Shown piece by piece: positions 1-61,709 of a stretch of 61,709 bases of DNA. Within the stretch, counting starts at the first letter, position 1. Every line of letters begins with the position of its first letter. The DNA is taken from positions 1 through 61,709 of the IMG/VR virus record IMGVR_UViG_3300047480_000376. One strand, 5' to 3'. A program made the position numbers and the translations under genes. The notes below the pieces were generated by a model, which worked only from the letters and a program-made list of their open reading frames with translations, had not been told where the DNA came from and searched no databases. The DNA is from a virus.

Positions 1-844
1 GTAGCTTCTGCTCTTTCATAGGGTTTAGTGGATGATTAGCTAATGTATGCATCTGTTCTAACCACAACTCACCACACTTATTATCTGCAATGAACTCTCC
101 GTTTGGACCAATGTGATACTTAACTTTACCGTTTAAGTTCTGTCCGCCAAACACTTGTTGCATACCATCGAAGTGACCTGTGCCACCAAATAGAACTGAT
201 TCAGGATCTACTAAATGTGGATATGCAAATGCCATATATCGAGCAGTATTCTTACATGGATATAGAGGACTTCTGAATCCTTGATGTTCTTTGAAGTATG
301 TCTCTAAACGCTTAGCAAACTCCATCATCGTAAATGGACGACCCATCTTTTTAGGTTCATCTAAGATCGTATGGATATCCTCAGCTGCTTTCATTGGACC
401 ATCAATCAACCATTCCTTAACGTTCGTACCCTTTGGATAGTAGATTTGGAATAGATCATTACGTGCATGTCGTTCTGTCTTAAAGCGTTCTCTTGTAGCA
501 GAAATACCATCATTCATTAATGACATGAGTGTACCCCAATGTTCATTGCTAAACGAGAATACAAGCGTATAGAATATGCGCTTCTTATTGTCTGTGATTG
601 GCTGCATCACATCTACAAATGGATGTTCATGCCAATGGAGACGATGCGAAAAGATCTGATAGTCTTCGCGCAGTAATTTATCTTCGCGTTTATCGAATGC
701 TGAACACCACTCAAAGAACTTTTCGAATCGCTGTTCTTGTGTCCAATCTTTCATCCAACTCTCTGTTGGTTTGCCGTTCTTTAGAGCGACGTCAGTGGTA
801 CCTTCATATGTGATGTTCACATAAGGCTCTGCGATAAATTCCAT
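1..844 (-). CDS. Large unknown protein, possibly related to phage DNA-hypermodification transferases (3' end cut by window)
   Basis: The frame is open from an ATG at 844 to the window edge, giving at least 281 residues; the C-terminus lies outside. The ATG overlaps the stop of the upstream gene (TGATG), so the two are translationally coupled. Visible features are an aromatic, charged N-terminal half (FFEW, HWHEHPF), a basic helix (ATRERFKTERHARND) and a PCKNTARYMA segment followed by GGTGHFDGM. No kinase P-loop or methyltransferase motif is visible. Its position beside gp42 and a larger protein of similar style suggests a role in phage DNA base modification. I recall the layout as resembling the aGPT-PPlase/amino-acid:DNA transferase families, but that link is tentative. 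Confidence 0.7.
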   Translation of the reverse strand, partial: MEFIAEPYVNITYEGTTDVALKNGKPTESWMKDWTQEQRFEKFFEWCSAFDKREDKLLREDYQIFSHRLHWHEHPFVDVMQPITDNKKRIFYTLVFSFSNEHWGTLMSLMNDGISATRERFKTERHARNDLFQIYYPKGTNVKEWLIDGPMKAAEDIHTILDEPKKMGRPFTMMEFAKRLETYFKEHQGFRSPLYPCKNTARYMAFAYPHLVDPESVLFGGTGHFDGMQQVFGGQNLNGKVKYHIGPNGEFIADNKCGELWLEQMHTLANHPLNPMKEQKL

Positions 845-2013
845 CAAATCGTTTTGCATAACTCTTTATATTGTTCTACTGTTAAACCTGCTGATTTAAT
901 AACTGCATCATCTGATGGGTGTGCTTTCATACCATTAAATGATTTAACCAATCCAAGCTTCAACATCGCTTGTTGTCTACCAAATGGATGATCTTTAATC
1001 TTACAAGATGACCACACATTATCAAAGTCTAAGTGATCGTAGTCTGCACCGGGTCTAACATAGTTTTCTACCCAACGGATGAAGTCACAACATACATCCT
1101 CTGCATTATATGGATATGATTTAACATCTTCGTAAATCTTTTCCATGACTTTGTCCAAGAACTCGATTGGTTTCATCTTCTTAGTTGGTTTTGCTAAGTA
1201 AGATATACACTCAACTGCGTTCGTTCCATAGTAAAATGGTGATTCTTTATTGACATACTGCGGATACCAATCTGCAATGTCTGCAACTACTGCTGCATAT
1301 TGGAAATGGTATTGACGAAGACCATTGTCAACGTTCCACTTCAACATAAAATCACCGATCTCTCGTAGATCTCGTTTACCACCTTTTTCCAAGAACTCTG
1401 CAAGATCACGTGCAAGACGTGGTGCAAATTCTGTTAGATAGTAATCACCGCCTCTTTTATAACTCGATCCTTCTGGTGGTTTTGGAAACGAAGGAAACTG
1501 ATAACCTACTGAAGTATAGAATGGCTTAGGGTGTTTGTTGACAATCTCTGTCATCCCTTCAATCGTAGTTGCTTTGTGTAGATTAAACAACAACGTATTG
1601 TGGTAACCTGATGGCTTGGTTGAATAGTTAATCGCTGAGCCACATACCCTATGCAAGATGAATACGTACAACCATTCAGGCAACTTAAAGTCTTTATGTT
1701 TGCCAGTCCAATCCTTTGCAACTACTTCTCGTTGACGTGTGATTTTACCAGCTTCCATCTTCTTCCAATATGGATGTTCTTCTGTCCAACCATAGAAGCA
1801 ATCATTTACGATCTGAGAGAATCCAGCATACTTTCTTTCTACCACGTCATATAGTTCTACATGATGCAGTAACTCATCACCCATGTCTGACTCAGCGTGT
1901 GATAACATACCATAGGGTGGTTCATCAGAAACGTTACATTTTTTCTGTTGATCTAGCGCTAGCTTGAAGTAGCGGATATATTCGTCGTAGTATTCAGTTG
2001 TTTCTATTGTCAT
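844..2013 (-). CDS. Putative amino-acid:DNA transferase (ADDT-like) domain protein
   Basis: A 389-residue, mainly helical protein. Conserved-looking blocks include a segment near residue 115 (FILHRVCGSAINY), a central YHFQYAAVVADIADWYP block, SPFYYGTNAVECISYL, and a C-terminal EDVCCDFIRWVENY block followed by DHPFGRQQAMLKLG. This pattern matches my memory of the ADDT/aGPT-PPlase family, which adds amino acids or polyamines to 5-hydroxymethyl pyrimidines in phage DNA; that is recall, not an alignment. The family context fits, because dCMP hydroxymethylase is encoded three genes upstream in the same overlapping operon and could supply hydroxymethylcytosine as the acceptor. It could instead be an unrelated virion or host-takeover protein. 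Confidence 0.5.
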   Translation of the reverse strand: MTIETTEYYDEYIRYFKLALDQQKKCNVSDEPPYGMLSHAESDMGDELLHHVELYDVVERKYAGFSQIVNDCFYGWTEEHPYWKKMEAGKITRQREVVAKDWTGKHKDFKLPEWLYVFILHRVCGSAINYSTKPSGYHNTLLFNLHKATTIEGMTEIVNKHPKPFYTSVGYQFPSFPKPPEGSSYKRGGDYYLTEFAPRLARDLAEFLEKGGKRDLREIGDFMLKWNVDNGLRQYHFQYAAVVADIADWYPQYVNKESPFYYGTNAVECISYLAKPTKKMKPIEFLDKVMEKIYEDVKSYPYNAEDVCCDFIRWVENYVRPGADYDHLDFDNVWSSCKIKDHPFGRQQAMLKLGLVKSFNGMKAHPSDDAVIKSAGLTVEQYKELCKTI

Positions 2014-2410
2014 CTAAGTATTTCTTGAGTTTTTTTAACATCTGCTTTTCATATTTAGGGTCGTTTAAGTTACGATTCCTTGGAGATGGATGGTCGATCT
2101 TATAACAATCAATCTTATACTTCTTACATACACGTTCTACAAAACCACCTAAGGCGATCACAATTGTTTTGCCTTGAACTGCTTCATATAAAGCATCTTC
2201 GTCTACATCATTGATATCATAACTGTTGATCTTATTAGGTATAACGTTATGAAATGCAAACATCGATATGTTTACTTCATTGCACCATTTCATCAGCCTG
2301 TCATAGGTACCATTCTTCAACGGTTTAGTATTAGATGAAGGGCACTGACCAAGAATAAGCAGCTCATTCGAGCTGCCATGTCCATCTAAAAAGTCTAGTA
2401 CTGACTTCAT
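1994..2410 (-). CDS. Uracil-DNA-glycosylase-superfamily-like protein
   Basis: A 138-residue protein with the two signature positions of the UDG fold. A strand-loop near residues 17-25 (LLILGQCPS) corresponds to the GxxPs water-activating motif, and HPSPRNR at 107-113 corresponds to the HPSxL DNA-intercalation motif. The segment IVIALGGFVERV (about 83-94) fits the beta-strand between them. It is shorter than family-1 UDG (about 220 residues), as is usual for compact UDG-like proteins. It overlaps both neighbours in the modification/nucleotide operon. A role in excising or recognising a modified base, or as an inactive base-flipping reader, is inference from this context. Confidence 0.6.
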   Translation of the reverse strand: MKSVLDFLDGHGSSNELLILGQCPSSNTKPLKNGTYDRLMKWCNEVNISMFAFHNVIPNKINSYDINDVDEDALYEAVQGKTIVIALGGFVERVCKKYKIDCYKIDHPSPRNRNLNDPKYEKQMLKKLKKYLDDNRNN

Positions 2411-2853
2411 ACTGCAAATACTTTAATACCAACTTCGTTAAACATATCCATCGTCTTTTGAAATGATTCGAACCAATGTGGACGAAGGTCTAAACATTCT
2501 TGTGCTACATACACTTCTTTGATTCCAACTTGGATGATTCCTTTAGCACACTCACTACAAACAGGTAGACCATACACATATAGTTTTGCGCCATCAAGTG
2601 ATACTCCTGAGTATGTTGCATTATAGATGACGTTCATCTCTGCATGTACAACAAACTGATACTTAACTTCTCTGTCGTTTAGTCGTTCTGGCTTGTCAAG
2701 TATTCCACGTGGAAAACCATTGAATCCTTGTGATAGAATTTGACCTTTAGATCCTACTGCTACGGCACCAACCTTAGTGTTAGGATCTTTAGACCACTGA
2801 GCTACTTCTTTGGCCATAGCCATGTAGCGCTCATTCCATTTAGAATTGCTCAT
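2407..2853 (-). CDS. cd: dCMP/cytidine deaminase (zinc-dependent)
   Basis: A 148-residue deoxycytidylate-deaminase family protein. The zinc site is clear: HAE at 70-72 (His ligand and catalytic Glu) and Cys99/Cys102 in PVCSEC. The N-terminal DPNTKVGAVAV and GFNGFPRG segments are standard for the family. dCMP deaminase converts dCMP to dUMP for thymidylate synthesis; in T4 it works within the dNTP-synthesising complex alongside gp42. Here it directly follows gp42, with a 14-base overlap, so the two enzymes compete for or partition the same dCMP pool. The ATG starts inside the gp42 coding end, which supports coupled translation. Confidence 0.9.
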   Translation of the reverse strand: MSNSKWNERYMAMAKEVAQWSKDPNTKVGAVAVGSKGQILSQGFNGFPRGILDKPERLNDREVKYQFVVHAEMNVIYNATYSGVSLDGAKLYVYGLPVCSECAKGIIQVGIKEVYVAQECLDLRPHWFESFQKTMDMFNEVGIKVFAV

Positions 2854-3529
2854 ATAGTTCTTCTACAAATTTGAAGTGGCGTTCATACACATGAAGACTA
2901 CCAGCATTCCAATGGAGATCGCCTAGTGCATACACTGTACCTTTACGACCATTGATTGCATTCAATAGTTCTTGTTGTACATAACGCTGCCATGCATAAT
3001 CATTCTTATAACCAAAAACTGCATCATTAGAACGCATGAACACAGACGCATGGAGTTTACCATCACGAAGATAGTATTGAGTTGAATACGTACACATAAA
3101 GTCTGACATGCCGTTCTTATTATAGTCGACATGCATACTTGGTCGATTGTAGATCATGGTAGCACGACGAGACAACGGAGATGCCAAGAGTTCATCTAAC
3201 ACTCTAGTAAACTGATGACCATTTTCTTCTGAATAGATGCACCAACCATAGTTAGAGTTAATGAATCCATCTTTATCTGCCACTTGTTGCCAGATCTGTG
3301 GAGGTCCACCAGGAATATCGTTAACGTTCAGAGACATAGAACGATACCATTCTTTCTCGCGCGCAATGTACTCTTCATTGACAGTACCAAAGATAGACAC
3401 ATCATCTGCTAAGAATGATGCATTAATGATCTCGATAGTAACAACACCAGATTTGTCTTGCACAAAGTCTTTGCGACGAAGCTTGCGTACAAACTCTTCG
3501 CGAATATTCATCACATTATTACGAATCAT
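2840..3529 (-). CDS. 42: dCMP hydroxymethylase (T4 gp42)
   Basis: A 229-residue thymidylate-synthase-fold protein that I can align by eye to T4 gp42 along most of its length, for example KDFVQDKSGVVTIEII, NSNYGWCIYSEEN and GSLHVYERHF. The catalytic cysteine is Cys146 (FMCTYSTQ). The residue that selects dCMP over dUMP is Asp177 (VFGYKND), the equivalent of T4 Asp179, where thymidylate synthases have Asn. RSND at 166-169 is the phosphate-binding motif. The sequence therefore predicts 5-hydroxymethyl-dCMP production with methylene-tetrahydrofolate, and hence 5-hydroxymethylcytosine in phage DNA. It shares an ATGA-type overlap with the gene before it and overlaps dCMP deaminase after it. Confidence 0.95.
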   Translation of the reverse strand: MIRNNVMNIREEFVRKLRRKDFVQDKSGVVTIEIINASFLADDVSIFGTVNEEYIAREKEWYRSMSLNVNDIPGGPPQIWQQVADKDGFINSNYGWCIYSEENGHQFTRVLDELLASPLSRRATMIYNRPSMHVDYNKNGMSDFMCTYSTQYYLRDGKLHASVFMRSNDAVFGYKNDYAWQRYVQQELLNAINGRKGTVYALGDLHWNAGSLHVYERHFKFVEELYEQF

Positions 3530-3927
3530 TTTAGTTCTACGTCCTTATCTTTTAGTTTAAAGTCTGATGGCATTAATGCTTGATTGCCATCAGATTTGCG
3601 ATTGAAGATGTCATAACCTGGTTTTTGACCAGGAACTTGACCACGCATATAAGCTACGATGAATGATGCATAGTTGATCATATCGAGTGCTGAGTCTTCG
3701 ACTGATTCGAAGTTAACTTTGCCACCAGCTTGCATAGTCTCAAGCACAGATACCATACGCAAGTATTTTGCATTGACGATATCGAGGATGGAAGTTACAC
3801 CGCGAGGATAATAGTCAGCTTGTTCAACAGATGACACTGCATTGTTGTAATCTTGACCTTTTTTCTCTTGGATTTCTGCTGCTTCGAGCAAGATATTTGC
3901 TGATGGACGAGAGTATTGTTTTTGCAT
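3526..3927 (-). CDS. Nucleotide-modification-associated domain 1 (DUF1599)-like protein
   Basis: A 133-residue, mostly helical protein. The pattern EKKGQDYNNA near 21-30, a following VNAKYLRMVSVLE helix and FESVEDSALDMINYASFIVAYM (about 73-94) matches the small phage family called Nmad1/DUF1599. That family is often found beside nucleotide and DNA-modification enzymes and is distantly like all-alpha NTP pyrophosphohydrolases. It is the first gene downstream of a strong sigma70-type promoter, has the Shine-Dalgarno AAGGAATA before its ATG, and overlaps gp42 by four bases. It is therefore the promoter-proximal gene of the hydroxymethylation operon. Its activity is not established; assistance to dCTP removal is a guess. 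Confidence 0.65.
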   Translation of the reverse strand: MQKQYSRPSANILLEAAEIQEKKGQDYNNAVSSVEQADYYPRGVTSILDIVNAKYLRMVSVLETMQAGGKVNFESVEDSALDMINYASFIVAYMRGQVPGQKPGYDIFNRKSDGNQALMPSDFKLKDKDVELK

Positions 3928-3952
3928 GTTATATTCCTTGAGTGTATAGTAT

Positions 3953-3981
3953 ATTATACCACATTTTTTTCTTGCTGTAAA
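3953..3981 (-). promoter_or_regulatory. Sigma70-type promoter, TGn-extended -10 (nucleotide/modification operon)
   Basis: Read on the minus strand: TTTACA at 3981-3976, a 17-base spacer ending in TGTGG, then TATAAT at 3958-3953. Nearly identical over 29 bases to the promoter at 5775-5803. Its -35 abuts the stop of the upstream gene. Confidence 0.85.
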
Positions 3982-4971
3982 TTAGATTTCTGCAGTTCGA
4001 TAAGCATATTCTAAAGCTCGTTCCGCTTCTGTTTGTAATGGTCGTTTCTGATACCTACGAGAAGTGTCACGATCAAGTTGCCTAATTAGCTCAGCTATCT
4101 GAGATGATGTGATTGGATAACGCTTCTTAATGGCATTACATGCGATTGAAGTCATGATCTTATAAATCATTGCATAACGACCAGATCCATCAGTATTAGC
4201 TATATTAGCATAATCTGTGACTAACTTCCTGTTTACAAACGGGCAATCCCTATATGATGACCATTCAAAGTTATAATTAGCTTGTGCCTTAAGTAACTCT
4301 TCTCTATGTGCTGTTACTTTCTTTTGTACTTCTGCTGGTAAACGATCCATAAATGTAGCTGCACCGCTTTGTTGAACTACAAATGGATGTTTTGCCATCA
4401 GAGCGTTAGGATCAATAAAACTGCCTGTGTTAGTGAAAATAAAATTATGAGCATTAGGATACACTGCAGGAACGTAATACATCCGAGATAAGTCCTTAGT
4501 CTGCTGATCTCCGATTGATCCGAGCTCTGTGTTGAGTGCATACCAGAAATGTTTGATTGAAGACTGTTTAACCGAAGTCGTAAGTGGGAACACGAGGCGA
4601 AACTTTGGTAAATCGCTAGTGCTGCTAGAAGTGGAATAACAAACGTAATAATAATTACCATACTTTGCATGAAGCTCATCTTGTAGGTTTCCTTCAAATT
4701 TGTGATCATCCACATCTACAGCAGCCCAACCAGCCCACTCGATCACATTGTCGTTAGCTCTAGTCTTGCCTTCTTCATAAACTGCTGGAGTAATTAAGGG
4801 CGAAGCCTTAAGACCTTTCGGTGCTTTGCGCTCGCCCTTTTTAAGCTTGTAACCCGGCATCTTAGACATCTTATATAGCATGTCTTCGAATGATTGCCAG
4901 TCGTCATGATGTATTTGGCGATGAGTCTTATTGTCAAAGATAGACTCAAACGCAGTCAATGAGTATTTCAT
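3982..4971 (-). CDS. Archaeo-eukaryotic-primase-like replication protein
   Basis: A 329-residue protein. The N-terminal half has the pattern GWAAVDVDDH at 81-90, with Asp86 and Asp88 in the position of an AEP metal-binding DxD motif. A strand block YYYVCYSTSSST then KFRLVFPL (about 107-129) and TKDLSRMYYVPAVYP (about 158-172) follow, as in phage and plasmid primase-polymerase or VirE/BT4734-like domains. The C-terminal part (TSSQIAELIRQLDRD and following) is helical, like the PriCT linkers that join primases to helicases. No helicase P-loop is present. It lies among replication genes. A priming or origin-processing role is inference; T4 gp61-type primase is not in this window. Confidence 0.45.
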   Translation of the reverse strand: MKYSLTAFESIFDNKTHRQIHHDDWQSFEDMLYKMSKMPGYKLKKGERKAPKGLKASPLITPAVYEEGKTRANDNVIEWAGWAAVDVDDHKFEGNLQDELHAKYGNYYYVCYSTSSSTSDLPKFRLVFPLTTSVKQSSIKHFWYALNTELGSIGDQQTKDLSRMYYVPAVYPNAHNFIFTNTGSFIDPNALMAKHPFVVQQSGAATFMDRLPAEVQKKVTAHREELLKAQANYNFEWSSYRDCPFVNRKLVTDYANIANTDGSGRYAMIYKIMTSIACNAIKKRYPITSSQIAELIRQLDRDTSRRYQKRPLQTEAERALEYAYRTAEI

Positions 4972-5324
4972 GGTTTAATCTTAATGCGTCGAATTGGTTC
5001 CCATAAGAAACCTTCTCCTTCGCGTATCTCTAGTTGTACATAATCAAGTTTGCCATCTTCTCTTAGGTATTCGGCTACTCTAAGGTTTTCTTTTAGAAAA
5101 TAGTATAGATCTTCTTTGCGACTTTCAGTTAGCGTACCATTTGATGATGAAGGTTGGATAGATGTCGTATATGCACTACTAACTGCACCACTCATTGTAT
5201 GAACTGGTATTGTAGTAAAAACATTCGCGTCATCTATTGGATTCCAATCTTTACCATCCCATACTTCTTGCATAAAAGTGTTGGGATTGTATCGTATTTG
5301 ACCAACTGGGTTACTTATCGCCAT
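4968..5324 (-). CDS. Hypothetical protein, 118 residues
   Basis: A short protein without a family I recognise. The start (MAISNPVGQIRYN) followed by EVWDGKDWNPID resembles the short motif used in marine phage virion proteins to end a fibre domain (parameter, then a description of an object), yet here it sits among replication genes. The C-terminal half is charged (ESRKEDLYYFLKENLRVAEYLRED). It overlaps the primase-like gene by four bases and the pyrophosphohydrolase by 14, so it is co-translated with them. No signal peptide, membrane segment or catalytic motif is visible. Confidence 0.65.
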   Translation of the reverse strand: MAISNPVGQIRYNPNTFMQEVWDGKDWNPIDDANVFTTIPVHTMSGAVSSAYTTSIQPSSSNGTLTESRKEDLYYFLKENLRVAEYLREDGKLDYVQLEIREGEGFLWEPIRRIKIKP

Positions 5325-5754
5325 AAGTCTTGCTGAATAGACCGATGTTGTCCTTGTGTGTTGGTGCTGTCCAGCCTTCTGGCTTGATTAGATCTGGAAG
5401 ACCTAACGGATTTGGTCGAGATTCTTTAATGCCGACTTTCTTGTTCATGTTGGCTTCTAGCACACGATCCCAAGCTTTATGTGAATCGACATTAAATGCA
5501 TCGAGTGTACCGATAGCAACCACACATAGATCGATCAAGGCATCAACAGTATCATCTGCTGCTTGTTCTGATGTGATCTTGCGAGCTTGTCGATCAACCA
5601 CAGCTTTACGCATCTCATCAAGTTCTTCTTGCAAGAAGTCAATACGAAACTTAAGGAATGCCTCAAGCTTTTCGCTGTCAAATTCTTTTACTACAGGATG
5701 CACACCGTATTTTGCATGCATGTCTGCAATATCTTGTACCCAATTTTTACTCAT
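5311..5754 (-). CDS. MazG/HisE-like all-alpha NTP pyrophosphohydrolase
   Basis: A 147-residue protein whose core FLQEELDEMRKAV (about 34-46) and ADDTVDALIDLCVVAIGTL (about 65-83) carry the EExxE and ExxD metal-binding pattern of the MazG/phosphoribosyl-ATP pyrophosphohydrolase fold (here EELDE and DDTVDALID). A following KAWDRVLEANMNKK block is also typical. Such enzymes cleave (d)NTPs to (d)NMPs. In a phage that makes hydroxymethyl-dCMP, removal of dCTP (T4 gp56 in T4) is needed; this or another pyrophosphohydrolase here may supply it, which is inference. It has its own sigma70-type promoter and the Shine-Dalgarno AGGAG. Confidence 0.75.
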   Translation of the reverse strand: MSKNWVQDIADMHAKYGVHPVVKEFDSEKLEAFLKFRIDFLQEELDEMRKAVVDRQARKITSEQAADDTVDALIDLCVVAIGTLDAFNVDSHKAWDRVLEANMNKKVGIKESRPNPLGLPDLIKPEGWTAPTHKDNIGLFSKTYGDK

Positions 5755-5774
5755 AATAATCTCCTAACTATAAT

Positions 5775-5803
5775 ATTATACCACACTTTTTTCTTGCTGT
5801 AAA
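5775..5803 (-). promoter_or_regulatory. Sigma70-type promoter, TGn-extended -10 (pyrophosphohydrolase operon)
   Basis: Minus strand: TTTACA at 5803-5798, a 17-base spacer ending TGTGG, then TATAAT at 5780-5775. It differs from the 3953-3981 promoter at only one spacer base. It immediately follows the gp43 stop codon. Confidence 0.85.
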
Positions 5804-8320
5804 TCATGAAAAGAAGTCTTCAAGCGTGGCTACTGGTTCTGCTTTCCAACCAATCGCATCTAAGATTAGTTTAGCTGGTTCTAGGAATGCCTTTTCGAAT
5901 TGCTTATCGTTGTCAATATACTTATCAAGCTTAAACTCTGGTGGTAGTACATCGATAAATCCAATGACGTCTTCTTTCATCGGGTTGTTTGGATACAAAT
6001 AGATGTACTTAATCTTATCACCATCTTTAATTGGTGTGTATGTCTTAAGTCCATTCTTTTGTAACATATAGTTGTATAAGATAGCAGCACGAGAATTTAT
6101 CGGCGTACCCTTCTTATAGATCGTGTCGCGTGATTGATAGTCCTTAACCGACGATACTCCGCGCGGGAATGCTTTATCTTGCGGCGGTAGTTGGTCAAAT
6201 TTCTCTCGATAAGTTTGAATAAAAGCCTGAGTCTCAGCTTCCGTACCGCTGATGAGCACTTTGAACAACTCTTCAAAAGCCTCGCGACACGTGCCCGGTG
6301 TAGAAGACTTGATTGCTTCAATCCCCATGATTTTGAGTTTTGGTTTTGCATAACGAACACCTTCGTTGTCTAATACGTTTAAGATATAACGCTTCTTAGC
6401 AGTCCATATAGCACGATCAGCAATAGCTTCACGCTTCATACTTAAGCGTTTCTTGTAACAGTTCATCTGGTCTGCAAGCTGGTCGAATGACTTTGATAGA
6501 ACTGTCTCTAGTGCTTCACCACAAAGTTTATCTAAGAAGTCTGTGATCTTGTCTTTGTCAGTAAGTTTTACGCTCTTAACAATCTCACCAAGATTAACAT
6601 ACACAGAATCAGTATCAATAGCGATGACATAGTCTTTATATCTTTCGTTCTTTAGAGCTTTATTAAGATAGTCATTTACTGCCTTTTCAGCCCAACGAAT
6701 GATGGCTTGACCAGATAACGTGATGCCTTCTGCGATCTCCATTGTAAAGTAACGAAAGTACTTGTTACCAAGTGCACCATAAAGGGAGTTCAGAAGAAGT
6801 TTAATGGCTGTCTGCTGGTTTTCATATCGAGCGATATCACGTTCAATACGATAGATCTCTTGCTTATTCGATTCATCACATGCTTCGAGTTCTTTCTTAG
6901 CAGCAAGCATAAGCTTCTTGATCTTGACACGTTCGTCATACATCTCTTCAATGATCTTTGGCATAAAGCCTTGCTTCTCATTGCTAAACATCTGACCGCT
7001 ACCACAGATACCATACTCAGTCTTTTCTGGTACATAACCTTCTAAGATCGAATCTGGGGATACACGATGATCGAATCTACCGTGTACGATAGTTTCTGGT
7101 GACATGTTCCATTGCACAATGATGTTAGGATACAGAGAGTTTACGTCGAACGATGCAACCCAATCGTGTACTCCGCATTGAGGTTCTTTAACATAACCAC
7201 CTTCGTATGCTTCTTTGATAGACTCTTTGTTTGGAGGTACGACGATACCTTGTGGTGTAAGGTAACGATAAATAAGTGTATCCCAAATGCCTGTAGTACC
7301 GAACGTATCGTTATAGTTTACACCTGCACGATATGCAATAGTCAAACACAATACGATTAGACCAACTTTATCTTCCATACGATCAACGAGGTCTACGTCG
7401 CGAATGTTATAGTCGATGAATTTTTGGTGGTCTGTAATGTATAGCGAGTGCAGAGATCCATCATAGTCAAGCTTGCGTTCACCAAGCACAACATAAGCGA
7501 TATGATCTAGACGATACGATTCTTGTGCGCCGTATGTGTAACCAAACTTCTTGAATAGATCCATCCAATCAAGCTGTGCGATACCCATGATGTCATACAT
7601 CTGCACTTGCTTTTTCTGCATGGTTACGATACGTTCTTCGACTTTACCCCATGGAGAAAGCTTCTTGATTGTATCTTCATGCAGCACACGACTAGCACGA
7701 TTGATTAGATACGGAATATCGAAGTTACGAATATTCCAACCAGTAACCACATCTGGAATTTTAGACGGTGATCCCCAGTGGGCAATAAACTTAATGAGCA
7801 TCTCATGTTCATCGCGACACTTCTCATACTTAACTAAGTTGTCTGTCATAATAGACTTAGACACATCATAATCACCAAGACCCCACACGTAGAATGTGTT
7901 GTCGATGTTATTCTTAATGGCGATTGAGATGATTGGATACTTAGCTTCTTCTGGTTCAGGGAAGCCTTCGTTAGATGCGACCTCGATATCGATCGTGGTG
8001 ATGTTGATTAGAGATGCATCGAACTGAATCTCATTTGGAAACTTCTCTGTGATGAACTGAGCAACATAGTTCGTGTTACCATAGATGTCAAGATTATCCA
8101 CTTTGCCAAGATCGTTGATGAAGTCTTTGGCTTCACGCATGGTTTCGAACTTCATGCGCTCTAAGTACCGACCATCGAGAGAACGATAGTCAGTCTTGTT
8201 CTTCACAGGAACAAATAGAGTTGGCGAGAATGGGACTTTTGTTTGTATGCGACGGCCATCTTTGTAGCCGCGATAAAACATTTGATTGCCGAAGCGAGTT
8301 ACGTTTGTATAGAATTCCAT
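5804..8320 (-). CDS. 43: Family B DNA polymerase (T4 gp43)
   Basis: The replicative polymerase with 3'-5' exonuclease. From the ATG at 8320 the protein has 838 residues, against 898 in T4. Exo I is DIE, with Asp111 and Glu113, close to T4 Asp112/Glu114. Motif A is DVNSLYPN (391-398), motif B is KLLLNSLYGALGN (506-518) and motif C is DTDS (568-571). An upstream in-frame codon at 8341 would add seven residues, but the start at MEFYTN aligns with the T4 N-terminus. No Shine-Dalgarno precedes the ATG, and the -10 box of the only visible promoter lies six bases upstream, so a leaderless transcript is possible. The gene is continuous, without intein or intron. Confidence 0.97.
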   Translation of the reverse strand: MEFYTNVTRFGNQMFYRGYKDGRRIQTKVPFSPTLFVPVKNKTDYRSLDGRYLERMKFETMREAKDFINDLGKVDNLDIYGNTNYVAQFITEKFPNEIQFDASLINITTIDIEVASNEGFPEPEEAKYPIISIAIKNNIDNTFYVWGLGDYDVSKSIMTDNLVKYEKCRDEHEMLIKFIAHWGSPSKIPDVVTGWNIRNFDIPYLINRASRVLHEDTIKKLSPWGKVEERIVTMQKKQVQMYDIMGIAQLDWMDLFKKFGYTYGAQESYRLDHIAYVVLGERKLDYDGSLHSLYITDHQKFIDYNIRDVDLVDRMEDKVGLIVLCLTIAYRAGVNYNDTFGTTGIWDTLIYRYLTPQGIVVPPNKESIKEAYEGGYVKEPQCGVHDWVASFDVNSLYPNIIVQWNMSPETIVHGRFDHRVSPDSILEGYVPEKTEYGICGSGQMFSNEKQGFMPKIIEEMYDERVKIKKLMLAAKKELEACDESNKQEIYRIERDIARYENQQTAIKLLLNSLYGALGNKYFRYFTMEIAEGITLSGQAIIRWAEKAVNDYLNKALKNERYKDYVIAIDTDSVYVNLGEIVKSVKLTDKDKITDFLDKLCGEALETVLSKSFDQLADQMNCYKKRLSMKREAIADRAIWTAKKRYILNVLDNEGVRYAKPKLKIMGIEAIKSSTPGTCREAFEELFKVLISGTEAETQAFIQTYREKFDQLPPQDKAFPRGVSSVKDYQSRDTIYKKGTPINSRAAILYNYMLQKNGLKTYTPIKDGDKIKYIYLYPNNPMKEDVIGFIDVLPPEFKLDKYIDNDKQFEKAFLEPAKLILDAIGWKAEPVATLEDFFS

Positions 8321-8326
8321 ACTATT

Positions 8327-8355
8327 ATTATACCACAACAAGTTTAAAAAGTAAA
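8327..8355 (-). promoter_or_regulatory. Sigma70-type promoter of gp43, abutting the start codon
   Basis: Minus strand: TTTACT at 8355-8350, a 17-base spacer ending TGTGG, then TATAAT at 8332-8327. The gp43 ATG is at 8320-8318, so the expected transcription start falls on or next to the A of the ATG. Confidence 0.8.
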
Positions 8356-8643
8356 CTATCGTGGCATAACATTAGCGATCTGGATTCCTGCTCCAAATAA
8401 TTTGCTGTAATTGTTTCGCATCTCAACAGAAGGTTCGTATTCTAAAACGACTTTATCTTTGCTGAGTTTGATTGTACCATCGGCGAATGGTAAGAATGGG
8501 ATGAGTCCAACGCCAAATGAATTACTTTGTCCCTGTGGGATTAGGTGAATGGCTGCTGGATCTTTAATATTGATGCCGTGTTGATCTTCCGCTGCATCGC
8601 AGATGATATCATGGCCGTTTGAGAGTTGATAGCACTTAATCAT
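8356..8643 (-). CDS. Sm/Hfq-like small beta-barrel protein
   Basis: A 95-residue protein beginning with a strand-turn pattern YQLSNGHDIICDAAEDQHG and a following KDPAAIHLIPQ block. This is the layout of small Sm-like phage proteins (a short loop NGxxI, then a DP or NP turn). A second protein with the same layout is encoded at 23772-24182. The C-terminal part (MRNNYSKLFGAGIQIANV) is helical. It is transcribed just ahead of gp43 and overlaps its upstream neighbour by eight bases. RNA binding is suggested by the family resemblance only; no experiment or alignment supports it here. Confidence 0.6.
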   Translation of the reverse strand: MIKCYQLSNGHDIICDAAEDQHGINIKDPAAIHLIPQGQSNSFGVGLIPFLPFADGTIKLSKDKVVLEYEPSVEMRNNYSKLFGAGIQIANVMPR

Positions 8644-8842
8644 TTATTCCGCCTTTTTCAATAATATACTCAATTAATAAATTTACTTCTTTCACGTCGT
8701 TTAACCATTGCATGGTGAAGTCACCATTCATTTCGTTAAACATGATCACTAGGATTTTATCATTCATCTGACTGGCTTTGATTAGCCACTCACCGAGCTG
8801 AACGCAATCCATAGTTAGCATTTTATTTGTTTTATCTTTCAT
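8636..8842 (-). CDS. Hypothetical protein, 68 residues
   Basis: A small protein of unknown function with an amphipathic middle (CVQLGEWLIKASQMNDKILVIMFNEMNG) and a C-terminal VNLLIEYIIEKGG. The first ATG at 8842 lies five bases from a late-promoter box, which would leave no leader; the internal ATG at 8821 is an alternative start. Neither has a good Shine-Dalgarno. It overlaps the Sm-like gene by eight bases, so it is probably a genuine part of this operon. Confidence 0.5.
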   Translation of the reverse strand: MKDKTNKMLTMDCVQLGEWLIKASQMNDKILVIMFNEMNGDFTMQWLNDVKEVNLLIEYIIEKGGIND

Positions 8843-8847
8843 AAACT

Positions 8848-8855
8848 TATTTATA
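8848..8855 (-). promoter_or_regulatory. T4-type late promoter box (TATAAATA)
   Basis: A perfect TATAAATA on the minus strand, placed between a terminator and the 8636-8842 gene. It would let gp55 RNA polymerase read the Sm-like gene and gp43 late in infection. Confidence 0.6.
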
Positions 8856-8860
8856 GAAGA

Positions 8861-8884
8861 TAAAACGGGGGGAAAATCCCCCCG
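8861..8884 (-). terminator. Rho-independent terminator after the 30-residue ORF
   Basis: On the minus strand, a stem of C plus six G pairs with six C plus G around a five-base loop (8884-8866), followed at once by TTTT. It ends the RegA-Hsp20 transcript just before a late promoter. Confidence 0.8.
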
Positions 8885-8890
8885 AACTGA

Positions 8891-8983
8891 TTAGTTTTTA
8901 ACTGGTTGTGGTGTCTTCGGTGGAACACCGTTGACCCAATCCCAATCATCATCAGTCATTGGAACCCAGTTATTTACTTGCAT
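8891..8983 (-). CDS. 30-residue conserved-looking small protein
   Basis: A tiny ORF, starting MQVNNWVPMTDDDWDWVNG and ending PPKTPQPVKN. It has a good Shine-Dalgarno (GCAGGAG eight bases before the ATG) and overlaps the previous small gene by ten bases. A terminator follows directly. The repeated acidic-Trp pattern recalls short proteins of unknown function in marine T4-like phages. Its placement between a strong ribosome site and a terminator argues for expression. Confidence 0.6.
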   Translation of the reverse strand: MQVNNWVPMTDDDWDWVNGVPPKTPQPVKN

Positions 8984-9108
8984 TTGTCGTACTCCTGCAT
9001 GAGCTGAACGGCCTTTTCTCGATTGCCGTTACGAGCAGCATTTGCAGCAGCACGTGCGTAACCGAAACCCTTCATAACAAGATAAACGTTTCGGAGAAAT
9101 TTTTTCAT
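8974..9108 (-). CDS. 44-residue basic small protein
   Basis: A short ORF starting MKKFLRNVYLVMKGFGYARA and continuing with an Ala/Arg/Asn-rich helix (AAANAARNGNREKAVQLMQEY). The ATG overlaps the Hsp20 stop codon (ATGA/TAATG type) and is preceded by GAGGAGA, a strong Shine-Dalgarno. Its amphipathic, basic N-terminus could bind membrane or nucleic acid. No function is assigned. Translation is likely coupled to Hsp20. Confidence 0.65.
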   Translation of the reverse strand: MKKFLRNVYLVMKGFGYARAAANAARNGNREKAVQLMQEYDKCK

Positions 9109-9614
9109 TATTTCTCCTCAGCTAAAAATTCTTTCTTGGACTTCTTTGAAGAATCTTTAACTTCGATCTTTTTTACAGATGAAACTTCTACCATCTTGTC
9201 TAAGGCAACCTTCAACATACCATTTACAATTTCAGCAGATTCGACTTCGATCTTGTCTGCTAATGCAAATGTACGTGTGAAAGCACGGTTCGCGATTCCT
9301 TTGAATAAGAATTCTGCGTTCTCAGCATCATCGCTTGTCTTACCAGTGATAGTAAGCTTATTACCATCAAGAGTAATATCGATATCAGATTGAGAGAAAC
9401 CTGCAACAGCCATCTCGATAGAGTACTTGTTGTCAGATACTTTCTTGATATTGAATGGAGGATATGCTGGAATGTTCTTAGATAGTTCTTGAGACAACTT
9501 AGCCATACGGTCAAATTGTTCATCGAAACCAACGAAGAACTTATCGAAGTCTTTTGAAGATACATTCAAAACTTCGAAAGGTTTTTGGAAAAAGTCTTTT
9601 ACTAATGCGTTCAT
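9108..9614 (-). CDS. hsp20: Small heat-shock protein (Hsp20/alpha-crystallin)
   Basis: A 168-residue protein. The alpha-crystallin domain runs from about residue 50 to 140: YPPFNIKKVSDNKYSIEMAVAGF, then DIDITLDGNKLTITGK, and FLFKGIANRAFTRTFALAD, closing with IVNGMLKVAL. The last corresponds to the NGxLxI core strand. The charged C-terminus (KKSKKEFLAEEK) replaces the usual IxI tail motif. Hsp20 genes are common in marine T4-like phages and are thought to act as holding chaperones during infection or capsid assembly. It has a long structured leader and the Shine-Dalgarno AGGAG. Confidence 0.95.
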   Translation of the reverse strand: MNALVKDFFQKPFEVLNVSSKDFDKFFVGFDEQFDRMAKLSQELSKNIPAYPPFNIKKVSDNKYSIEMAVAGFSQSDIDITLDGNKLTITGKTSDDAENAEFLFKGIANRAFTRTFALADKIEVESAEIVNGMLKVALDKMVEVSSVKKIEVKDSSKKSKKEFLAEEK

Positions 9615-9732
9615 GTTTTAGCTCCTATTAAGCGAGTTAAGTTAATAAATTGTCCTCTACCCATAAGGCGTAGAGTGAGGTGTTTATGGTGCTGGCACAC
9701 CCTCAAAGCCAGTTCCCATCCCGATTGGGGAT
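9615..9732 (-). other. Structured 118-base leader between RegA and Hsp20
   Basis: No ORF is present. On the minus strand there are at least three possible hairpins: CCC-AATC-GGG near the RegA stop, CTGGC...GCCAG around the middle, and CTCTAC..CC-TTAT-GG-GTAGAG. The region ends in TAATAGGAGCTAAAAC before the Hsp20 ATG. It may be an RNA thermometer or a RegA-related control region. No tRNA cloverleaf or terminator T-run is seen. Confidence 0.4.
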
Positions 9733-10158
9733 TTAGAATTCTTTACGTGTGTTACCTATGTTATACTTTGGACATAGTTCCCACTCATCGCGTTCCTTAA
9801 ATGACAATACTTTGATCTGTCTTAAAGGAGCACGATCTTTGGCTTGTTCGTTATTATTTATAGTCAACAAGCCCCAATCCGATAACAAGATAGCAATCGT
9901 GTTACGTCTTTGGATATCGTTTTCTGTAATGGTTGACGGTTTGCCATCCAATACAAATAATTCTTTAAAATGTACTATGAAATATCGGCCCTGTTTATGT
10001 AGTATATGACAAGACTGATATAGCTTTTTGTCTTTGCGAGATGCAACACCAATACGTGTCAGTGTCTCTCTTACTTTTAAGAAGTCATCTGGCTCGTTTA
10101 GCGTAACTTCCAGCATGGATGCTGGTGTCCACTCGACGCTCTTTTCGTTATTTTCCAC
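9733..10158 (-). CDS. regA: RegA translational repressor
   Basis: A 141-residue protein that I can align to T4 RegA by eye: EPDDFLKVRETLTRIGVAS, LYQSCHILHKQGRYFIVHFKELF, RRNTIAILLSDWGLL, and a C-terminal SFKERDEWELCPKYNIGN. It has about 15 extra N-terminal residues (MENNEKSVEWTPASM) and a small C-terminal extension. RegA binds early phage mRNAs at the initiation region and represses their translation, including genes 44, 62 and 45 in T4. Gene order 44-62-regA-43 is as in T4, with other genes inserted. It overlaps gp62 by 11 bases. Confidence 0.95.
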   Translation of the reverse strand: MENNEKSVEWTPASMLEVTLNEPDDFLKVRETLTRIGVASRKDKKLYQSCHILHKQGRYFIVHFKELFVLDGKPSTITENDIQRRNTIAILLSDWGLLTINNNEQAKDRAPLRQIKVLSFKERDEWELCPKYNIGNTRKEF

Positions 10159-10522
10159 CTTTGAATACCCTTTGTCTCAATTGTCCCATTTGTTCGCCAT
10201 TGAGTAAGGGTAATGCTTGTCGAGCTTTCTCGTTGCTGTAGCCATAATACTCTTTGACGACTTCCAAATCATCAGAAGATAAAGGCTTAACCCATTTGGC
10301 AAACCTCTTTTTCTTCCTAACTGTATTTATAAGAAAGTCGTTTTGAAGCTTTTTGTCAAGATGATGTCTTTGGTTCATCTCGTTGGCTAACAAAACTGTG
10401 TCATAGTGATATGACAAAGACCTATTAATCATAAATGGATTATAAGCTTTTTCAGAAGCTTCATCTACAATCAAATTCTGTTTGCTATCACATATAGCAT
10501 TTACATAATCAAATGGATTCAT
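10148..10522 (-). CDS. 62: Clamp-loader small subunit (T4 gp62)
   Basis: A 124-residue protein. Features typical of the marine T4-like gp62 are MNPFDYVNAI at the start, YNPFMINRSLSYHYDTVLLANEMNQ, DFLINTVRKKKRFAKWVK, and a C-terminal EVVKEYYGYSNEKARQALPLL. The ATG at 10522 overlaps the upstream stop (TGATG); an in-frame TTG six bases earlier is less likely. gp62 joins four gp44 subunits to load the gp45 clamp. It is shorter than T4 gp62 (187 residues), as in cyanophages. In T4 it follows gp44 directly; here four genes intervene. Confidence 0.9.
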   Translation of the reverse strand: MNPFDYVNAICDSKQNLIVDEASEKAYNPFMINRSLSYHYDTVLLANEMNQRHHLDKKLQNDFLINTVRKKKRFAKWVKPLSSDDLEVVKEYYGYSNEKARQALPLLNGEQMGQLRQRVFKGGK

Positions 10523-10731
10523 CACCAATGCCTAATAACACCTGCAATAATAAAAATATTTGTAATAATATAAGAAGCCACAATAAGAGTACGTACGATT
10601 GCGACTCTGTCTGCCTCTTCATTATTAGTACTAGCCTTTTCGCCCAATGCTTTCGCCCATATTCTCCAGCATTTGGTCGTTTTCCCAAGTTTTGGCAGCA
10701 TACTCAGCATCTTCTTTCTTTTTAAAAACAC
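10522..10731 (-). CDS. Small membrane protein upstream of gp62
   Basis: The convincing part is the C-terminal 45 residues: WAKALGEKASTNNEEADRVAIVRT, then a single hydrophobic segment (LIVASYIITNIFIIAGVI) and HW. This pattern is familiar from short membrane proteins next to gp62 in marine T4-like phages. The start is uncertain. The first ATG (10731) reads through about 100 bases of the upstream gene in another frame, and the ATG at 10698 is also possible. Its stop overlaps the gp62 ATG (TGATG), supporting coupled translation. The function is unknown. Confidence 0.65.
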   Translation of the reverse strand: MFLKRKKMLSMLPKLGKTTKCWRIWAKALGEKASTNNEEADRVAIVRTLIVASYIITNIFIIAGVIRHW

Positions 10732-10831
10732 CTACCGCATCTATACCTTCTCTAGCAGTATCTAAAAAGTCTACAAACCAGAACTCTTCTTTATTATACA
10801 CTCTTGCACTCAACATGTACATAGCCCTCAA
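10631..10831 (-). CDS. Hypothetical protein, 66 residues
   Basis: A small protein with the pattern SARVYNKEEFWFVDFLDTAREGIDAVGVFKKKEDAEYAAKTWEND. The alternation of strands with VGVFKKKEDAEYAAK resembles a small RNA- or protein-binding module whose last helix starts with a DAE turn. It lies between the asparagine-synthetase-like gene (four-base overlap) and the small membrane protein. No function is assigned. The next gene overlaps its 3' half in another frame, so one of the two starts may be later than shown. Confidence 0.55.
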   Translation of the reverse strand: MRAMYMLSARVYNKEEFWFVDFLDTAREGIDAVGVFKKKEDAEYAAKTWENDQMLENMGESIGRKG

Positions 10832-11949
10832 ATAAAATCGTTATCATCTTCCCAAATATTCTCTGGATATTCATTCATGTAAAACTGCCATCCAGGACCT
10901 ATAGCTTTTGCAATAGGTTTAGTAGAAACAACACTAATCAAGCTTCCTAGCTTTAATTTGTTATCTCTATAATCTGCGTCACCATTAAAATCATATATGA
11001 TGTCTTTGCATATGTACTTATAACTTGCCCAAGTATCTTTAATTAACTTGTCTGTATTATTCATAGTCCATAACTGCATCTCAGGTGTACCGAAGAATAT
11101 GAAATAATTATCTTCTGGTTTAACAGTTGATTGATACTTAGCATCAGTGTATGCAACTGATCTGGCATAAACTGACTGCCACTTAAGAGCAAAGTTAATC
11201 CACCAAAAATAATGATATACAGTTTTTATTTCTATAGGACTTGCAGCAACTACTTTATTTAGTACGTTCGTAATCTTTTGACTAGCTTCTTCATCTTTGA
11301 TTTGTTCCATAAACAAACCGCTAATGATTTCGGAAGTAGGTTCATGGAAAATAAATCCAGCACCTTTAGATTTGAATATATTACCAGATACAGCAGATCC
11401 AAATAATTGATCTCCGCCTTCTCCATTAACCATTACATACTTATCATTACCTAAGAAGGCGTGGAATAAGTAACTGCTTTCTATCTTAAACTTCTTTATG
11501 ATATGTTCGTGATAGAATTTATAGTTTTCTGCAATGCTATATTCGTTTAATAAAACGATTATATTTTCTTTTAGTTCTGTATCTGTAGCAACTTTAAGTA
11601 AACTAACCAATATAAGTGTACTATCAACCCCGCCACTATACATTATTACCAACTTTCTATTGGTATTTTTTGCGTGGTCGATTAATTGCCTTGCGCGATG
11701 CTGACATAGTTCATCAAAACTATAGTCTACTGGTACTAAGTCTGGTAGTTTACACTCATCAATAAGCTTTGTCTTAATAGGAAACTTAACGCTGGATACT
11801 CTATCAGTTATGCTAAAGTTTGCCGCAAAGAACGAAAACATATGCCTGAATGTTTTAAATCCAGGACGATCAATATATTGTTTATAACTGCTTCCTCTAG
11901 CGTGGAAGATATCGACACTGTTGTACCAAATAATCTTAGAGTCTGCCAT
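10828..11949 (-). CDS. Asparagine-synthetase-like ATP-pyrophosphatase (no glutaminase domain)
   Basis: A 373-residue protein. YSGGVDST at 104-111 is the PP-loop of the adenine-nucleotide alpha-hydrolase fold, and NGEGGDQLFGS at 175-185 is the GEGxDE/L-type motif of asparagine synthetase C-terminal domains. The N-terminal Ntn amidotransferase domain (Cys2) is absent: the first 90 residues do not look like it. The family forms an acyl-adenylate and then an amide bond, so possible substrates are an amino acid, peptide or nucleotide-linked acid. It lies between clamp-loader genes 44 and 62, which are adjacent in T4. Its partner gene is just upstream, with a 14-base overlap. Function is unknown beyond this chemistry. 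Confidence 0.8.
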   Translation of the reverse strand: MADSKIIWYNSVDIFHARGSSYKQYIDRPGFKTFRHMFSFFAANFSITDRVSSVKFPIKTKLIDECKLPDLVPVDYSFDELCQHRARQLIDHAKNTNRKLVIMYSGGVDSTLILVSLLKVATDTELKENIIVLLNEYSIAENYKFYHEHIIKKFKIESSYLFHAFLGNDKYVMVNGEGGDQLFGSAVSGNIFKSKGAGFIFHEPTSEIISGLFMEQIKDEEASQKITNVLNKVVAASPIEIKTVYHYFWWINFALKWQSVYARSVAYTDAKYQSTVKPEDNYFIFFGTPEMQLWTMNNTDKLIKDTWASYKYICKDIIYDFNGDADYRDNKLKLGSLISVVSTKPIAKAIGPGWQFYMNEYPENIWEDDNDFI

Positions 11950-12658
11950 AGATTTCGCCTTCTGTATAGAATCGATTAATGATTCCGTCCAAATCCTCTA
12001 ATTTTTCACAAGCCTTTATTTCTCGTGTGTATTTGATACGAATAGTTTCAGTGTTACTCAATCTAGTTTTAAAAATCTTATTCTTAAAGATGATCTCTTC
12101 AGCTGCAGTCTTAATGTCTACATTTTGCAAGTTAGCGTAGTCATTAACTAAAGGCCATTGCCATGGATCATCTAAATCTTCTGCGCTCGCTTTGCTAATT
12201 TCTACAGCTTCATCATACTTCAGTTGATATACAGCATCTTGCATATGAATAGAATTCATGATAGGACGTCTGTAATGCAAGATACGCTGATACATCTCGT
12301 CGAGCACGGCAGCCTTCTCAATCATCAAACAAAAGCTATACAGTTCTTCTTCACTAAAGTCATCTTCAGTTAAAACCCATTTATTTGTTGTATCATCCCA
12401 TTTGCACAGATATGCCTGTTTGACTGAACAACCTGCTGGCAAAACTGAGTAGCCTTGATAATTTTGCCAATATCTAGCAACTGTGTTGACCTTCGTTTCG
12501 TTTAGTGTATTAACAGTAGATATCCATGGACTAAAACAAACGATCCTAAAAGATCCCGGATCATAAACTAAATGCATAGCTTTAGGATTACCTAAGATAC
12601 GGTAATTCTTTACATGGCTTTTATATGTGACTTTTTTTCTGAATTCTTCTAATGTCAT
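11936..12658 (-). CDS. Hypothetical protein encoded before the asparagine-synthetase-like gene
   Basis: A 240-residue protein I do not recognise. The N-terminal half has beta features (MHLVYDPGSFRIVCFSPWIS), and the C-terminal half is helical: YDEAVEISKASAEDLDDPWQWPLVNDYANLQN, then AAEEIIFKNKIFKTRLSNTETIRIKYTREIKAC. The second block vaguely recalls tail-fibre-assembly or DUF4376-type helical domains, but this is weak. It overlaps the asparagine-synthetase-like gene by 14 bases and begins the insertion after gp44. A late promoter and a short hairpin (12670-12686) precede it, followed by AAGGTAAC as ribosome site. It is probably functionally paired with its neighbour. Confidence 0.65.
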   Translation of the reverse strand: MTLEEFRKKVTYKSHVKNYRILGNPKAMHLVYDPGSFRIVCFSPWISTVNTLNETKVNTVARYWQNYQGYSVLPAGCSVKQAYLCKWDDTTNKWVLTEDDFSEEELYSFCLMIEKAAVLDEMYQRILHYRRPIMNSIHMQDAVYQLKYDEAVEISKASAEDLDDPWQWPLVNDYANLQNVDIKTAAEEIIFKNKIFKTRLSNTETIRIKYTREIKACEKLEDLDGIINRFYTEGEIYGRL

Positions 12659-12685
12659 AGTGTTACCTTAGAGGTGTTATACCTC

Positions 12686-12693
12686 TATTTATA
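12686..12693 (-). promoter_or_regulatory. T4-type late promoter box, 27 bases before the 11936-12658 gene
   Basis: A perfect TATAAATA on the minus strand, immediately after the gp44 stop. A short hairpin (AGAGGT...ACCTCT, 12670-12686) overlaps its end and forms the leader. It gives the inserted pair late expression separate from gp44. Confidence 0.65.
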
Positions 12694-13632
12694 TCACTTA
12701 AATTCAGCGTTTGCCATAACTTCAGTCATACAAGCTACCACGTTTAGTTCATGGTCTGCCACAAAGGCATTCTTGTACTGATAGTCGGCTAGGATAATAA
12801 TCACTTGAGGGATGGACTGAGGTTGTAGGTTCTCAGCCAAAGCATCATACACCTTCCTAAAGATTGCGTGTGGTTCTGTGTCAATGTTGTTGACAACCCA
12901 CTCGCGCATTCCTTTGAAGTTCTTGGCTTTAAGTGCTGACATCAAGTCATTGATAGACTTGTCTGACAGAGTTACTAAGATACCTTCATCGATACCGCCA
13001 CTGATACTATAACGTTGAGCTTCATTAAGAACACGTCTCCAATCTGGAGCATGCTTCATGATTAGTTCAGCGAGTACAGCTTCTTCATATGTGATGGATT
13101 CCGCGTTTAGAATATCCTTCAAACGAGTCATGAACTGACCACAAAGTTGAGCAAGCATCTTCTTGTCAAACTTAAAGTCAATCACACCACAACGAGAGTG
13201 GAGTGGTTCAATGATACGATTCTTGAAGTTACATGTGAGGATGAATCTACAGTTGTTAGCAAACTCTTCGATGAAACCACGAAGAGCTGGTTGAGTAGAC
13301 TGAGGGTTTAGATAGTCAGCTTCGTCTAGGATAACACACTTGTATCCACCAGCCAATGAGACTGTAGAAGCGAATTGCCGGATCTTTGTACGAAGAGTGT
13401 CAATGTTACCTTCTTCAGATCCGTTAATAACGATGTAGTCGATACCAAGTTGCTCACATAGTGCTCGAGCAACAGTAGTCTTGCCAAGACCAGCTGTACC
13501 AGTAAACATCAGGTTGGGAAGTTCACCGTTATCTACGATCTGTTGAAATGTATCTTTGAGTTGTTTCGGAAGGATACAATCAGCGATCTTCTTAGGACGA
13601 TACTTTTCTACCCACAAAAATTGGTCTTGCAT
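12694..13632 (-). CDS. 44: Clamp-loader large subunit (T4 gp44)
   Basis: A 312-residue AAA+ ATPase (T4: 319). Walker A is GTAGLGKTT at 45-53, Walker B is VILDEADYL around 100-108, and the SRC sensor/arginine-finger motif lies at 146-148. The opening LWVEKYRPKKIADCILP is typical. gp44 forms the ATPase ring that opens and loads the gp45 clamp with gp62. It has its own sigma70-type promoter and the Shine-Dalgarno GGAG seven bases before the ATG. Loss of direct contact with gp62 through the inserted genes is unusual for T4-like replication operons. Confidence 0.97.
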   Translation of the reverse strand: MQDQFLWVEKYRPKKIADCILPKQLKDTFQQIVDNGELPNLMFTGTAGLGKTTVARALCEQLGIDYIVINGSEEGNIDTLRTKIRQFASTVSLAGGYKCVILDEADYLNPQSTQPALRGFIEEFANNCRFILTCNFKNRIIEPLHSRCGVIDFKFDKKMLAQLCGQFMTRLKDILNAESITYEEAVLAELIMKHAPDWRRVLNEAQRYSISGGIDEGILVTLSDKSINDLMSALKAKNFKGMREWVVNNIDTEPHAIFRKVYDALAENLQPQSIPQVIIILADYQYKNAFVADHELNVVACMTEVMANAEFK

Positions 13633-13656
13633 TCAAAAACTCCATCATAAAATTAT

Positions 13657-13686
13657 ATTATACCACAAATCAAGCGTCAATGGAAA
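13657..13686 (-). promoter_or_regulatory. Sigma70-type promoter of gp44 (weak -35, extended -10)
   Basis: Minus strand: TATAAT at 13662-13657 preceded by TGTGG. The -35 is poor (TTTCCA with an 18-base spacer, or TTCCAT with 17). The TGn extension may compensate. The -35 overlaps the end of the Tat-signal gene. Confidence 0.65.
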
Positions 13687-14008
13687 CTCTTTTCCAAGAG
13701 TCGCCTACTTTGATCCATAGTCTATCATCTTTGCCGACTGCAAGAGAAACCTGATTAGTTATCTGAGGGTTCGGATGAAACACAAAGTTGCCATTACCTT
13801 TAGGAGCTTCAGCTGCTTTTTCTTCAGCGGTCCTATTGTCACCAGCCAACGTGAGAGTTGTATTTGGTTCTGGTGCTAGGTGAGAGATGTCTTCTGCTTG
13901 TTGTTTCTTTTCAACGACCTCAACAGTAAGTTTGGCTGCACCCAATCCAGCAGCCAAACCACCGATAACTCCCGCGCCGCTTAAAAACTTACGACGTAAG
14001 GGATTCAT
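13670..14008 (-). CDS. Tat-signal-bearing small protein
   Basis: A 112-residue protein whose N-terminus, MNPLRRKFLSGAG followed by VIGGLAAGLGAAK, is a textbook twin-arginine signal: RRKFL at 5-9, a hydrophobic stretch of about 16 small residues, then a polar region. The rest is low-complexity (TAEEKAAEAPKGNG), ending in strands SLAVGKDDRLWIKVGDSWKRVSI. This suggests an exported or membrane-anchored product, unusual for a phage replication operon. There is no obvious signal-peptidase AxA cleavage site, so it may remain anchored. It has a good Shine-Dalgarno (AGAGGAAC) and overlaps the DsbA-like gene by 20 bases. Alternatively the RR may be a coincidence in a transmembrane anchor. Confidence 0.75.
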   Translation of the reverse strand: MNPLRRKFLSGAGVIGGLAAGLGAAKLTVEVVEKKQQAEDISHLAPEPNTTLTLAGDNRTAEEKAAEAPKGNGNFVFHPNPQITNQVSLAVGKDDRLWIKVGDSWKRVSIDA

Positions 14009-14249
14009 ATAGTTCCTCTACTTCAGCTTGTTCATCTTTGACTTGCTGGAAGTTTTGCTTGTGGTAGATCTTTGCAAGAGTACGCACATACTTTGGAGGA
14101 AGCTCATACTTATCTTTGACTTCTTTTAATGTTTCACTGATTAGATCTCGTTCAGCTTCAATGCGTGTCATTGAATTAGAGATTTCTACGATAGCATCGT
14201 AGACGCCTTTACGATCTGCTGGATTACTGAGCTTGTTGATTAGACTCAT
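13989..14249 (-). CDS. dsbA: DsbA-like double-stranded DNA-binding protein (T4 late-transcription factor)
   Basis: An 86-residue, mainly helical protein resembling T4 DsbA (89 residues): the C-terminal half KDKYELPPKYVRTLAKIYHKQNFQQVKDEQAEVEELYESL lines up in pattern with T4 (a K-E-L...LYHK...E.EEV.ELY arrangement). T4 DsbA binds late-promoter regions. It sits near gp45 and two late promoters that need gp55, gp33 and gp45, so a late-transcription role is sensible but inferred. It overlaps both neighbours by 20-26 bases. Confidence 0.55.
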   Translation of the reverse strand: MSLINKLSNPADRKGVYDAIVEISNSMTRIEAERDLISETLKEVKDKYELPPKYVRTLAKIYHKQNFQQVKDEQAEVEELYESLTS

Positions 14250-14421
14250 CTTTTGTTTCTCCTGTTGGGGTTCCTTCTACTGGCTTAGAGTTAGCTTTTA
14301 CGAACTCAATGATTCGTTCACGCACTTCGCCAACAGTCTTTAAATCTGCACCTTTGAATACGCCTTTCTCAGATGCTAAATCGATGATTTGTACTACTAC
14401 TTGTAGATCAGTTAATCTCAT
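14224..14421 (-). CDS. Conserved small phage protein following gp45
   Basis: A 65-residue protein: MRLTDLQVVVQIIDLASEKG, then GADLKTVGEVRERIIEFV and a polar Gln/Glu tail. The helical core (VxQxIDLAS, then a KGxxxVG turn) matches small proteins of unknown function encoded next to gp45 or gp44 in marine T4-like phages. Its position after the clamp gene could hold a gp33-like co-activator, yet there is no clear gp33 motif, so this is not claimed. The ATG follows the gp45 stop by two bases. Confidence 0.6.
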   Translation of the reverse strand: MRLTDLQVVVQIIDLASEKGVFKGADLKTVGEVRERIIEFVKANSKPVEGTPTGETKDESNQQAQ

Positions 14422-14423
14422 TA

Positions 14424-15098
14424 TTATGCCTCATATGTTGATGATTTTTCAAGAGCAATCCAATACTCGATTGGGAGGGTCTTGTGTTTGAAATGGGAGA
14501 TGAGTTTACCAGAGATTGATATGTCATAGTCTCCCGGAAGAATCTTAAAATTCGAGATATCGAAGTGGAATTTAAACTTGTGCCCATTGTTATTTCCATC
14601 TACCTCAGTACCATACGAATTAGAAGTCTTGTTCTTTGCGTCTTGTACACGAATAACGATACCGCTACCAGCATCTTCAACAGCTACGGTTGAAACAGAG
14701 AGCAATGATGTTGCTCGTTGGAGGTTGCGAAGGATGTCTGCTGTAAGTGTGAATGACACATCTGTTGGCGGCATAGTCACATCTTTTTGTGGATATGTAA
14801 GCGAAGCTTCATCAGAGAAGTAATAAGTCAATGAAGACTTGCCTTCTTCAAGAGTTACGCTCTTACCATCACCAGAGAACTTAAACGTTGGATCACTAAA
14901 CAAACTTAGTGAAGACAAGAAGTCGTTGACATCGTAGATACCAAAGTCTTGTGGAATATTTTCTGGGATTGTTGCTTTAGCGATGATGTTCTTAGCTTCA
15001 GCAATTGTTTTGATTTCATTACCCGCCCGGAACATCAAGTTTGGCTGGATGTTTGCAAAGTTTTTTAAGAGAGCGAGTGTCTCTGCAGAAAGTTTCAT
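14424..15098 (-). CDS. 45: Sliding clamp (T4 gp45)
   Basis: A 224-residue clamp protein (T4: 228). The opening KLSAETLALLKNFANIQPNL and the fragments GIYDVNDFLSSLSLF, SLTYYFSDEASL and the C-terminal ILPGDYDISISGKLISHF are characteristic. It holds gp43 on DNA and, with gp55 and gp33, activates late transcription. It has its own sigma70-type promoter and the Shine-Dalgarno AAGGAC. It precedes the DsbA-like gene and gp44, keeping the T4 order 45-44. Confidence 0.95.
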   Translation of the reverse strand: MKLSAETLALLKNFANIQPNLMFRAGNEIKTIAEAKNIIAKATIPENIPQDFGIYDVNDFLSSLSLFSDPTFKFSGDGKSVTLEEGKSSLTYYFSDEASLTYPQKDVTMPPTDVSFTLTADILRNLQRATSLLSVSTVAVEDAGSGIVIRVQDAKNKTSNSYGTEVDGNNNGHKFKFHFDISNFKILPGDYDISISGKLISHFKHKTLPIEYWIALEKSSTYEA

Positions 15099-15128
15099 AG
15101 CGTAGTCCTTGTAAAATTATATAACATT

Positions 15129-15157
15129 ATTATACCACGTTTTATTCATCTTGTACA
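15129..15157 (-). promoter_or_regulatory. Sigma70-type promoter of gp45
   Basis: Minus strand: TGTACA at 15157-15152, a 17-base spacer ending in ACGTGG, then TATAAT at 15134-15129. Its -35 lies in the end of the DUF5664 gene. Confidence 0.8.
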
Positions 15158-15552
15158 CTATATTTTACGTCGTGTTCATAGAGAAACATAAGGCAACATA
15201 ATGCGTGTGCTAAATGGTTCTTACCAGTTTCGGGATCGTTTTGCTCTCCCTCTTTCCATGCCCAAACATGTCTCTGCATGGCATCGAAGTATCGACGCTT
15301 AGAATCAGGCACATATTTCCAATTATCTGGTTCATACTTCTCTGCACCAAATGTTAGGATCTCTGTAGTTGCCTTTAGCGCTAAAGGCGGAAGCAAGCCA
15401 TAACGAAGCTTGCCTCCATCAAATTTACGGCCACCCGTGGTAGCAGTCTGCGATGCCTTTATAGCATCTTGAATTTGTTGTTTTGTGAAATTACCAGGAA
15501 CTGGCGCATCCTGGATTTTAATCTTGCTTTTTCTTTTAATATCTGTTGTCAT
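15142..15552 (-). CDS. dATP/dGTP-diphosphohydrolase-like protein (DUF5664)
   Basis: A 136-residue protein with the hallmark block GGRKFDGGKLRYGLLPPLAL (about 40-59), then FGAEKYEPDNWKYV, RYFDAMQRHVWAWKEGE and ETGKNHLAHALCCLMFL. This pattern matches PF18909 (dGTP_diPhyd_N/DUF5664), an all-alpha pyrophosphohydrolase related to MazG and to MazZ of Z-genome phages. It presumably hydrolyses a deoxynucleoside triphosphate; the substrate is unknown. In a phage with hydroxymethylated DNA it may help balance the dNTP pool. The gene overlaps the Cys-rich gene by 17 bases. Confidence 0.8.
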   Translation of the reverse strand: MTTDIKRKSKIKIQDAPVPGNFTKQQIQDAIKASQTATTGGRKFDGGKLRYGLLPPLALKATTEILTFGAEKYEPDNWKYVPDSKRRYFDAMQRHVWAWKEGEQNDPETGKNHLAHALCCLMFLYEHDVKYSVQDE

Positions 15553-15754
15553 GATTTACAAACCTCGTTCCACAGCAGTCACATACAGATCTGCATGTAC
15601 AATTTCTTCCTTGATTGCACTCTCCCGTACACTGTGATGTTGGAAAAACAACGTTCCAAACTTTTTGCCAAAAGGGTTTATCAACTTCAACTTGTTCAGG
15701 TTTATCGCTATACTTCATCAAGTCTTCAACGACTCTATCCCAAACTTTACTCAT
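15536..15754 (-). CDS. Cysteine-rich small protein (probable zinc binder)
   Basis: A 72-residue protein from the ATG at 15754, chosen because GGAGG lies eight bases upstream; an upstream in-frame ATG at 15769 lies before the ribosome site. The N-terminal half is helical (MSKVWDRVVEDLMKYSD), and the C-terminal half has seven Cys in C-x3-C-x5-C-x-C-x3-C-x-CC spacing (42, 46, 52, 54, 58, 60, 61). This suggests one or two zinc sites or an Fe-S centre. The function is unknown; it might be a small zinc-ribbon adaptor for transcription or host takeover. A terminator hairpin lies upstream. Confidence 0.65.
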   Translation of the reverse strand: MSKVWDRVVEDLMKYSDKPEQVEVDKPFWQKVWNVVFPTSQCTGECNQGRNCTCRSVCDCCGTRFVNHDNRY

Positions 15755-15767
15755 AATATAGTCCTCC

Positions 15768-15817
15768 AAATAAAAATGAAGAGAGAGGAGCAGGTGTCCA
15801 ATCTCTCCTCTCTCTTC
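15768..15817 (-). terminator. Rho-independent terminator downstream of the winged-helix gene
   Basis: A perfect 13-base-pair stem of alternating G/A against C/T (15778-15790 with 15805-15817), with a 14-base loop. On the minus strand it is followed by ATTTTTATTT. It separates the winged-helix gene from the Cys-rich gene. The latter would then need its own promoter, which I do not see, so partial read-through is likely. Confidence 0.75.
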
Positions 15818-15831
15818 AAGCTGCCTTTAAG

Positions 15832-16086
15832 TTAGGCAGTCAACTCAACGAATTCACCGTTGCGTAGTGCACGAATACCTGCAGCTACGATTGCACGTGT
15901 TGGTTGACCCATGCGATATGTAGTCATACCACCAGATTTGTTTGCATAGATGCAATAACCCTGTGTGCGAAGAGCGCTAACAGTTGCTGTTGCGTTCTTG
16001 ATGCCAAAACGAGAGCTGATTTGACCAGCAGTAAAGTTTTGACCATTTTGGAAAGCCTTTAGAAGGCGTGCTTGTTTGCTTTTCAT
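15832..16086 (-). CDS. Winged-helix DNA-binding-like small protein
   Basis: An 84-residue protein beginning MKSKQARLLKAFQNGQNFTA. A helix-turn-helix follows (AGQISSRFGIKNATATVSALR, about residues 20-40), then a wing (QGYCIYANKSGGMTTYRMG). This is the compact winged-helix pattern common in phage small regulators (HTH_39-like). The ATG at 16086 is favoured by GGAGTAC upstream; an in-frame ATG at 16116 would add ten residues before that site. It probably binds DNA and might regulate the CobS/CobT genes or other early promoters; this is inference. Confidence 0.7.
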   Translation of the reverse strand: MKSKQARLLKAFQNGQNFTAGQISSRFGIKNATATVSALRTQGYCIYANKSGGMTTYRMGQPTRAIVAAGIRALRNGEFVELTA

Positions 16087-16131
16087 ACTAAAAAGTACTC
16101 CATTACGTAATCGCACTCAAATTCACCCTAT

Positions 16132-16164
16132 CACCGAGGAGGGAGTGCGGGATCCTCCTCGAAG
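16132..16164 (-). other. GC-rich hairpin after the CobS-like gene
   Basis: An eight-base stem CGAGGAGG/CCTCCTCG (16135-16142 with 16154-16161) with an 11-base loop, extended by CACC/GGTG. No T-run follows on the minus strand, so it is not a simple terminator. It may protect or attenuate the transcript reaching the winged-helix gene. Confidence 0.45.
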
Positions 16165-16171
16165 GTGTTCT

Positions 16172-17332
16172 TTAGAAAGGAGCGATGTCCTTTGCTTCGT
16201 CAATAATTACTTCAGTTGCTTCGATGCCTTGAATCGTTGAAGTTGCTTTAGAATCAACCTTCGTATACAGATCAAGGAATGCTACTCGTGTGTCTTCGTC
16301 AAATCGAGAGATACACAACTCAATTGCTTTGGCACGATCACCGAAGATACCATATGTACGAGCGATATGCACAAGACGACGAGTAGAGATTAGGTCGTCA
16401 ACACCACCATCTTTGTACGTAGTGCGAATAATGTCTGACCAAGTTACTAGGTTCTCTGCGAACTCACCGTCCAACTTACCGTGTTCTTCCATTGCATTGA
16501 GGATAATCTTCTTCTCAACTGCTGTAGTAGGATATGGTTGATCCATAGTAGCTACGAATCGCTCGAGGAATGCTTCGTCAAGGATACGTGCACCTGTGAA
16601 ACGACCGTCTTCAGAGCCACGACCTTTTGTGTTTGCTGTAGCAATAATATTGAAGCCTTGCTCTGGTCGAACAACTTCACCAGTCTTTTTGATATACAAA
16701 GGCTTGCCTTCGAGCACAGCTTGCAAACACATAAGCTTGTTTGAACCTCGATCGATCTCGTCGATCAAACACACTGCACCTTGCTTCATAGCTTGAGGAA
16801 TAGGACCATCGCACCAGACAGTTTCGCCATTAATTAGACGGAAACCACCGATCAAGTCATCCTCATCACTTTCTTCTGTGATGTTAACACGAACATACTT
16901 GCGTTTAGTTTGTGCGCAAGCCTGTTCGACCATCATCGTCTTGCCGTTACCTGAAAGGCCAGCGATGAAAAGCGGATAGAATGCCATAGATTCTACGATT
17001 TGCTTTACATCTCTGAAAAATCCCCAAGAGACATACGATTTATCTTTTTCTGGAACTTCGATTTTCAATTGATCAAATACCGTTTGAGTTACTTTTTTCT
17101 GCTCAACAACTTCTGGTTGAGCATCTACTTTTTTCATAGGAATAACCGATGCAGTCATTTGAATTTGGTACTTACCACGACCGACACGATTTTCTGGTTT
17201 AGTGATGAAATTAGGGTAACCCAATCCCATCTCGTTGGCATGATCGACGAGTTCTTTGACATCAAAGACCGAACGACCAGGGTATTTATCAGCTAAAGTT
17301 TTGACAAATGCTGTTTTAATCTCTTGCTTCAT
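16172..17332 (-). CDS. cobS: CobS/MoxR-like AAA+ ATPase
   Basis: A 386-residue protein from ATG 17332, preceded by AAAGG; an in-frame GTG nine bases upstream is less likely. Walker A is GLSGNGKTM (about 125-133), Walker B is CLIDEIDRGS (about 188-197), and sensor and arginine-finger segments (NIIATANTKGRG, LERFVATMD) follow. This is the CobS/MoxR branch, common in marine T4-like phages. Bacterial CobS works with CobT in cobalt chelation into the corrin ring; phage versions are thought to act as MoxR-type chaperones. The N-terminal 95 residues are not part of the AAA+ core. The CobT/VWA partner is directly upstream, with its own promoter. Confidence 0.85.
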   Translation of the reverse strand: MKQEIKTAFVKTLADKYPGRSVFDVKELVDHANEMGLGYPNFITKPENRVGRGKYQIQMTASVIPMKKVDAQPEVVEQKKVTQTVFDQLKIEVPEKDKSYVSWGFFRDVKQIVESMAFYPLFIAGLSGNGKTMMVEQACAQTKRKYVRVNITEESDEDDLIGGFRLINGETVWCDGPIPQAMKQGAVCLIDEIDRGSNKLMCLQAVLEGKPLYIKKTGEVVRPEQGFNIIATANTKGRGSEDGRFTGARILDEAFLERFVATMDQPYPTTAVEKKIILNAMEEHGKLDGEFAENLVTWSDIIRTTYKDGGVDDLISTRRLVHIARTYGIFGDRAKAIELCISRFDEDTRVAFLDLYTKVDSKATSTIQGIEATEVIIDEAKDIAPF

Positions 17333-17379
17333 TTTGGACACCTTTCACGTTACACATAATATAACTTACTACAGGTATT

Positions 17380-17408
17380 ATTATACCACAGTTTTAACTC
17401 GTTGTACA
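17380..17408 (-). promoter_or_regulatory. Sigma70-type promoter of the CobS-like gene
   Basis: Minus strand: TGTACA at 17408-17403, a 17-base spacer ending in CTGTGG, then TATAAT at 17385-17380. Confidence 0.8.
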
Positions 17409-17430
17409 TAGCCCTTCCGAGCTATGCCCA

Positions 17431-19701
17431 TCATGCAATTGCATCTACGAATGCATTCAGCAAGATACGATTTACTCTACGGGACTTAGTTGCCTTAGCA
17501 AATGCAGTCTTGATCTTGGTCTTGCTTGCACCATCCTCTACGAGCTCACCGAAGTCGTCCTCAGCCAAATCCATATACTTTGTGCATAGACCAAAATAAC
17601 GATCATACCCAAAAATATCATCTTCGATTAGACAACGATTCTTATTCATTTGATTAGTGTACTTGTTTTTAAGTTCTGTACGCTTTGACCAATCATGTGC
17701 CTCGGCAGCACGTGCTACAGCTTGGTTACGGTATTCGCTGATGAAGAAACCAAGTACGTTGCTGCCAGTATCTTGCTTCAGTGACTTGAGCAGTTTTGTT
17801 GTAACATCGCTACCATACATGGAATTAACCATAAACCCTTTATTGCGGAAGCGTACGATTGCTTTACGACCTCTAAACGAGTATCCATCATTATTTGCAC
17901 TGTGATCTCTGCCTAGATCAGTCTGACGAACTTGGAATGAGTCAGATTCTCCATCAGTCAAGAACATTGCTGTCATCTTTTCTATGGAATTTTTGACTTT
18001 AAATTCGCTAATTAGTTCATGTGCATACACAATGCATGTATTCAAAGGTGTGCTGTGCAGTTCATTCCATGGACCAATATATGCGCCAGGTACCTCAGAG
18101 TCCCAAGTCAACGATAGGTTGTAAAGCATCTGCATACCATCATTGAACTCTTTGCGAGTCATGCGAGACGACAATAAGTTCAACAGATTAAAGGGCTGCA
18201 ATACAACCTCTGAGTCATTGTACAAATCCCAATATTTTGTCTGCTCTGTCTCTTCAGTCTTAACACGAGTGCTAAAAGCATAGACTTCAAATGGCACATT
18301 AATCATACGGCAGAATGCAGCCAAGTTGATCGTCTGGCGAATGGTTGCGCCCATGTTATCTGACATAGATCCAGAGAAGTCGATGAACAGCATCATGCCA
18401 TGATTCTTATAGTTGGCAAGCTTTGTTGACTTCATAAAGATGTCTTCGCTAAACTTGTATGCATGCAACTTATTTGTGTTGATGATACCAGTCTTTTGCA
18501 ATGATGAACGAGAATATTGGTATGCAGCTTTGCGCATCTCAAATTCTTTAGCCATATACGCAGCAGCTACTTCTGTGTCTTGTTTAAATTTCTTAAACTT
18601 CTCAGCGGCAGCCGTCAACTTTTCGTGCATATACTTAACGTGCCACTCGTCATAGGTGGTGTTGTATTTTACCAAGTACTCATTCCAAGTGCTGTAATAC
18701 TTCTTATAGTCAATGACGACATCTTTTTGTTTGCACTTGTTGATAGTGAACACACATGTACCGCCCATGTTATCGGCAAGAAGTTCTTTTTCTTTCTCGC
18801 GGAAAGCTTTATCAGTCAGCGCTTCTTCAAGTTCAGCTTCTGCTTCAGATTTTTGCTTAGGCTGCGGTGCAGTCTTAGCATCTTTGTCAGTAAGTTGCTT
18901 TTTGATCTCGTCATCACGACGACCTGTACCAGTCAATCCGTCTTCTGGTTTTTCTTCTGATGCTTCTGATTGTTCAGCTTGTGGCTCTTCAGTTGATTTT
19001 TCTGGCTTCTCATAGTCAGCATCAGATTCTTCAAACTCTTGATCATCTTCGAAGTCATCTTCACCTCTAGATGAGACGCTGATAGGAATATCTTCCATAG
19101 GCGCATCTACTTGCAGAGACTTTTGATATTCATAGATCTCTTTGGCAAGAGCTACCACGTCTTCGAACGTTTCTGTTTTAAATGCACGATGGAAAAAATC
19201 ACGCTCTTCGTCGTCAAACACAACGTCGATGTTTTGTCCAAGCTTTGCTTTGATGTTGATCTTATCGATCACCTTAATCATGTTAAGGTCAACTAGTCCT
19301 TTGTTGAGACCAAAGAAGTCATCTTCAGCAAGTTGTTTGTATGCTTTTTGAAATTGGAAGCGAAGTCCAGGATAACGATCTTGAACCTTGCGCTCGATGC
19401 GAACGTCTTCTAAGATGTTTAGGTATGCTTTAGGTGCACCGTCAATATCATCGACGGCATCATGCCAACCTTTTGCAGGAGTGTATAGCGCATGTCCAAC
19501 TTCGTGACCAGTCAGCAAGTCATATACAGCCTTGCCTTTATTTTTCCAAATAGGCAAAGCAAGTACACGACGCTCAGGATCAAACCAAGCGGTCTTGTAC
19601 GTACCATGAATGACTGTGATATTTTCTTTTGCTAGCAGACGAGCTAGTGTAGACTGTTGATCGAAATTAATCGATAATGCATCGAGCTGGACACCTTGCA
19701 T
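17431..19701 (-). CDS. cobT: CobT-like VWA protein with HEXXH motif
   Basis: A 756-residue protein from ATG 19701 (AAGGAGATAAC upstream; the in-frame start at 19767 lies before the promoter -10 and is rejected). The N-terminal domain has TGHEVGHALYTP (HEVGH at 66-70) and a later ILEDVRIERKVQDRYPG block, which together resemble a zincin metallopeptidase site. Residues 210-310 are a long acidic linker. The VWA domain begins at DFSGSMSDNM (441-450), a full MIDAS motif. CobT/VWA proteins pair with CobS/MoxR ATPases as metal-insertion or chaperone machines. The HEXXH domain suggests a proteolytic or metal-handling role, which is inference. Confidence 0.85.
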   Translation of the reverse strand: MQGVQLDALSINFDQQSTLARLLAKENITVIHGTYKTAWFDPERRVLALPIWKNKGKAVYDLLTGHEVGHALYTPAKGWHDAVDDIDGAPKAYLNILEDVRIERKVQDRYPGLRFQFQKAYKQLAEDDFFGLNKGLVDLNMIKVIDKINIKAKLGQNIDVVFDDEERDFFHRAFKTETFEDVVALAKEIYEYQKSLQVDAPMEDIPISVSSRGEDDFEDDQEFEESDADYEKPEKSTEEPQAEQSEASEEKPEDGLTGTGRRDDEIKKQLTDKDAKTAPQPKQKSEAEAELEEALTDKAFREKEKELLADNMGGTCVFTINKCKQKDVVIDYKKYYSTWNEYLVKYNTTYDEWHVKYMHEKLTAAAEKFKKFKQDTEVAAAYMAKEFEMRKAAYQYSRSSLQKTGIINTNKLHAYKFSEDIFMKSTKLANYKNHGMMLFIDFSGSMSDNMGATIRQTINLAAFCRMINVPFEVYAFSTRVKTEETEQTKYWDLYNDSEVVLQPFNLLNLLSSRMTRKEFNDGMQMLYNLSLTWDSEVPGAYIGPWNELHSTPLNTCIVYAHELISEFKVKNSIEKMTAMFLTDGESDSFQVRQTDLGRDHSANNDGYSFRGRKAIVRFRNKGFMVNSMYGSDVTTKLLKSLKQDTGSNVLGFFISEYRNQAVARAAEAHDWSKRTELKNKYTNQMNKNRCLIEDDIFGYDRYFGLCTKYMDLAEDDFGELVEDGASKTKIKTAFAKATKSRRVNRILLNAFVDAIA

Positions 19702-19726
19702 GTTATCTCCTTGACAATATGTATAT

Positions 19727-19755
19727 ATTATACCACAGAAATAACATGCTGTACA
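19727..19755 (-). promoter_or_regulatory. Sigma70-type promoter of the CobT-like gene
   Basis: Minus strand: TGTACA at 19755-19750, a 17-base spacer ending in CTGTGG, then TATAAT at 19732-19727. The transcription start would be about 20 bases before the ATG. Confidence 0.8.
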
Positions 19756-19780
19756 TAGGCCTTGCAAGCCTATGATTTTA

Positions 19781-20266
19781 TTAGCGTTTTTTCTGCTTAG
19801 CTTTCTTCAATGCCAATGCACGCTTAAGCGGAGATGCTAGTTTTAAGAAGTTAGTGCCTTCCATATGATCATATTCATGCTGAATGATGCGTGCTGTAAT
19901 ACCACCAAAGTCAGCAGTAATCCTTTCACCTTCGCGAGTAGTATACTCGATGCGAATAGATTTAGGACGCTTTAGATTAATGAACACACCTGGTTGAGAT
20001 AAGCAACCTTCTTCAAATAGTACTTCATCTTTAGAATACTCAACGATCTTAGGATCAAAGAATGTCTCAGAGAAGTTTTTAAATGATATTGAGAATACAC
20101 GATTATCGATGCCGACTTGATTAGCTGATAAGCCGATACCATTAAAGAATCTACACGCATTCTCTAATTGTTCAGCAAAAGCTTTCTTATCTTCGATCTC
20201 TTTATATTCTACTGGTTTAGTTAACAGAGCATCATCATATGGAATTAATTTAAATTGTGGCTGCAT
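19781..20266 (-). CDS. def: Peptide deformylase
   Basis: A 161-residue protein with all three deformylase motifs: GIGLSANQVG (43-52, normally GxGLAAxQ), EEGCLS (85-90, with metal ligand Cys88) and QHEYDHMEG (129-137, HExxH metal site). It removes the formyl group from nascent N-terminal Met. Marine phages frequently carry a short form, thought to process photosystem or virion proteins; here no photosystem gene is visible. It lacks the long C-terminal tail of the bacterial enzyme. It overlaps gp46 by 17 bases. Confidence 0.95.
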   Translation of the reverse strand: MQPQFKLIPYDDALLTKPVEYKEIEDKKAFAEQLENACRFFNGIGLSANQVGIDNRVFSISFKNFSETFFDPKIVEYSKDEVLFEEGCLSQPGVFINLKRPKSIRIEYTTREGERITADFGGITARIIQHEYDHMEGTNFLKLASPLKRALALKKAKQKKR

Positions 20267-21983
20267 TTTTTATCCTTGAAAAGTTTCTTTCTTTAACGAA
20301 TTCAATCTTGTTTCTAAACTTAGAATCTAACACGTCACCTTTATGAGAGATAACAAATACGTTTGTATCTTGTACAGATCCTAATATCTTCATCAAGTTA
20401 TCGATACCATCTGAGTCGAGTGAAGAATCAAACGTCTCGTCAAGGATCAATAGGTTTGTGTTTGCTGAGTTCTTCATCTTAGCAATTTGGCGCCAAGTAA
20501 ATAGCAAACTTAGGTCAATACGTTGCTTCTCGCCTTCAGAGAAACTAGTATATGTAAACTCATCACGATATCGAGACTTAATCGTCTCATTAAAGGACTC
20601 GTCTAGATTAAACAATACGAAGAAGTCTAAGATCTGTAAGTACTGATTAACTAACTTATTGATGATAGGCAAATATTGTTTAACGATCTTTGTCTTGATG
20701 CCAGTATCTTTAAGCATTTCATTGGCGATCATGTTATAGTTCTGTTGATCGATATAAGCTAGCTTAAGCTCTGACAATCTTTCTTTCTCAATCTGTAAAG
20801 CTTTTAAGTCTGCTAGTGCAGCACCAACATCTCCATCTGTGCCTTCGATTTTTAGTATCTCTTCTTCTAATTTATCGATAGCATTCTGTAGAGCTGTGAT
20901 AGATGCATTATTTGCTACGATATCCATCTGAGCTTCTTGAAACTTTTCGATCTCTTCTTGTAAAGAAGTTTCTTGCTCTAATATTGTATCGATCTCAGTC
21001 TTGAGCTTTTCAATACCTTCGTTAATTTCCCCGATCTTACTATCGCATCGATGCACGTGCTCTTGCCTTGTTTCGGGAGTAATTTCTTGAGAGCAGGTTG
21101 GGCAGCTAGTAGATTCCACAAAGAAAGCTCTGTTGTCTTGTAGAGTCTTGAGGGTAGATTCAAATTTAAGACCAAATCCGGCCAACTTTTGCTTTTTATT
21201 TGTAGTTGCTTTGAGATCTTTTTGTCGCTGAACAAGTAGCTCCAGCTTCTTTGATAACTCAGCATTCGAGGCTTGTAGATCCCGTATGCTAGCCTGGTTG
21301 TTTGTGATGGTAACCTGCTTATCACGAATCTGGTCTTTTGCAAGTGATTGCACATCGGAAATATACTTGTTTTGTAGTCTAATTTTTTCCGTAATGAGTT
21401 CAAGTTGGTTGTTCGCATCTGATAGTTGTTCCTTTGTACGTGCGATCTTCTCCTTCAAGATCTGATTCATCCTAGAAAAAACCTGGATATCAAGCAGTTC
21501 CTCAATAATCGTTCTTCGTTGGCCACTTGGAAGCTGCATGAAAGGAGTAAAAGAGGCAGATCCAATGACCACGACTTGGTGGAACGACTTGTGATTTAGC
21601 TTAAGCACATTTTGTTCGAGGAATGCTTGATAATCTCGTGAGTTGGCTTCTTGATTGATTAGGTTGCCGTTCTGATAAATCTCGAACGTATTAGGTTTAA
21701 TACCTCTAACAATCTTAAAGTCTGCTGAGCCAACTGAAAACTCTACTTCAACAACACAGTTCTTATTATTAATTGAGTTAAGTAACTGAGGTTTAAGGAT
21801 ATTACGATATGGTTTGCCGAATAAACCAAATGACAGAGCATCTAATAGTGTTGATTTACCTGCACCATTAGCACCAATGATAAGCGTACTATCATTGCGA
21901 TCTAGTTGTACTTCTGTAAATTGATCACCTGTACTTAGAAAGTTTTTCCAACGTACATATTTAAAAGTAATGCCTGCTGTCAT
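20250..21983 (-). CDS. 46: Recombination endonuclease SbcC/Rad50-like subunit (T4 gp46)
   Basis: A 577-residue SMC-type ATPase (T4: 560). Walker A is GANGAGKST (37-45), and the zinc-hook CPTC lies at 294-297, between two long coiled coils (about 170-290 and 300-410). The signature motif is SEGEKQR (482-488) and Walker B is LLILDE (511-516). With gp47 it forms the Mre11/Rad50 complex that resects DNA ends for recombination-dependent replication and degrades host DNA. It overlaps gp47 by one base at the ATG. Confidence 0.97.
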   Translation of the reverse strand: MTAGITFKYVRWKNFLSTGDQFTEVQLDRNDSTLIIGANGAGKSTLLDALSFGLFGKPYRNILKPQLLNSINNKNCVVEVEFSVGSADFKIVRGIKPNTFEIYQNGNLINQEANSRDYQAFLEQNVLKLNHKSFHQVVVIGSASFTPFMQLPSGQRRTIIEELLDIQVFSRMNQILKEKIARTKEQLSDANNQLELITEKIRLQNKYISDVQSLAKDQIRDKQVTITNNQASIRDLQASNAELSKKLELLVQRQKDLKATTNKKQKLAGFGLKFESTLKTLQDNRAFFVESTSCPTCSQEITPETRQEHVHRCDSKIGEINEGIEKLKTEIDTILEQETSLQEEIEKFQEAQMDIVANNASITALQNAIDKLEEEILKIEGTDGDVGAALADLKALQIEKERLSELKLAYIDQQNYNMIANEMLKDTGIKTKIVKQYLPIINKLVNQYLQILDFFVLFNLDESFNETIKSRYRDEFTYTSFSEGEKQRIDLSLLFTWRQIAKMKNSANTNLLILDETFDSSLDSDGIDNLMKILGSVQDTNVFVISHKGDVLDSKFRNKIEFVKERNFSRIKNAATI

Positions 21984-23044
21984 TATGCGATTTCTGTATT
22001 CTGAGCCTCTACATATAAGTTGCGTAGTAGCGTCTTTAGTTTTTCTTTATCAACTTCTGATTCTGTTGCATCTACATAAGAATCTAAAAGCACTTGTGTG
22101 TCATCTACGTTCACTTCTTCGTCATTAACGTTTTCACCTAAGAACTCTGCAAACGTCTCAGCGATCTTTAGTTCATGGATTGGACGTTGTTGTATACGAT
22201 CAATAAACCTGTCAAACCCAAAGAAGTCTGTCTTTTTCTCTACGATGACTTTTACAAACTGATTATCTAATTTTGTTACATCGTATTCATTATAATCCAT
22301 TTTTTCATCGTTGTACACTACTTTAGTGTGAAGAGTGTATGGATTATTGATTGCAGTTAGTTCTCTTGTTGTAGTGTCTAAAACATGGAAATACTTTGGA
22401 TCGTCGCAATCACCCCATGTAAACTCCATCTGCGAGCCAAGATATGTGATGTTGCCTTTAGAAGACTTAGTGTGGAAATGACCAGATAACACTGACTCGA
22501 ACCTATTAAAGTCAGATGTGTCCATTCCATGGGGATTAGGTATGCCCTTATACATCTCAAAGCCAGAAAATTCAAAGTGGCCACCGATGATAGGTGCATT
22601 GCACTTCTTCACAAACTCCATCGTATCAGCATAATTTTCTGTGTTGATCCATGGAATTAAGCCAACGTGAAGTGTGTCGAAAGGTAAAACTGTTGGCTCC
22701 ATATGGATCTTTACGCAGTCCATATAATGTCCCATCAGTTCTTTTAGAGAGCACAACTCGTTTGTGTTTTTGTAGAATACATCGTGGTTGCCTGGAATAA
22801 TATCCATGTGCATGCCATACTCGCGCAACTTATCTAAGAAGATACGACGATTGTGTTCTAATGCTTTGAAGTTAACATACTTACGATGCTCATAATAGTC
22901 ACCCAAATGGATGATGTTCTTAATATTGTTTTCTAGTAAGTATGGAAAAAAGATGTCATCGTAAAACTTCTGTTGATAATCCATAAAGATGTCAGATGAA
23001 TTTCTGGCACCACAATGCGTATCATTTAGAATCGCTATTTTCAT
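21983..23044 (-). CDS. 47: Recombination endonuclease Mre11-like subunit (T4 gp47)
   Basis: A 353-residue calcineurin-like phosphoesterase. Metal-site residues are visible in order: LNDTHCG (Asp8, His10), HLGDYYEHR (Asp49), PGNHDVF (Asn86-His87), GGHFEF and SGHFHTKS. It forms a nuclease with gp46. The ATG at 23044 overlaps the end of gp55 by 23 bases, so the order 55-47-46 is coupled; in T4 gp47 also precedes gp46. Confidence 0.97.
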   Translation of the reverse strand: MKIAILNDTHCGARNSSDIFMDYQQKFYDDIFFPYLLENNIKNIIHLGDYYEHRKYVNFKALEHNRRIFLDKLREYGMHMDIIPGNHDVFYKNTNELCSLKELMGHYMDCVKIHMEPTVLPFDTLHVGLIPWINTENYADTMEFVKKCNAPIIGGHFEFSGFEMYKGIPNPHGMDTSDFNRFESVLSGHFHTKSSKGNITYLGSQMEFTWGDCDDPKYFHVLDTTTRELTAINNPYTLHTKVVYNDEKMDYNEYDVTKLDNQFVKVIVEKKTDFFGFDRFIDRIQQRPIHELKIAETFAEFLGENVNDEEVNVDDTQVLLDSYVDATESEVDKEKLKTLLRNLYVEAQNTEIA

Positions 23045-23630
23045 TAAGGTATTCTACCATATCATCAGTCATAAACAATTCAAGAGATTTATCTTTCTTG
23101 ACTTTCTTAGCGTACTCTTTGATAGCAGCATCTTTTTCTTTGATCCTGCCAATACGCTCTCTAAGTGTCTCGATAAATGCTTGTTCAGTGTGAGTATCAT
23201 CGCCTTCAACGCTAGCAATAAACTCTTCAATACCGCACTGCTCAATAAACTTAAATTTGATATCTTGTTGTTTTTTCTCTTTTTCTATTCGACGAAGGAA
23301 AGCAAAAAAGCAAATTTGAGTAAAGTATGAGAATGCGTTTTGTGTACCTGTACGTGTCTCTGCGTTTGGATTGTAGTTAGTGATAGCGCGTAAGCAGTTC
23401 TCTACAGCATCCATTACCATCTCTTCACGATACGTGTATCTGATAAAGTTGACCTTGTGAGATAGACCTTCAGCGATCTTGAGAAAGCATTCAGCTATGT
23501 AGTTTGGTACGACTGGGATTGGTTTGTTATCGGCTTTGGCTTTATTAACTACTACTGCGTATTCTTCTAATGCCTTGCCGAACTTCTTGTTGTCCACGTA
23601 ATGCGGACGAGCTTTAGGTTCAGACATCAT
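23022..23630 (-). CDS. 55: Late sigma factor (T4 gp55)
   Basis: A 202-residue protein recognisable as gp55: KPIPVVPNYIAECFLKIAEGLSHKVNFIRYTYREEMVMDAVENCLRAITNYN (region 2-like), AFSYFTQICFFAFLRRIEKEKKQ, and a C-terminal SLELFMTDDMVEYL segment equivalent to the T4 tail that contacts the gp45 clamp. gp55 directs host RNA polymerase to TATAAATA late promoters, of which several are seen in this window. Its promoter is the extended-minus-10 sigma70 type. The gene ends within the gp47 start. Confidence 0.93.
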   Translation of the reverse strand: MMSEPKARPHYVDNKKFGKALEEYAVVVNKAKADNKPIPVVPNYIAECFLKIAEGLSHKVNFIRYTYREEMVMDAVENCLRAITNYNPNAETRTGTQNAFSYFTQICFFAFLRRIEKEKKQQDIKFKFIEQCGIEEFIASVEGDDTHTEQAFIETLRERIGRIKEKDAAIKEYAKKVKKDKSLELFMTDDMVEYLNENSDSK

Positions 23631-23661
23631 TCACTCCAAATAAAATTAGGACACATACTAT

Positions 23662-23691
23662 ATTATAACATAAAAATGTACAAAAGTACAA
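23662..23691 (-). promoter_or_regulatory. Sigma70-type promoter of gp55
   Basis: Minus strand: TTGTAC at 23691-23686 with an 18-base spacer (or TGTACT with 17), then TATAAT at 23667-23662 preceded by TGT, a TGn extended -10. Confidence 0.75.
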
Positions 23692-23701
23692 TATTTTTTT
23701 A

Positions 23702-23762
23702 CTCTGGCCTATGTACAACAGATTATTTTTATGATATAATTTATCTACCCCCAGGGCCAGAG
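23702..23762. repeat. Inverted repeat flanking the orphan plus-strand promoter
   Basis: CTCTGGCC at 23702-23709 and its exact complement GGCCAGAG at 23755-23762, enclosing 45 bases that contain a complete plus-strand promoter. No T-run follows the right arm on either strand, so this is not an ordinary terminator. Confidence 0.65.
23712..23740 (+). promoter_or_regulatory. Orphan sigma70-type promoter on the plus strand
   Basis: TGTACA at 23712-23717, exactly 17 bases of spacer, then TATAAT at 23735-23740 preceded by TGA (extended -10). It points into 23741 onward, where all genes run on the other strand and no ORF longer than about ten codons follows closely. An antisense or origin-primer RNA is the likely product. 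Confidence 0.6.
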
Positions 23763-23771
23763 GTATAACCT

Positions 23772-24182
23772 TTAATGGTAGGTTGGAGGTTCCTCATCAT
23801 TGTCTAGATGCAGAGTAGGAGTAGTTTGTGCTACCTCAGGGTTCTTAGCCTGAGATGAATGTTGGATTGGCTGTTTGTGATCCTCTTCAACATTCTCCAT
23901 CATACGACTATAGTAAAGAGCGACGGCGTCGTTGACGATGGCTTCAACAAGAATGTTGTTCTTCTTGATCATATGTTCATCCACTTCACAGAACCCCATC
24001 CAACGTGTAAACATGTTAGCTTCTCTTGCTATGTCACCAAGATTGACTCGTTCTCTGTGTACTTTTAACGGATTACGAATGAGCATCTCTTCATGATCCT
24101 CACCTATTACTTCTGTTAGGATCTCTTCTCCGTTAACGAGCTTTATCTGTCTGATATCTCGAGATATGTAATTGTCTGTCAT
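23772..24182 (-). CDS. Sm/Hfq-like small protein with acidic tail
   Basis: A 136-residue protein with the same start layout as the one at 8356-8643: IRQIKLVNGEEILTEVIGEDHEEMLIRNPLKVHRE, a short-loop (NGEEI) beta-strand pair then a NP turn. A further WMGFCEVDEHMIKKNNILVEAIVND block follows. The C-terminal 45 residues are polar and low in structure, ending in a Pro/Thr/His-rich tail. It sits between gp55 and UvsW and overlaps UvsW by four bases. RNA binding is possible by analogy with Hfq-like folds, not demonstrated. Confidence 0.55.
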   Translation of the reverse strand: MTDNYISRDIRQIKLVNGEEILTEVIGEDHEEMLIRNPLKVHRERVNLGDIAREANMFTRWMGFCEVDEHMIKKNNILVEAIVNDAVALYYSRMMENVEEDHKQPIQHSSQAKNPEVAQTTPTLHLDNDEEPPTYH

Positions 24183-25657
24183 GTAAGACGTACCTCGTGT
24201 ATTTTGTAATTGAACTTCTCTTTATTATATATTTGAATCCGGATTCCAGCATGGACGAGGGTAAAGTTCTTCTTAGTCTTCCAATGCAAGTCATCAGATA
24301 TGTCATATAAGACAGTATCTCTACCATCATCAGCTTTACGTAGACCACGACCAATAGATTGCAACACCTTAATTTGAGACTTAGAAGGCGAAGCAAATAT
24401 GATGTTATGAAGGTTCTTAATATTGATACCAGTAGAGAACGTGCCTAATGAAGCTACGATGATAGCATTCTTTTCTTTCTCAGTAATAGAACGTACTGTC
24501 TCTCTGTCTGTTACATCTGTTTCACCTGATACGTAAAATATCTTTCGATCTTCTTCAGCATTATCACGTATCAACTTGAAGAGAGGTTTGCCATGTTTCT
24601 CTACGCGATTAAACAACACTAGTGTATTTCCTGTTTGGTCTAGTGCTAAGTTCTTTATGAAGCGATTTCGCTTTTCATGTGCTATGATAAAGTCTATCTC
24701 TTCAGAGTACGTAAGATCCTTAGCGCTCTTACACTCTTCATCACTATACTTCATGACTAAACACTTGATGTCTAACTTTGCTAGTTGATCTGCATCCATC
24801 AGTGCTTTAGTTGTTGTAACTTGGAATACAGGACCAAACAAACCTTCTAATACTAACCTGTGTGTTAGTGTACCATCGAGGGTACCAGTCAAACCAAATC
24901 TAAACGGACAATCGATTAACTTCTCCATTATAGATGATAACGACTTTGCTTGGAACGTATGTGCTTCATCACCTACAACCATTCTAAAATCTGCAAACCA
25001 TTCTTTAGGTAGTTTATAGATTGACTGCCATGTAGTGATGACGATAGGAGCCATTGTATCTTTTTCTCTACCGCTATAAATTCTGTGCATCAACGACTCA
25101 TCAAAGCTATCATCGTTTTGTGCATATTGCAAGAAGTCAGTATACATCTGTTCCACTAGTGATGTGGTAGGCACGATTAATAGCATACGACCACCTTTTA
25201 CGAGGTTCTTGTAGTGTCGTATTAGTAAGTAGATGATGAGTGATTTGCCTGATGCAGTGGGCGAGATGAGCATGCATCTTTTGTTGCGAAGACCATGAGT
25301 AACAGCACTATACTGATAATCTCTTGGTTCGAACGGGAGTTTTAAGTGTTTTTCAACGTAAGACTTAACATCTTCTTCGTTGATCTTTGTGATAGGCTCT
25401 GAGAAGTTTTTCTCTAATTGATAACCACGCTCTTCACAGAATTTTTTAACGTAGTCGAATAAACCAACATATAGAGTTAAACTACGTAAGTCATATAATC
25501 TAATCTTGCCATCCCACATTTTATTCTTAAATGCAGGCATGAACTTATAACCTGGAACATAAAATGTAAAGTAGTCAGCTAGTTCTTGTCTAGTTCCACC
25601 TTCGCATTCAATTCGCAAGAATACATCGTTTAATTTACTGACTACTATTTTTTCCAT
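24179..25657 (-). CDS. uvsW: UvsW helicase
   Basis: A 492-residue superfamily-2 helicase from ATG 25657, which overlaps the UvsY stop (TAATG); the first in-frame codon at 25684 adds nine residues but lies inside UvsY. Walker A is SPTASGKS, DEAH is in VVGDEAH, and motif VI is QSIGRGLRKADDG. The N-terminal domain carries YFTFYVPGYKFMPAFKNKMWDGKIRLYD, as in T4 UvsW. UvsW unwinds R-loops and Holliday junctions and switches replication from origin-dependent to recombination-dependent. It is adjacent to UvsY, as in T4. Confidence 0.95.
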   Translation of the reverse strand: MEKIVVSKLNDVFLRIECEGGTRQELADYFTFYVPGYKFMPAFKNKMWDGKIRLYDLRSLTLYVGLFDYVKKFCEERGYQLEKNFSEPITKINEEDVKSYVEKHLKLPFEPRDYQYSAVTHGLRNKRCMLISPTASGKSLIIYLLIRHYKNLVKGGRMLLIVPTTSLVEQMYTDFLQYAQNDDSFDESLMHRIYSGREKDTMAPIVITTWQSIYKLPKEWFADFRMVVGDEAHTFQAKSLSSIMEKLIDCPFRFGLTGTLDGTLTHRLVLEGLFGPVFQVTTTKALMDADQLAKLDIKCLVMKYSDEECKSAKDLTYSEEIDFIIAHEKRNRFIKNLALDQTGNTLVLFNRVEKHGKPLFKLIRDNAEEDRKIFYVSGETDVTDRETVRSITEKEKNAIIVASLGTFSTGINIKNLHNIIFASPSKSQIKVLQSIGRGLRKADDGRDTVLYDISDDLHWKTKKNFTLVHAGIRIQIYNKEKFNYKIHEVRLT

Positions 25658-26106
25658 TATACACCGGAGGTGAATTGCCTCCACTTTATCATGTTAGATA
25701 TTGTTTGATGACGCCACGTTATGTTGGAAACTATTTCCGATAAAGTATCTATCACAGTTTTCCAGTACTCAATTTGAGTTTGCAAAGTTTGGATCTGTGG
25801 ATCAGATTCGTAGAAATAATCCATGTCGCTCTTCATAGGTTTAGTTAGACCATCAAATGGATCGTATTGCCAACCTAAGTCGTCCATCGTCTGCTTGTCC
25901 ATCTTACCGTTATACCACATGAACTTGTCTTTCAACAACTTCTTAAAGTCCATCTCTTTGCGATGTTTTTGTAGTTTAGCAGTTGATAGTAACTCTACAT
26001 ACTTAGCGTGTAGCTTTGGTGTTTCACGCGAAGATTTATCCAATTCGATATCGTCGATCTGGCAATCTTTTTTCCACTCTTCAAGGATTTGTTCTAATGT
26101 TAACAT
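25657..26106 (-). CDS. uvsY: UvsY recombination mediator
   Basis: A 149-residue protein aligning in pattern with T4 UvsY (137): it opens MLTLEQILEEWKKDCQIDDIELD, then AKYVELLSTAKLQKHRKEMDFKKLLKDKFMWYNGKMD, and ends SNITWRHQTISNMIKWRQFTSG. UvsY loads the UvsX recombinase on gp32-coated DNA; UvsX is not in this window. It has a sigma70-type promoter, with a second TATAAT nine bases downstream of the first. Confidence 0.92.
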   Translation of the reverse strand: MLTLEQILEEWKKDCQIDDIELDKSSRETPKLHAKYVELLSTAKLQKHRKEMDFKKLLKDKFMWYNGKMDKQTMDDLGWQYDPFDGLTKPMKSDMDYFYESDPQIQTLQTQIEYWKTVIDTLSEIVSNITWRHQTISNMIKWRQFTSGV

Positions 26107-26135
26107 GCTGTAATCTCACGGGTTATATTATACCC

Positions 26136-26164
26136 ATTATACCACAAAATCACTCAAAAGTAAA
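26136..26164 (-). promoter_or_regulatory. Sigma70-type promoter of UvsY, with a possible second -10
   Basis: Minus strand: TTTACT at 26164-26159, a 17-base spacer ending TTGTGG, then TATAAT at 26141-26136. Another TATAAT lies at 26132-26127. The -35 overlaps the end of the tail-tube-like gene. Confidence 0.8.
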
Positions 26165-26647
26165 ATAGTCGTATCTGAATGTAACGTCTACCGTTGCGTA
26201 TACCACATCTGCTTCTTGCACAGAGAACTGCACGTTACCGATCGAGATTGGGAATACGTTCTTAAAGAATATTTTCTTGTTAGGATTATTTTTGCTTGTT
26301 AAGATATAAATCGTTAAGTCGTCAAACTTGTCATCTTGTTGGTTTTGATTGATGTTACGATTTAACCACTCATAGATCTCTCTAAAGTTATCCATGTTCT
26401 CAGATACTAACATAGTGATTGTTAGCGGATCATACGTGATGAAGTCGCCAGGAACATATGCATTCCTTTTACCACGCGCGATTACTGTCTCACCTACGCT
26501 GACTGATGGGATACTGAAAGACTGTAAGAAGTATTTTGTATTAGGTGCACGAGCAAACACCATCGCAAAGCCGTCAGAGACGACTAATGGGTTTTTATTG
26601 CTTGTTACCTTGCCAGGTGCGGCACCGATGTCATAAGTTTTTAGCAT
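26150..26647 (-). CDS. Tail-tube-fold protein (gp19/gp54-like paralogue)
   Basis: A 165-residue protein from ATG 26647 (Shine-Dalgarno GGAGA); an in-frame ATG at 26659 is rejected because it is upstream of that site. The middle (FLQSFSIPSVSVGE, then DPLTITMLVSENMDNFREIYEWLN) and the end (FSVQEADVVYATVDVTFRYDYF) match the tail-tube family of contractile tails. The true tail tube is at 32020-32547, so this may be a tube initiator (gp54-like) or another tube-fold baseplate protein. It has a T4-type late promoter and lies between UvsY and gp23. Confidence 0.7.
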   Translation of the reverse strand: MLKTYDIGAAPGKVTSNKNPLVVSDGFAMVFARAPNTKYFLQSFSIPSVSVGETVIARGKRNAYVPGDFITYDPLTITMLVSENMDNFREIYEWLNRNINQNQQDDKFDDLTIYILTSKNNPNKKIFFKNVFPISIGNVQFSVQEADVVYATVDVTFRYDYFTFE

Positions 26648-26667
26648 AATGCTCTCCAAATATAATC

Positions 26668-26675
26668 TATTTATA
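26668..26675 (-). promoter_or_regulatory. T4-type late promoter box of the tail-tube-like gene
   Basis: A perfect TATAAATA on the minus strand, 20 bases upstream of the ATG at 26647, with the ribosome site GGAGA between. Confidence 0.75.
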
Positions 26676-26685
26676 TGCTTCAGGA

Positions 26686-26716
26686 GATAAAAAAAGAGGG
26701 ACCGAAGTCCCTCTTT
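26686..26716 (-). terminator. UUCG-loop terminator after gp23
   Basis: Minus strand: a ten-base stem AAAGAGGGAC/GTCCCTCTTT around a TTCG tetraloop (26716-26693), followed by T residues. It closes the head-gene transcript after gp23, the usual termination point in T4-like phages. Confidence 0.92.
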
Positions 26717-26749
26717 CTCTTACTTTATAATTGTTATTATGTCGTAAGA

Positions 26750-28132
26750 TTAAGCGTTGTCTAGTAAACCAGCAACCTTGAAGATACGGAAGTACACGTT
26801 TGTACGGTTTAGACCAGTATCGTTTACTGGAGCTGAACCTGGATTGCTGAATGGGTTAGCAATCATGCCATAACGTGTTTTGAAACCGATCTTAGGTTGG
26901 AATGTACCTTGATCAACTGCACGAACCATTGTTAATGGAACGTATGGAGCGTAGAACATACCAGCGTCATATGGGTTTGTACCACGGTAACCAACTGTTA
27001 CATAGTCAGTAGAAGCATATGGGTCGATGTAGACCTTGATGCGACCATTCAATGTACCAGCAAATGTGTTACCTGTGTCATCAACTGCTAAATCAACTGA
27101 CATAGCTGGGTTGTATACTAACATACCAGATGCTGCTAATGCTGTAGCAACGTCAGATGAACAGATGATGAAGTTACCTTTACCACGACGTGTTTCTTTA
27201 GCGATACGGTTAGCTTCGCGGTCGATCTGAACTAGAAGACCTTTGAACTTTTCAACTGACCAACGGCCGTCGGCGTCAGTAACTAGGTTGAATGTACCAG
27301 CTGAAGTGATGTTAGCTGTCTGAGCACCTAACTTAGCTTTAACGTTGATAGTACGGATGACTTCGCGGTTAATTTCAGCAAGAATTTCTGCTGAAAGGAT
27401 GTTAGCTAATTCAGTCTCAGCGTCAAGACCGTGAACTGCTTTAAGGTCTTGTGCTAATTCCATTGTGTACTCAGCTTTTAGAGCACGTGTCTTAGCTGTT
27501 ACAGTTGCTTTCTCGATAGAGAATGCCATTTGAGCAAAGCTGTTAGATGATGCGTCACCTAATGCTTCACCTTCAGCTGTTGTCATACCGCCGCCAACGC
27601 CGAATGCGTCTTCAACTGTATCAGCTGCTGATGTACCTGCTGTACCTGAACCGCCTGTGTTAACAGTTGTGTCAGTACCTGGTAGAGAAGATGGATCACC
27701 ACCGTGTGTGCCGTTCTTAGGAGTACCTGAAGCGCCGTTGAATGAAGAAGAAGAGAAATCTGTATCTGCTTCGTTGTAAAGAGCTTCTGTACCGCTTTGT
27801 GATGTGTAACGTGACTTCATCGCGAAGATCAAGCCAGTTGGGCCGCTCATTGGCTGAACACCAGCAACATCATAAGCGATTAGGTTAGGCATAGAACGAC
27901 GAACCAAGCTGATAAGGATTGGGTCGAAGTTAGCGATGCTTGCGCCAGTTGCGTTTGTTGGAGCTGCTTCTGTTAAGTAGCCTTGTGCTGCGCGCTCTTC
28001 TGCAAGAGCTTTTTCTTGGTTCTCAAGAATAACCGCTGTAACTGCGCGGCGATATGGGTCTTTAATTGGTGCTAGTTCTGGGTGATCTAGTACTTCTTCC
28101 CATTTTTTCTGTGCATTTTCTGCTAAAAACAT
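26750..28132 (-). CDS. 23: Major capsid protein (T4 gp23)
   Basis: A 460-residue protein. N-terminal MFLAENAQKKWEEVLDHPELAPIKDPYRRAVTAVILENQEKAL is the typical gp23 start, with the gp21 cleavage region near residues 55-65. The HK97-fold core has FDPILISLVRRSMPNLIAYDVAGVQPMSGPTGLIFAM. An inserted Gly/Ser/Thr-rich region lies near residues 115-175. T4 gp23 is 521 residues; the shorter form is usual for marine phages. It follows gp22 and has the Shine-Dalgarno AAAAGGA. A terminator follows at once. Confidence 0.97.
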   Translation of the reverse strand: MFLAENAQKKWEEVLDHPELAPIKDPYRRAVTAVILENQEKALAEERAAQGYLTEAAPTNATGASIANFDPILISLVRRSMPNLIAYDVAGVQPMSGPTGLIFAMKSRYTSQSGTEALYNEADTDFSSSSFNGASGTPKNGTHGGDPSSLPGTDTTVNTGGSGTAGTSAADTVEDAFGVGGGMTTAEGEALGDASSNSFAQMAFSIEKATVTAKTRALKAEYTMELAQDLKAVHGLDAETELANILSAEILAEINREVIRTINVKAKLGAQTANITSAGTFNLVTDADGRWSVEKFKGLLVQIDREANRIAKETRRGKGNFIICSSDVATALAASGMLVYNPAMSVDLAVDDTGNTFAGTLNGRIKVYIDPYASTDYVTVGYRGTNPYDAGMFYAPYVPLTMVRAVDQGTFQPKIGFKTRYGMIANPFSNPGSAPVNDTGLNRTNVYFRIFKVAGLLDNA

Positions 28133-28147
28133 TTTATGTTTTCCTTT

Positions 28148-29221
28148 TTATTTCTTAATAGTACGGGAGATGGCAGCCATGTAAGCTGACATGCGTGGAG
28201 AAGTTGTCTGCTCTTCTGCTGCTTGCTCTTCAGTCTCTTCAGTTACTGTCTCAACAGTAGCTGCTGGTTTGAAGTGAGCTTCTTTAACAATAGAAACTTT
28301 CTTAGAGAATGCTTCTGCGTTTTCGAAGTCGATACCTTCAATTAAAGACTTTAGTTTTTCAGCTTCAGTAGTAACCATGCCTTCAGTAGCTTCGCGAACA
28401 ATCTTATCACGTGTCAATTCTTCAACTGACGCAGATAGGCTAACTGATTTCTCAGTTGCTGCTTGTAATTGCTCTTCAAGTTCTGCAACTTGCTCTGCTA
28501 AACCGTCGACTAGGTCAGCCTTACCTTCTGGGACTTCAACATAGTGCTCAACGAACACTTGTTTTAGGGAGTCGATGAAACTCTCAGCGATTTCGGCACG
28601 TAAGCCAGTTTCAACTGCAAGTTCATTTTCTTCCATCCACTGTTCAACAACATAGTTAAGATAACCATCGATCTTCTCAACTAGTTCTGAACGAATAGCT
28701 TGGACTTCTTCGTCTAATTTAGATTGATACTGCTCTTCTAGCTTGTGTGTTTCCACTGCTACACGTGATGTTAAAGCTGCGTTGAAGAGGATCTCAGATT
28801 TCTCTTTGAACTCTTCTGATAAGTTAGCGTCTGCTGCAACCAAAGCTTTTAGGTCTTCTGTTACATCAATCGCAACTGGAGCTTCTTTTTCACCTTCAGA
28901 TTGTTCTACGAACAACTGAGTGTAGATAGCTTGAAGATCTTCTTTTTTCATGCTAGACAGTTTTTCAACTGTAGCTGCGATGATACCCGATTTAGTCTTT
29001 GGTGCTTCAGCTGTCTTTGTTGCTCCTAGATCGTCAAGAGTTTTCTTCTTGTCGTCTTGGAAGTCAGCGTCTTGGCCAAACTTAGCAGACTTAGCGTCTC
29101 CTTTAGTTGCGATCGATGCTGCTGCATCGCCTTCAGCCAATTGTTCCTCAGAAACTTCAACGAGTTGTTCATCACTAAGCTTTTCGTCTAGCTGATCATT
29201 TTTCAGATCTTTTTGTGACAT
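28148..29221 (-). CDS. 22: Prohead scaffold core protein (T4 gp22)
   Basis: A 357-residue, very acidic, Glu/Ala/Lys-rich helical protein. It has an acidic N-terminus (LSDEQLVEVSEEQLAEGDAA), a central coiled coil (VDGLAEQVAELEEQLQAATEKSVSLSASVEEL) and a C-terminal SPRMSAYMAAISRTIKK tail, the terminus that T4 gp22 also uses to contact gp23. It forms the assembly core of the prohead and is degraded by gp21. It sits between gp21 and gp23, as in T4. Confidence 0.93.
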   Translation of the reverse strand: MSQKDLKNDQLDEKLSDEQLVEVSEEQLAEGDAAASIATKGDAKSAKFGQDADFQDDKKKTLDDLGATKTAEAPKTKSGIIAATVEKLSSMKKEDLQAIYTQLFVEQSEGEKEAPVAIDVTEDLKALVAADANLSEEFKEKSEILFNAALTSRVAVETHKLEEQYQSKLDEEVQAIRSELVEKIDGYLNYVVEQWMEENELAVETGLRAEIAESFIDSLKQVFVEHYVEVPEGKADLVDGLAEQVAELEEQLQAATEKSVSLSASVEELTRDKIVREATEGMVTTEAEKLKSLIEGIDFENAEAFSKKVSIVKEAHFKPAATVETVTEETEEQAAEEQTTSPRMSAYMAAISRTIKK

Positions 29222-29239
29222 TCAAATCACTCCTTAGTG

Positions 29240-29887
29240 TTAAAGTTTAGAGAGGAAATGTTGGAAAACACGTACTTGAGCTTCAGCGAGCTGAGCCTTT
29301 GGAGTTTTCTTAATTTCAGTCTCAATCTTTTCAATTTCTTGGGGTTTGTAAACACCGTTTTCCCAAATCCATTCTACACCTTCCATGATTCCGTTAACGA
29401 AAGCAGCTGGTGCAGAAGGGTCCTGGACGATGTCGACGGTTGCTAAGTGAAAATCATCTTTCACATAGTTTACACCGTTACGCTCCTCAAGACTACCCAT
29501 ACCACGAGATGATACTCCTAATTTTACACCACCCTCGAGTAAACCTTTTACGATTTGACCCATTGGAGTGTTTAGGATTTTTGCCTTACCGATCACGTTA
29601 GAACCTTCTATACGAAGATCTACGATACGGTGAGAAACTTTGTCTAGGTTGATAGTTGGACCATCAGGATGGTTTAATTCACCAACTGCTCTACCTGTTT
29701 TAACTTGCTCTTCGATATATTTTTCGACAGCAGGTTGTAATATCTTTGATTCATAAACGCGCTTATTGCGATTAGGCTGGTCAGCCATCATGAAGATGCC
29801 TTCAATAAAGAAGTCTTTTGTGCCGTTCTGCTTTGCTTCAGTAACGACTTGGATATCGGATTCCATGCGTTCTAATATTAACTTCAT
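29240..29887 (-). CDS. 21: Prohead protease (T4 gp21)
   Basis: A 215-residue serine protease of the herpes-maturational type (T4: 212). The catalytic His is in GELNHPDGP (His73) and the Ser is in GVSSRGMGS (Ser126 or 127). The following DFHLATVDIVQDPSAPAAFV block carries the third member. It cleaves gp22, gp23 and other core proteins during prohead maturation. The ATG overlaps the stop of the upstream gene. Confidence 0.95.
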   Translation of the reverse strand: MKLILERMESDIQVVTEAKQNGTKDFFIEGIFMMADQPNRNKRVYESKILQPAVEKYIEEQVKTGRAVGELNHPDGPTINLDKVSHRIVDLRIEGSNVIGKAKILNTPMGQIVKGLLEGGVKLGVSSRGMGSLEERNGVNYVKDDFHLATVDIVQDPSAPAAFVNGIMEGVEWIWENGVYKPQEIEKIETEIKKTPKAQLAEAQVRVFQHFLSKL

Positions 29888-30093
29888 TCGTCGCTTTCCA
29901 TTGCCTCTATTGCGTCTTTAGCAGCTTCATCTGCTGCTGACTTTGTTCTAAAATATTCTACTTCTAAGTCATTAATGGTAACGGCAAAAAGACCATTAGT
30001 TGTCTGTTTGACATCAACTTTGGTCCCGTCGCTAGTTTTGTATTCAACTAAACTAGCTTCCCTTAACGATTTAAACTTCTTCTGATCCATCAT
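29884..30093 (-). CDS. Small prohead protein in the gp68 position
   Basis: A 69-residue protein starting MMDQKKFKSLREASLVEYKT, then VKQTTNGLFAVTINDLEVEYFRTKSAADEAAKDAIEAMESDE. The ATG pair at 30093/30090 overlaps gp67 in another frame; an earlier in-frame start at 30141 falls inside gp67 and is rejected. In T4 the order is 20-67-68-21, so this is the positional counterpart of gp68, although shorter (T4: 141). The alternating-strand, then-helix pattern is not clearly homologous to gp68. Confidence 0.7.
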   Translation of the reverse strand: MMDQKKFKSLREASLVEYKTSDGTKVDVKQTTNGLFAVTINDLEVEYFRTKSAADEAAKDAIEAMESDE

Positions 30094-30316
30094 TTGATGA
30101 TACCGTCTCTTCAGTGCCAGATTCTGCATCATCAACAGCATCAGAAGATTCTTGTTCTATTGCATCACCGTAAATACGCTGAGCTAACTCAATCTTCCTT
30201 GCTTGAAGGCTATCATTAATCTTCACATCCATAGCAGTCTTAAAAGCCGCATTCATCTTTTCTTGATCACCCGATGCAATCGCATCTAGTAGACCATTGG
30301 CTAATTCACTCATCAT
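30071..30316 (-). CDS. 67: Prohead core protein (T4 gp67-like)
   Basis: An 81-residue protein with an N-terminal LANGLLDAIASGDQEKMNAAFKTAMDVKINDSLQARKIELAQRIYG helical pair and a strongly acidic, Ser/Glu/Asp-rich tail. T4 gp67 (80 residues) has the same layout: helical core then acidic C-terminus. It is located before the gp68-position gene and gp21 and after gp20, as in T4. A T4-type late promoter stands 16 bases upstream of the ATG. The start could be at 30316 or the next codon. Confidence 0.8.
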   Translation of the reverse strand: MMSELANGLLDAIASGDQEKMNAAFKTAMDVKINDSLQARKIELAQRIYGDAIEQESSDAVDDAESGTEETVSSNDGSEEV

Positions 30317-30331
30317 TGCCCTCTTTCAATA

Positions 30332-30339
30332 TATTTATA
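30332..30339 (-). promoter_or_regulatory. T4-type late promoter box upstream of gp67
   Basis: A perfect TATAAATA on the minus strand. The sequence between it and the ATG carries GAGGG as ribosome site. It would drive the core-protease-scaffold-capsid operon. Confidence 0.75.
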
Positions 30340-30351
30340 ATATTACGCTTT

Positions 30352-31953
30352 TCAAGCGCCAGCTAATGGGTTAGCTGGATTATCTGGAGTAGGTTCCTCA
30401 GGAGCCTGATCTCCACCTTCTGCAGCCTGCTGTTGCATAGCTGCTAGTTCTTCTTGTGATGGAGGCTCTTGCTCCATCTCTGCATCCATAGCTTCAATCT
30501 CTTCATCGGTTTGACGAAGGATGTTCTTACGGATCCAAGCACGAGAATAATACTTGCCAACAAATGGGTCAACAAGTTGCAATGTCTGCATACGTTCTCT
30601 TAATACTTCGCTTTCTTTAAGCTCACTGAAATAGTTATCGTGTCTAAAGTCAACACGAATTCTTTCCTTCATCTTTTCCCAATCTTCTGTGGTGATAACA
30701 CCTTTTAGAAGAAGTTGAGTTCTTAATGCTTGAAGGAATAAGTCAGAGAATTTTAGTCTTAGGCGACCTACAAATTTGCTGAACTTTAATTCATCACGAG
30801 AGATTTCATTTGAGCGACCTAACGAGAATCCTGTCTCTGTCTCCATACGAGACATAGGAACATTCAATGAACGATATAGTTTCTTTTGGAAATAAATGAT
30901 GTCTTCAATCTGACCAAGGTTCTCGCCTCCAGGTAAAGTAGAAATCTCAGTACCTTTACCGCCTTCGCGACGTGGTAGCCAGAAGTCTTCCAACATGGCC
31001 ATATGTTTACGATCATCGCGGATCTCACCAGTTGTAGCATCGTAAACGATCTTGTTTTTATATCGAGCCATGATATCACGCAGATATGCCTCAGCTTTAC
31101 CTTTAGGCAAGTTACCAACATCGATATAGAATATGCGGCGTTCTGGTGCACGTGACATACGATAGATGACTAAAGAGTCTTCCATCATACGCAATTGATT
31201 TACTGGCTTTAGTGCTTTGTATAAGTGCGATAACATCTTCTTAGATGTATGATCGACCATACCTGAAGGTACGTATAAGATCGAGTCTTTAGCGATCTTA
31301 AGGCCTTGTGTGTTCTTAACCATGCCGCTTGCACCGCCAGGTCCATAGCCGCCAGTCATGAATGTTTCTTGATATACGTAGAATTCGTTAAAGCCTTTTA
31401 CTAGTCTTGCACCAGTCTTAGGATCTTTATCTTCAACGATCTGTCTAACTTTTCTGATCTTAATAGCATCAATAGGACGAAGCTCTAATAGACCATTCTT
31501 TGGATTCTTTTCATCAATGATCATATGATAGTAAAGTCTACCATCAACGTACCATTTGCGGAATATGTCATGTGAGTTGTTGTTGAACTTTAATAAGCCA
31601 ACAATATTATTGAACTCTTCCTTCATGATCTTCTTAACTTTGTCACTGTAATCGGTTAAGTTGTCAGTTATCAAGTCTAAGATCTTGTTTTTATCGTCTG
31701 CGACGATAGCTTCATTAACGATATCCGTGATAGCTGCATCGCATTCAGGATAAAGCGATATCTCGCGGTACTTCTTAATTAAGTCCGCATCGTCTTTAGC
31801 CTTAACACCCTCGATATCTACGTACTGACCAAAATAACCGCCCTCGGCGACAACTGTGGCACCGTCAGCGATATCAGGAGCAACGAAAGATTGTTTTCTT
31901 TCTTGTTCCTTCTCTTCTTTTTTACGAGATATTTCGAAGCCGAATAATTCCAT
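30352..31953 (-). CDS. 20: Portal protein (T4 gp20)
   Basis: A 533-residue protein (T4: 524). Characteristic segments are SLYPECDAAITDIVNEAIVAD, YYHMIIDEKNPKNGLLELRPIDA, SKKMLSHLYKALKPVNQLRMMEDSLVIYRMSRAPERRIFYIDVGNLPK and FSLGRSNEISRDELKFSKFVGRLR. It forms the dodecameric ring at the capsid vertex through which DNA is packaged. The C-terminal tail is Glu/Pro/Gln-rich. A terminator-like hairpin lies upstream, at the end of gp19. Confidence 0.97.
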   Translation of the reverse strand: MELFGFEISRKKEEKEQERKQSFVAPDIADGATVVAEGGYFGQYVDIEGVKAKDDADLIKKYREISLYPECDAAITDIVNEAIVADDKNKILDLITDNLTDYSDKVKKIMKEEFNNIVGLLKFNNNSHDIFRKWYVDGRLYYHMIIDEKNPKNGLLELRPIDAIKIRKVRQIVEDKDPKTGARLVKGFNEFYVYQETFMTGGYGPGGASGMVKNTQGLKIAKDSILYVPSGMVDHTSKKMLSHLYKALKPVNQLRMMEDSLVIYRMSRAPERRIFYIDVGNLPKGKAEAYLRDIMARYKNKIVYDATTGEIRDDRKHMAMLEDFWLPRREGGKGTEISTLPGGENLGQIEDIIYFQKKLYRSLNVPMSRMETETGFSLGRSNEISRDELKFSKFVGRLRLKFSDLFLQALRTQLLLKGVITTEDWEKMKERIRVDFRHDNYFSELKESEVLRERMQTLQLVDPFVGKYYSRAWIRKNILRQTDEEIEAMDAEMEQEPPSQEELAAMQQQAAEGGDQAPEEPTPDNPANPLAGA

Positions 31954-31973
31954 TTTTTACCTTTTTCTTATAA

Positions 31974-32003
31974 CAAAGCGGAGAGAGGATTTCTCCCCTC
32001 TCC
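31974..32003 (-). terminator. Hairpin downstream of gp19
   Basis: Minus strand: GGAGAG-x-GG/CC-x-CTCTCC stem with one mismatch around AGAAAT (32003-31980), followed by GCTTTGTTAT. It probably gives partial termination between gp19 and gp20. Confidence 0.55.
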
Positions 32004-32019
32004 TATTTACCAACTCTAA

Positions 32020-32547
32020 TTAAGACGTTGTATCAGATTCCCAGTACTGAACTTGCAGTTCAACTGTAAATTCTTCAACTTGGTCTGTTGATTCATATGA
32101 TACTTCAATCGCTGACATAGCAGTTGGGAATGTACCACGGAAGCGATACACTTTAACCTCATTACCTGCTTTATCAAGCTGAGCAATTTCCATGTCAGCT
32201 TGATAATCAACCGGGTTTGTAAGACCTGTGTTAGCGCTGTGTTGGTTAATACCATTCATCCAACGCTCAAATGCATTACGCACCTTGAAGTCGATGTCAT
32301 TGATAACTGTAATTGTCCAAGGCTCGAATGTACGATCGCCTGCTATAATTACTTGACGTCCACGGAATGGAACGTTAATTGCACCAATAGTAGATGCTGG
32401 TAACTGTGCTGCTTTAACCATGAATGAAGTTAACTCTACATCACCACCAGCGTAAGCTGGGAAGTTTACTGTAGCTTTAAACAGGTTAGGACGGGCACCA
32501 CCACCTACGAGTTTGGCTTTAAAATCATCTACGCCTAGAACCGCCAT
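32020..32547 (-). CDS. 19: Tail tube protein (T4 gp19)
   Basis: A 175-residue protein with VDDFKAKLVGGGARPNLFKATVNFPAYAGG at the start, then MVKAAQLPASTIGAINVPFRGRQVIIAGDRTFEPWTITVINDIDFKVRNAFERWMNGIN, the family signature. Near the C-terminus, VSYESTDQVEEFTVELQVQYWE. It stacks as hexameric rings forming the inner tube of the contractile tail. It starts two bases after the gp18 stop, keeping the usual 18-19 order. Confidence 0.97.
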   Translation of the reverse strand: MAVLGVDDFKAKLVGGGARPNLFKATVNFPAYAGGDVELTSFMVKAAQLPASTIGAINVPFRGRQVIIAGDRTFEPWTITVINDIDFKVRNAFERWMNGINQHSANTGLTNPVDYQADMEIAQLDKAGNEVKVYRFRGTFPTAMSAIEVSYESTDQVEEFTVELQVQYWESDTTS

Positions 32548-32549
32548 GA

Positions 32550-34238
32550 TTAACCCCCAATCTCTGCAAAGTCAACGCCTGTACGAGTAGCGATGAAGTT
32601 CAGAGTAATAAAGTTAATTGAACGTGCTGGCTTGATGTAGATATCTGCAACGAATTGGTTACTATCAATGATCTCGCCAGTGTTGTTTGTCTCGTCACAA
32701 ACAACTCTAAAGTCAGTAATACCACGACGACCTTGAATTTCACGTAGGAATGGTTCTGTCATGTTTCTGAACATAGCACGAGTAAACTCATCGTTAAGCT
32801 CGAACAACTGGTATTTAGCAGCTGTAGAGATTGCTTTTTGCAATACGATGAATAGACGACGTACGTTGATACGATCGAATGCTGATGGCTTGCTTAGAAG
32901 AGTCTTGTCACCAAACAATACTGTACCTTCACCTGGGAATGATACGATTGGGTTAACACGCTTCTTGTATAAGTCATCACGTTCTGCTTTCTTAGGATTG
33001 AAAGCTACTTTTGTTACTCCCAACAACTGACCACGTGTGAAGCCACCTGGTGAGAACCAAGCGTCTGCAACGTTATCTGTGTTAGCACATAAACCAGCCA
33101 TATGGCCGCAAGCAGGGATCCAACGATAAACGTCGTTATACTTGTCATAGATCTTCAACGCTGTTGAGTCGATGAAGCCGTATGATGTTGAAGTTAATGT
33201 GTCAGCGAAAGCAATTACATCCTCTTTTGGAGTTGTTGATGCTGCTGTTGCTGATACTGGAGGAGAGACGAATGCAATAACGTCTTTACGGTTTTCTGCA
33301 ACCGCAAGTAAGTTAGCAGCCTGAGTTTCTCCAGCTTCTCCGTCTAATGTAGGAGCACCGATCAATAAGTTAACATCAACAGTTTCAGAGTCATTGAATA
33401 CTTGGAAACCAGTATCAATATCACCTTCGTCAACTGTAGAACCGTTTGCACCACCAGCTAAGTCTTTTTCGAAGACTGTATCAAGTGTTGTGAATGTACG
33501 GTTTGCTGTTTGACCAGCATTTGTTAAACCTGTTGGATGATCTAACCACCATAGGTAATTAGATGTTGCATTGATAACTTCTTTGTAATAGTTTGAAGTA
33601 CCATCGAATTTCTTAGCATCAGATGCTTGTGATACGTAAGCAAACTTCTCTAGTACTGTACCTTCTACACCGCTAACTAGACCATCACGGTCGATAACGA
33701 TGATGTGCATCTCATCTGCAGAACCACCTTTATTTGCTGTATAAGCAGAAGTTGTTGGAGCAGAATCGAACTGGTCTGCATAGTCCCAAAGGTCGTATGC
33801 AGTTGCATTTGTTACTACAGATACAGTGATAGAATTACCTAATGCGCCAGCATGACGTGCAGCAAATGCGCCGTCAGAAGCTTCGCCATTACCATAGTTT
33901 GATTCGTAATGATCGGTATTCTTGATTAAAAGTCCAACACCGTCACCTGTTGTACCAGCTGTTGCATTTTTTGCACCGGTACCGGCAACGCGGACTACCT
34001 TAAGATTGTTACCGTATTTTAAGAAAGCTGCAGCATTAAAGAAATAAGCTGCGGTATCTGCGTTTGGAACACCAAACTTATCTACTAATTCTTTCTCAGA
34101 AGTAACGGTTACAATCTCCTCTATCGGACCTCTTACGCCAGTAATTACTGTAGCCCCAATTGAAGTAGAGACCGCAGGTACGACGTTTGTGAGATCGATT
34201 TCGCGTATTGCTACGCCAGGAGAAACTTGAAAAGCCAT
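32550..34238 (-). CDS. 18: Tail sheath protein (T4 gp18)
   Basis: A 562-residue protein (T4: 659). The start MAFQVSPGVAIREIDLTNVVPAVSTSIGATVITGVRGPIEE is the classic sheath N-terminus, and the C-terminal block FEPFLREIQGRRGITDF-like region and YIKPARSINFITLNFIATRTGVDF is the contractile core fold. The middle (about residues 120-340) is the variable surface domain. It follows a late promoter with an 80-base leader. Confidence 0.97.
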   Translation of the reverse strand: MAFQVSPGVAIREIDLTNVVPAVSTSIGATVITGVRGPIEEIVTVTSEKELVDKFGVPNADTAAYFFNAAAFLKYGNNLKVVRVAGTGAKNATAGTTGDGVGLLIKNTDHYESNYGNGEASDGAFAARHAGALGNSITVSVVTNATAYDLWDYADQFDSAPTTSAYTANKGGSADEMHIIVIDRDGLVSGVEGTVLEKFAYVSQASDAKKFDGTSNYYKEVINATSNYLWWLDHPTGLTNAGQTANRTFTTLDTVFEKDLAGGANGSTVDEGDIDTGFQVFNDSETVDVNLLIGAPTLDGEAGETQAANLLAVAENRKDVIAFVSPPVSATAASTTPKEDVIAFADTLTSTSYGFIDSTALKIYDKYNDVYRWIPACGHMAGLCANTDNVADAWFSPGGFTRGQLLGVTKVAFNPKKAERDDLYKKRVNPIVSFPGEGTVLFGDKTLLSKPSAFDRINVRRLFIVLQKAISTAAKYQLFELNDEFTRAMFRNMTEPFLREIQGRRGITDFRVVCDETNNTGEIIDSNQFVADIYIKPARSINFITLNFIATRTGVDFAEIGG

Positions 34239-34317
34239 TTTTCTCTACCTCGATTTAGTTATATGGATTGTTGAGAGCATAATATGTTTCATAATAAGAA
34301 TTAGTCACATCTACATA

Positions 34318-34325
34318 TATTTATA
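34318..34325 (-). promoter_or_regulatory. T4-type late promoter box upstream of gp18
   Basis: A perfect TATAAATA on the minus strand in the 99-base gap before gp18. The leader of about 70 bases has no ORF or obvious terminator. Confidence 0.75.
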
Positions 34326-34337
34326 AGTTAGCGCTTT

Positions 34338-35423
34338 TTAGCCATCAAAGCGATATATCTTGCTCTTGGAGATCTGCACATACTCATCTGGGTTTTGTAT
34401 TCCATTATCAAGAACTACATCTTCCCCGCTGCCTATAGAAGGTTTCTTTCTTTTAGGTGTAGCGGGAGCCTTTCTAGGCTTCTTAGGTACAGTAGGCTTT
34501 TTCTTTGGCTTTGGCTTAGTGACCGGTTTCTTTTTTGGTATACTTGGAATAGGCTTCTTTGGTTTAAGAGGCTTCTTCGGTTTTCTTGGCGTTAATGCAG
34601 AAGGAACCTGTTGCATGACATTTTCCTCTTTCTTCTCATCAATAGGTGCTACTTTTTCAATGCTTTTAGGAGGAGCATTTTTCCTCATTTCCATGTTTGC
34701 CGCTATCAGTAGCAGGATAGCCAATGGATCAAAGACGAATATGATTAAAACAATCATTAAGCGTACTGCTTTATCTATCATTTCATTTGTAGACTCGCCA
34801 TATACTAGTTCAGCTACATACTTGATTGGTCCTACTTCAGCTTCTATCTTATTGAGTTCAGCTGATAATGGTAGACGCTCTTCATTAAGTACACTGAGTC
34901 TTTTCTGCTCGGCTTCGATGGCTGCCAAGAGCCTTTTGCGTTCAGTTTGTTGCGAGCGGCGCAGTGCAGTTGCCTTACTAGCACCCTCTTCTGATGTCGA
35001 GCGTGCCATAGTTTGGTCCACTGCCTCATCCAACTGTTTAAGAGCTTTGCGCGATTGTTCAATATTTTCTTTTGATGTCTTAATTTTTTCATCGATCAAC
35101 TTTACTTGGTCAGCATTACCACCAATTATCACAGCTTGTTCTAAGTGTGCTTTAGACAAATAACCAAAAATACCCATAGAGGTAATCAATGACAAGATTA
35201 AGACAGCAGACGTAAAGTAATATTTTAAAAACTTCGGTGCTTCTTTCCAGTTTCTGTATAACCATGATGCTGCGACTAGTTTACCAGCAGCAAGCGCACA
35301 ACCCAATACGATAGCACCTACTGGATTAGACGCAAATATCGCAACCAATCCAGCAATAGCATAATACTCAGCGACTGCTGATATTAAAAATGCTGTTGCG
35401 AATAGTATGGTTGCAAATGTCAT
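34338..35423 (-). CDS. Membrane protein with coiled coil and Lys/Pro-rich tail
   Basis: A 361-residue protein between gp17 and gp18. Hydrophobic segments lie at about 1-25, 27-50, 70-90 and 218-240. Between the third and fourth is a coiled coil (residues 100-210). The C-terminal part from about 270 is a Lys/Pro repeat (PKKPLKPKKP, KPKPKKKPTVPKKPRK) ending in IQNPDEYVQISKSKIYRFDG. Marine T4-like phages often have a large protein in this slot, but no function is known. The basic Pro-rich tail could bind DNA or negatively charged membrane. It may be a tail-associated or host-membrane-targeting protein. Confidence 0.75.
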   Translation of the reverse strand: MTFATILFATAFLISAVAEYYAIAGLVAIFASNPVGAIVLGCALAAGKLVAASWLYRNWKEAPKFLKYYFTSAVLILSLITSMGIFGYLSKAHLEQAVIIGGNADQVKLIDEKIKTSKENIEQSRKALKQLDEAVDQTMARSTSEEGASKATALRRSQQTERKRLLAAIEAEQKRLSVLNEERLPLSAELNKIEAEVGPIKYVAELVYGESTNEMIDKAVRLMIVLIIFVFDPLAILLLIAANMEMRKNAPPKSIEKVAPIDEKKEENVMQQVPSALTPRKPKKPLKPKKPIPSIPKKKPVTKPKPKKKPTVPKKPRKAPATPKRKKPSIGSGEDVVLDNGIQNPDEYVQISKSKIYRFDG

Positions 35424-37072
35424 GATGGGTTTTCTGGGTCAGGGAAGTTAAACTCCCTCCAAACTTGTCCTTCGTTATCTACGTGTACTTTTTCTAATTC
35501 TTCTCTACCATCATCTGTATATCCAAATGGTAGTACATCATCTTCAATTTGTTTTGCTTGTTGTGAATATATGTATTGTCTCATGGTTGCATCGATTGAC
35601 TCATTAAACATTGGAGTCGCAGAGAACCATCCAAACAAAACTAAGTTCATCATTAAGTCGTCATGCATGCCGACCATAGCTTCATATGACTGACCCTTTG
35701 CTACAAAGGTTGACATCTCAACTATCGTCTCTGCATCAACAATCTCTAGTTTATGTTGCTCTACTAAGTCTTTGATGTGTGAGCAACCAATCTTCTTAGT
35801 ACGTCTATCCATATAAACGCCAATGGCATCAGCTTTAATACCATTTGACGTATAGACGTTCTCGTATTCTAAGTCATAGAATAAACCATTACATACGACT
35901 TGACCTGCATCATTATTCTCAATAACAACTAAAGCTTTATTGTATAGATTAGCATATTTATAAATGACATCTGGGAACAATAACGGAGATATTAAGTTAT
36001 CCCTAAATGTGGCTACTTGTCTAAATGGCTTTACTGTTGTATCAATGATAGTAAACGTAGAGTAGTCTTGTCCTCTGCCCTTAGATACGTCGACCATCAT
36101 AATATATGCATGATCTTTAGAATCTAGTTCGTCCTTAGACTTCTTAATGGGTGTCTCATAGACATTGACGTTATTCATTGAATATAATGGTTGTTTTGCT
36201 TTCAATGACAACAGTGTATTCGCGTTAATCAGTGTGTTACCAGTGCCATGGAAGTTATTACCAAATTCTTGGTCGAACTGCAATTCAGACGTGTTAGCAA
36301 TAGTCTGACGCTTCCAATCCTCATCACGACCTGGAACGTCCCACCAATCAACTCTAAAGGCTTTGAATTCGTTAGTACCTTGTACAGCACCTTCCCACAA
36401 CTTATGGAAAGTATTACCTAAACCGTTTGCAGTTGATGTAATAATAACTCGAGTAGTCTTACCTGATGTAATTACTGGATATGTAGATGTATAGAATGTG
36501 GCATCATTATCAACGAACGCAAATTCGTCAAGGAACAGTAAGTTAACTGACATACCACGAATCGAGTTACCTGATGTTGCAGCTGCAACGATACGAGAGT
36601 TATTAGAGAACTCAATCGATTTTTTGTTTAGCGTCTTACAACCAGGTTGCAAGAAGAATGGTAAGTTTTCAAGAGCAAGCGTAATACGACCTAACATCTC
36701 TTGTGCAGTTGCACCTTTGTTTGCTAAGATAGCAATCGTTTGTTCTGGTTTAAAGATCGCATACCACAAGATGTATACAACAGATGAAATAGATTTACCA
36801 GACTGACGACAAGCAAGTACAATAGAGAATCGATTATTGTTAAAATGATCGAACATCTCATGCTGATATGGGTATAATTCAAACGGAACAAGACCTTTAT
36901 CGAGGTTGATGATCTTAATGTACTTTTCTGCAAAGTACGCAGGATCATTCATACATCGAATGTATTCTTGTAGTTCGTCTTGGGAGAAGGTTTGTTGGAC
37001 GCCGTCACGTTTAACTAACGGGTTACCAAGGTAACCGAACTCGTTATTCGTTAGGCTTGTTAATGTCGACAT
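35420..37072 (-). CDS. 17: Terminase large subunit (T4 gp17)
   Basis: A 550-residue packaging motor. The ATPase Walker A is LACRQSGKS (86-94), Walker B is LLFLDEF (178-184) and the coupling TSTAN motif is at 212-216. The nuclease starts at MMVDVSKGRGQDYS, with Asp328 as a metal ligand, and continues with VVIENNDAGQV and GMHDDLMMNLVLF. It overlaps gp16 by 29 bases. No intein or intron is seen. Confidence 0.97.
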   Translation of the reverse strand: MSTLTSLTNNEFGYLGNPLVKRDGVQQTFSQDELQEYIRCMNDPAYFAEKYIKIINLDKGLVPFELYPYQHEMFDHFNNNRFSIVLACRQSGKSISSVVYILWYAIFKPEQTIAILANKGATAQEMLGRITLALENLPFFLQPGCKTLNKKSIEFSNNSRIVAAATSGNSIRGMSVNLLFLDEFAFVDNDATFYTSTYPVITSGKTTRVIITSTANGLGNTFHKLWEGAVQGTNEFKAFRVDWWDVPGRDEDWKRQTIANTSELQFDQEFGNNFHGTGNTLINANTLLSLKAKQPLYSMNNVNVYETPIKKSKDELDSKDHAYIMMVDVSKGRGQDYSTFTIIDTTVKPFRQVATFRDNLISPLLFPDVIYKYANLYNKALVVIENNDAGQVVCNGLFYDLEYENVYTSNGIKADAIGVYMDRRTKKIGCSHIKDLVEQHKLEIVDAETIVEMSTFVAKGQSYEAMVGMHDDLMMNLVLFGWFSATPMFNESIDATMRQYIYSQQAKQIEDDVLPFGYTDDGREELEKVHVDNEGQVWREFNFPDPENPS

Positions 37073-37511
37073 CTATCACTTCGCTCTTATTCTGTTGAGA
37101 AAGAATAAAACGTTGTAGGTCTGTAGTAGATCCTACAAATACATTATTATTAGTAATTTTTTCGGGAGATGGTGACTTTCCCTTCGGCCCGCTGCGAAGG
37201 TTCTGTACTTTTTTCTGCAAGTCAGCAAGCTTATCTGTATTATCAGCTTGTGTCTTTAGAAGACCTGCTAGTACTTCGAAAGCGCGTGGATGTTGCGAGT
37301 CTCTCGCTAACTCCATCATAAGATCAATAGCTTCGTTACCCTTTGTAATAAGCTCTTTGTATGTCTCTCTCGACACATCATAGTCGACCTGCAGATCATC
37401 GACCGGTTGCGAAGATTCTTGTGTTGCCGATATCGGCATATTCTTAGAAAGGGCTTCTGCTATCTTTTCTTTCTTGCTTACACTATTATCTATACTTTTC
37501 ATTCCATTCAC
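37044..37511 (-). CDS. 16: Terminase small subunit (T4 gp16)
   Basis: A 155-residue, helical protein (T4: 164). Its central coiled-coil YDVSRETYKELITKGNEAIDLMMELARDSQHPRAFEVLAGLLKTQADNTDKLADLQKK is the gp16 ring core. The C-terminus is polar (FVGSTTDLQRFILSQQNK), as in marine relatives. The start may be GTG at 37511 (overlapping the gp15 stop) or ATG at 37502. It stimulates gp17 ATPase and selects DNA for packaging. Confidence 0.9.
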   Translation of the reverse strand: MNGMKSIDNSVSKKEKIAEALSKNMPISATQESSQPVDDLQVDYDVSRETYKELITKGNEAIDLMMELARDSQHPRAFEVLAGLLKTQADNTDKLADLQKKVQNLRSGPKGKSPSPEKITNNNVFVGSTTDLQRFILSQQNKSEVIDVDINKPNE

Positions 37512-38281
37512 TCACTTGCAAAACCAAAATCATTCATATAATCAATTGTAGTTTGTTGAATCGTATGTGGATCATCAGCGTTTGCACCTAATGGTACCAC
37601 CTGTGTGTTGACAGCAGATATCTTGGCTGAGCTATCAACATCTCTGAAATTAACAGTAGAATCTTTAATGACTCCAACATCTTTCTGTATTGGTCCAAAG
37701 AACTGTATCTTCATATTAAAGTCTAATGTATAAATCAACGTTCTACGTGTTTCAAATTCACCTTCATAATCATCTGACATAGTGACAGATTGCAGTGTGA
37801 TTGGTATATCACGTGTTAAATTAATTTCTGGTATCTCTTTAACCGTAACGATATATTCTGGGTTAAAGTACGGCAAGATCTGTTCAGTGATTTGTAGAAC
37901 TTCATCTTGTGTCTTACCAATGATATTTAGCTGCATACCCAAAACGTATGGTGCACCAGTATAAATAGTGCTTGCTCCTCGTGGAGAAGGCACTTGCAAT
38001 TTAATATTCTTACTTACCTTGGCTTGTGTGTCATAAGATACAGATGTTATCTCAAACGACATGCGCGGCAAACGTAGTGCAACTTCAGGAGCCAATAGAT
38101 CTGGTTCTTCTAATAGACGCGCTAAGAACTTTTGCTTAGGTCCGTAAGCTAAAGGTACTTTCTGATTACTTAAGATATTTCCTAAGTTATCCCTCTTAAC
38201 TATATTAATGTTGTTGAAGAGAGTACCAAAAACCGCTACGGACTTTCTAAGGTGCTGATTGTAAAAATATTGTCCAAACAT
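37508..38281 (-). CDS. 15: Tail sheath stabiliser (T4 gp15)
   Basis: A 257-residue protein (T4: 272). The start MFGQYFYNQHLRKSVAVFGTLFNNINIVKRDN and KVPLAYGPKQKFLARLLEEPD are typical for gp15. Further down, VLGMQLNIIGKTQDEVLQITEQILPYFNPEY and RRTLIYTLDFNMKIQFFGPI. It caps the tail and joins it to the neck. It is followed by gp16-gp17. Confidence 0.95.
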   Translation of the reverse strand: MFGQYFYNQHLRKSVAVFGTLFNNINIVKRDNLGNILSNQKVPLAYGPKQKFLARLLEEPDLLAPEVALRLPRMSFEITSVSYDTQAKVSKNIKLQVPSPRGASTIYTGAPYVLGMQLNIIGKTQDEVLQITEQILPYFNPEYIVTVKEIPEINLTRDIPITLQSVTMSDDYEGEFETRRTLIYTLDFNMKIQFFGPIQKDVGVIKDSTVNFRDVDSSAKISAVNTQVVPLGANADDPHTIQQTTIDYMNDFGFASE

Positions 38282-38286
38282 TTATT

Positions 38287-39981
38287 TTACCAAGTATCGT
38301 TAGACCAAGCTACGCGTTTCCAAATATTAGTTGTACCATCATAATCTTGAACACAGTAATATAAATGTGTAGTGTCAAATACTACCATTCCAGCTTTATT
38401 ACCTAAACTTCCAACGCTAGAAGATGGCACAAAATTACTTACTCTCAAGCCTCCTCCATCTGGAAAATCTAACCTACCATCGGGTTGAAACCTCCAAGTC
38501 CAAGATTGATTATCATAGTCTGTTGTGATTTCAATGGGTTCTTCAATTGAATAGTTTACAAATCTAAAGATGTCACGACCAAACATTCTAATATCGTCTT
38601 GAACATCTACCCTAAAATCATTATTTTCTATCTGTAAATAATTTGTATTAGTTACAAATATTTGAAACTCTAGCGAAGTTAAATTTGTTGGACTAGTTGG
38701 AGGTGCAGTAAGTACTTGTACTTTATACACATCTGCAGATGGATTAGATGCTGATCCTCCGTATTCAACGTTATCGTTCTGATTTATGATCAGTCTGTTT
38801 TGTCCACCGTTAGTAAAATCCCAAAATTTTGAGATCATAGTCTGATTTGTTGTGGTAAATTCTACGTAGTAATTTCCATTCTCTTCATACCATGTACCGG
38901 TAGTAAAATCATTAGAATCTGTATAATACCAAAATTGATCAGTATAGTATTGATTTTGTAATCTTATACCTTGATTATCTCTTACTCTAACGTAATTATT
39001 TTCTCCACCTAAAAACAAATCTGCATTACTTTGATCTTGTGGACCACCAGCACGAATGTGAATATGAGAAGGAGCAGTAGGATCAATAACTAAATATTGT
39101 CCGTTTGCATATAGATTATTGTCTGGAACTAATTCTAAAGTTGCATACCCATTACCGTCGCCTGATGCAGTTCCAGATCCAATAATCTTTACATCATCAA
39201 AAGACACATTGCCTGTATTTGCTGTACCAGTAAAGTCAAAGTGTAGATCCCAAACCCCACTACCAATAGTCATACCGGTAGTGTGTGTGATATTATCTAA
39301 ATTTAGTTCATAATATTCAGCACCACCAACGTTCATCTCTTGAACGCCAGTCACTCTAAATAGTGCACGATTAGCTGGATTAGTAGCGCTAATAATTTCT
39401 AACAAGAAGTTTAAATTGTTATCAAATACGTATTGATAGAAAGGATGAATATCATTGCCATTAACGTCTTTTACAGATACATACGCTACAGTAGCAAGTT
39501 CTGGATCATCGTTATCTAGTGATAATCCGCCATCAATGGTTGGATCTTGATTATGTGCATAGTTATAACCTTGAGTAGTACCACCTCCACCCCATGGGAT
39601 GTATTTCCAAATTGATGTTTCACCATCATAAGCACTAACTGAAACATATAAGTTATTTCCGTCGAATGCAATCTGACCAGCTGATTGACCTTCAAAACCA
39701 ATTAATGTTTCTGGTGTAGCAGTACTAGTAACTAGAGATGGTTTATCTAATAAATCATCAAAACTGCCTGTAGTTGCAATAGTAGCAAAGTTTGGTTTAT
39801 TGCGAAGATCTGCATAACTACCAGTCTTCAGTAAGTTACCTCCAGAAATATTTAATCCATCAGTCGCTAATGCTCCATATATTTCATCGAAGTTTGCTTT
39901 TATTTTAAGCGCACCTGCACGAAGTGTATCACCCGATTTATCGTTGTTAGTTACGCCTGCGTTTAGAATCTGTTTTGCCAT
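38287..39981 (-). CDS. Virion-associated fibre-like protein between gp14 and gp15
   Basis: A 564-residue protein beginning MAKQILNAGVTNNDKSGDTLRAGALKIKANFDEIYGAL, a common start of marine phage fibre-type proteins. Two near-identical motifs follow at about 52-85 (GSYADLRNKPNF and GSFDDLLDKPSL). A QSAGQIAFDGNNLYVSVSAYDGETSIWKYIPW unit at about 100-131 recurs near the C-terminus, around 520-558 (KAGMVVFDTTHLYYCVQDYDGTTNIWKRVAW). A gene in the gp14-gp15 slot is usual in cyanophages, and it is presumably a neck or whisker fibre. The function is inferred from position and style. Confidence 0.75.
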   Translation of the reverse strand: MAKQILNAGVTNNDKSGDTLRAGALKIKANFDEIYGALATDGLNISGGNLLKTGSYADLRNKPNFATIATTGSFDDLLDKPSLVTSTATPETLIGFEGQSAGQIAFDGNNLYVSVSAYDGETSIWKYIPWGGGGTTQGYNYAHNQDPTIDGGLSLDNDDPELATVAYVSVKDVNGNDIHPFYQYVFDNNLNFLLEIISATNPANRALFRVTGVQEMNVGGAEYYELNLDNITHTTGMTIGSGVWDLHFDFTGTANTGNVSFDDVKIIGSGTASGDGNGYATLELVPDNNLYANGQYLVIDPTAPSHIHIRAGGPQDQSNADLFLGGENNYVRVRDNQGIRLQNQYYTDQFWYYTDSNDFTTGTWYEENGNYYVEFTTTNQTMISKFWDFTNGGQNRLIINQNDNVEYGGSASNPSADVYKVQVLTAPPTSPTNLTSLEFQIFVTNTNYLQIENNDFRVDVQDDIRMFGRDIFRFVNYSIEEPIEITTDYDNQSWTWRFQPDGRLDFPDGGGLRVSNFVPSSSVGSLGNKAGMVVFDTTHLYYCVQDYDGTTNIWKRVAWSNDTW

Positions 39982-39996
39982 ATTAGTTCCTAGTAA

Positions 39997-41037
39997 TTAG
40001 ACTGCATCCCATGTTGCAGTGTTCTCATCGAATCTTAGTTTAGTGTTATCAAGCCTGATAGCTGAAGGCTCATAATCTGTTAATGTATCTTGTAGATACT
40101 GTTCTCCTGGTTCACCGAATGGATTAGATTCAGAAAAGTCCAATATCTCATCACCAAATTCTTCAAAGTCAATGTTCTGTGCATTCGGATCGCTTGGTAT
40201 ATCAATCGAATTTACAGCTTCAGTAATAATATACGAAGCTCCAGATTTCATGCCTATCAATCTGCGTTCTTGTGCAGCTTCACCTATGCCCGATGCTTGA
40301 AAGTATCTTGGCTTATTATCAGAAGAACGAATTTGATTTACAGTTATTGTAGCTGCAACACCGCTTGCAAACTCTACGCTTGCTAAATCACCGTATACAA
40401 ATATAGGTTGATTATCGGTATCATATCCAACGAACTGTTGTACTTGCTCTCCATATGAAGCAAAGTTGATTCCATTGTTAGCACCTAAAATCAGGCGTTG
40501 AGAAGGTGCGTATGTATTTTCAATACCATCAATAATGTCATAACCAGTGTTGAACTTCTCACCGCTGTATTCCCAAGTTTCGCAATGTAATTCATAAACG
40601 AAGATGTTAGCCAACTGATAGAAGGCTGCTTCGTGTTCTACGAACTTAATTTCAAAGAATGTACCAGATAGCGGAACATATAACAAGTCGCCTTCATTTG
40701 GACGACCACCGATCATCGTATTGTTTTCTCGTCCAATAAAGTTTTCCCAACGACGACGCGATACTACGAATGTTGCTTGGTCTCGAATCTCAAGACCAAA
40801 CTTAGACATGATTGTGCCTTCACCAGCATAACCACCTTCATCGATATACATCTCAATTAAATATGCTTGGTTAAATTCGTTAGCTGTAGCGTCGTTTAAT
40901 ACCTTATCTAGGTTTCTTAGAGTTCTAGGTATGTAATAGATGTCTTGGCCATAAACTCTCAAAGACTCTTCGATCATATCTTCATAGAGTCTCTGTTCTC
41001 CTATAACACCCGGATTAAAGTATACATTGGTTGGCAT
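39997..41037 (-). CDS. 14: Neck protein (T4 gp14)
   Basis: A 346-residue protein (T4: 256). The start MPTNVYFNPGVIGEQRLYEDMIEESLRVYGQDIYYIPRTLRN is the gp14 signature, followed by FGLEIRDQATFVVSRRRWENF and GRPNEGDLLYVPLSGTFFEIKFVEHE. About 90 extra residues lie between the core and the C-terminal PFGEPGEQYLQDTL. It joins the completed tail to the head with gp13. It lies two bases downstream of gp13. Confidence 0.95.
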   Translation of the reverse strand: MPTNVYFNPGVIGEQRLYEDMIEESLRVYGQDIYYIPRTLRNLDKVLNDATANEFNQAYLIEMYIDEGGYAGEGTIMSKFGLEIRDQATFVVSRRRWENFIGRENNTMIGGRPNEGDLLYVPLSGTFFEIKFVEHEAAFYQLANIFVYELHCETWEYSGEKFNTGYDIIDGIENTYAPSQRLILGANNGINFASYGEQVQQFVGYDTDNQPIFVYGDLASVEFASGVAATITVNQIRSSDNKPRYFQASGIGEAAQERRLIGMKSGASYIITEAVNSIDIPSDPNAQNIDFEEFGDEILDFSESNPFGEPGEQYLQDTLTDYEPSAIRLDNTKLRFDENTATWDAV

Positions 41038-41040
41038 TTA

Positions 41041-41778
41041 TTATCCTACGAAGAAGTCTGCTGGCAACTCGTGTGTATTTCTCAATTCTTCTTCTAATAA
41101 ACGAATATCATTCTCAGCATCATCAATATATTGACGAGCATTAATAGTAACACCACCAGGCAATTGCATACCGTCGAACTTAGCTAGGTTCGAACCCCAT
41201 TGGAACTGAATTAAAGCAGTTGCATATCTCTTTAACCAAAAGTCATTCCATACTTCTGTATTATCGATCTTTACATAGCACTCAACCATCATATACATGC
41301 CAGCTTGAATCTTTTCGCTCCACTTAGTCTCTACGTATAATCTATTGCCATGTCTTTGATATTGAATAGTTTGTACACCGTTTAATAATGAGTCTAGCGT
41401 TGTTAAGTATTGTTGCATCTCTACATAATATTGCATAGAGTCTGCTCTATATAAAGCATAGAAGTCGTTTAAGTACATCTGATACTTCATATTAAACATA
41501 TTGATAGCTGACCAAGAATGAGTCAATGGTAGTATGCGTTGTACGGATATAACATCATCAGTGAGTGTAACATATCCATTTGCTATATCGATCTCTGTTA
41601 CTTGTACTGGCAAGTATACGCGTCTTTGTCCATCATAATGATAATCATAATATTTTTGTAATGCTTCATCGATGCGGTCATCTAATTGATCATCATCAAC
41701 GTTTACTTCAAGCACAGGCTGACCCAATGCGCGTAGACAATATTCTTTTAATTCTGCTCTATTTGTTGGAGTTGCCAT
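41041..41778 (-). CDS. 13: Neck protein (T4 gp13)
   Basis: A 245-residue protein (T4: 309). Typical features are ATPTNRAELKEYCLRALGQPVLEVNVDDDQLDDRIDEALQKYYDYHYDG at the start, TDDVISVQRILPL, and the C-terminal WLKRYATALIQFQWGSNLAKFDGMQLPGGVTINARQYIDDAENDIRLLEEELRN. It forms the neck ring above gp14. Its upstream neighbour is the Dps-like gene. Confidence 0.95.
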   Translation of the reverse strand: MATPTNRAELKEYCLRALGQPVLEVNVDDDQLDDRIDEALQKYYDYHYDGQRRVYLPVQVTEIDIANGYVTLTDDVISVQRILPLTHSWSAINMFNMKYQMYLNDFYALYRADSMQYYVEMQQYLTTLDSLLNGVQTIQYQRHGNRLYVETKWSEKIQAGMYMMVECYVKIDNTEVWNDFWLKRYATALIQFQWGSNLAKFDGMQLPGGVTINARQYIDDAENDIRLLEEELRNTHELPADFFVG

Positions 41779-41790
41779 GTTTATGCCTTT

Positions 41791-42225
41791 TTATTTTAGA
41801 ATGGAACGTGCCATCCAAGCGTGCTTCTTATGTGCAGCCAATCTTGCTGCGCAAAAGTCTGAAATTTGATATTCTTGTGCTTTTTCTGCGGCATCGTATA
41901 GTTGATTATAGAGCGTAATCATGGTATCATTGTTGCTTAAAAAACGTGAAAACATTTGTTCAGCTGATGGAAAATCATCTTCATTATTCACCTTAGATTC
42001 TTGCTTATAAACATCCAGTGATCCTGGAGAGTACTCGCCCAGCTGTCTTATAAATTCTGCCAGTGTATCATTTTGCTCATATAGATCTTCATAAACTCCT
42101 GCCCAAAATGCATGATATTCGTTGAAGTGAGGGCCTTCCACGTTCCAATGAAACATTTGTGTCTTTAAAAATAACGTAAAGTTAGATGCAAGCGTTGTAC
42201 GAAGTGATGTAATAAGTTCAGTCAT
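41791..42225 (-). CDS. dps: Dps-like ferritin-fold protein
   Basis: A 144-residue protein from ATG 42225 (GGAGC eight bases upstream; the first in-frame ATG at 42237 precedes that site). It carries the Dps core KTQMFHWNVEGPHFNEYH (21-38) and YEQNDTLAEFIRQLG (49-63). By spacing, the E. coli ferroxidase residues His51, His63, Asp78 and Glu82 map to His26, His38, Asp53 and Glu57, all present; the Asp67 equivalent is Ala42. Dps oligomers bind iron and DNA and protect against oxidative damage. A T4-type late promoter precedes it. Late expression with gp13-gp14 suggests packaging in the virion or protection of phage DNA, which is inference. Confidence 0.85.
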   Translation of the reverse strand: MTELITSLRTTLASNFTLFLKTQMFHWNVEGPHFNEYHAFWAGVYEDLYEQNDTLAEFIRQLGEYSPGSLDVYKQESKVNNEDDFPSAEQMFSRFLSNNDTMITLYNQLYDAAEKAQEYQISDFCAARLAAHKKHAWMARSILK

Positions 42226-42249
42226 GAATAGCTCCAAGTTGTATAGATC

Positions 42250-42257
42250 TATTTATA
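42250..42257 (-). promoter_or_regulatory. T4-type late promoter box upstream of the Dps-like gene
   Basis: A perfect TATAAATA on the minus strand, 25 bases before the Dps ATG and just after the terminator of the halogenase cassette. Confidence 0.75.
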
Positions 42258-42271
42258 TTTTTCTGCATACT

Positions 42272-42297
42272 AATAAGGCCTCCGAAGAGGCCTTATT
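42272..42297 (-). terminator. UUCG-loop terminator of the halogenase cassette
   Basis: Minus strand: an 11-base perfect stem AATAAGGCCTC/GAGGCCTTATT with a TTCG loop, starting at the stop of the permease gene. It has A-rich and T-rich sides, so it could work in both directions. Confidence 0.88.
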
Positions 42298-43335
42298 TTA
42301 AATCATAAATGTGAATATTCCAGCTACTGTAACTAATAATATAGACCAAGCCCCAAGAGCTGTATAGTATGTCTTTAGCGGAGTGCCAAAATAGGTGTTT
42401 CCTACCATCACGCATTTATGTGTTGGTGACAATAGGTAACCAGCATAGTCTAGCGCAAAGAACCATAAGAAATATTGTGGTCCAAACAGCTGCGACATTA
42501 ATACCGCAATAGCCACGAACTTACCGCTAGATCCCATAAAGAATGAAGCTATAAATCCAAGCGTACTAATTAACAACATGCCTGTAAACAGTGTAGGATC
42601 TAGCATACTGCCTTTAATCATGCCTTCAAAGAATGCTTGTTCAGACTTGAAGTAGTTACCTGCCATGATAGCAACAGCTACTACAATAAGCACATTCCAG
42701 TTGACATAGCCAAGGAGTTTCTTAATATCCCATTGCTGTGTGATAAACATATAGTATAGTGTTAAGAAACCAAAGCATAAGATGAAGTTAACACCTGCAA
42801 TATAAGCTGCGATAGCAGCAAACATTGGCACCACACCCCGTGCAACAGCAGAAATCTTAAAGTTCCCAGGAGTGATTGCTATCTCTTCATCTTTAACTTG
42901 TCTCCAAATATACCAGTAGATGAACACTAAACTTGTGATTAACAAAGGAGCTATCATACCCATCCACGCAGCATACGTTAAACCAAATGCAGCGATTGGG
43001 ATAATAACAGTCTTTTCAAGTGGAGACCACAAGTAATAGTGGTGTGTTGCTAAGTAGTCGACGATTCCCATCTTTTGTCTACCGGGTCCATCCTTCGGAG
43101 CCACAGTATCTAAAAGACCAGCACTAACCACGACACGCCCTTCAATTGGAAGGATGCCGCCGATAGCACTTAGGAGGACGACTACGAACTTGTTGCTTCT
43201 GAATGTATTCTTAATATATGCATAAGCAGGGGCAAAAAGTTGGTACTGTTTTGCTAGTCCTGCAGAGATCATAATAAAGAATACCATCCAGAGATAGTTG
43301 ATGTTCTTTAAAAGAACATTTAGAACAAAGTCCAT
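42298..43335 (-). CDS. Polytopic membrane permease (DUF401-like)
   Basis: A 345-residue protein with about ten hydrophobic segments and short polar loops. The conserved-looking loop GGILPIEGRVVVSAGLLDT (about 59-77) and YLATHHYYLWSPLEKTVIIP (about 94-113) resemble the DUF401 group of integral membrane proteins, whose transport substrate is unknown. A second loop GSSGKFVAIAVLMSQLFGP recalls substrate-binding re-entrant segments. It is the last gene of the overlapping halogenase cassette and sits just before a terminator. Import of a substrate or export of a halogenated product is inference; phage-encoded carriers of this size are rare. Confidence 0.8.
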   Translation of the reverse strand: MDFVLNVLLKNINYLWMVFFIMISAGLAKQYQLFAPAYAYIKNTFRSNKFVVVLLSAIGGILPIEGRVVVSAGLLDTVAPKDGPGRQKMGIVDYLATHHYYLWSPLEKTVIIPIAAFGLTYAAWMGMIAPLLITSLVFIYWYIWRQVKDEEIAITPGNFKISAVARGVVPMFAAIAAYIAGVNFILCFGFLTLYYMFITQQWDIKKLLGYVNWNVLIVVAVAIMAGNYFKSEQAFFEGMIKGSMLDPTLFTGMLLISTLGFIASFFMGSSGKFVAIAVLMSQLFGPQYFLWFFALDYAGYLLSPTHKCVMVGNTYFGTPLKTYYTALGAWSILLVTVAGIFTFMI

Positions 43336-43343
43336 AATTACCT

Positions 43344-43694
43344 CTAAATTACGTTTTTAATAATGACCATCACGCTAATCCACGTCCAAAGGGTGTTGAA
43401 AGCCACCAGTGTTGGTAATAGTTTCTTATTACTTGCCCAAATCAAGGTTAGACTTGTCAGAAGCGTTAAGAAATATAACCACCAAAGTTGTATTCCAAAT
43501 ATTAGACCTGGGACGATAATGATCGCCTTTGCGCCCCATGATAGGGCTTCTACTATATTATAGTCCGTCCAGTATTTTCTGGTAAACCACATACAGTAGC
43601 ATTCTTTTATTGCCTTAAAACCTACATGTCTGTAGACTATAAACAATAAAACGAATGTTATACTACAAGCTACTACTGTATGCAACAATGTCAT
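43344..43694 (-). CDS. Small four-helix membrane protein
   Basis: A 116-residue protein with four predicted transmembrane stretches, starting TLLHTVVACSITFVLLFIVY, then ALSWGAKAIIIVPGLIFGIQLWWLYFLTLLTSLTLIWA and a last LVAFNTLWTWISVMVIIKNVI. It lies eight bases before the permease gene and overlaps the previous one by four. It could be a subunit or chaperone of the permease. I recognise no family. Confidence 0.7.
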   Translation of the reverse strand: MTLLHTVVACSITFVLLFIVYRHVGFKAIKECYCMWFTRKYWTDYNIVEALSWGAKAIIIVPGLIFGIQLWWLYFLTLLTSLTLIWASNKKLLPTLVAFNTLWTWISVMVIIKNVI

Positions 43695-44464
43695 TTAAAT
43701 AAACTCCTAAATGGACACTTCTTCTCATTATGTTTTTCGTAACTTTGTTTTATTTGGTTTCTCTTGAGAGTAAATGTAAAGTTTGAAAGGAACTTCTTTT
43801 TCTTTAGCCATAATTCATCATAAGCATTTTTATCTCTGCAAATGAAGTCGTATTTCTTTTCAGTTAGTGGTATCATATATGCTAGAGGCATACCAGCTTT
43901 AATCGTATATGATCCGTTCAATTTGTGCCAATATAATTGCAAATTAATTGCATCAGATAGTGAAGGATCTAATATTCCTGTACTCTGAGTGAATGTAAAA
44001 TCATCAGAATACGGTATAGGAAGCATTATAAATTTGATGCCCTTTGGAGCAACGATATGCCATGGAGTATTAATCTTGACGATAGATCTTAGTGTGTTTG
44101 GTGGAACTGGTATATTTCTAGCAACTCCATCAAATGAATGATCTTGTACAATAGGTGCAAGTTCTGTCTCATTCATTAACTCTACCATAGTGACGTTTGG
44201 AATAGTCCACTTATAATAGTTTGGATCACCATTGGTTTCTATCATTATATCACACCACGCCGGTATGAAGAAACCATTCTTAAATAAGTCGAATATTCCT
44301 GGACAACGATATGCGTGCGCAAATGTACCACCGTTGGCTGCATTTAATCTTTTAACATAGTCATCTCTACATTCAGAAAACCATCCGTGTTGTACATCTT
44401 TGGCATGTAAAATTGGAGTAGACTCTGCTACTCCATGAATGCTAGAGAAAAATTCAATCTTCAT
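43691..44464 (-). CDS. Cassette protein of unknown function (DUF6065-like)
   Basis: A 257-residue protein. The pattern CPGIFDLFKNGFFIPAWCDIMIETNG (about 54-79), IVKINTPWHIVAPKGIKFIMLPIPY and SDAINLQLYWHKLNGSYTIKAGMPLAYMIPLTEKKYDF resembles a protein family found next to oxygenases and halogenases in marine phages (my memory calls it DUF6065). A beta-sandwich or jelly roll is likely. It lacks an obvious metal triad. It shares four-base overlaps with both neighbours. The role may be to bind the small substrate or its carrier. Confidence 0.6.
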   Translation of the reverse strand: MKIEFFSSIHGVAESTPILHAKDVQHGWFSECRDDYVKRLNAANGGTFAHAYRCPGIFDLFKNGFFIPAWCDIMIETNGDPNYYKWTIPNVTMVELMNETELAPIVQDHSFDGVARNIPVPPNTLRSIVKINTPWHIVAPKGIKFIMLPIPYSDDFTFTQSTGILDPSLSDAINLQLYWHKLNGSYTIKAGMPLAYMIPLTEKKYDFICRDKNAYDELWLKKKKFLSNFTFTLKRNQIKQSYEKHNEKKCPFRSLFK

Positions 44465-44976
44465 TTATAATCAATCACCAATATACTTCGCTTCACTTTA
44501 CATGGCCTGCTTGAATGCATTAACCAACCTGGAATATATATCCAATCTCCAGGGTTTAATGTCTTAACTTCAAAACCTGCAGTTGGACGAGTGTCGTATA
44601 ACAATAGATCACCGCTTCCAACTATGTTTATAATCATTGTGCCGCTACTACTCCTATGAATATGAGGATCTTGATATCCCCCAACATCATAGTCGACTAC
44701 CCAGCTACTCTTATCTTTTGTATGATAGTACGCATCAAACTGTGACACGATGTGTTTATGCCATTCTGGTTGACTATCGTCAGATTTAAATGCATATTGC
44801 CACCCATTCATGGTCGTACTATAGACACTAACATCATCTTCTAACAGTTTTTGTATTTCAATCCACTTATTGAAATCACTTACTATTTTTTCATTTAGAT
44901 CTACAGTACCATGAAATATATTGACTGCGAAAAGATCTTCACTCTGGCTTGTAAACATATGGGATATCAATGTCAA
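44461..44976 (-). CDS. 2OG-Fe(II) oxygenase/cupin-fold protein
   Basis: A 171-residue protein with a double-stranded beta-helix: YDVGGYQDPHIHRSSSGTMIINIVGSGDLLLYD (about 96-128), then PGDWIYIPGWLMHSSRP (142-158). Probable iron ligands are His105, His107 and His154, followed by Arg163 in the position that binds 2-oxoglutarate's carboxylate. An Asp/Glu second ligand is not clear, so a halide-binding (halogenase-type) or cupin centre is also possible. The N-terminal 90 residues are helical. It overlaps the next gene by 38 bases. Confidence 0.7.
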   Translation of the reverse strand: MTLISHMFTSQSEDLFAVNIFHGTVDLNEKIVSDFNKWIEIQKLLEDDVSVYSTTMNGWQYAFKSDDSQPEWHKHIVSQFDAYYHTKDKSSWVVDYDVGGYQDPHIHRSSSGTMIINIVGSGDLLLYDTRPTAGFEVKTLNPGDWIYIPGWLMHSSRPCKVKRSILVIDYK

Positions 44977-45547
44977 ATACTATATTAATCCGCTGTCTAT
45001 CAGACATGTTTGGTTCAACCTCATGCGGTACCCAAGAAGGCCATAGCACTAAGTCACCATCTTTAGGCAGAAAAAAGAAATCTCTAGTGTAAGGAGAAAA
45101 ATCGCTGCAATCATTTAATATATTTGCAGGATTCGTCAAGATTAAACGTCCAGTATCAGTGGCTTGTAAGTAATATACACAAGAGAAGATAGATTTTTTA
45201 TGTGAATGATATACATTCCTTGCATATTTTTCGTTTATATTACACCAACTACCAACCTGTATAGGTGATTCTTCAGTGGGTAGTTTTATTCTACTTCCAG
45301 GTTGATTAGCATAATATTCGAATGCTTCATGCGTAATGTGAGACACCGCATTATTTAACCACTCACAATCAGTGATTGGATATGAATATCTCCAGCATCC
45401 TTCATTATTTGTAAGAGAATTTATATCCTTTTTTCCAGAAGCTTTTAAATCCAATAAACGGTCAATCAGTTCTTGCCTTTGTTCTGGTGTACCTACGTTA
45501 GCATAACTGAATAAGTCAGCCCTAAACAGCGTGTGTGGTTCTCTCAT
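44939..45547 (-). CDS. 2OG-Fe(II) oxygenase (prolyl-hydroxylase-like)
   Basis: A 202-residue protein of the 2OG-FeII_Oxy_5 type. The WCNINEKYARNVYHSHKKSIFSCVYYL block (101-127) carries the first His pair (His114, His116), and the C-terminal LVLWPSWVPHEVEPNMSDRQRINIVFDI block has His175 and a probable 2OG-binding Arg184 or Arg186. This pattern is common in marine phages. It overlaps the halogenase by 26 bases and the second oxygenase by 38. The substrate is unknown; a peptide or amino-acid derivative fits the neighbouring enzymes. Confidence 0.8.
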   Translation of the reverse strand: MREPHTLFRADLFSYANVGTPEQRQELIDRLLDLKASGKKDINSLTNNEGCWRYSYPITDCEWLNNAVSHITHEAFEYYANQPGSRIKLPTEESPIQVGSWCNINEKYARNVYHSHKKSIFSCVYYLQATDTGRLILTNPANILNDCSDFSPYTRDFFFLPKDGDLVLWPSWVPHEVEPNMSDRQRINIVFDIDIPYVYKPE

Positions 45548-47051
45548 ACCAATCCTTCAAAAACTCATAATGATTTGGGAAATATTCTATAGCATTATCT
45601 ATCTCGGCAGTTTTTGTCTTAATATAGTATTCAGCATACTTAGTTTCTTCAGGCGACAATACGTGTGTTTGTGCATCATCATATACACCGTTTGCGTGTA
45701 ACATACTAAACCAATGACCAGTATGGAAACCAGATGTTTTATCATCTAAATAAAAGCGTCTATGCAAGTTTGGATAGAATTGACTAAAGATTTGTTGGAT
45801 ATATGATGGAGCATCTTCGATCTTTTGTGATCTAATCTCTTTCCAAAACGGCGTATCATCCCTATCGCTATAATGATAGTGTGCCCATACAAAAGCAATA
45901 ATCTCTACAACCATATTAATATATGAAGCATTAAATGCATTCATTAAGTTATCATTCCAAATTCCGCTATGATGGTTTAAACCATTAGTCAGTGCTTCAA
46001 CAATCTTAGTGGTAAATGTAATTCCAGTAGCTTCTAATGGTTCTACAAACCCCGCAGATAAACCAACAGCAATAACATTCTTATATGCAACCTTTTCAGA
46101 TGCACCACATCTCATCTTAAGGTGGCGTGCTTTAGCATCATATTCACCAATAGTGTCTCTCAATTCTTTCTCAGCATCTTCTGGCGATATATGCTTTGAA
46201 GAATACACATAACCATTTCCAATCTGCTTAAATGTTGGAATAGTCCATCTCCAACCAGCTGTCATAGTAGTAGCTTTGGTATATGGATGACATTCATTAT
46301 GCGGATCTTTATATTGTGTTGGCATAGCTACAGCGCTATCACACGGCAATATATTAGAGATATCCATAAATGGAACTTTTAATTCCTTATTGATTAATTT
46401 AGCCTCAAAGCCTGTACAATCAATAAAGAGATCAGCAGTATGTTTTCTGCCTTGTTCATCTAATAGGTACTCAATGCCGTCGACATTACTCTTTATTTCA
46501 GTAATCTTAGTATCATAATATGTGATTCTATCTTTAATCAAATCACTGATGGTGTCTAATATATCAAACGCCGAAAAATGTACTGCTCCCCAATCTTTAT
46601 AATCGCGCAATGACATAGCATGATCATAACCATCCAATTTAGGGCTTTTGTTTGCCATCGCTAATCTATACGCTGGTAACCAGTCTCGCCATTCATTTTT
46701 TGGCTTATCGATAAAATAGTCGTGCGCGTATAGATTTGGACCCATAATATGATTTTCAACGAAATCATTATCAACAAAATATGGATCTTTATTCCAGCCA
46801 CTCAGTAAAACGCCATACTTAAATGCAGCCTGCGATGGCTTCATCCACTGTTTTGGCTCTAAACCTGCATCATGTAAAAATCTAGAAGTAAATGGTTGAG
46901 TTCCCTCACCAACACCGATTGGTCCTAATGCTTTACTTTCGATTAGTGTTATATTACATGGAAAATTAATATTTTTTGACATATAAGCAGCGGTCAACCA
47001 TCCGCTTGTACCACCGCCAAAAATTGTAATGTTCTTTATTTTCTTAATCAT
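45522..47051 (-). CDS. Flavin-dependent tryptophan-halogenase-like protein
   Basis: A 509-residue FAD-binding protein. GGGTSGW (12-18) is the dinucleotide motif, AFKYG has a Lys at 78 (PrnA Lys79, which forms the chloramine or positions HOCl), GWRWTIP lies at 266-272 (the WxWxIP hallmark that blocks monooxygenase activity), and GFVEPLEATGI at 334-344 holds the catalytic Glu region. All signature residues are therefore present, so activity is plausible. The substrate is unknown: free Trp, a peptide or another aromatic. It is in the centre of an overlapping operon (four- and 26-base overlaps). Similar genes occur in cyanophages. Confidence 0.92.
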   Translation of the reverse strand: MIKKIKNITIFGGGTSGWLTAAYMSKNINFPCNITLIESKALGPIGVGEGTQPFTSRFLHDAGLEPKQWMKPSQAAFKYGVLLSGWNKDPYFVDNDFVENHIMGPNLYAHDYFIDKPKNEWRDWLPAYRLAMANKSPKLDGYDHAMSLRDYKDWGAVHFSAFDILDTISDLIKDRITYYDTKITEIKSNVDGIEYLLDEQGRKHTADLFIDCTGFEAKLINKELKVPFMDISNILPCDSAVAMPTQYKDPHNECHPYTKATTMTAGWRWTIPTFKQIGNGYVYSSKHISPEDAEKELRDTIGEYDAKARHLKMRCGASEKVAYKNVIAVGLSAGFVEPLEATGITFTTKIVEALTNGLNHHSGIWNDNLMNAFNASYINMVVEIIAFVWAHYHYSDRDDTPFWKEIRSQKIEDAPSYIQQIFSQFYPNLHRRFYLDDKTSGFHTGHWFSMLHANGVYDDAQTHVLSPEETKYAEYYIKTKTAEIDNAIEYFPNHYEFLKDWYERTTHAV

Positions 47052-48730
47052 TTTTTAATTACCAAAATATATAAACCATTCCACCACTCTCTAGGATTTT
47101 CTTCAGAGTTTAGTATCATTTTTTCATAAATCACTTTAGCATCCAATTCATTCAAGCCATCTCTTGCGCCTTGAACAACTGGTTCCCAATTAGCGTCATC
47201 AAATATTAAGATAGCTTCATTAGCTAAAACTGGCCAATAATATTTAATAGCATCTGCAGTAGATTTAGCATCATGAGGGCCATCGTACATGAACATGTCA
47301 ATCTTAGAATCGATATCTTGTAAATTTACATTTAACATATCTTCTCTAAATACTTTTACATCAGATTTTCCAACATATGGAGATAAGTTTGCAATAAACT
47401 TATCATAATCATTTGCTTCTGTTGTCATGTCTTCTCTAGCAGGTTGAATCTGTTCTTCCCACTTGTCTATTAGATATGCCTTTATTGGGTTATTATACAT
47501 TACAGCAGCTGCTGTAGCACCCAAATAACTGCCGACTTCTAAGTAAGCACCACAATTTTTAGCAAGTGAATTTAAAAGAGTTTGTACTCTAGAACTAGTT
47601 AAACCGCTAATGTTGATATTAACCTTTGGAATTCCACTCTTAGCTATACAATCAACTACATGTTTAGTTAAAGATGTATAGTCGTACTCATCCTTTTTCT
47701 CTTCGATCTTATCACAGTACTGACATTCCCAACAATCGAATTTACAATTCTTAATCTTATCACGCCAGATTTTAATTGGTTTTCCAGTAAGTTGTGCCTT
47801 CTCTAAGAAGTCTTCGAAGTTGTCGTCAAGTATTTCTTGTCCTGCAACATATCGTTCAATCTTACGCATGGTCTCGCCTAAGCGATTAATGCTTTCTCTT
47901 CCATGCATCTTAAATACATCAATACCTAAATTGAAATATTCGTCCCAATCTTCTTTCCACGGAGAAAAATTTGCCGTTTTTAGGTATGTTGCAGGATCTT
48001 CGATTTCCCACTTTGGACAACTAATTCTACTGATAGGAGAATTAAAGTATGATGGTTCTTTGTCTGTCCTAGAATTATTATATTCGAAGTGTTCATCCAT
48101 CATATGACACTCGCCTAAACAACCTTCATTAGCCAATAGACTATACTGAATATCTTTACCTAAGTTTACTTTAATCCACTTCTTAGCATCTTGTAATCTG
48201 ATTAATGCATCTCTGTCACGCATTAGATCACGATCTAAGTTTATGTAGTCAAATCCTTCTTTAGCTAATGCTACTACTTCAGCAGGTCTTCTAACATTAC
48301 GAAGGATAGTATTCTTAACAAATAATTCAGGGAATGCAGCTTTAATTTGTCCAGTTGCCATCCAATGTGTGTGAGGAATCGTCGCAACACGAATACCTGC
48401 ATCATATAACGGTTTAAAGTTAACGATGAAAGTATCTAAATTAGTTTGGGTTGGAGGAACTTGGATATTGTTGAATGTGGCAGAAGCCTTAATTCCCAAG
48501 TATTTTTGAATGTTCAATGCAGTTTCTATAAGATTAACTCTGTCTTGATTGAACATGATGACGTCACCCATTGCATCTTGATTGAACGGGCTTATTCTAG
48601 ATGTGAAGTATACATCGGCTATCCAGTCTTTATATTCTGACAACCAATGATAAAATGCCGTAAACTGTTCTTGCGAAAGTTTAGGATTGATAGGAATACT
48701 AAAAATTTTTCTCGGAGTCACTACTCTCAT
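47048..48730 (-). CDS. U32-peptidase-like/methyltransferase fusion protein
   Basis: A 560-residue protein. Residues 1-345 resemble the U32 family (UbiU, RlhA, YegQ-like): barrel-type strands with AGIRVATIPHTHWM (111-124), EGFDYINLDRDLMRD and SLLANEGCLGECHMMDEHF (197-215), then Cys238. A second cluster C-x3-C-x2-C-x2-C at 329, 333, 336 and 339 suggests an Fe-S or zinc site. Residues 350-560 are a class-I SAM methyltransferase: AYLEVGSYLGATAA (395-408), DMFMYDGPHDAKSTADAIKYYWP (478-500) and AILIFDDANW (506-515). U32 proteins perform oxygen-independent hydroxylation with Fe-S help. It is the first gene of the cassette. The fusion is unusual. Confidence 0.8.
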   Translation of the reverse strand: MRVVTPRKIFSIPINPKLSQEQFTAFYHWLSEYKDWIADVYFTSRISPFNQDAMGDVIMFNQDRVNLIETALNIQKYLGIKASATFNNIQVPPTQTNLDTFIVNFKPLYDAGIRVATIPHTHWMATGQIKAAFPELFVKNTILRNVRRPAEVVALAKEGFDYINLDRDLMRDRDALIRLQDAKKWIKVNLGKDIQYSLLANEGCLGECHMMDEHFEYNNSRTDKEPSYFNSPISRISCPKWEIEDPATYLKTANFSPWKEDWDEYFNLGIDVFKMHGRESINRLGETMRKIERYVAGQEILDDNFEDFLEKAQLTGKPIKIWRDKIKNCKFDCWECQYCDKIEEKKDEYDYTSLTKHVVDCIAKSGIPKVNINISGLTSSRVQTLLNSLAKNCGAYLEVGSYLGATAAAVMYNNPIKAYLIDKWEEQIQPAREDMTTEANDYDKFIANLSPYVGKSDVKVFREDMLNVNLQDIDSKIDMFMYDGPHDAKSTADAIKYYWPVLANEAILIFDDANWEPVVQGARDGLNELDAKVIYEKMILNSEENPREWWNGLYILVIKK

Positions 48731-48746
48731 CCTATAAAATAATATG

Positions 48747-49472
48747 TTACAACTCTATTTTTACTGGCTCACTGACTTCCCACTTAAGTTGAAATACACT
48801 GGGATCTATAGTATCTATAGTAGGTCCAGAATCTAATGATTCTTCAGTTATAGGACCAAGGGTTTTTCTCTGTTTTACTGGTTTAGTGATATCCCACTTT
48901 TCACCTTCTTCAGTTATTCCATGTTTAGTCTCTGGATCCACTTTTATAAACGCATAGCCAAAATGATTATGCATAATTACATGACAATCATAATTAGTCT
49001 TGCATGCTTCTATAGATTCCTTTATAGATTGCACCTTTTTAGTGTATCGTAATTTATTCTTTTCTGTTAAAGAATTAAAATCTTTTTCAACATAATGCAA
49101 TAATATTGCTTTTATGTATTTCACAGAGTTTAATTCGTCCTCATCAGTAATATGATAAGTAAATTTATCTCTTGGAAGTAATACTCTATTTTTTGGAATT
49201 TTAAAGGAATCTTTTAACCATTCAAAAGGACCTTGTTCAACCTTAATGTTGATAGTTCTTCGTTGGTTTAGATCGATATGTGAGAACCATGAAGCTCGAG
49301 CAACTTCCTCAGGAATTTCAATAGCATTAGCTTGTATTTCTTGAGGAAGTTCAGATATCTCACACTCTACTTGATATGTTTCATATATCCAAAAGCTCGA
49401 TATGATTTTATGTTTAACATCTTTAAACAGCTTAAGATGATATTCGTTTTTCTCAAACGTTATATATTTCAT
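48747..49472 (-). CDS. Hypothetical virion-region protein, 241 residues
   Basis: A protein from ATG 49472 (MKYITFEKNEYHLKL); the earlier in-frame codon at 49517 lies well inside the upstream gene, whose stop is only 20 bases away from the chosen start. A likely jelly-roll or beta-rich N-terminus (HKIISSFWIYETYQVECEI) is followed by DLNQRRTINIKVEQGPFEWLKDSF and a helical ELNSVKYIKAILLHYVEKDFNSL. The C-terminus has a Thr/Pro-rich end. No family is recognised. It separates the baseplate-type gene from the cassette by 16 bases. Confidence 0.6.
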   Translation of the reverse strand: MKYITFEKNEYHLKLFKDVKHKIISSFWIYETYQVECEISELPQEIQANAIEIPEEVARASWFSHIDLNQRRTINIKVEQGPFEWLKDSFKIPKNRVLLPRDKFTYHITDEDELNSVKYIKAILLHYVEKDFNSLTEKNKLRYTKKVQSIKESIEACKTNYDCHVIMHNHFGYAFIKVDPETKHGITEEGEKWDITKPVKQRKTLGPITEESLDSGPTIDTIDPSVFQLKWEVSEPVKIEL

Positions 49473-50367
49473 TGAATTCTTTTGGTAAAGTTGCACTAGG
49501 AAGATTCTTTTCCTCATGCGTATCTAAATTAAGTTTAGCGCTTGCAGCCTTGATTAGTTCTAAGTCAGCATTAATTGCAGCATTAATAAGTTGAGGATCT
49601 AGCGAACCAATATATTGCATTTTTCCATCATTAGTAAGTTGCAATGCTTTAGCAGCTTCTTGACGTATCGTAACCTGCTGTTGTTCTACAGCTAAATTGA
49701 CAGTGTGCGCTAGCGATAATGCTTCTTCACGTTGCTTTGGTTCTAACTGCATGATAGCGTCTAAGTTACCTGAACCAATTCTACCATATGCACAAAGATC
49801 CATCGCTGCTTGTCTAGCTAATCGTACAGTCCAGTATTCTTTCTCATACAGTTCTTCTTCCTCTGTACCTAATATTGCTGTCAGTGGTCTACCATCCGGC
49901 GTTTTTCCATGTGGACTTGCCAAGAACTCTTCAACTAGTTCTAAGAAAAATTGGCGTTCAATATAAAGATCTTTTACACGAGTTCTAGTTGATTGAACAC
50001 CATTAGTTTTTCTCTTGACTTCAAGGTCAAGCAACTCTTTTCTAAGTGGATCTGTTTCAGCATCTCTATCACGTTCAGCCATCTTTAATTCAATCTCTAC
50101 CTTTTTCAACTCATATTCTTGAGCTTCTAAGGTATCTTCGCGAGCCCTTAACTCGAGCAAGTATTGCCTTATGATGTGGAATGGAGTATATTCTGCTTGA
50201 CCCACGAACCACTTAAGCTTAAACTTTGGAGTACTCCAATAGTTATTATAAGAAAATTCAATGAGTTCTTGAGATTTTTTAGGAATTAGAGAAACGTCAG
50301 TAGAGATTTTCTTTTTTGGAAAGAAATTCTCATACTTATACTTGCCGTATTCTACAACATCAGTCAT
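49453..50367 (-). CDS. Coiled-coil virion-associated protein of marine T4-like type
   Basis: A 304-residue protein: KWFVGQAEYTPFHIIRQYLLELRAREDTLEAQEYELKKVEIELKMAERDRDAET (about 53-106) is a strong coiled coil, then VKDLYIERQFFLELVEEF and YWTVRLARQAAMDLCAYGRIGSGNLDAIMQLEP. This layout is familiar from conserved proteins in marine T4-like phages, but its role (perhaps a baseplate or long-tail-fibre connector) is unproven. It overlaps the next gene by 20 bases. Confidence 0.65.
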   Translation of the reverse strand: MTDVVEYGKYKYENFFPKKKISTDVSLIPKKSQELIEFSYNNYWSTPKFKLKWFVGQAEYTPFHIIRQYLLELRAREDTLEAQEYELKKVEIELKMAERDRDAETDPLRKELLDLEVKRKTNGVQSTRTRVKDLYIERQFFLELVEEFLASPHGKTPDGRPLTAILGTEEEELYEKEYWTVRLARQAAMDLCAYGRIGSGNLDAIMQLEPKQREEALSLAHTVNLAVEQQQVTIRQEAAKALQLTNDGKMQYIGSLDPQLINAAINADLELIKAASAKLNLDTHEEKNLPSATLPKEFNEIYNV

Positions 50368-50410
50368 TTTTTACCCTTTAACAAAAATATGATTTAGTTA
50401 AAATTATTTA

Positions 50411-51658
50411 TTAGTTTCTCCAGAAACAATGTCCTGAGGAAGCTCCAGCGTGTCCTTGTACTTCTGTACTTAATTGAGCACCAGCATCAGTAGCATATAT
50501 TAGTCTACCGCATCTATTGTTTTGTCCAATGCTATCGTCATATTGCCCTAGCATATATCCACGGTCTTGTGACATGCCATGGTTTTCTTCGCCGCAGTTA
50601 GCCCACATCTTTGAGATTGTACTATAAGACTCAGTCGTAATATTAGTCTTTCTATAGTTATATCCGCCGGCGTATGATCCTTCGTTGCCGCCATAACCAA
50701 AACCAGTTTTAGCAGGCATGCCCTTTTGTTGACCGTGAGCACCTGCAGCTACGATACCAGTCGCTTGTGCTTCTGTAGAAAAATCAATCTTCGCAGTATA
50801 GCTGGTTCCTTGACCAGCCCACCAAATACCTTTATTTTCTCCAGAAATGCCAGAAGCATGTCCACCGTTACCGCCACCCAATGTTGCAAATGAGTTTGTG
50901 CTAGCAGTAAATCTAAATGTGTTGCTTACACCTTCACCTGTTGTAAATGATCTATTACGATCAGGTGCAAACACTGTACCAGTGTTTGCACAAGAATAAC
51001 CCGGAGCACCTACACCATTCACTTTAACTTCTGTACGCATATTGAATGTAGTTGTGCTGTTGCCATTCCAAACGTGACCTCTATTATCGTCACACATACC
51101 AGATTTGTAATGGTAGTTATCAATATTTCCATCACCTAAGTTAGTACAAGTCTCAGTAGAACGAGGGAATCTATTAACGTTAGACCATAGTGTACTATCT
51201 TTATAACCACCAGCCATATACAATGTCGTGATGATTTGGCGATATAGCCATGGTACTGATAACGTAACGCTATATGATCTATCGGAAGTAGTCTTAGCGC
51301 CTGGTGAATTGTCTGAAGCACGAATAGTAAAGTTATACACTTGACCGTCTGTGTTTATACCTGACGCTGAATATGTTCCAGTGATTTGACCAGTGCTTGA
51401 GTTCAGTGTAAAACCTGGAGGAAGAGAACCAGATACTAGTGAGTAAGTAATACCATTATGCCATGGGTCAAATACTTGTCTTTGACCTGAAATGTTGTTT
51501 GAGGTTGTATTAGCAATATCAACACCGCTACCACTTACAGTTGCAGTACCTAACGAACCAGCTGGAGCAGATGAAGCAGTATCATTGATAGCGCCTGGAT
51601 GGAAACCACCTCTACCGCTATTTCTGTTATTTCCGCCTTTAGTACCAAAGAATGCCAT
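50411..51658 (-). CDS. Tail fibre with Ig-like and kelch-like repeats (paralogue A)
   Basis: A 415-residue protein starting MAFFGTKGGNNRNSGRGGFHPGA. A He_PIG-type Ig-like domain lies at about 68-132 (GITYSLVSGSLPPGFTLNSSTGQITGTY). From about 135, a beta-propeller-like part has repeated WSNVNRFPRSTETCTNLG, FAPDRNRSFTTGEGVSN, GENKGIWW and AKTGFGYGGNEG units. The C-terminus is ASSGHCFWRN. This is probably a receptor-binding protein. It is paralogous to the next gene and shares a 54-base stretch with one mismatch. Confidence 0.8.
   Translation of the reverse strand: MAFFGTKGGNNRNSGRGGFHPGAINDTASSAPAGSLGTATVSGSGVDIANTTSNNISGQRQVFDPWHNGITYSLVSGSLPPGFTLNSSTGQITGTYSASGINTDGQVYNFTIRASDNSPGAKTTSDRSYSVTLSVPWLYRQIITTLYMAGGYKDSTLWSNVNRFPRSTETCTNLGDGNIDNYHYKSGMCDDNRGHVWNGNSTTTFNMRTEVKVNGVGAPGYSCANTGTVFAPDRNRSFTTGEGVSNTFRFTASTNSFATLGGGNGGHASGISGENKGIWWAGQGTSYTAKIDFSTEAQATGIVAAGAHGQQKGMPAKTGFGYGGNEGSYAGGYNYRKTNITTESYSTISKMWANCGEENHGMSQDRGYMLGQYDDSIGQNNRCGRLIYATDAGAQLSTEVQGHAGASSGHCFWRN
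51134..51187. repeat. Direct repeat copy in fibre paralogue A
   Basis: 54 bases shared, with one mismatch, with 52391-52444. It codes for the NRFPRSTETCTNLG region of both fibres and marks a recent duplication or gene conversion. Confidence 0.85.
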
Positions 51659-51661
51659 TTA

Positions 51662-53302
51662 TTAATCTCTCCAGAAGCAGTGGCCAGATGAAGCTCCACC
51701 GTTACCTTGTACCGATGTACCTAACGTTGCAACTGCATCACTTGAATATATTATTCGGCCGCATATATTGTTTTGTGCTCCGTTATACATTCCTAAGCAA
51801 TATCCACGATCTTGTGACATGCCATAGTTTTCTTCACCCGAGTCTGATAACATTTTTGTTATCGTGCCGTATGTTTCATTGGCGATATTTATTTTGCGAT
51901 GGTTATATCCACCGTTGTATGTACCTTCATTACCACCGTAACCAAAGCCGGTCTTAGCTGATAAACCTTTTTGCTGACCATGTGCACCGCCAGCCATAGA
52001 GATAGTAGCTTGTGCTTCAGTCGAGAAGTTAATAGATCTATTAGCGTCTCCCCAATAAATTCCTTTATTTTCACCAGATACTTGACAAGCATGGCCACCT
52101 TGACCACCTCCAAGAGTTGCAAACGCTTCAGTGGATGCAGTGAATCTAAACATATTACTTACGCCGTCACCAGTAGTGTATGATCTATTGCGATCTGGTG
52201 CAAAAGCCGTAGCTGTATCTGAGGCGTTATATCCAGGACCACCGGGGTTTGTAGCCTTAGATTCAGTACGCATGTTAAATTTGGATGTCGTATTTAAGTC
52301 TACAGCATGACCACCGCCAGCACCGAAAACATATCCAGCGTTATCACTACACATACCAGATTTGTAGTTATAGTTGTCAATGTTGCCGTTACCTAAGTTA
52401 GTACAAGTCTCCGTAGAACGAGGGAATCTATTAACGTTAGACCACGCAGATGAGTTTTGATAGCCACCAGCCATGTATAATGTTGTGATGATTTGTCTAT
52501 ATAACCATGGTACTGATAACGTCACAGTATATGTACGATCAGTGAATCCCTTTGCGCCTGGAGAGTTATCAGTAGCACGCACAGTGAATGTGTATACTTG
52601 ACCATCTGTATTAACTCCTGATGCAGTATATGTACCAGTTATTTGACCAGTAGTTGCATTTAACGTAAAACCTGGAGGTAGTGAACCAGATGAGATTGAA
52701 TATGTGATAGGGCCATTGTGAAATGGGTCGATCGTACCACGCTGTCCTGAAATACGCGTTGAACTTGTATTTGCTATCGTATCACCAGTACCATTTACTA
52801 CTGTAGTACCAAGAGTACCGCTTAACTCTGAAACTGGATTATCAAATGACCAAATATACATCGCAGAGTTGTTATCATATGGATATGTACCTGGGCTAAC
52901 ATCTCTATAAAAAACTGTAAATTCTGCACCATAACCTGATATTAAACTTAATCCAGTGTCACCAGCGGTATAAGCGCTCGTATCTACTGCATTCCATGCA
53001 GCGCTTCTTATCAAGTAAACTCTACAAGGTTGAGTTACAGTAAATGTACCGCTATCAGTCTCATTAATGACAGTAGAAGTGACTTTACCAGGTCCAGTTA
53101 AGTATGCTGGTAGATTTTGATATACAGCCCATGGACTTTGACCAGTTGTGATCCTTAAATCTAACCCATTAACTGGAGACATAAGTTCAGTGCCTGTACT
53201 AACAGACACTGGATAGTTGACGTCAACTGGACCAACACCGGGATGGAATGCACCCCTCCCGGTATTTCTATTACTTCCACCTGTAGACCCGTAAAATGCC
53301 AT
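51662..53302 (-). CDS. Tail fibre with Ig-like and kelch-like repeats (paralogue B)
   Basis: A 546-residue protein starting MAFYGSTGGSNRNTGRGAFHPGVGP. It is paralogous to paralogue A along its C-terminal 360 residues (He_PIG at about 197-262, then the beta-propeller-like part), ending ASSGHCFWRD. It has an additional N-terminal region of about 130 residues (FTVTQPCRVYLIRSAAWNAV, SLISGYGAEFTVFYRD). Both genes are only three bases apart. The two copies probably diversified for different receptors. Confidence 0.8.
   Translation of the reverse strand: MAFYGSTGGSNRNTGRGAFHPGVGPVDVNYPVSVSTGTELMSPVNGLDLRITTGQSPWAVYQNLPAYLTGPGKVTSTVINETDSGTFTVTQPCRVYLIRSAAWNAVDTSAYTAGDTGLSLISGYGAEFTVFYRDVSPGTYPYDNNSAMYIWSFDNPVSELSGTLGTTVVNGTGDTIANTSSTRISGQRGTIDPFHNGPITYSISSGSLPPGFTLNATTGQITGTYTASGVNTDGQVYTFTVRATDNSPGAKGFTDRTYTVTLSVPWLYRQIITTLYMAGGYQNSSAWSNVNRFPRSTETCTNLGNGNIDNYNYKSGMCSDNAGYVFGAGGGHAVDLNTTSKFNMRTESKATNPGGPGYNASDTATAFAPDRNRSYTTGDGVSNMFRFTASTEAFATLGGGQGGHACQVSGENKGIYWGDANRSINFSTEAQATISMAGGAHGQQKGLSAKTGFGYGGNEGTYNGGYNHRKINIANETYGTITKMLSDSGEENYGMSQDRGYCLGMYNGAQNNICGRIIYSSDAVATLGTSVQGNGGASSGHCFWRD
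52391..52444. repeat. Direct repeat copy in fibre paralogue B
   Basis: Pairs with 51134-51187 (one mismatch in 54 bases). Confidence 0.85.
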
Positions 53303-53315
53303 CTTTTACTACCTA

Positions 53316-56300
53316 TTAACCGTAAGAAGACATCTGACCTAACACTACCCAAGCACCAGCAGCAGTGCGGATCAATGTGAAGACCACGACGTCTGTTTTG
53401 TTTGCTTGTGGTGTAGGCTGAGTGTTACCTGCCCATCTAATCGTTTGTGCTGAACTGTCAATCTGTACAGCAGTTGGTAAGTATGCAGTACCACCCTGTG
53501 CTAACACTAGCGTAATCGTACTAATTCTGTTAACAGTAGTTGGTACGTTAGTGAAGTTTGCTGTAAAGTTTGTAGAGATACCTGTGTGATAGAACACGCT
53601 CGATGCATTAAAGTCATGTGTTACTGTACCAGTAGCAGATGCTTTTGGATCCATGACTTCAAGGATCGATTCAACAGTTGTCACACCGCCAACAGATAAG
53701 TTGTTATTAACTGTTGTTGTACCAGAAGATGCACCAATACTGATTGTAGTTGCTGCACCACCGATATTTAAAGTGGTTGCATTTGTATTGAATACAGTTG
53801 CTGTACCAGTAGATGTAGTAGTAATATCGCCGCCGTTGACTGCTAAGTCACCAGAAGTTGTGAAGTTACCAGTTGATGTAATAGCACCTACACTTAATGG
53901 TGCAAATATTGCTGAACCAATATTAACTGTAGCTGTTGGAGCCAAGCCACCTAAGTTTGTAAATAGCTTAAATGCGCCATCGCTTGCATCTCTTACTAAA
54001 CCGCTGTATGTTGGTACGAATACTGGAGAATTATCTGAGTGCGAAGACGCTGTAGTACCGTTAGCACCACGAGTTACACCAGTGAATTCAGTTGCAGTCT
54101 TACCTGTATAAGTAACTTCTTCTGAACCAATTACCAAATTACCAGATGCTGGGAACGCAGTAGTATCATCAACAGTAATTGTTGTTGCAGAATTTGTGAT
54201 CGCGCCATTTAGTAATGTTGAAATAGAACTAAATGTACCATAGAAACCTAAGTCGATCAAGTCACTTGGGTTACCTGCACCCATACGAATCATTGGGTCA
54301 GAAACAGCAAGTGTTGTTGTTTCTAGAGATGAACCAGAACCACCGATAGAGATCGTACCAGTAATCGCAACGTTACCACCAACGTTTAAGTTACCTAATA
54401 GACCCATACCTCCGCTAACACGAAGAGCACCAGTTGTAGTAGATGTTGATTCTGTATTTGCTAAGACTTCAACACCAGCTGCTTTACCTGGGCGACTTTC
54501 GCCAATGATACGCAATCTTTCATTACCAGCGTCAAATCCATTTGAGAAGATAATGATGTCGTTTTGTGCACCATTTTCACTAGTACCAATCAATAAGTTA
54601 CCGCTATTTGATGTTCCAACTGGTGCTGACATGAAAATGTAACCAGTTGAAGCGCCAGTAATTGTGAATTCTGGGTCATTGTAGTTTTCAGATGTAATAC
54701 CCATATCAATCCAACCTGAATCATTGTCACCGTTGGATGTGTACATGATCATGTCTGTAGAAGCTTCTGTACCATTACTGAAGTTCTTAAGAGCGAACTG
54801 AACGAATGAGTTTGCGTGACCAGTGAATACACCTGAAGCATCAGTTAGGCCAACATAACCTGCTGAAACTGAGTCATCGATAGTTAACATACGAGCAGTA
54901 ATAGCACCGTCTGTACCCTGGTAGATCGCACCACCGTAAGCTTCGATTGTACCTTCAAGGTCTAAGTCACCTTGAATACCAACACCGCCTTTAACTCTTA
55001 AAGCGCCTGTGTATGGGTTTGTAGCAGCAGTATCAATAGAGATTTCAAGACCAGCAGGAGCTAAGTCTTGTGTAAACGAAGTACTTGCTAACGTCTGTTG
55101 TTTATTAACTGTATATGTACCAGTTGAACCTGCAGTACCAGTCAATTGAGCTATGATTACTGTACCAGCAATGATACCAGCAGCATTGATTGTGTGTTCA
55201 CCGTCAAATAAGATTGTACCAGATGAAACTGCAGTAACTGTTAGTGTTGTACCTGAAATAGAACCTGTGAACATCGCACCCATGCGCGCTTCACCGACGA
55301 TACGCATCTTCTCAGCATCTACGTTGGTCGTAATGTCGAAACCACCGGTACAGAATACGATGTCGTTCTCTGTACCGGTGTCATTCGTTGCAATAACTAA
55401 GTTACCTGGACCAGTTGCACCAGCTGGGGCTGACATGAAGATGTAACCATCATTTGCGTCAGTGATACCATATCCTGAAGAAGCATCAAATCCTGAAGAT
55501 GTGATACCCATATCAACCCAACCTGAATTGTTGTCACCGTTATCTGCATACAAGATGATGTCTGTTGATGCAGCAGCTCCGTCATTTGTGTTCTTAAATG
55601 CGATCTGACCGAAACCATCGATGTCTTTAACAGCTAAGAATCTAACGTCAGTTAGACCTGTATAGCCTGAGAATTGATAATCATCTTGTAGGTATAGTTG
55701 TGCATTTTCACCGATAAATATTGCGGATGATTCTTGTCCAGTGTCTTGACCAACTAAAACGTGATTATCTACGTGAATAGATTCTACACCAGCGTGTGAA
55801 GATGTTGACCATTCAGGCTCTGTACCATCAGCATTAACAACTAATATTGGTTGTACTTGAACTGATGTACCTTCATGATCTGTATGAACTGGACCTAATG
55901 CACCGATTGGTAAACGCTGTGCGCCTGATGCATCACGATAGACCAAGTCGCCTTGCGTAGTAACAATAGCAGAAGCTGAACCGTCAGCAAACGGCTCCCA
56001 ATATTCTTCAGCTAAGTCAGCGCTAGGTTGATTTAATGAAGAAGCTGTATGTGCTTGTACACAAATGTATGTGCTAGTATTTTGCTTAGCTAATTCATTT
56101 AATTTGTAATATGTTCCGCTTGTCCAATTACCTGTCCAAGCAAAACCTGTACTAAATAGTTCCCAGTGATCTGTATCATATGGTGTCTCTGTAGTGGCAT
56201 CAGCAGTACACAAGTACTGGTTGCCGCCCCAACGAACTAAGTCGCCAGTCTTATATGGTAAAATACCAGAACCAGAAGGCTGCCATGCACCGCGGTTATT

Positions 56301-56783
56301 TAAACCTTCAACGAATGGTCTCCACACATCAACGTCTGATGTAGGAACAACGTCAGAGTTTGCCTCTAATGCATAGTATGTGTAACCACCATATGAAACT
56401 ACGTCACCGATTTGATATTCAACTGCTGAATCCCAAGACTCTTCTACTTCAACACCTTTAGCGAATATATTCCAATAACTTGGATTTAGTATAGAAGTTG
56501 CTGTGTGTGCAGTTGTACAGATGTATGTAGAACCGCCATATGCAACGATGTCATTAACTTTATAGTATGTTGCGTTAGTGTATACGTTCTTCCACTCGAA
56601 GCCATCGTTCATGACTTCCCATTTAGCAGAATCTGAATACAAGGTAGCTCCAGCAACGTGGCCTTGTACACAGACATAAGATTTTCCGCCATGGCGCACG
56701 ATGTCATCTTTTACATACGTAGCAGAAGCAGTCCACTGACCTTTCCATACGAACTTAAGTCTACCTAGTTTAAACTCTGCCAT
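53316..56783 (-). CDS. Modular long fibre with ChtBD3-like repeats
   Basis: An 1155-residue protein. The first 265 residues have about five to six carbohydrate-binding-like repeats with the core W-x-Y-x2-x-D-x-V-x-x-GG-x-Y-x-C (for example KDDIVRHGGKSYVCVQGH, VNDIVAYGGSTYICTTAH and IGDVVSYGGYTYYALEAN). The middle has two similar units NGD(N)(N/D)SGWIDMGITS and GYIFMSAP, followed by GALRVKGGVGIQGDL and GALRVSGGMGLLGNL, which form beta-helix-type shafts. The C-terminus (about 1040-1155) carries TATVFNTNATTLNIGGAATT and a knob-like end. It is a receptor-binding or long tail fibre. Confidence 0.85.
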   Translation of the reverse strand: MAEFKLGRLKFVWKGQWTASATYVKDDIVRHGGKSYVCVQGHVAGATLYSDSAKWEVMNDGFEWKNVYTNATYYKVNDIVAYGGSTYICTTAHTATSILNPSYWNIFAKGVEVEESWDSAVEYQIGDVVSYGGYTYYALEANSDVVPTSDVDVWRPFVEGLNNRGAWQPSGSGILPYKTGDLVRWGGNQYLCTADATTETPYDTDHWELFSTGFAWTGNWTSGTYYKLNELAKQNTSTYICVQAHTASSLNQPSADLAEEYWEPFADGSASAIVTTQGDLVYRDASGAQRLPIGALGPVHTDHEGTSVQVQPILVVNADGTEPEWSTSSHAGVESIHVDNHVLVGQDTGQESSAIFIGENAQLYLQDDYQFSGYTGLTDVRFLAVKDIDGFGQIAFKNTNDGAAASTDIILYADNGDNNSGWVDMGITSSGFDASSGYGITDANDGYIFMSAPAGATGPGNLVIATNDTGTENDIVFCTGGFDITTNVDAEKMRIVGEARMGAMFTGSISGTTLTVTAVSSGTILFDGEHTINAAGIIAGTVIIAQLTGTAGSTGTYTVNKQQTLASTSFTQDLAPAGLEISIDTAATNPYTGALRVKGGVGIQGDLDLEGTIEAYGGAIYQGTDGAITARMLTIDDSVSAGYVGLTDASGVFTGHANSFVQFALKNFSNGTEASTDMIMYTSNGDNDSGWIDMGITSENYNDPEFTITGASTGYIFMSAPVGTSNSGNLLIGTSENGAQNDIIIFSNGFDAGNERLRIIGESRPGKAAGVEVLANTESTSTTTGALRVSGGMGLLGNLNVGGNVAITGTISIGGSGSSLETTTLAVSDPMIRMGAGNPSDLIDLGFYGTFSSISTLLNGAITNSATTITVDDTTAFPASGNLVIGSEEVTYTGKTATEFTGVTRGANGTTASSHSDNSPVFVPTYSGLVRDASDGAFKLFTNLGGLAPTATVNIGSAIFAPLSVGAITSTGNFTTSGDLAVNGGDITTTSTGTATVFNTNATTLNIGGAATTISIGASSGTTTVNNNLSVGGVTTVESILEVMDPKASATGTVTHDFNASSVFYHTGISTNFTANFTNVPTTVNRISTITLVLAQGGTAYLPTAVQIDSSAQTIRWAGNTQPTPQANKTDVVVFTLIRTAAGAWVVLGQMSSYG

Positions 56784-56817
56784 TTCTTATTTCCTTTGAT
56801 ATTGCAGTTAATTTCTA

Positions 56818-57615
56818 TTAATCGTCATATCCGACCCAAGTGCCACCAGATCCTTCGAATGTATCGACGAACGAGTATCCCCTGAATACGTTTGCGTATT
56901 CACCATTAAATACTCCGGCTTTGAGTAGACCATTATTCTCGAACGAATCAACTGCTGTTTCAACTATAATTGCTACACCATTATAGCGATTAGCAGTAGG
57001 ATTATATTCTAAGTTACCATTACAACCGATTATGTTACCATTATTAATGATATTCAATCCATTAATGAATTGTTTATCTATCAATAGTGCAGGTTTGCTT
57101 GGATGTGTAGAACCAATATCACCGTTGATAGTTACGTTTACTTCTGAAACTCCATTCCATCCCAATTCAATCAGATGGTTGTATAAGTTGATGTTATAAT
57201 TTTCACCAACTATAGTAAATGATTGCTGATGTCCAACAGGGATTTGTATGTCATCAATTTGAGATAGCAATACGTCTTCGCCAGTAACTAAAACAAAGTT
57301 ACCATCTGAGTCAATGTAGTAAGATCTTAGTGTATCTTCCCACTTCCACTGTTCATATTTAACTTCTTCTCTTGTAAACTGAAGTGTATGATCTTCGTTT
57401 CTTCCATCGAACCAATCATCACCTGGTATATCATAGTCTGCAAATTCTACAGGCATCGCTGTACCAAATAACTCATATTCTTGGTTTGGATCGTTCAATT
57501 TAGCTTTTAGGAGATATAAATCTCCGTCTTCAGTGCGTCTTAAGGCAAACAAATATGTGCCATCTGAACTTTTGAAGTTTTCTACTGATTTTCCTAATAC
57601 GTATGGTGTTGTCAT
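56818..57615 (-). CDS. Virion-associated protein, 265 residues
   Basis: A protein starting MTTPYVLGKSVENFKSSDGTYLFALRRTEDGDLYLLKAKLND. It is followed by VNVTINGDIGSTHPSKPALLIDKQF, then Asn-rich strands (NGLNIINNGNIIGCNGNLEYNP) as in a beta-helix. It ends in FEGSGGTWVGYDD. Its place among fibre genes indicates a structural role; there is no recognised family. Confidence 0.65.
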   Translation of the reverse strand: MTTPYVLGKSVENFKSSDGTYLFALRRTEDGDLYLLKAKLNDPNQEYELFGTAMPVEFADYDIPGDDWFDGRNEDHTLQFTREEVKYEQWKWEDTLRSYYIDSDGNFVLVTGEDVLLSQIDDIQIPVGHQQSFTIVGENYNINLYNHLIELGWNGVSEVNVTINGDIGSTHPSKPALLIDKQFINGLNIINNGNIIGCNGNLEYNPTANRYNGVAIIVETAVDSFENNGLLKAGVFNGEYANVFRGYSFVDTFEGSGGTWVGYDD

Positions 57616-57624
57616 GTCTTACCC

Positions 57625-57966
57625 TTATGTGTATGTAATAACAACTAAACTGAATACGACGTCTAACGCGTCATACGTATCACAAACTACACTAACACTA
57701 TTTGATGGAGCAAGCAATAGCTTTTCACCACCATTGATTACGCGAGCGCTGCTGTTTGGTGCTATCTCTAAGTCTTTGACATAATGTCCTTTTACACCAA
57801 GTGCATCAGTAACATATATTGATGCTTTTACAACTTGTTGTGTTAGGTTGGCTAAGCTTAAACCAACACATGCTCCCTTTTGGTTAGCAGCAGTAGAAAT
57901 TAAGGTAACTTCAGTTTTACCTAAATCTTTTACAACTTTATTTGTAATATTACTTACTGATGCCAT
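57625..57966 (-). CDS. Small virion-associated protein, 113 residues
   Basis: A protein with MASVSNITNKVVKDLGKTEVTLISTAANQKGACVGLSLANLTQQVVKASIYVTD and a following KDLEIAPNSSARVINGGEKLLLAPSNSVSVVCDTYDALDVVFSLVVITYT. The beta-strand alternation with an APNSSARVINGGEK turn matches small phage proteins of the marine T4-like fibre region. It is probably a head or tail decoration protein of jelly-roll or Ig type; this is inference. Confidence 0.65.
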   Translation of the reverse strand: MASVSNITNKVVKDLGKTEVTLISTAANQKGACVGLSLANLTQQVVKASIYVTDALGVKGHYVKDLEIAPNSSARVINGGEKLLLAPSNSVSVVCDTYDALDVVFSLVVITYT

Positions 57967-57969
57967 ATT

Positions 57970-58251
57970 TTATCCAAAAATAATTGATTGAACTAGTGCG
58001 ATCTCTTCTGCACCTTCAGCGTTAACAGCGTCACCAGCTTGAGCTACTGATTGCCATTCTTCATCTGTATTATAAACTTCAACAACGCTTCGGTCTTCGT
58101 TATATCGAATAGTTCCGATTTTAGCTGTTCCTAGCCCAGCTGTTCCTGGTCTATCGCCGTCTCCACCAAATGGAATGACTAGCTGTCTACCAGGTGCATT
58201 ATCAACGACAAAGTCATCTTGCACTATTAGTGGTTTATTTACGGTTGCCAT
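57970..58251 (-). CDS. Virion-associated protein, 93 residues
   Basis: The pattern PLIVQDDFVVDNAPGRQLVIPFGGDGDRPGTAGLGTAKIGTIRYNEDRSVVEVYNTDEEWQSV contains the IGTIRYNxDxxxxEVYNxxEW motif used by marine phage fibre proteins, here in a complete small protein. It has a late-promoter box six bases before the ATG, giving little or no leader. The role is structural by context. Confidence 0.65.
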   Translation of the reverse strand: MATVNKPLIVQDDFVVDNAPGRQLVIPFGGDGDRPGTAGLGTAKIGTIRYNEDRSVVEVYNTDEEWQSVAQAGDAVNAEGAEEIALVQSIIFG

Positions 58252-58257
58252 AGCCTA

Positions 58258-58265
58258 TATTTATA
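58258..58265 (-). promoter_or_regulatory. T4-type late promoter box next to the 57970-58251 start
   Basis: A perfect TATAAATA on the minus strand, only six bases before the ATG. The transcript would be leaderless or nearly so. Confidence 0.6.
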
Positions 58266-58267
58266 CC

Positions 58268-58741
58268 TTATGCCTGAACGACTGTTCTAGTAAACTTGAA
58301 CGTCGTATTAGTATTTGCTGGAGTTGCTAATAATCTTATATCATCTCCGCTCTTATCAGCATCAAACGTAGCAAGCTGTGAACCAGTAAACATTAAACCA
58401 TAACGAGTAATAAACACATCTGTACCATCATGCATTAAAAGGATCTCAATAGTCTGATAACCGCCTGTTGCATGTGTACACTGTACAACATATTTAGCAG
58501 AACGATAAAGCGATGCATCAAATGTATCAATCACTTGATCTGCTGTGGTTGTAGTAGCATCAAAGTAATTTGCTTGTACTGTACCAATAGATTGCGATAA
58601 TACTGTACCATCATCACGCTTAGTGAAGATCTTTGCATCGGCTGTATTAATTGCTAGTTCAGCTTGATACAAAGAAGCTGCTGAAGGTTCTACATCATGT
58701 GTAGTATTCTTCTTAAGCGTTATAATAGTTCCGTTAGACAT
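58268..58741 (-). CDS. Virion-associated protein, 157 residues
   Basis: A protein beginning MSNGTIITLKKNTTHDVEPSAASLYQAELAINTADAKIFTKRDDGTVLSQS, the typical N-terminal 'attachment' region of marine phage fibre proteins (ELAINTADxKIFTK). The rest is beta-rich (AKYVVQCTHATGGYQTIEILLMHDGTDVFITRYG). It overlaps the next small gene by one base. A short fibre or adaptor is likely. Confidence 0.7.
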   Translation of the reverse strand: MSNGTIITLKKNTTHDVEPSAASLYQAELAINTADAKIFTKRDDGTVLSQSIGTVQANYFDATTTTADQVIDTFDASLYRSAKYVVQCTHATGGYQTIEILLMHDGTDVFITRYGLMFTGSQLATFDADKSGDDIRLLATPANTNTTFKFTRTVVQA

Positions 58742-58944
58742 TACTCTTTAATCTCTGATTGTTGAAAGTCATCTTGACTTTCTTCTTTACTCTTTTCAGC
58801 TTCTAAAGCTTTGACTCTTTCTGTGGCGATTGCCAATTGAGTCTCTAACATGATGACCTTATTCATCAAATCAGCTATAGCTCTTTGCTGTCTTTCTACA
58901 AACTTATTAACAAATTGTTGACTTGCTTCAACTTGCTCTGCCAT
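58741..58944 (-). CDS. Small coiled-coil protein
   Basis: A 67-residue protein, nearly wholly helical: QFVNKFVERQQRAIADLMNKVIMLETQLAIATERVKALEAEKSKEESQ. The heptad pattern predicts a coiled coil that could trimerise with a fibre. Its stop overlaps the next start. Confidence 0.65.
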   Translation of the reverse strand: MAEQVEASQQFVNKFVERQQRAIADLMNKVIMLETQLAIATERVKALEAEKSKEESQDDFQQSEIKE

Positions 58945-58962
58945 AATATAGTCCTTTTAATA

Positions 58963-59787
58963 TTAATATGTGCCGCAATCAATGTGGCTGAAAATTGGTA
59001 AACCAGATGCATTCATCTGTAAAACTTGGCCAGTTGTATCACCGCCGTTATATACACTTGCATCATCACCTGTAATGAATGATGTATCACCATTAACATC
59101 AACCCAAGGCACTGAGTTTGCAGTGAACACTGAGAATGATAGTTCTGTTAGTAACGCATTACCAAAGCGAACATCTGATGGTGTACCAGAGAATGTATCT
59201 GCTGTGTTTGTAGCATCTTCAATGAATGTAAATCGATTTGCTGATGCATCATAACCGAAGAAACCTGACTTAGCAGCAGTACCGTTATGCCATCTAAACT
59301 CAATACCTTTATCTAAACCATCTGGTGCAGTTAATAGAGTTTCATCGCCGTTTGCATCTGACTGATAACCTAAGATCATTGTAGGATCGTTAGATTGTGA
59401 AGATGCTGCAGATACTGTTGTTGTAGTACCTTTAATTGTTAAGTTACCTTCGATAACAACAGAACCAGTATTTTGTGCACCTGTTGATGGGTCAAGGAAA
59501 AGGATATCAGAACCGAAAGTCTCGATTCTGTTATTAAAGATTCTTGTACCAACTGGAGTCGCTGCTGTTAAATCTGCAGAGAACTTTGTTGAACCATCAT
59601 TGTCTACGCGTGTACGCTCTAGACCGTCTGTGAACATGCGAATCTGGTTATTATTAGCACCAGGAGTATTTTCTACAGAAACGTATGTGTTACCATCGAT
59701 GTCTTGGAATTTAGCACCACCGATTGTGTTCCATGCAGTACCATCATAACCTTCGAAGTGGCCTAATGTACTGTTGAAACGGAACAT
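58963..59787 (-). CDS. Fibre protein, C-terminal part of a frame-split gene
   Basis: An open frame starting with MFRFNSTLGHFEGYDGTAWNTIGG, which usually occurs inside marine phage fibre proteins, preceded by the sequence that ends the upstream ORF. It also has VVIEGNLTIKGTTTTVSAASS and KGIEFRWHNGTAAKSGFFGYDASANRFTFIEDATNTADTFSG, hallmarks of this fibre family. The ATG has no proper ribosome site (AGG only three bases away). The upstream ORF overlaps it by 25 bases in the +1 frame, so both are likely one 470-residue protein with a frameshift. Confidence 0.75.
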   Translation of the reverse strand: MFRFNSTLGHFEGYDGTAWNTIGGAKFQDIDGNTYVSVENTPGANNNQIRMFTDGLERTRVDNDGSTKFSADLTAATPVGTRIFNNRIETFGSDILFLDPSTGAQNTGSVVIEGNLTIKGTTTTVSAASSQSNDPTMILGYQSDANGDETLLTAPDGLDKGIEFRWHNGTAAKSGFFGYDASANRFTFIEDATNTADTFSGTPSDVRFGNALLTELSFSVFTANSVPWVDVNGDTSFITGDDASVYNGGDTTGQVLQMNASGLPIFSHIDCGTY

Positions 59788-60353
59788 ACCTGCAGAGGAG
59801 AAGCATCGCGCGATGCTGTGTTACCTACTGCAACACGAATAGCATTTTGGCTTGATATCTGTACATAGCCAGTACCACCTGGTTGAACAAAGATATTACC
59901 GTCACCAACACGAGAAGAACCGATAGTGTCGATGAATAAGTCTGTACCGCGAGCATCAGACTCAAATCTAATTTCACCAGTACCGTTTGCTTCTAAGAAT
60001 AAGTTTCCGTTAGTTTCGGTGATAGAAACTTTATTACCGTCAACTTTAATATTATCAACGAATAATTCATTGATCTTTTTATCTGAATCTGTAAGGATAG
60101 CTGAGTTAGCGGATAAGATACCATTTTCATGGTCCAACATATCCATGTAGTACTTACCACCGATATGTACGATATCAGTAGCTTCACCAGCAACTTCTGT
60201 TCCAGTACCAATGTATAAGCGATCACCACCGTTTGTAGAAACAACACCTTCAATAGGTAATTGTTGTAAGTATGAATACGCTAATTCACCAGTAGCAAGC
60301 GTACTTGGTGAACCGCTTGTACCGGAATTTTTAATTTTAATAATTGTTGCCAT
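59763..60353 (-). CDS. Fibre protein, N-terminal part of a frame-split gene
   Basis: A 196-residue ORF starting MATIIKIKNSGTSGSPSTLATGELAYSYLQQLPIEG, the conserved N-terminal attachment region of marine phage fibre proteins (LATGELAYSY). It continues with DRLYIGTG, NGNLFLEANGTGEIRFES and SRVGDGNIFVQPGGTGYVQISSQNAIRVAVGNTASRDASPL. The last residues (QVCSVSTVH) are off-pattern. In the other frame, downstream of the SPL, the reading continues with AGMFRFNSTLGHFEGYDG. A one-base deletion near 59795 would explain both ORFs. Confidence 0.75.
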   Translation of the reverse strand: MATIIKIKNSGTSGSPSTLATGELAYSYLQQLPIEGVVSTNGGDRLYIGTGTEVAGEATDIVHIGGKYYMDMLDHENGILSANSAILTDSDKKINELFVDNIKVDGNKVSITETNGNLFLEANGTGEIRFESDARGTDLFIDTIGSSRVGDGNIFVQPGGTGYVQISSQNAIRVAVGNTASRDASPLQVCSVSTVH

Positions 60354-60356
60354 GGC

Positions 60357-60605
60357 TTAGTACTTTCCTCCGATGATTTTTACTTTTGATCGCGGATGAT
60401 CTACGATGTTTGTTAGTTTAAATTTAGCAGTATCAGCATCATATATCATCATAGCACCATCTTCGAGTTCTGTGGCGTCAATGTCGTTAAGATCAAGTAA
60501 ATTTAGAGACGTAATACCCAGCGCGAATGTTCGAACTGTTACTGGTGTCTCTAATTTAATTCTAGACTTTAAAGTAGTCTGTACTGGATTTTGATATGTT
60601 GGCAT
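60357..60605 (-). CDS. Virion-associated protein, 82 residues
   Basis: A protein with MPTYQNPVQTTLKSRIKLETPVTVRTFALGITSLNLLDLNDIDATELEDGAMMIYDADTAKFKLTN. The SLNDLNDID...DGAMMIYD block is a repeated unit of larger marine phage fibres, here in a stand-alone gene. It is separated from the next gene by a stop-start overlap. The role is structural. Confidence 0.65.
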   Translation of the reverse strand: MPTYQNPVQTTLKSRIKLETPVTVRTFALGITSLNLLDLNDIDATELEDGAMMIYDADTAKFKLTNIVDHPRSKVKIIGGKY

Positions 60606-60943
60606 TATGCTGGTCTCGTTGCTCTTGGAGTTACTACGACCTGTCCTTCAACTACTCGAATGACAGTCCCTAAAGTTGCATGCACGATCTCGATATCGTA
60701 CACATAACGACCATCACGAAGACCTGACGTCAACGCATTACCAACAGTGATCTTTATTTCACCTTGGTTTGTTGTCTTCTCACAAGTTATTGTTGTGGCT
60801 GTGAGAGATTGATAGGTTTTTCTAATTTGACCACGAACATTATAGTTTGTAAGATCCAATGGGTTACCAATAGAATCTTCAACGTCCAGCGTGGCTACAA
60901 AGTCAGAACCTTGATCGATAACTAGGTTAACGAGTTGAGCCAT
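60605..60943 (-). CDS. Beta-sandwich virion-associated protein, 112 residues
   Basis: A protein with MAQLVNLVIDQGSDFVATLDVEDSIGNPLDLTNYNVRGQIRKTYQ, followed by GEIKITVGNALTSGLRDGRYVYDIEIVHATLGTVIRVVEGQVVVTPRATR. The second half follows the Ig-like beta-sandwich pattern (LRDGRYVYDIE) familiar from phage head or tail decoration proteins. It has a late-promoter box 34 bases upstream. The gene start overlaps the next gene by one base. Confidence 0.7.
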   Translation of the reverse strand: MAQLVNLVIDQGSDFVATLDVEDSIGNPLDLTNYNVRGQIRKTYQSLTATTITCEKTTNQGEIKITVGNALTSGLRDGRYVYDIEIVHATLGTVIRVVEGQVVVTPRATRPA

Positions 60944-60976
60944 TGATAAAAATCCAAAATTGAGTTATTCTGGCTT

Positions 60977-60984
60977 TATTTATA
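60977..60984 (-). promoter_or_regulatory. T4-type late promoter box
   Basis: A perfect TATAAATA on the minus strand, 34 bases before the ATG of the 60605-60943 gene. It also ends the gap after the 60989-61378 gene. Confidence 0.7.
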
Positions 60985-60988
60985 TGAT

Positions 60989-61378
60989 TTACGGATTAGA
61001 ATCAGGCTCATTGGGATATTCTGCCCAATCTTTTTTGCTTTCGTCCCAGCGATAATAAAAACCTTCTTTTTCTGGCATTGGAGTAGGAGCTTCCCACAAA
61101 CAAGTCTCTTCATTAAGAACCCATGAATCAAAATACTTAGGTGGAATAAATGCGTCTCTCAATGGATCATACGTATATCCTTGTCCAGCGTAATTCTTTC
61201 GAAAGGGTACGCCACCATCTGGCTCCCATGTATCAGGGTGGTAGTGAACATTACCATACGTATTTCTAGATGTCTTTAACCATCTTTCTTTATCTGGGAG
61301 TTGATTGATGTAATCTTCATTTGCTACAATCACATCAGTCACTACATTATTTTCATCTATTCTTGCGTAATGTGCCAT
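60989..61378 (-). CDS. Conserved marine-phage virion protein, 129 residues
   Basis: A protein with MAHYARIDENNVVTDVIVANEDYINQLPDKERWLKTSRNTYGN, then GVPFRKNYAGQGYTYDPLRDAFIPPKYFDSWVLNEETCLWEAPTPMP. This pattern is well known among marine T4-like phages as a small virion protein of unknown function. It may be an end cap or fibre-tip protein. It is separated from the next gene by one base. Confidence 0.75.
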   Translation of the reverse strand: MAHYARIDENNVVTDVIVANEDYINQLPDKERWLKTSRNTYGNVHYHPDTWEPDGGVPFRKNYAGQGYTYDPLRDAFIPPKYFDSWVLNEETCLWEAPTPMPEKEGFYYRWDESKKDWAEYPNEPDSNP

Positions 61379-61379
61379 A

Positions 61380-61709
61380 TTAAGTCGGTATTATGTAGTT
61401 AATGTAAACAAGACCGCTATCTCCAGGATTTGGTCCTACTGCTGTATAAAATGGTCCAGTGCCAGCTGCTCCTCCACCACCACGATTTGTACCTCTACCT
61501 ATACCGCTAGTACCTGAGAATCCATAACGATACCGTGCTCCTCTTCCTCCACCTGCATAGTTCTCAGCAGTGCCGTCACCGCCCGGATCAAATAATCCAC
61601 CAGGTCCACCGTTCCCGCCTTGTCTATAGTTACCTCCTCCGCCACCGCCTCCATAACCCCCTCCGCCGCCTCCAGCAGAGTTGTCACCGCTATCATAACC
61701 ACCACCTCC
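61380..61709 (-). CDS. Glycine-rich C-terminal domain of a fibre or adhesin (5' truncated)
   Basis: A 109-residue open frame ending at the TAA at 61380-61382, open to the window edge. It begins in a run of Gly with few Tyr, Asp and Ser, then LFDPGGDGTAENYAGGGRGARYRYGFSG, and ends VYINYIIPT. The glycine-rich sandwich, followed by an aromatic end, resembles the receptor-binding tip of T4-like adhesins (gp38-type or polyglycine II domains). The N-terminus lies outside the window. Confidence 0.75.
   Translation of the reverse strand, partial: GGGGYDSGDNSAGGGGGGYGGGGGGGNYRQGGNGGPGGLFDPGGDGTAENYAGGGRGARYRYGFSGTSGIGRGTNRGGGGAAGTGPFYTAVGPNPGDSGLVYINYIIPT

Follow-up and report, generated by a model that had tools for sequence, protein, structure and literature searches.

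Gene content and transcription signals of the locus

The window, by which we mean the whole 61.7-kb stretch of DNA that was analyzed, is a fragment of a T4-like myovirus encoding a major head protein, a terminase, a sheath, a T4-type polymerase, and homologues of gp13 and gp14; a megablast search of the locus described here against GenBank phages returned zero matches. Seven minus-strand open reading frames extend from position 48730 to position 42298, with the coordinates given in an earlier note on this DNA, and are separated by gaps or overlaps of -4, -26, -38, -4, -4, and +8 bases. Listed from the upstream side, they are U32MT (47048 to 48730), coding for a fusion of a U32-like TIM-barrel domain (residues ~1 to 345) with a class I SAM methyltransferase (residues ~380 to 560) and homologous to cyanophage T4-GC_354 (PHROG_1458); HAL (45522 to 47051), a flavin-dependent halogenase of 509 amino acids; P4H-like (44939 to 45547), a 2OG-Fe(II) oxygenase of the 2OG-FeII_Oxy_5/TIGR02466 type; a second 2OG-family protein with a double-stranded beta-helix (44461 to 44976; PHROG_81); D65 (43691 to 44464), a DUF6065-like protein (PHROG_7084) with a predicted dUTPase/dCTP-deaminase-like fold; TM4 (43344 to 43694), a small membrane protein; and PERM (42298 to 43335), a DUF401/TIGR00529-type permease (PHROG_14035). 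Comparisons with near relatives place dN/dS far below 1 for all seven genes, indicative of purifying selection, and the array is therefore not a chance run of open reading frames. Third-position GC content (GC3) is ~0.40 in TM4 (0.41) and PERM (0.39) versus 0.27 to 0.30 in the other five genes. A hydropathy scan of the membrane genes yields many overlapping segments, which do not fix the numbers of helices.

The cassette ends, as the earlier note had it, in a UUCG hairpin 3' of PERM (~42271 to 42296, minus strand), a terminator-like element with an 11-bp stem (AATAAGGCCTC-TTCG-GAGGCCTTATT) and a folding energy of -17.6 kcal/mol, which is absent from the list of a consensus terminator scan because its T-run is weak. 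The flanking neck genes reported by that note are indeed present downstream, gp14 followed by gp13, but the direct downstream neighbor is a Dps-type ferritin. (An iron-uptake reading built on the adjacency of Dps, a TonB-like gene, and Fe enzymes was judged too thin; a PDB sequence search with the TonB-like gene gave no match.)

On its upstream side the array is open and does not start at U32MT, being preceded on the same strand by u1, u2, and two fiber-like genes. The conserved gene u1 (48747 to 49517) lies directly upstream, 16 bases from U32MT, and overlaps by 65 bases with its conserved partner u2 (49453 to 50367; PHROG_1409). Next come FIBa (50411 to 51658, minus strand), a fiber-like gene with a He_PIG Ig domain (PHROG_1417) whose product is a candidate substrate of the cassette, FIBb (51662 to 53302), assigned to the same PHROG, and, beyond FIBb, a tail fiber gene (53316 to 56783). 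The T4-type late motif TATAAATA occurs near the cassette only at 58258 (upstream of the fiber array) and at 42250 (before the Dps gene), and 11 of its 12 matches in the window are on the gene strand, a placement and orientation consistent with late co-transcription.

Predicted enzymes of the cassette

HAL matches the Pfam family PF04820 (Trp_halogenase) at an E value of 8.4e-94 and 315 bits (curated cut-off of 21), and the halogenase motifs recognized earlier are all in place: GGGTSG at position 12, Lys78, GWRWTIP at 266, and EPLE at 337 to 340 (with E340 as the PLE glutamate). Across up to 33 aligned homologues, Lys78, both glutamates of EPLE, Gly266, Trp267, and Pro272 are invariant. HAL scores 243 bits (E = 6e-71) against the tryptophan 5-halogenase PyrH (PDB accession number 2wet), 227 against PrnA, and 179 against VirX1, a promiscuous viral iodinase; it also has weak superfamily similarity to QhpG, whose substrate is a protein tryptophan. 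To our knowledge, the natural substrate of phage halogenases has never been established since the cyanophage prnA and VirX1 were described. Halogenases and 2OG oxygenases of cyanophages have long been on record (PMC3037559, PMC2984593, PMC10452541), and those halogenases (prnA/T4-GC_212 and VirX1 of Syn10, PDB accession number 6qgm) share the Pfam family and catalytic motifs of HAL and often adjoin tail-fiber genes, a D65 homologue, and 2OG oxygenases. The HAL of the window differs from them in being nearer to PyrH than to VirX1, in its tie to U32MT, and in belonging to a separate clade, set apart from VirX1 with support of 100/100 (19 members).

The gene described earlier as a prolyl-hydroxylase-like 2OG enzyme bears out that description, scoring above the cut-off of PF13759 (2OG-FeII_Oxy_5; E = 1e-17; 64.4 bits against a cut-off of 27) and retaining the metal-binding histidines and the distal arginine; against TIGR02466 it reaches 56.6 bits, just below the cut-off of 62.5. 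Its residues H114xH116, H175, and R186 are invariant in 57/57 homologues, and its middle metal ligand is a histidine, whereas classical prolyl 4-hydroxylases have an aspartate there. It also matches two solved but uncharacterized proteins, 3bvc (E = 9e-19) and 2rg4. For the next gene, which had been labeled a cupin or 2OG-type enzyme, only the latter assignment holds: it belongs to a 2OG family (PHROG_81; hhalign E value of 2.7e-9 against P4H-like) with H105xH107, H154, and R163 invariant in the alignment of homologues, but its Pfam cupin matches lie below the cut-off. Its TTG start is doubtful: in one close relative the protein begins at a downstream ATG, without the initial residues, and the same start here would shorten the 38-base overlap.

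At least 588 viral stretches encode relatives of U32MT. In the AlphaFold (AF2) model (pLDDT of 81), a Foldseek search with the barrel returns the U32 protein Mk0906 (5d88; E = 3.3e-6; TM score of 0.65 by target), with other TIM barrels matching too, and the top matches to the C-terminal half include TrmR (5zw3; E = 4e-6) mixed with other Rossmann methyltransferases. By Pfam, the latter half is Methyltransf_24 (E = 8e-10), and its match to a TrmR profile is weak (E = 0.048); a PDB sequence search with U32MT alone gave no match. The barrel contains a K-x-x-G-R-type motif (FKMHGRE) and a conserved N-E-x-C...C segment carrying the barrel cysteines, so that in fold, motif, and barrel cysteines it resembles the peptidase U32 family (TrhP, RlhA, UbiU/UbiV). 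It departs from that family in its attached methyltransferase, in that the PF01136 (peptidase U32) profile is silent at E ≤ 1 in the 11 records carrying U32MT, and in its cysteine spacing: seven cysteines are invariant (204, 208, 238, 329, 333, 336, and 339), arranged as CX3C...C plus CX3CX2CX2C, and the four-cysteine [4Fe-4S] motif of U32 proteins, CX6CX15-16C...C, was not found in U32MT. The fusion proposed in the earlier note is therefore upheld by fold, motif, and Methyltransf_24 match but not by PF01136, and the U32 part of its name rests on fold and motif. TrhP and RlhA catalyze prephenate-dependent hydroxylations, and TrmR (YrrM), a tRNA 5-hydroxyuridine O-methyltransferase, methylates the hydroxyl left by TrhP (PMC6599085). 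Because TrhP and then TrmR act in this order on tRNA, it is natural to expect that U32MT, in which a Methyltransf_24 domain is fused to the U32-like barrel, would carry out a hydroxylation followed by an O-methylation.

The identification of D65 as DUF6065-like draws on one homologue, which matches PF19541 with 16.7 bits (E = 0.005; cut-off of 26.6), but the protein in the window has no match; we found no published work on DUF6065 in the literature searched. The D65 AF2 model (pLDDT of 88) has dCTP deaminase and dUTPase as its top Foldseek matches (E of ~5e-4), and the protein retains the motif-3/4-like segments GILD and AGTPLAQ, but dUTPase motifs 1 and 2 are not recognizable in it. Two homologues match PF00692 (dUTPase) below the cut-off (best score of 19.3 bits against 22), and an hhalign comparison with dCTP deaminase, with one single sequence as the target, was negative. 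D65 is thus predicted to be dUTPase-like in fold, and we do not class it as a dUTPase since it keeps only the motif-3/4-like segments and its family scores below the PF00692 cut-off. One genome scan detected no D65 in cellular genomes, and in all 14 GenBank phage records that contain it, D65 directly follows a halogenase.

Co-inheritance and stepwise growth of the cassette

Cassette membership was assessed with less bias in two further scans, one taking U32MT and the other D65 as its anchor. FIB, u2, and u1 occur together beside U32MT in 61 of the 62 anchored loci (37/38 after dereplication), with u1 present in all 62 and u2 in 61, and the same trio adjoins U32MT in the cyanophages P-HM2, S-H25, and metaG-MbCM1. 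HAL-positive U32MT loci contain P4H in 36/36 and D65 in 35/36 cases, versus 2/26 and 3/26, respectively, for HAL-negative loci, with the proviso that these loci are not phylogenetically independent. The distribution of HAL on the U32MT tree entails one change, a gain, in 98% of bootstrap trees, and given this one gain and one HAL clade, HAL and U32MT appear to have been inherited together ever since. Judged by gene content and phylogeny, HAL, P4H-like, D65, and U32MT constitute one co-inherited unit with a predicted tailoring function.

The single pathway envisaged in the earlier note is accordingly borne out in part, as a co-inherited set of these four genes, and not for the permease, which lies outside the unit. 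The same seven-gene order recurs in ~10 near relatives (82 to 92% HAL identity) as far as their contigs extend, and all active-site motifs that were checked are preserved. The scattering of genes that the earlier note would have taken as a refutation is seen only in distant cyanophages, the permease being the main case. Two further elements of that proposal find no support. Nested subsets of the genes point to stepwise growth and not to acquisition as one block, and for a complete pathway the cassette lacks a flavin reductase, a precursor peptide, and an enzyme that would make a scaffold. Ordered by breadth of occurrence, a core of FIB-u2-u1-U32MT (cyanophages and freshwater phages) would have been extended stepwise by the permease in some lineages, by P4H and D65, by HAL and the second 2OG protein, and by TM4, which is confined to the nearest relatives.

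The counterpart of the core in cyanomyoviruses (P-HM2 and others) is the string T4-GC_351 to T4-GC_354, in which FIB, u1/u2, and U32MT homologues are adjacent at the equivalent locus and whose products are annotated only as hypothetical or "sericin-like"; gp13 is next in P-HM2, where, unlike in the window, U32MT and gp13 are not separated by a halogenase, P4H, or D65. Conversely, HAL clusters without U32MT but with D65 and/or 2OG genes lie beside the tail-fiber genes of syn9, S-RIM44, P-TIM40, Sf-CH1a, and S-CREM1, and those of S-RIM44 and Sf-CH1a extend to gp13/gp14, as in the window. Since U32MT is absent from 10/10 halogenase-bearing GenBank phages tested and a halogenase from 3/3 U32MT-bearing ones, the locus in the window, on this comparison of gene content, combines two sets of genes that occur apart from each other in cyanophages.

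PERM, which matches DUF401 (PF04165; E = 3.5e-6; 27.1 bits against a cut-off of 24) and falls far below the cut-off of TIGR00529, had been taken for the pathway's own transporter, an assignment that the comparisons do not support. It is present in 7/36 HAL-positive versus 13/26 HAL-negative U32MT loci and is thus not enriched with HAL; in some relatives the enzyme cassette is missing and PERM adjoins genes for replication, heat shock, or other functions; and its GC3 differs. In 22 of the 52 places where a gene follows PERM, the product of that gene begins like a signal peptide and has the character of an outer-membrane protein (clusters OMPa, OMPb, OMPc, and c127); such a gene is absent in the window. 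Within the close group, the PERMs without this partner (the window and loci L004, L006, and L020) are 84 to 94% alike and 68 to 74% alike to those followed by it, and gp14, HAL, and TM4 show no split matching the two types. PERM is, on the strength of these comparisons, swapped together with the outer-membrane-protein gene, and we propose that PERM, with or without that partner, represents a separate function at a shared locus. With PERM uncoupled from HAL, its two types tracking the outer-membrane-protein gene, and its GC3 distinct, a role as product exporter was rejected as the default. The literature searched yielded no account of a DUF401 permease in phages paired with an outer-membrane protein.

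Candidate substrates of the tailoring unit

We favor virion or fiber proteins over a free small molecule as the candidate substrate, with a probability of roughly 40%, because the fiber-like neighbors are fixed, the cyanophage enzymes occur at a comparable locus, and TATAAATA is placed around the fiber array and cassette together. U32MT, HAL, P4H-like, the second 2OG protein, and D65, all of which have conserved active-site or core motifs in sequence, lie behind FIB-u2-u1 and could represent a tailoring module, built stepwise, at the host-recognition (fiber) locus of T4-like phages. In such a module, the U32-like domain would hydroxylate and the fused methyltransferase would O-methylate the product, HAL would add chlorine or bromine using host-supplied FADH2, the 2OG enzymes would hydroxylate, and D65, with its dUTPase-like core, would serve as a noncatalytic partner or as one that binds the substrate. 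The targets would be side chains of the virion/fiber proteins encoded just upstream, and their modification before assembly might alter receptor binding or the resistance to attack. The fully specified version, in which the virus would encode a posttranslational machinery for halogenation, hydroxylation, and O-methylation of its own fiber proteins, including a new U32-like hydroxylase-methyltransferase and a dUTPase-fold accessory protein, is tentative and rather doubtful.

A fiber protein, already named as a possible substrate in the earlier note, provides the best fit to context, but a search for a halogenation signature (Trp or Tyr specific to HAL-bearing phages) was unconvincing, revealing none in FIB or u1 and two Tyr columns only in u2. 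We count the weak likeness of HAL to QhpG toward a protein substrate. Weighing against fibers are the position of HAL nearest to free-tryptophan halogenases (PyrH), the location of some cyanophage halogenases elsewhere (Syn1, P-SSM2, HTVC008M, and S-H35), and the D65 fold and U32/TrmR likeness, which point equally to nucleotides or RNA; moreover, position by itself is no proof of substrate, and the presence of FIB in virions is a prediction.

Were the substrate instead a free small molecule, HAL would halogenate tryptophan or a host metabolite, the 2OG enzymes and U32MT would hydroxylate and methylate it, and the product, moved by the permease or not, would act on the host or on competitors. 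The ranking of HAL scores, best against PyrH, then PrnA, and lowest against VirX1, agrees with this scheme, as does the protective antibiotic synthesis suggested as the role of cyanophage prnA (PMC2984593, PMC9964418), but the cassette has no scaffold-forming enzyme or precursor peptide, PERM is uncoupled from HAL, and the near-invariant linkage to FIB-u2-u1 (61/62 loci) is left unexplained, making it somewhat unlikely. We view as quite unlikely a role in nucleotide or RNA modification, whereby U32MT would produce 5-hydroxy- and then 5-methoxy-pyrimidines, with D65 handling the nucleotide and a base in tRNA or phage DNA being further decorated by HAL and the 2OG enzymes. The structural matches of the two U32MT halves do include TrmR and a protein of the U32 family, representatives of the two families responsible for mo5U34 (PMC6599085), the best structural matches of D65 are dUTPase and dCTP deaminase, and the window encodes a thymidylate-synthase-like enzyme, a dCMP deaminase, and a UDG-like protein. 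The cassette, however, lies in the virion-gene region, away from the nucleotide genes (1 to 6 kb in the window), the TIM-barrel and Rossmann matches are broad, and the profile comparison of D65 with dCTP deaminase was negative; we also know of no flavin-dependent halogenase that acts on bases. That all seven genes are one complete pathway, gained as a block and exporting its product via its own permease, is very unlikely: the contiguity and shared order in the ~10 near relatives are as such a pathway would predict, but PERM is proportionally rarer with HAL than without it and also sits beside replication or heat-shock genes, its two types track the outer-membrane gene while its neighbors remain unsplit, and the higher GC3 is common only to PERM and to TM4, itself limited to the nearest relatives.

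As far as we searched, what is new relative to the literature is the coupled four-gene set, the HAL clade, the U32-like/TrmR-like fusion, the dUTPase-like D65 fold, and the unit of permease and outer-membrane protein. The halogenase of many environmental T4-like phages has fixed partners (U32MT, P4H-like, and D65) and a fixed neighbor (FIB-u2-u1), which limits where its substrate need be sought and makes the question testable. If fibers are truly the target, host recognition by phages would have a chemical layer of a kind not previously observed.

Small open reading frames beside D65 (syn9 and S-CREM1) were considered as RiPP precursors near the halogenase and rejected, being charged and helical-looking, without a precursor-like core. 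The U32-like barrel also exists alone, without the methyltransferase, in contigs labeled as bacteria. One such lone barrel (locus L085) has an RTX-repeat protein on one side and an ABC transporter of type I secretion on the other and thus also adjoins a repetitive surface protein, which we counted for the fiber reading; in locus L086 the barrel is close to a giant repeat protein, and in locus L084 to a dCTP-deaminase-like gene.

Permease partners and a second halogenase in related loci

At 22 of 52 sites where a gene lies downstream of the phage DUF401 permease, that gene specifies an outer-membrane-like protein with a signal peptide, either a beta-barrel, Phenol_MetA_deg-like or TonB-plug-like. 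Such a gene follows the cassette permease in related contigs L001-L003, L005 and L008-L011, and the same pairing occurs in L015, L022, L024, L026, L029, L035, L040, L045, L048-L050 and L060 and in L038/L039; the gene order is seen also at sites without the halogenase cassette. The two products are a putative inner/outer-membrane pair encoded by the phage.

In three relatives, the cassette contains an additional halogenase of the Sf-CH1a/VirX1-type clade (L015, 13609-14964, minus strand; L016, 8622-9977, minus strand; L017, 9051-10622, plus strand), which is in opposite orientation in two of the three.

Other genes of the window

Beyond the cassette hairpin lies a Dps-type ferritin gene (41791-42257), immediately preceded on its 5' side by the late-promoter-like motif TATAAATA; its actual start is probably the ATG near 42225.

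Positions 1-5754 hold two large unassigned open reading frames (2-859 and 844-2013), a UDG-like protein (1994-2410), a dCMP deaminase (2407-2853), a thymidylate-synthase-like enzyme (2840-3529) and MazG and "nucleotide modification associated" domains, a group that is possibly a DNA base-modification module. A dATP/dGTP pyrophosphohydrolase (15142-15552; PF18909, E = 5e-33) belongs to a family tied to altered nucleotide pools in other settings. The 373-aa protein at 10828-11949 is weakly similar to LarE and TilS-type ATP pyrophosphatases and had no matches in PHROG and Pfam comparisons.

U32-like genes in contigs with bacterial labels

In contig L085 (1-4316), the gene for a stand-alone U32-like domain is flanked by those for an RTX-repeat protein and a type I secretion ABC transporter, all three on one strand, a bacterial context in which a surface-protein substrate could be examined. 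A Syntrophaceae contig (L086, 24-13804) holds a U32-like gene and a second gene weakly similar to it, together with GNATs, a giant repeat protein, a sulfotransferase-like gene and CysD/CysN-like genes. Contig L082, labeled Dehalococcoidia, has a string of fibre and U32-methyltransferase fusion genes resembling that of cyanophage P-HM2; it most likely derives from a cyanophage and was mis-binned.
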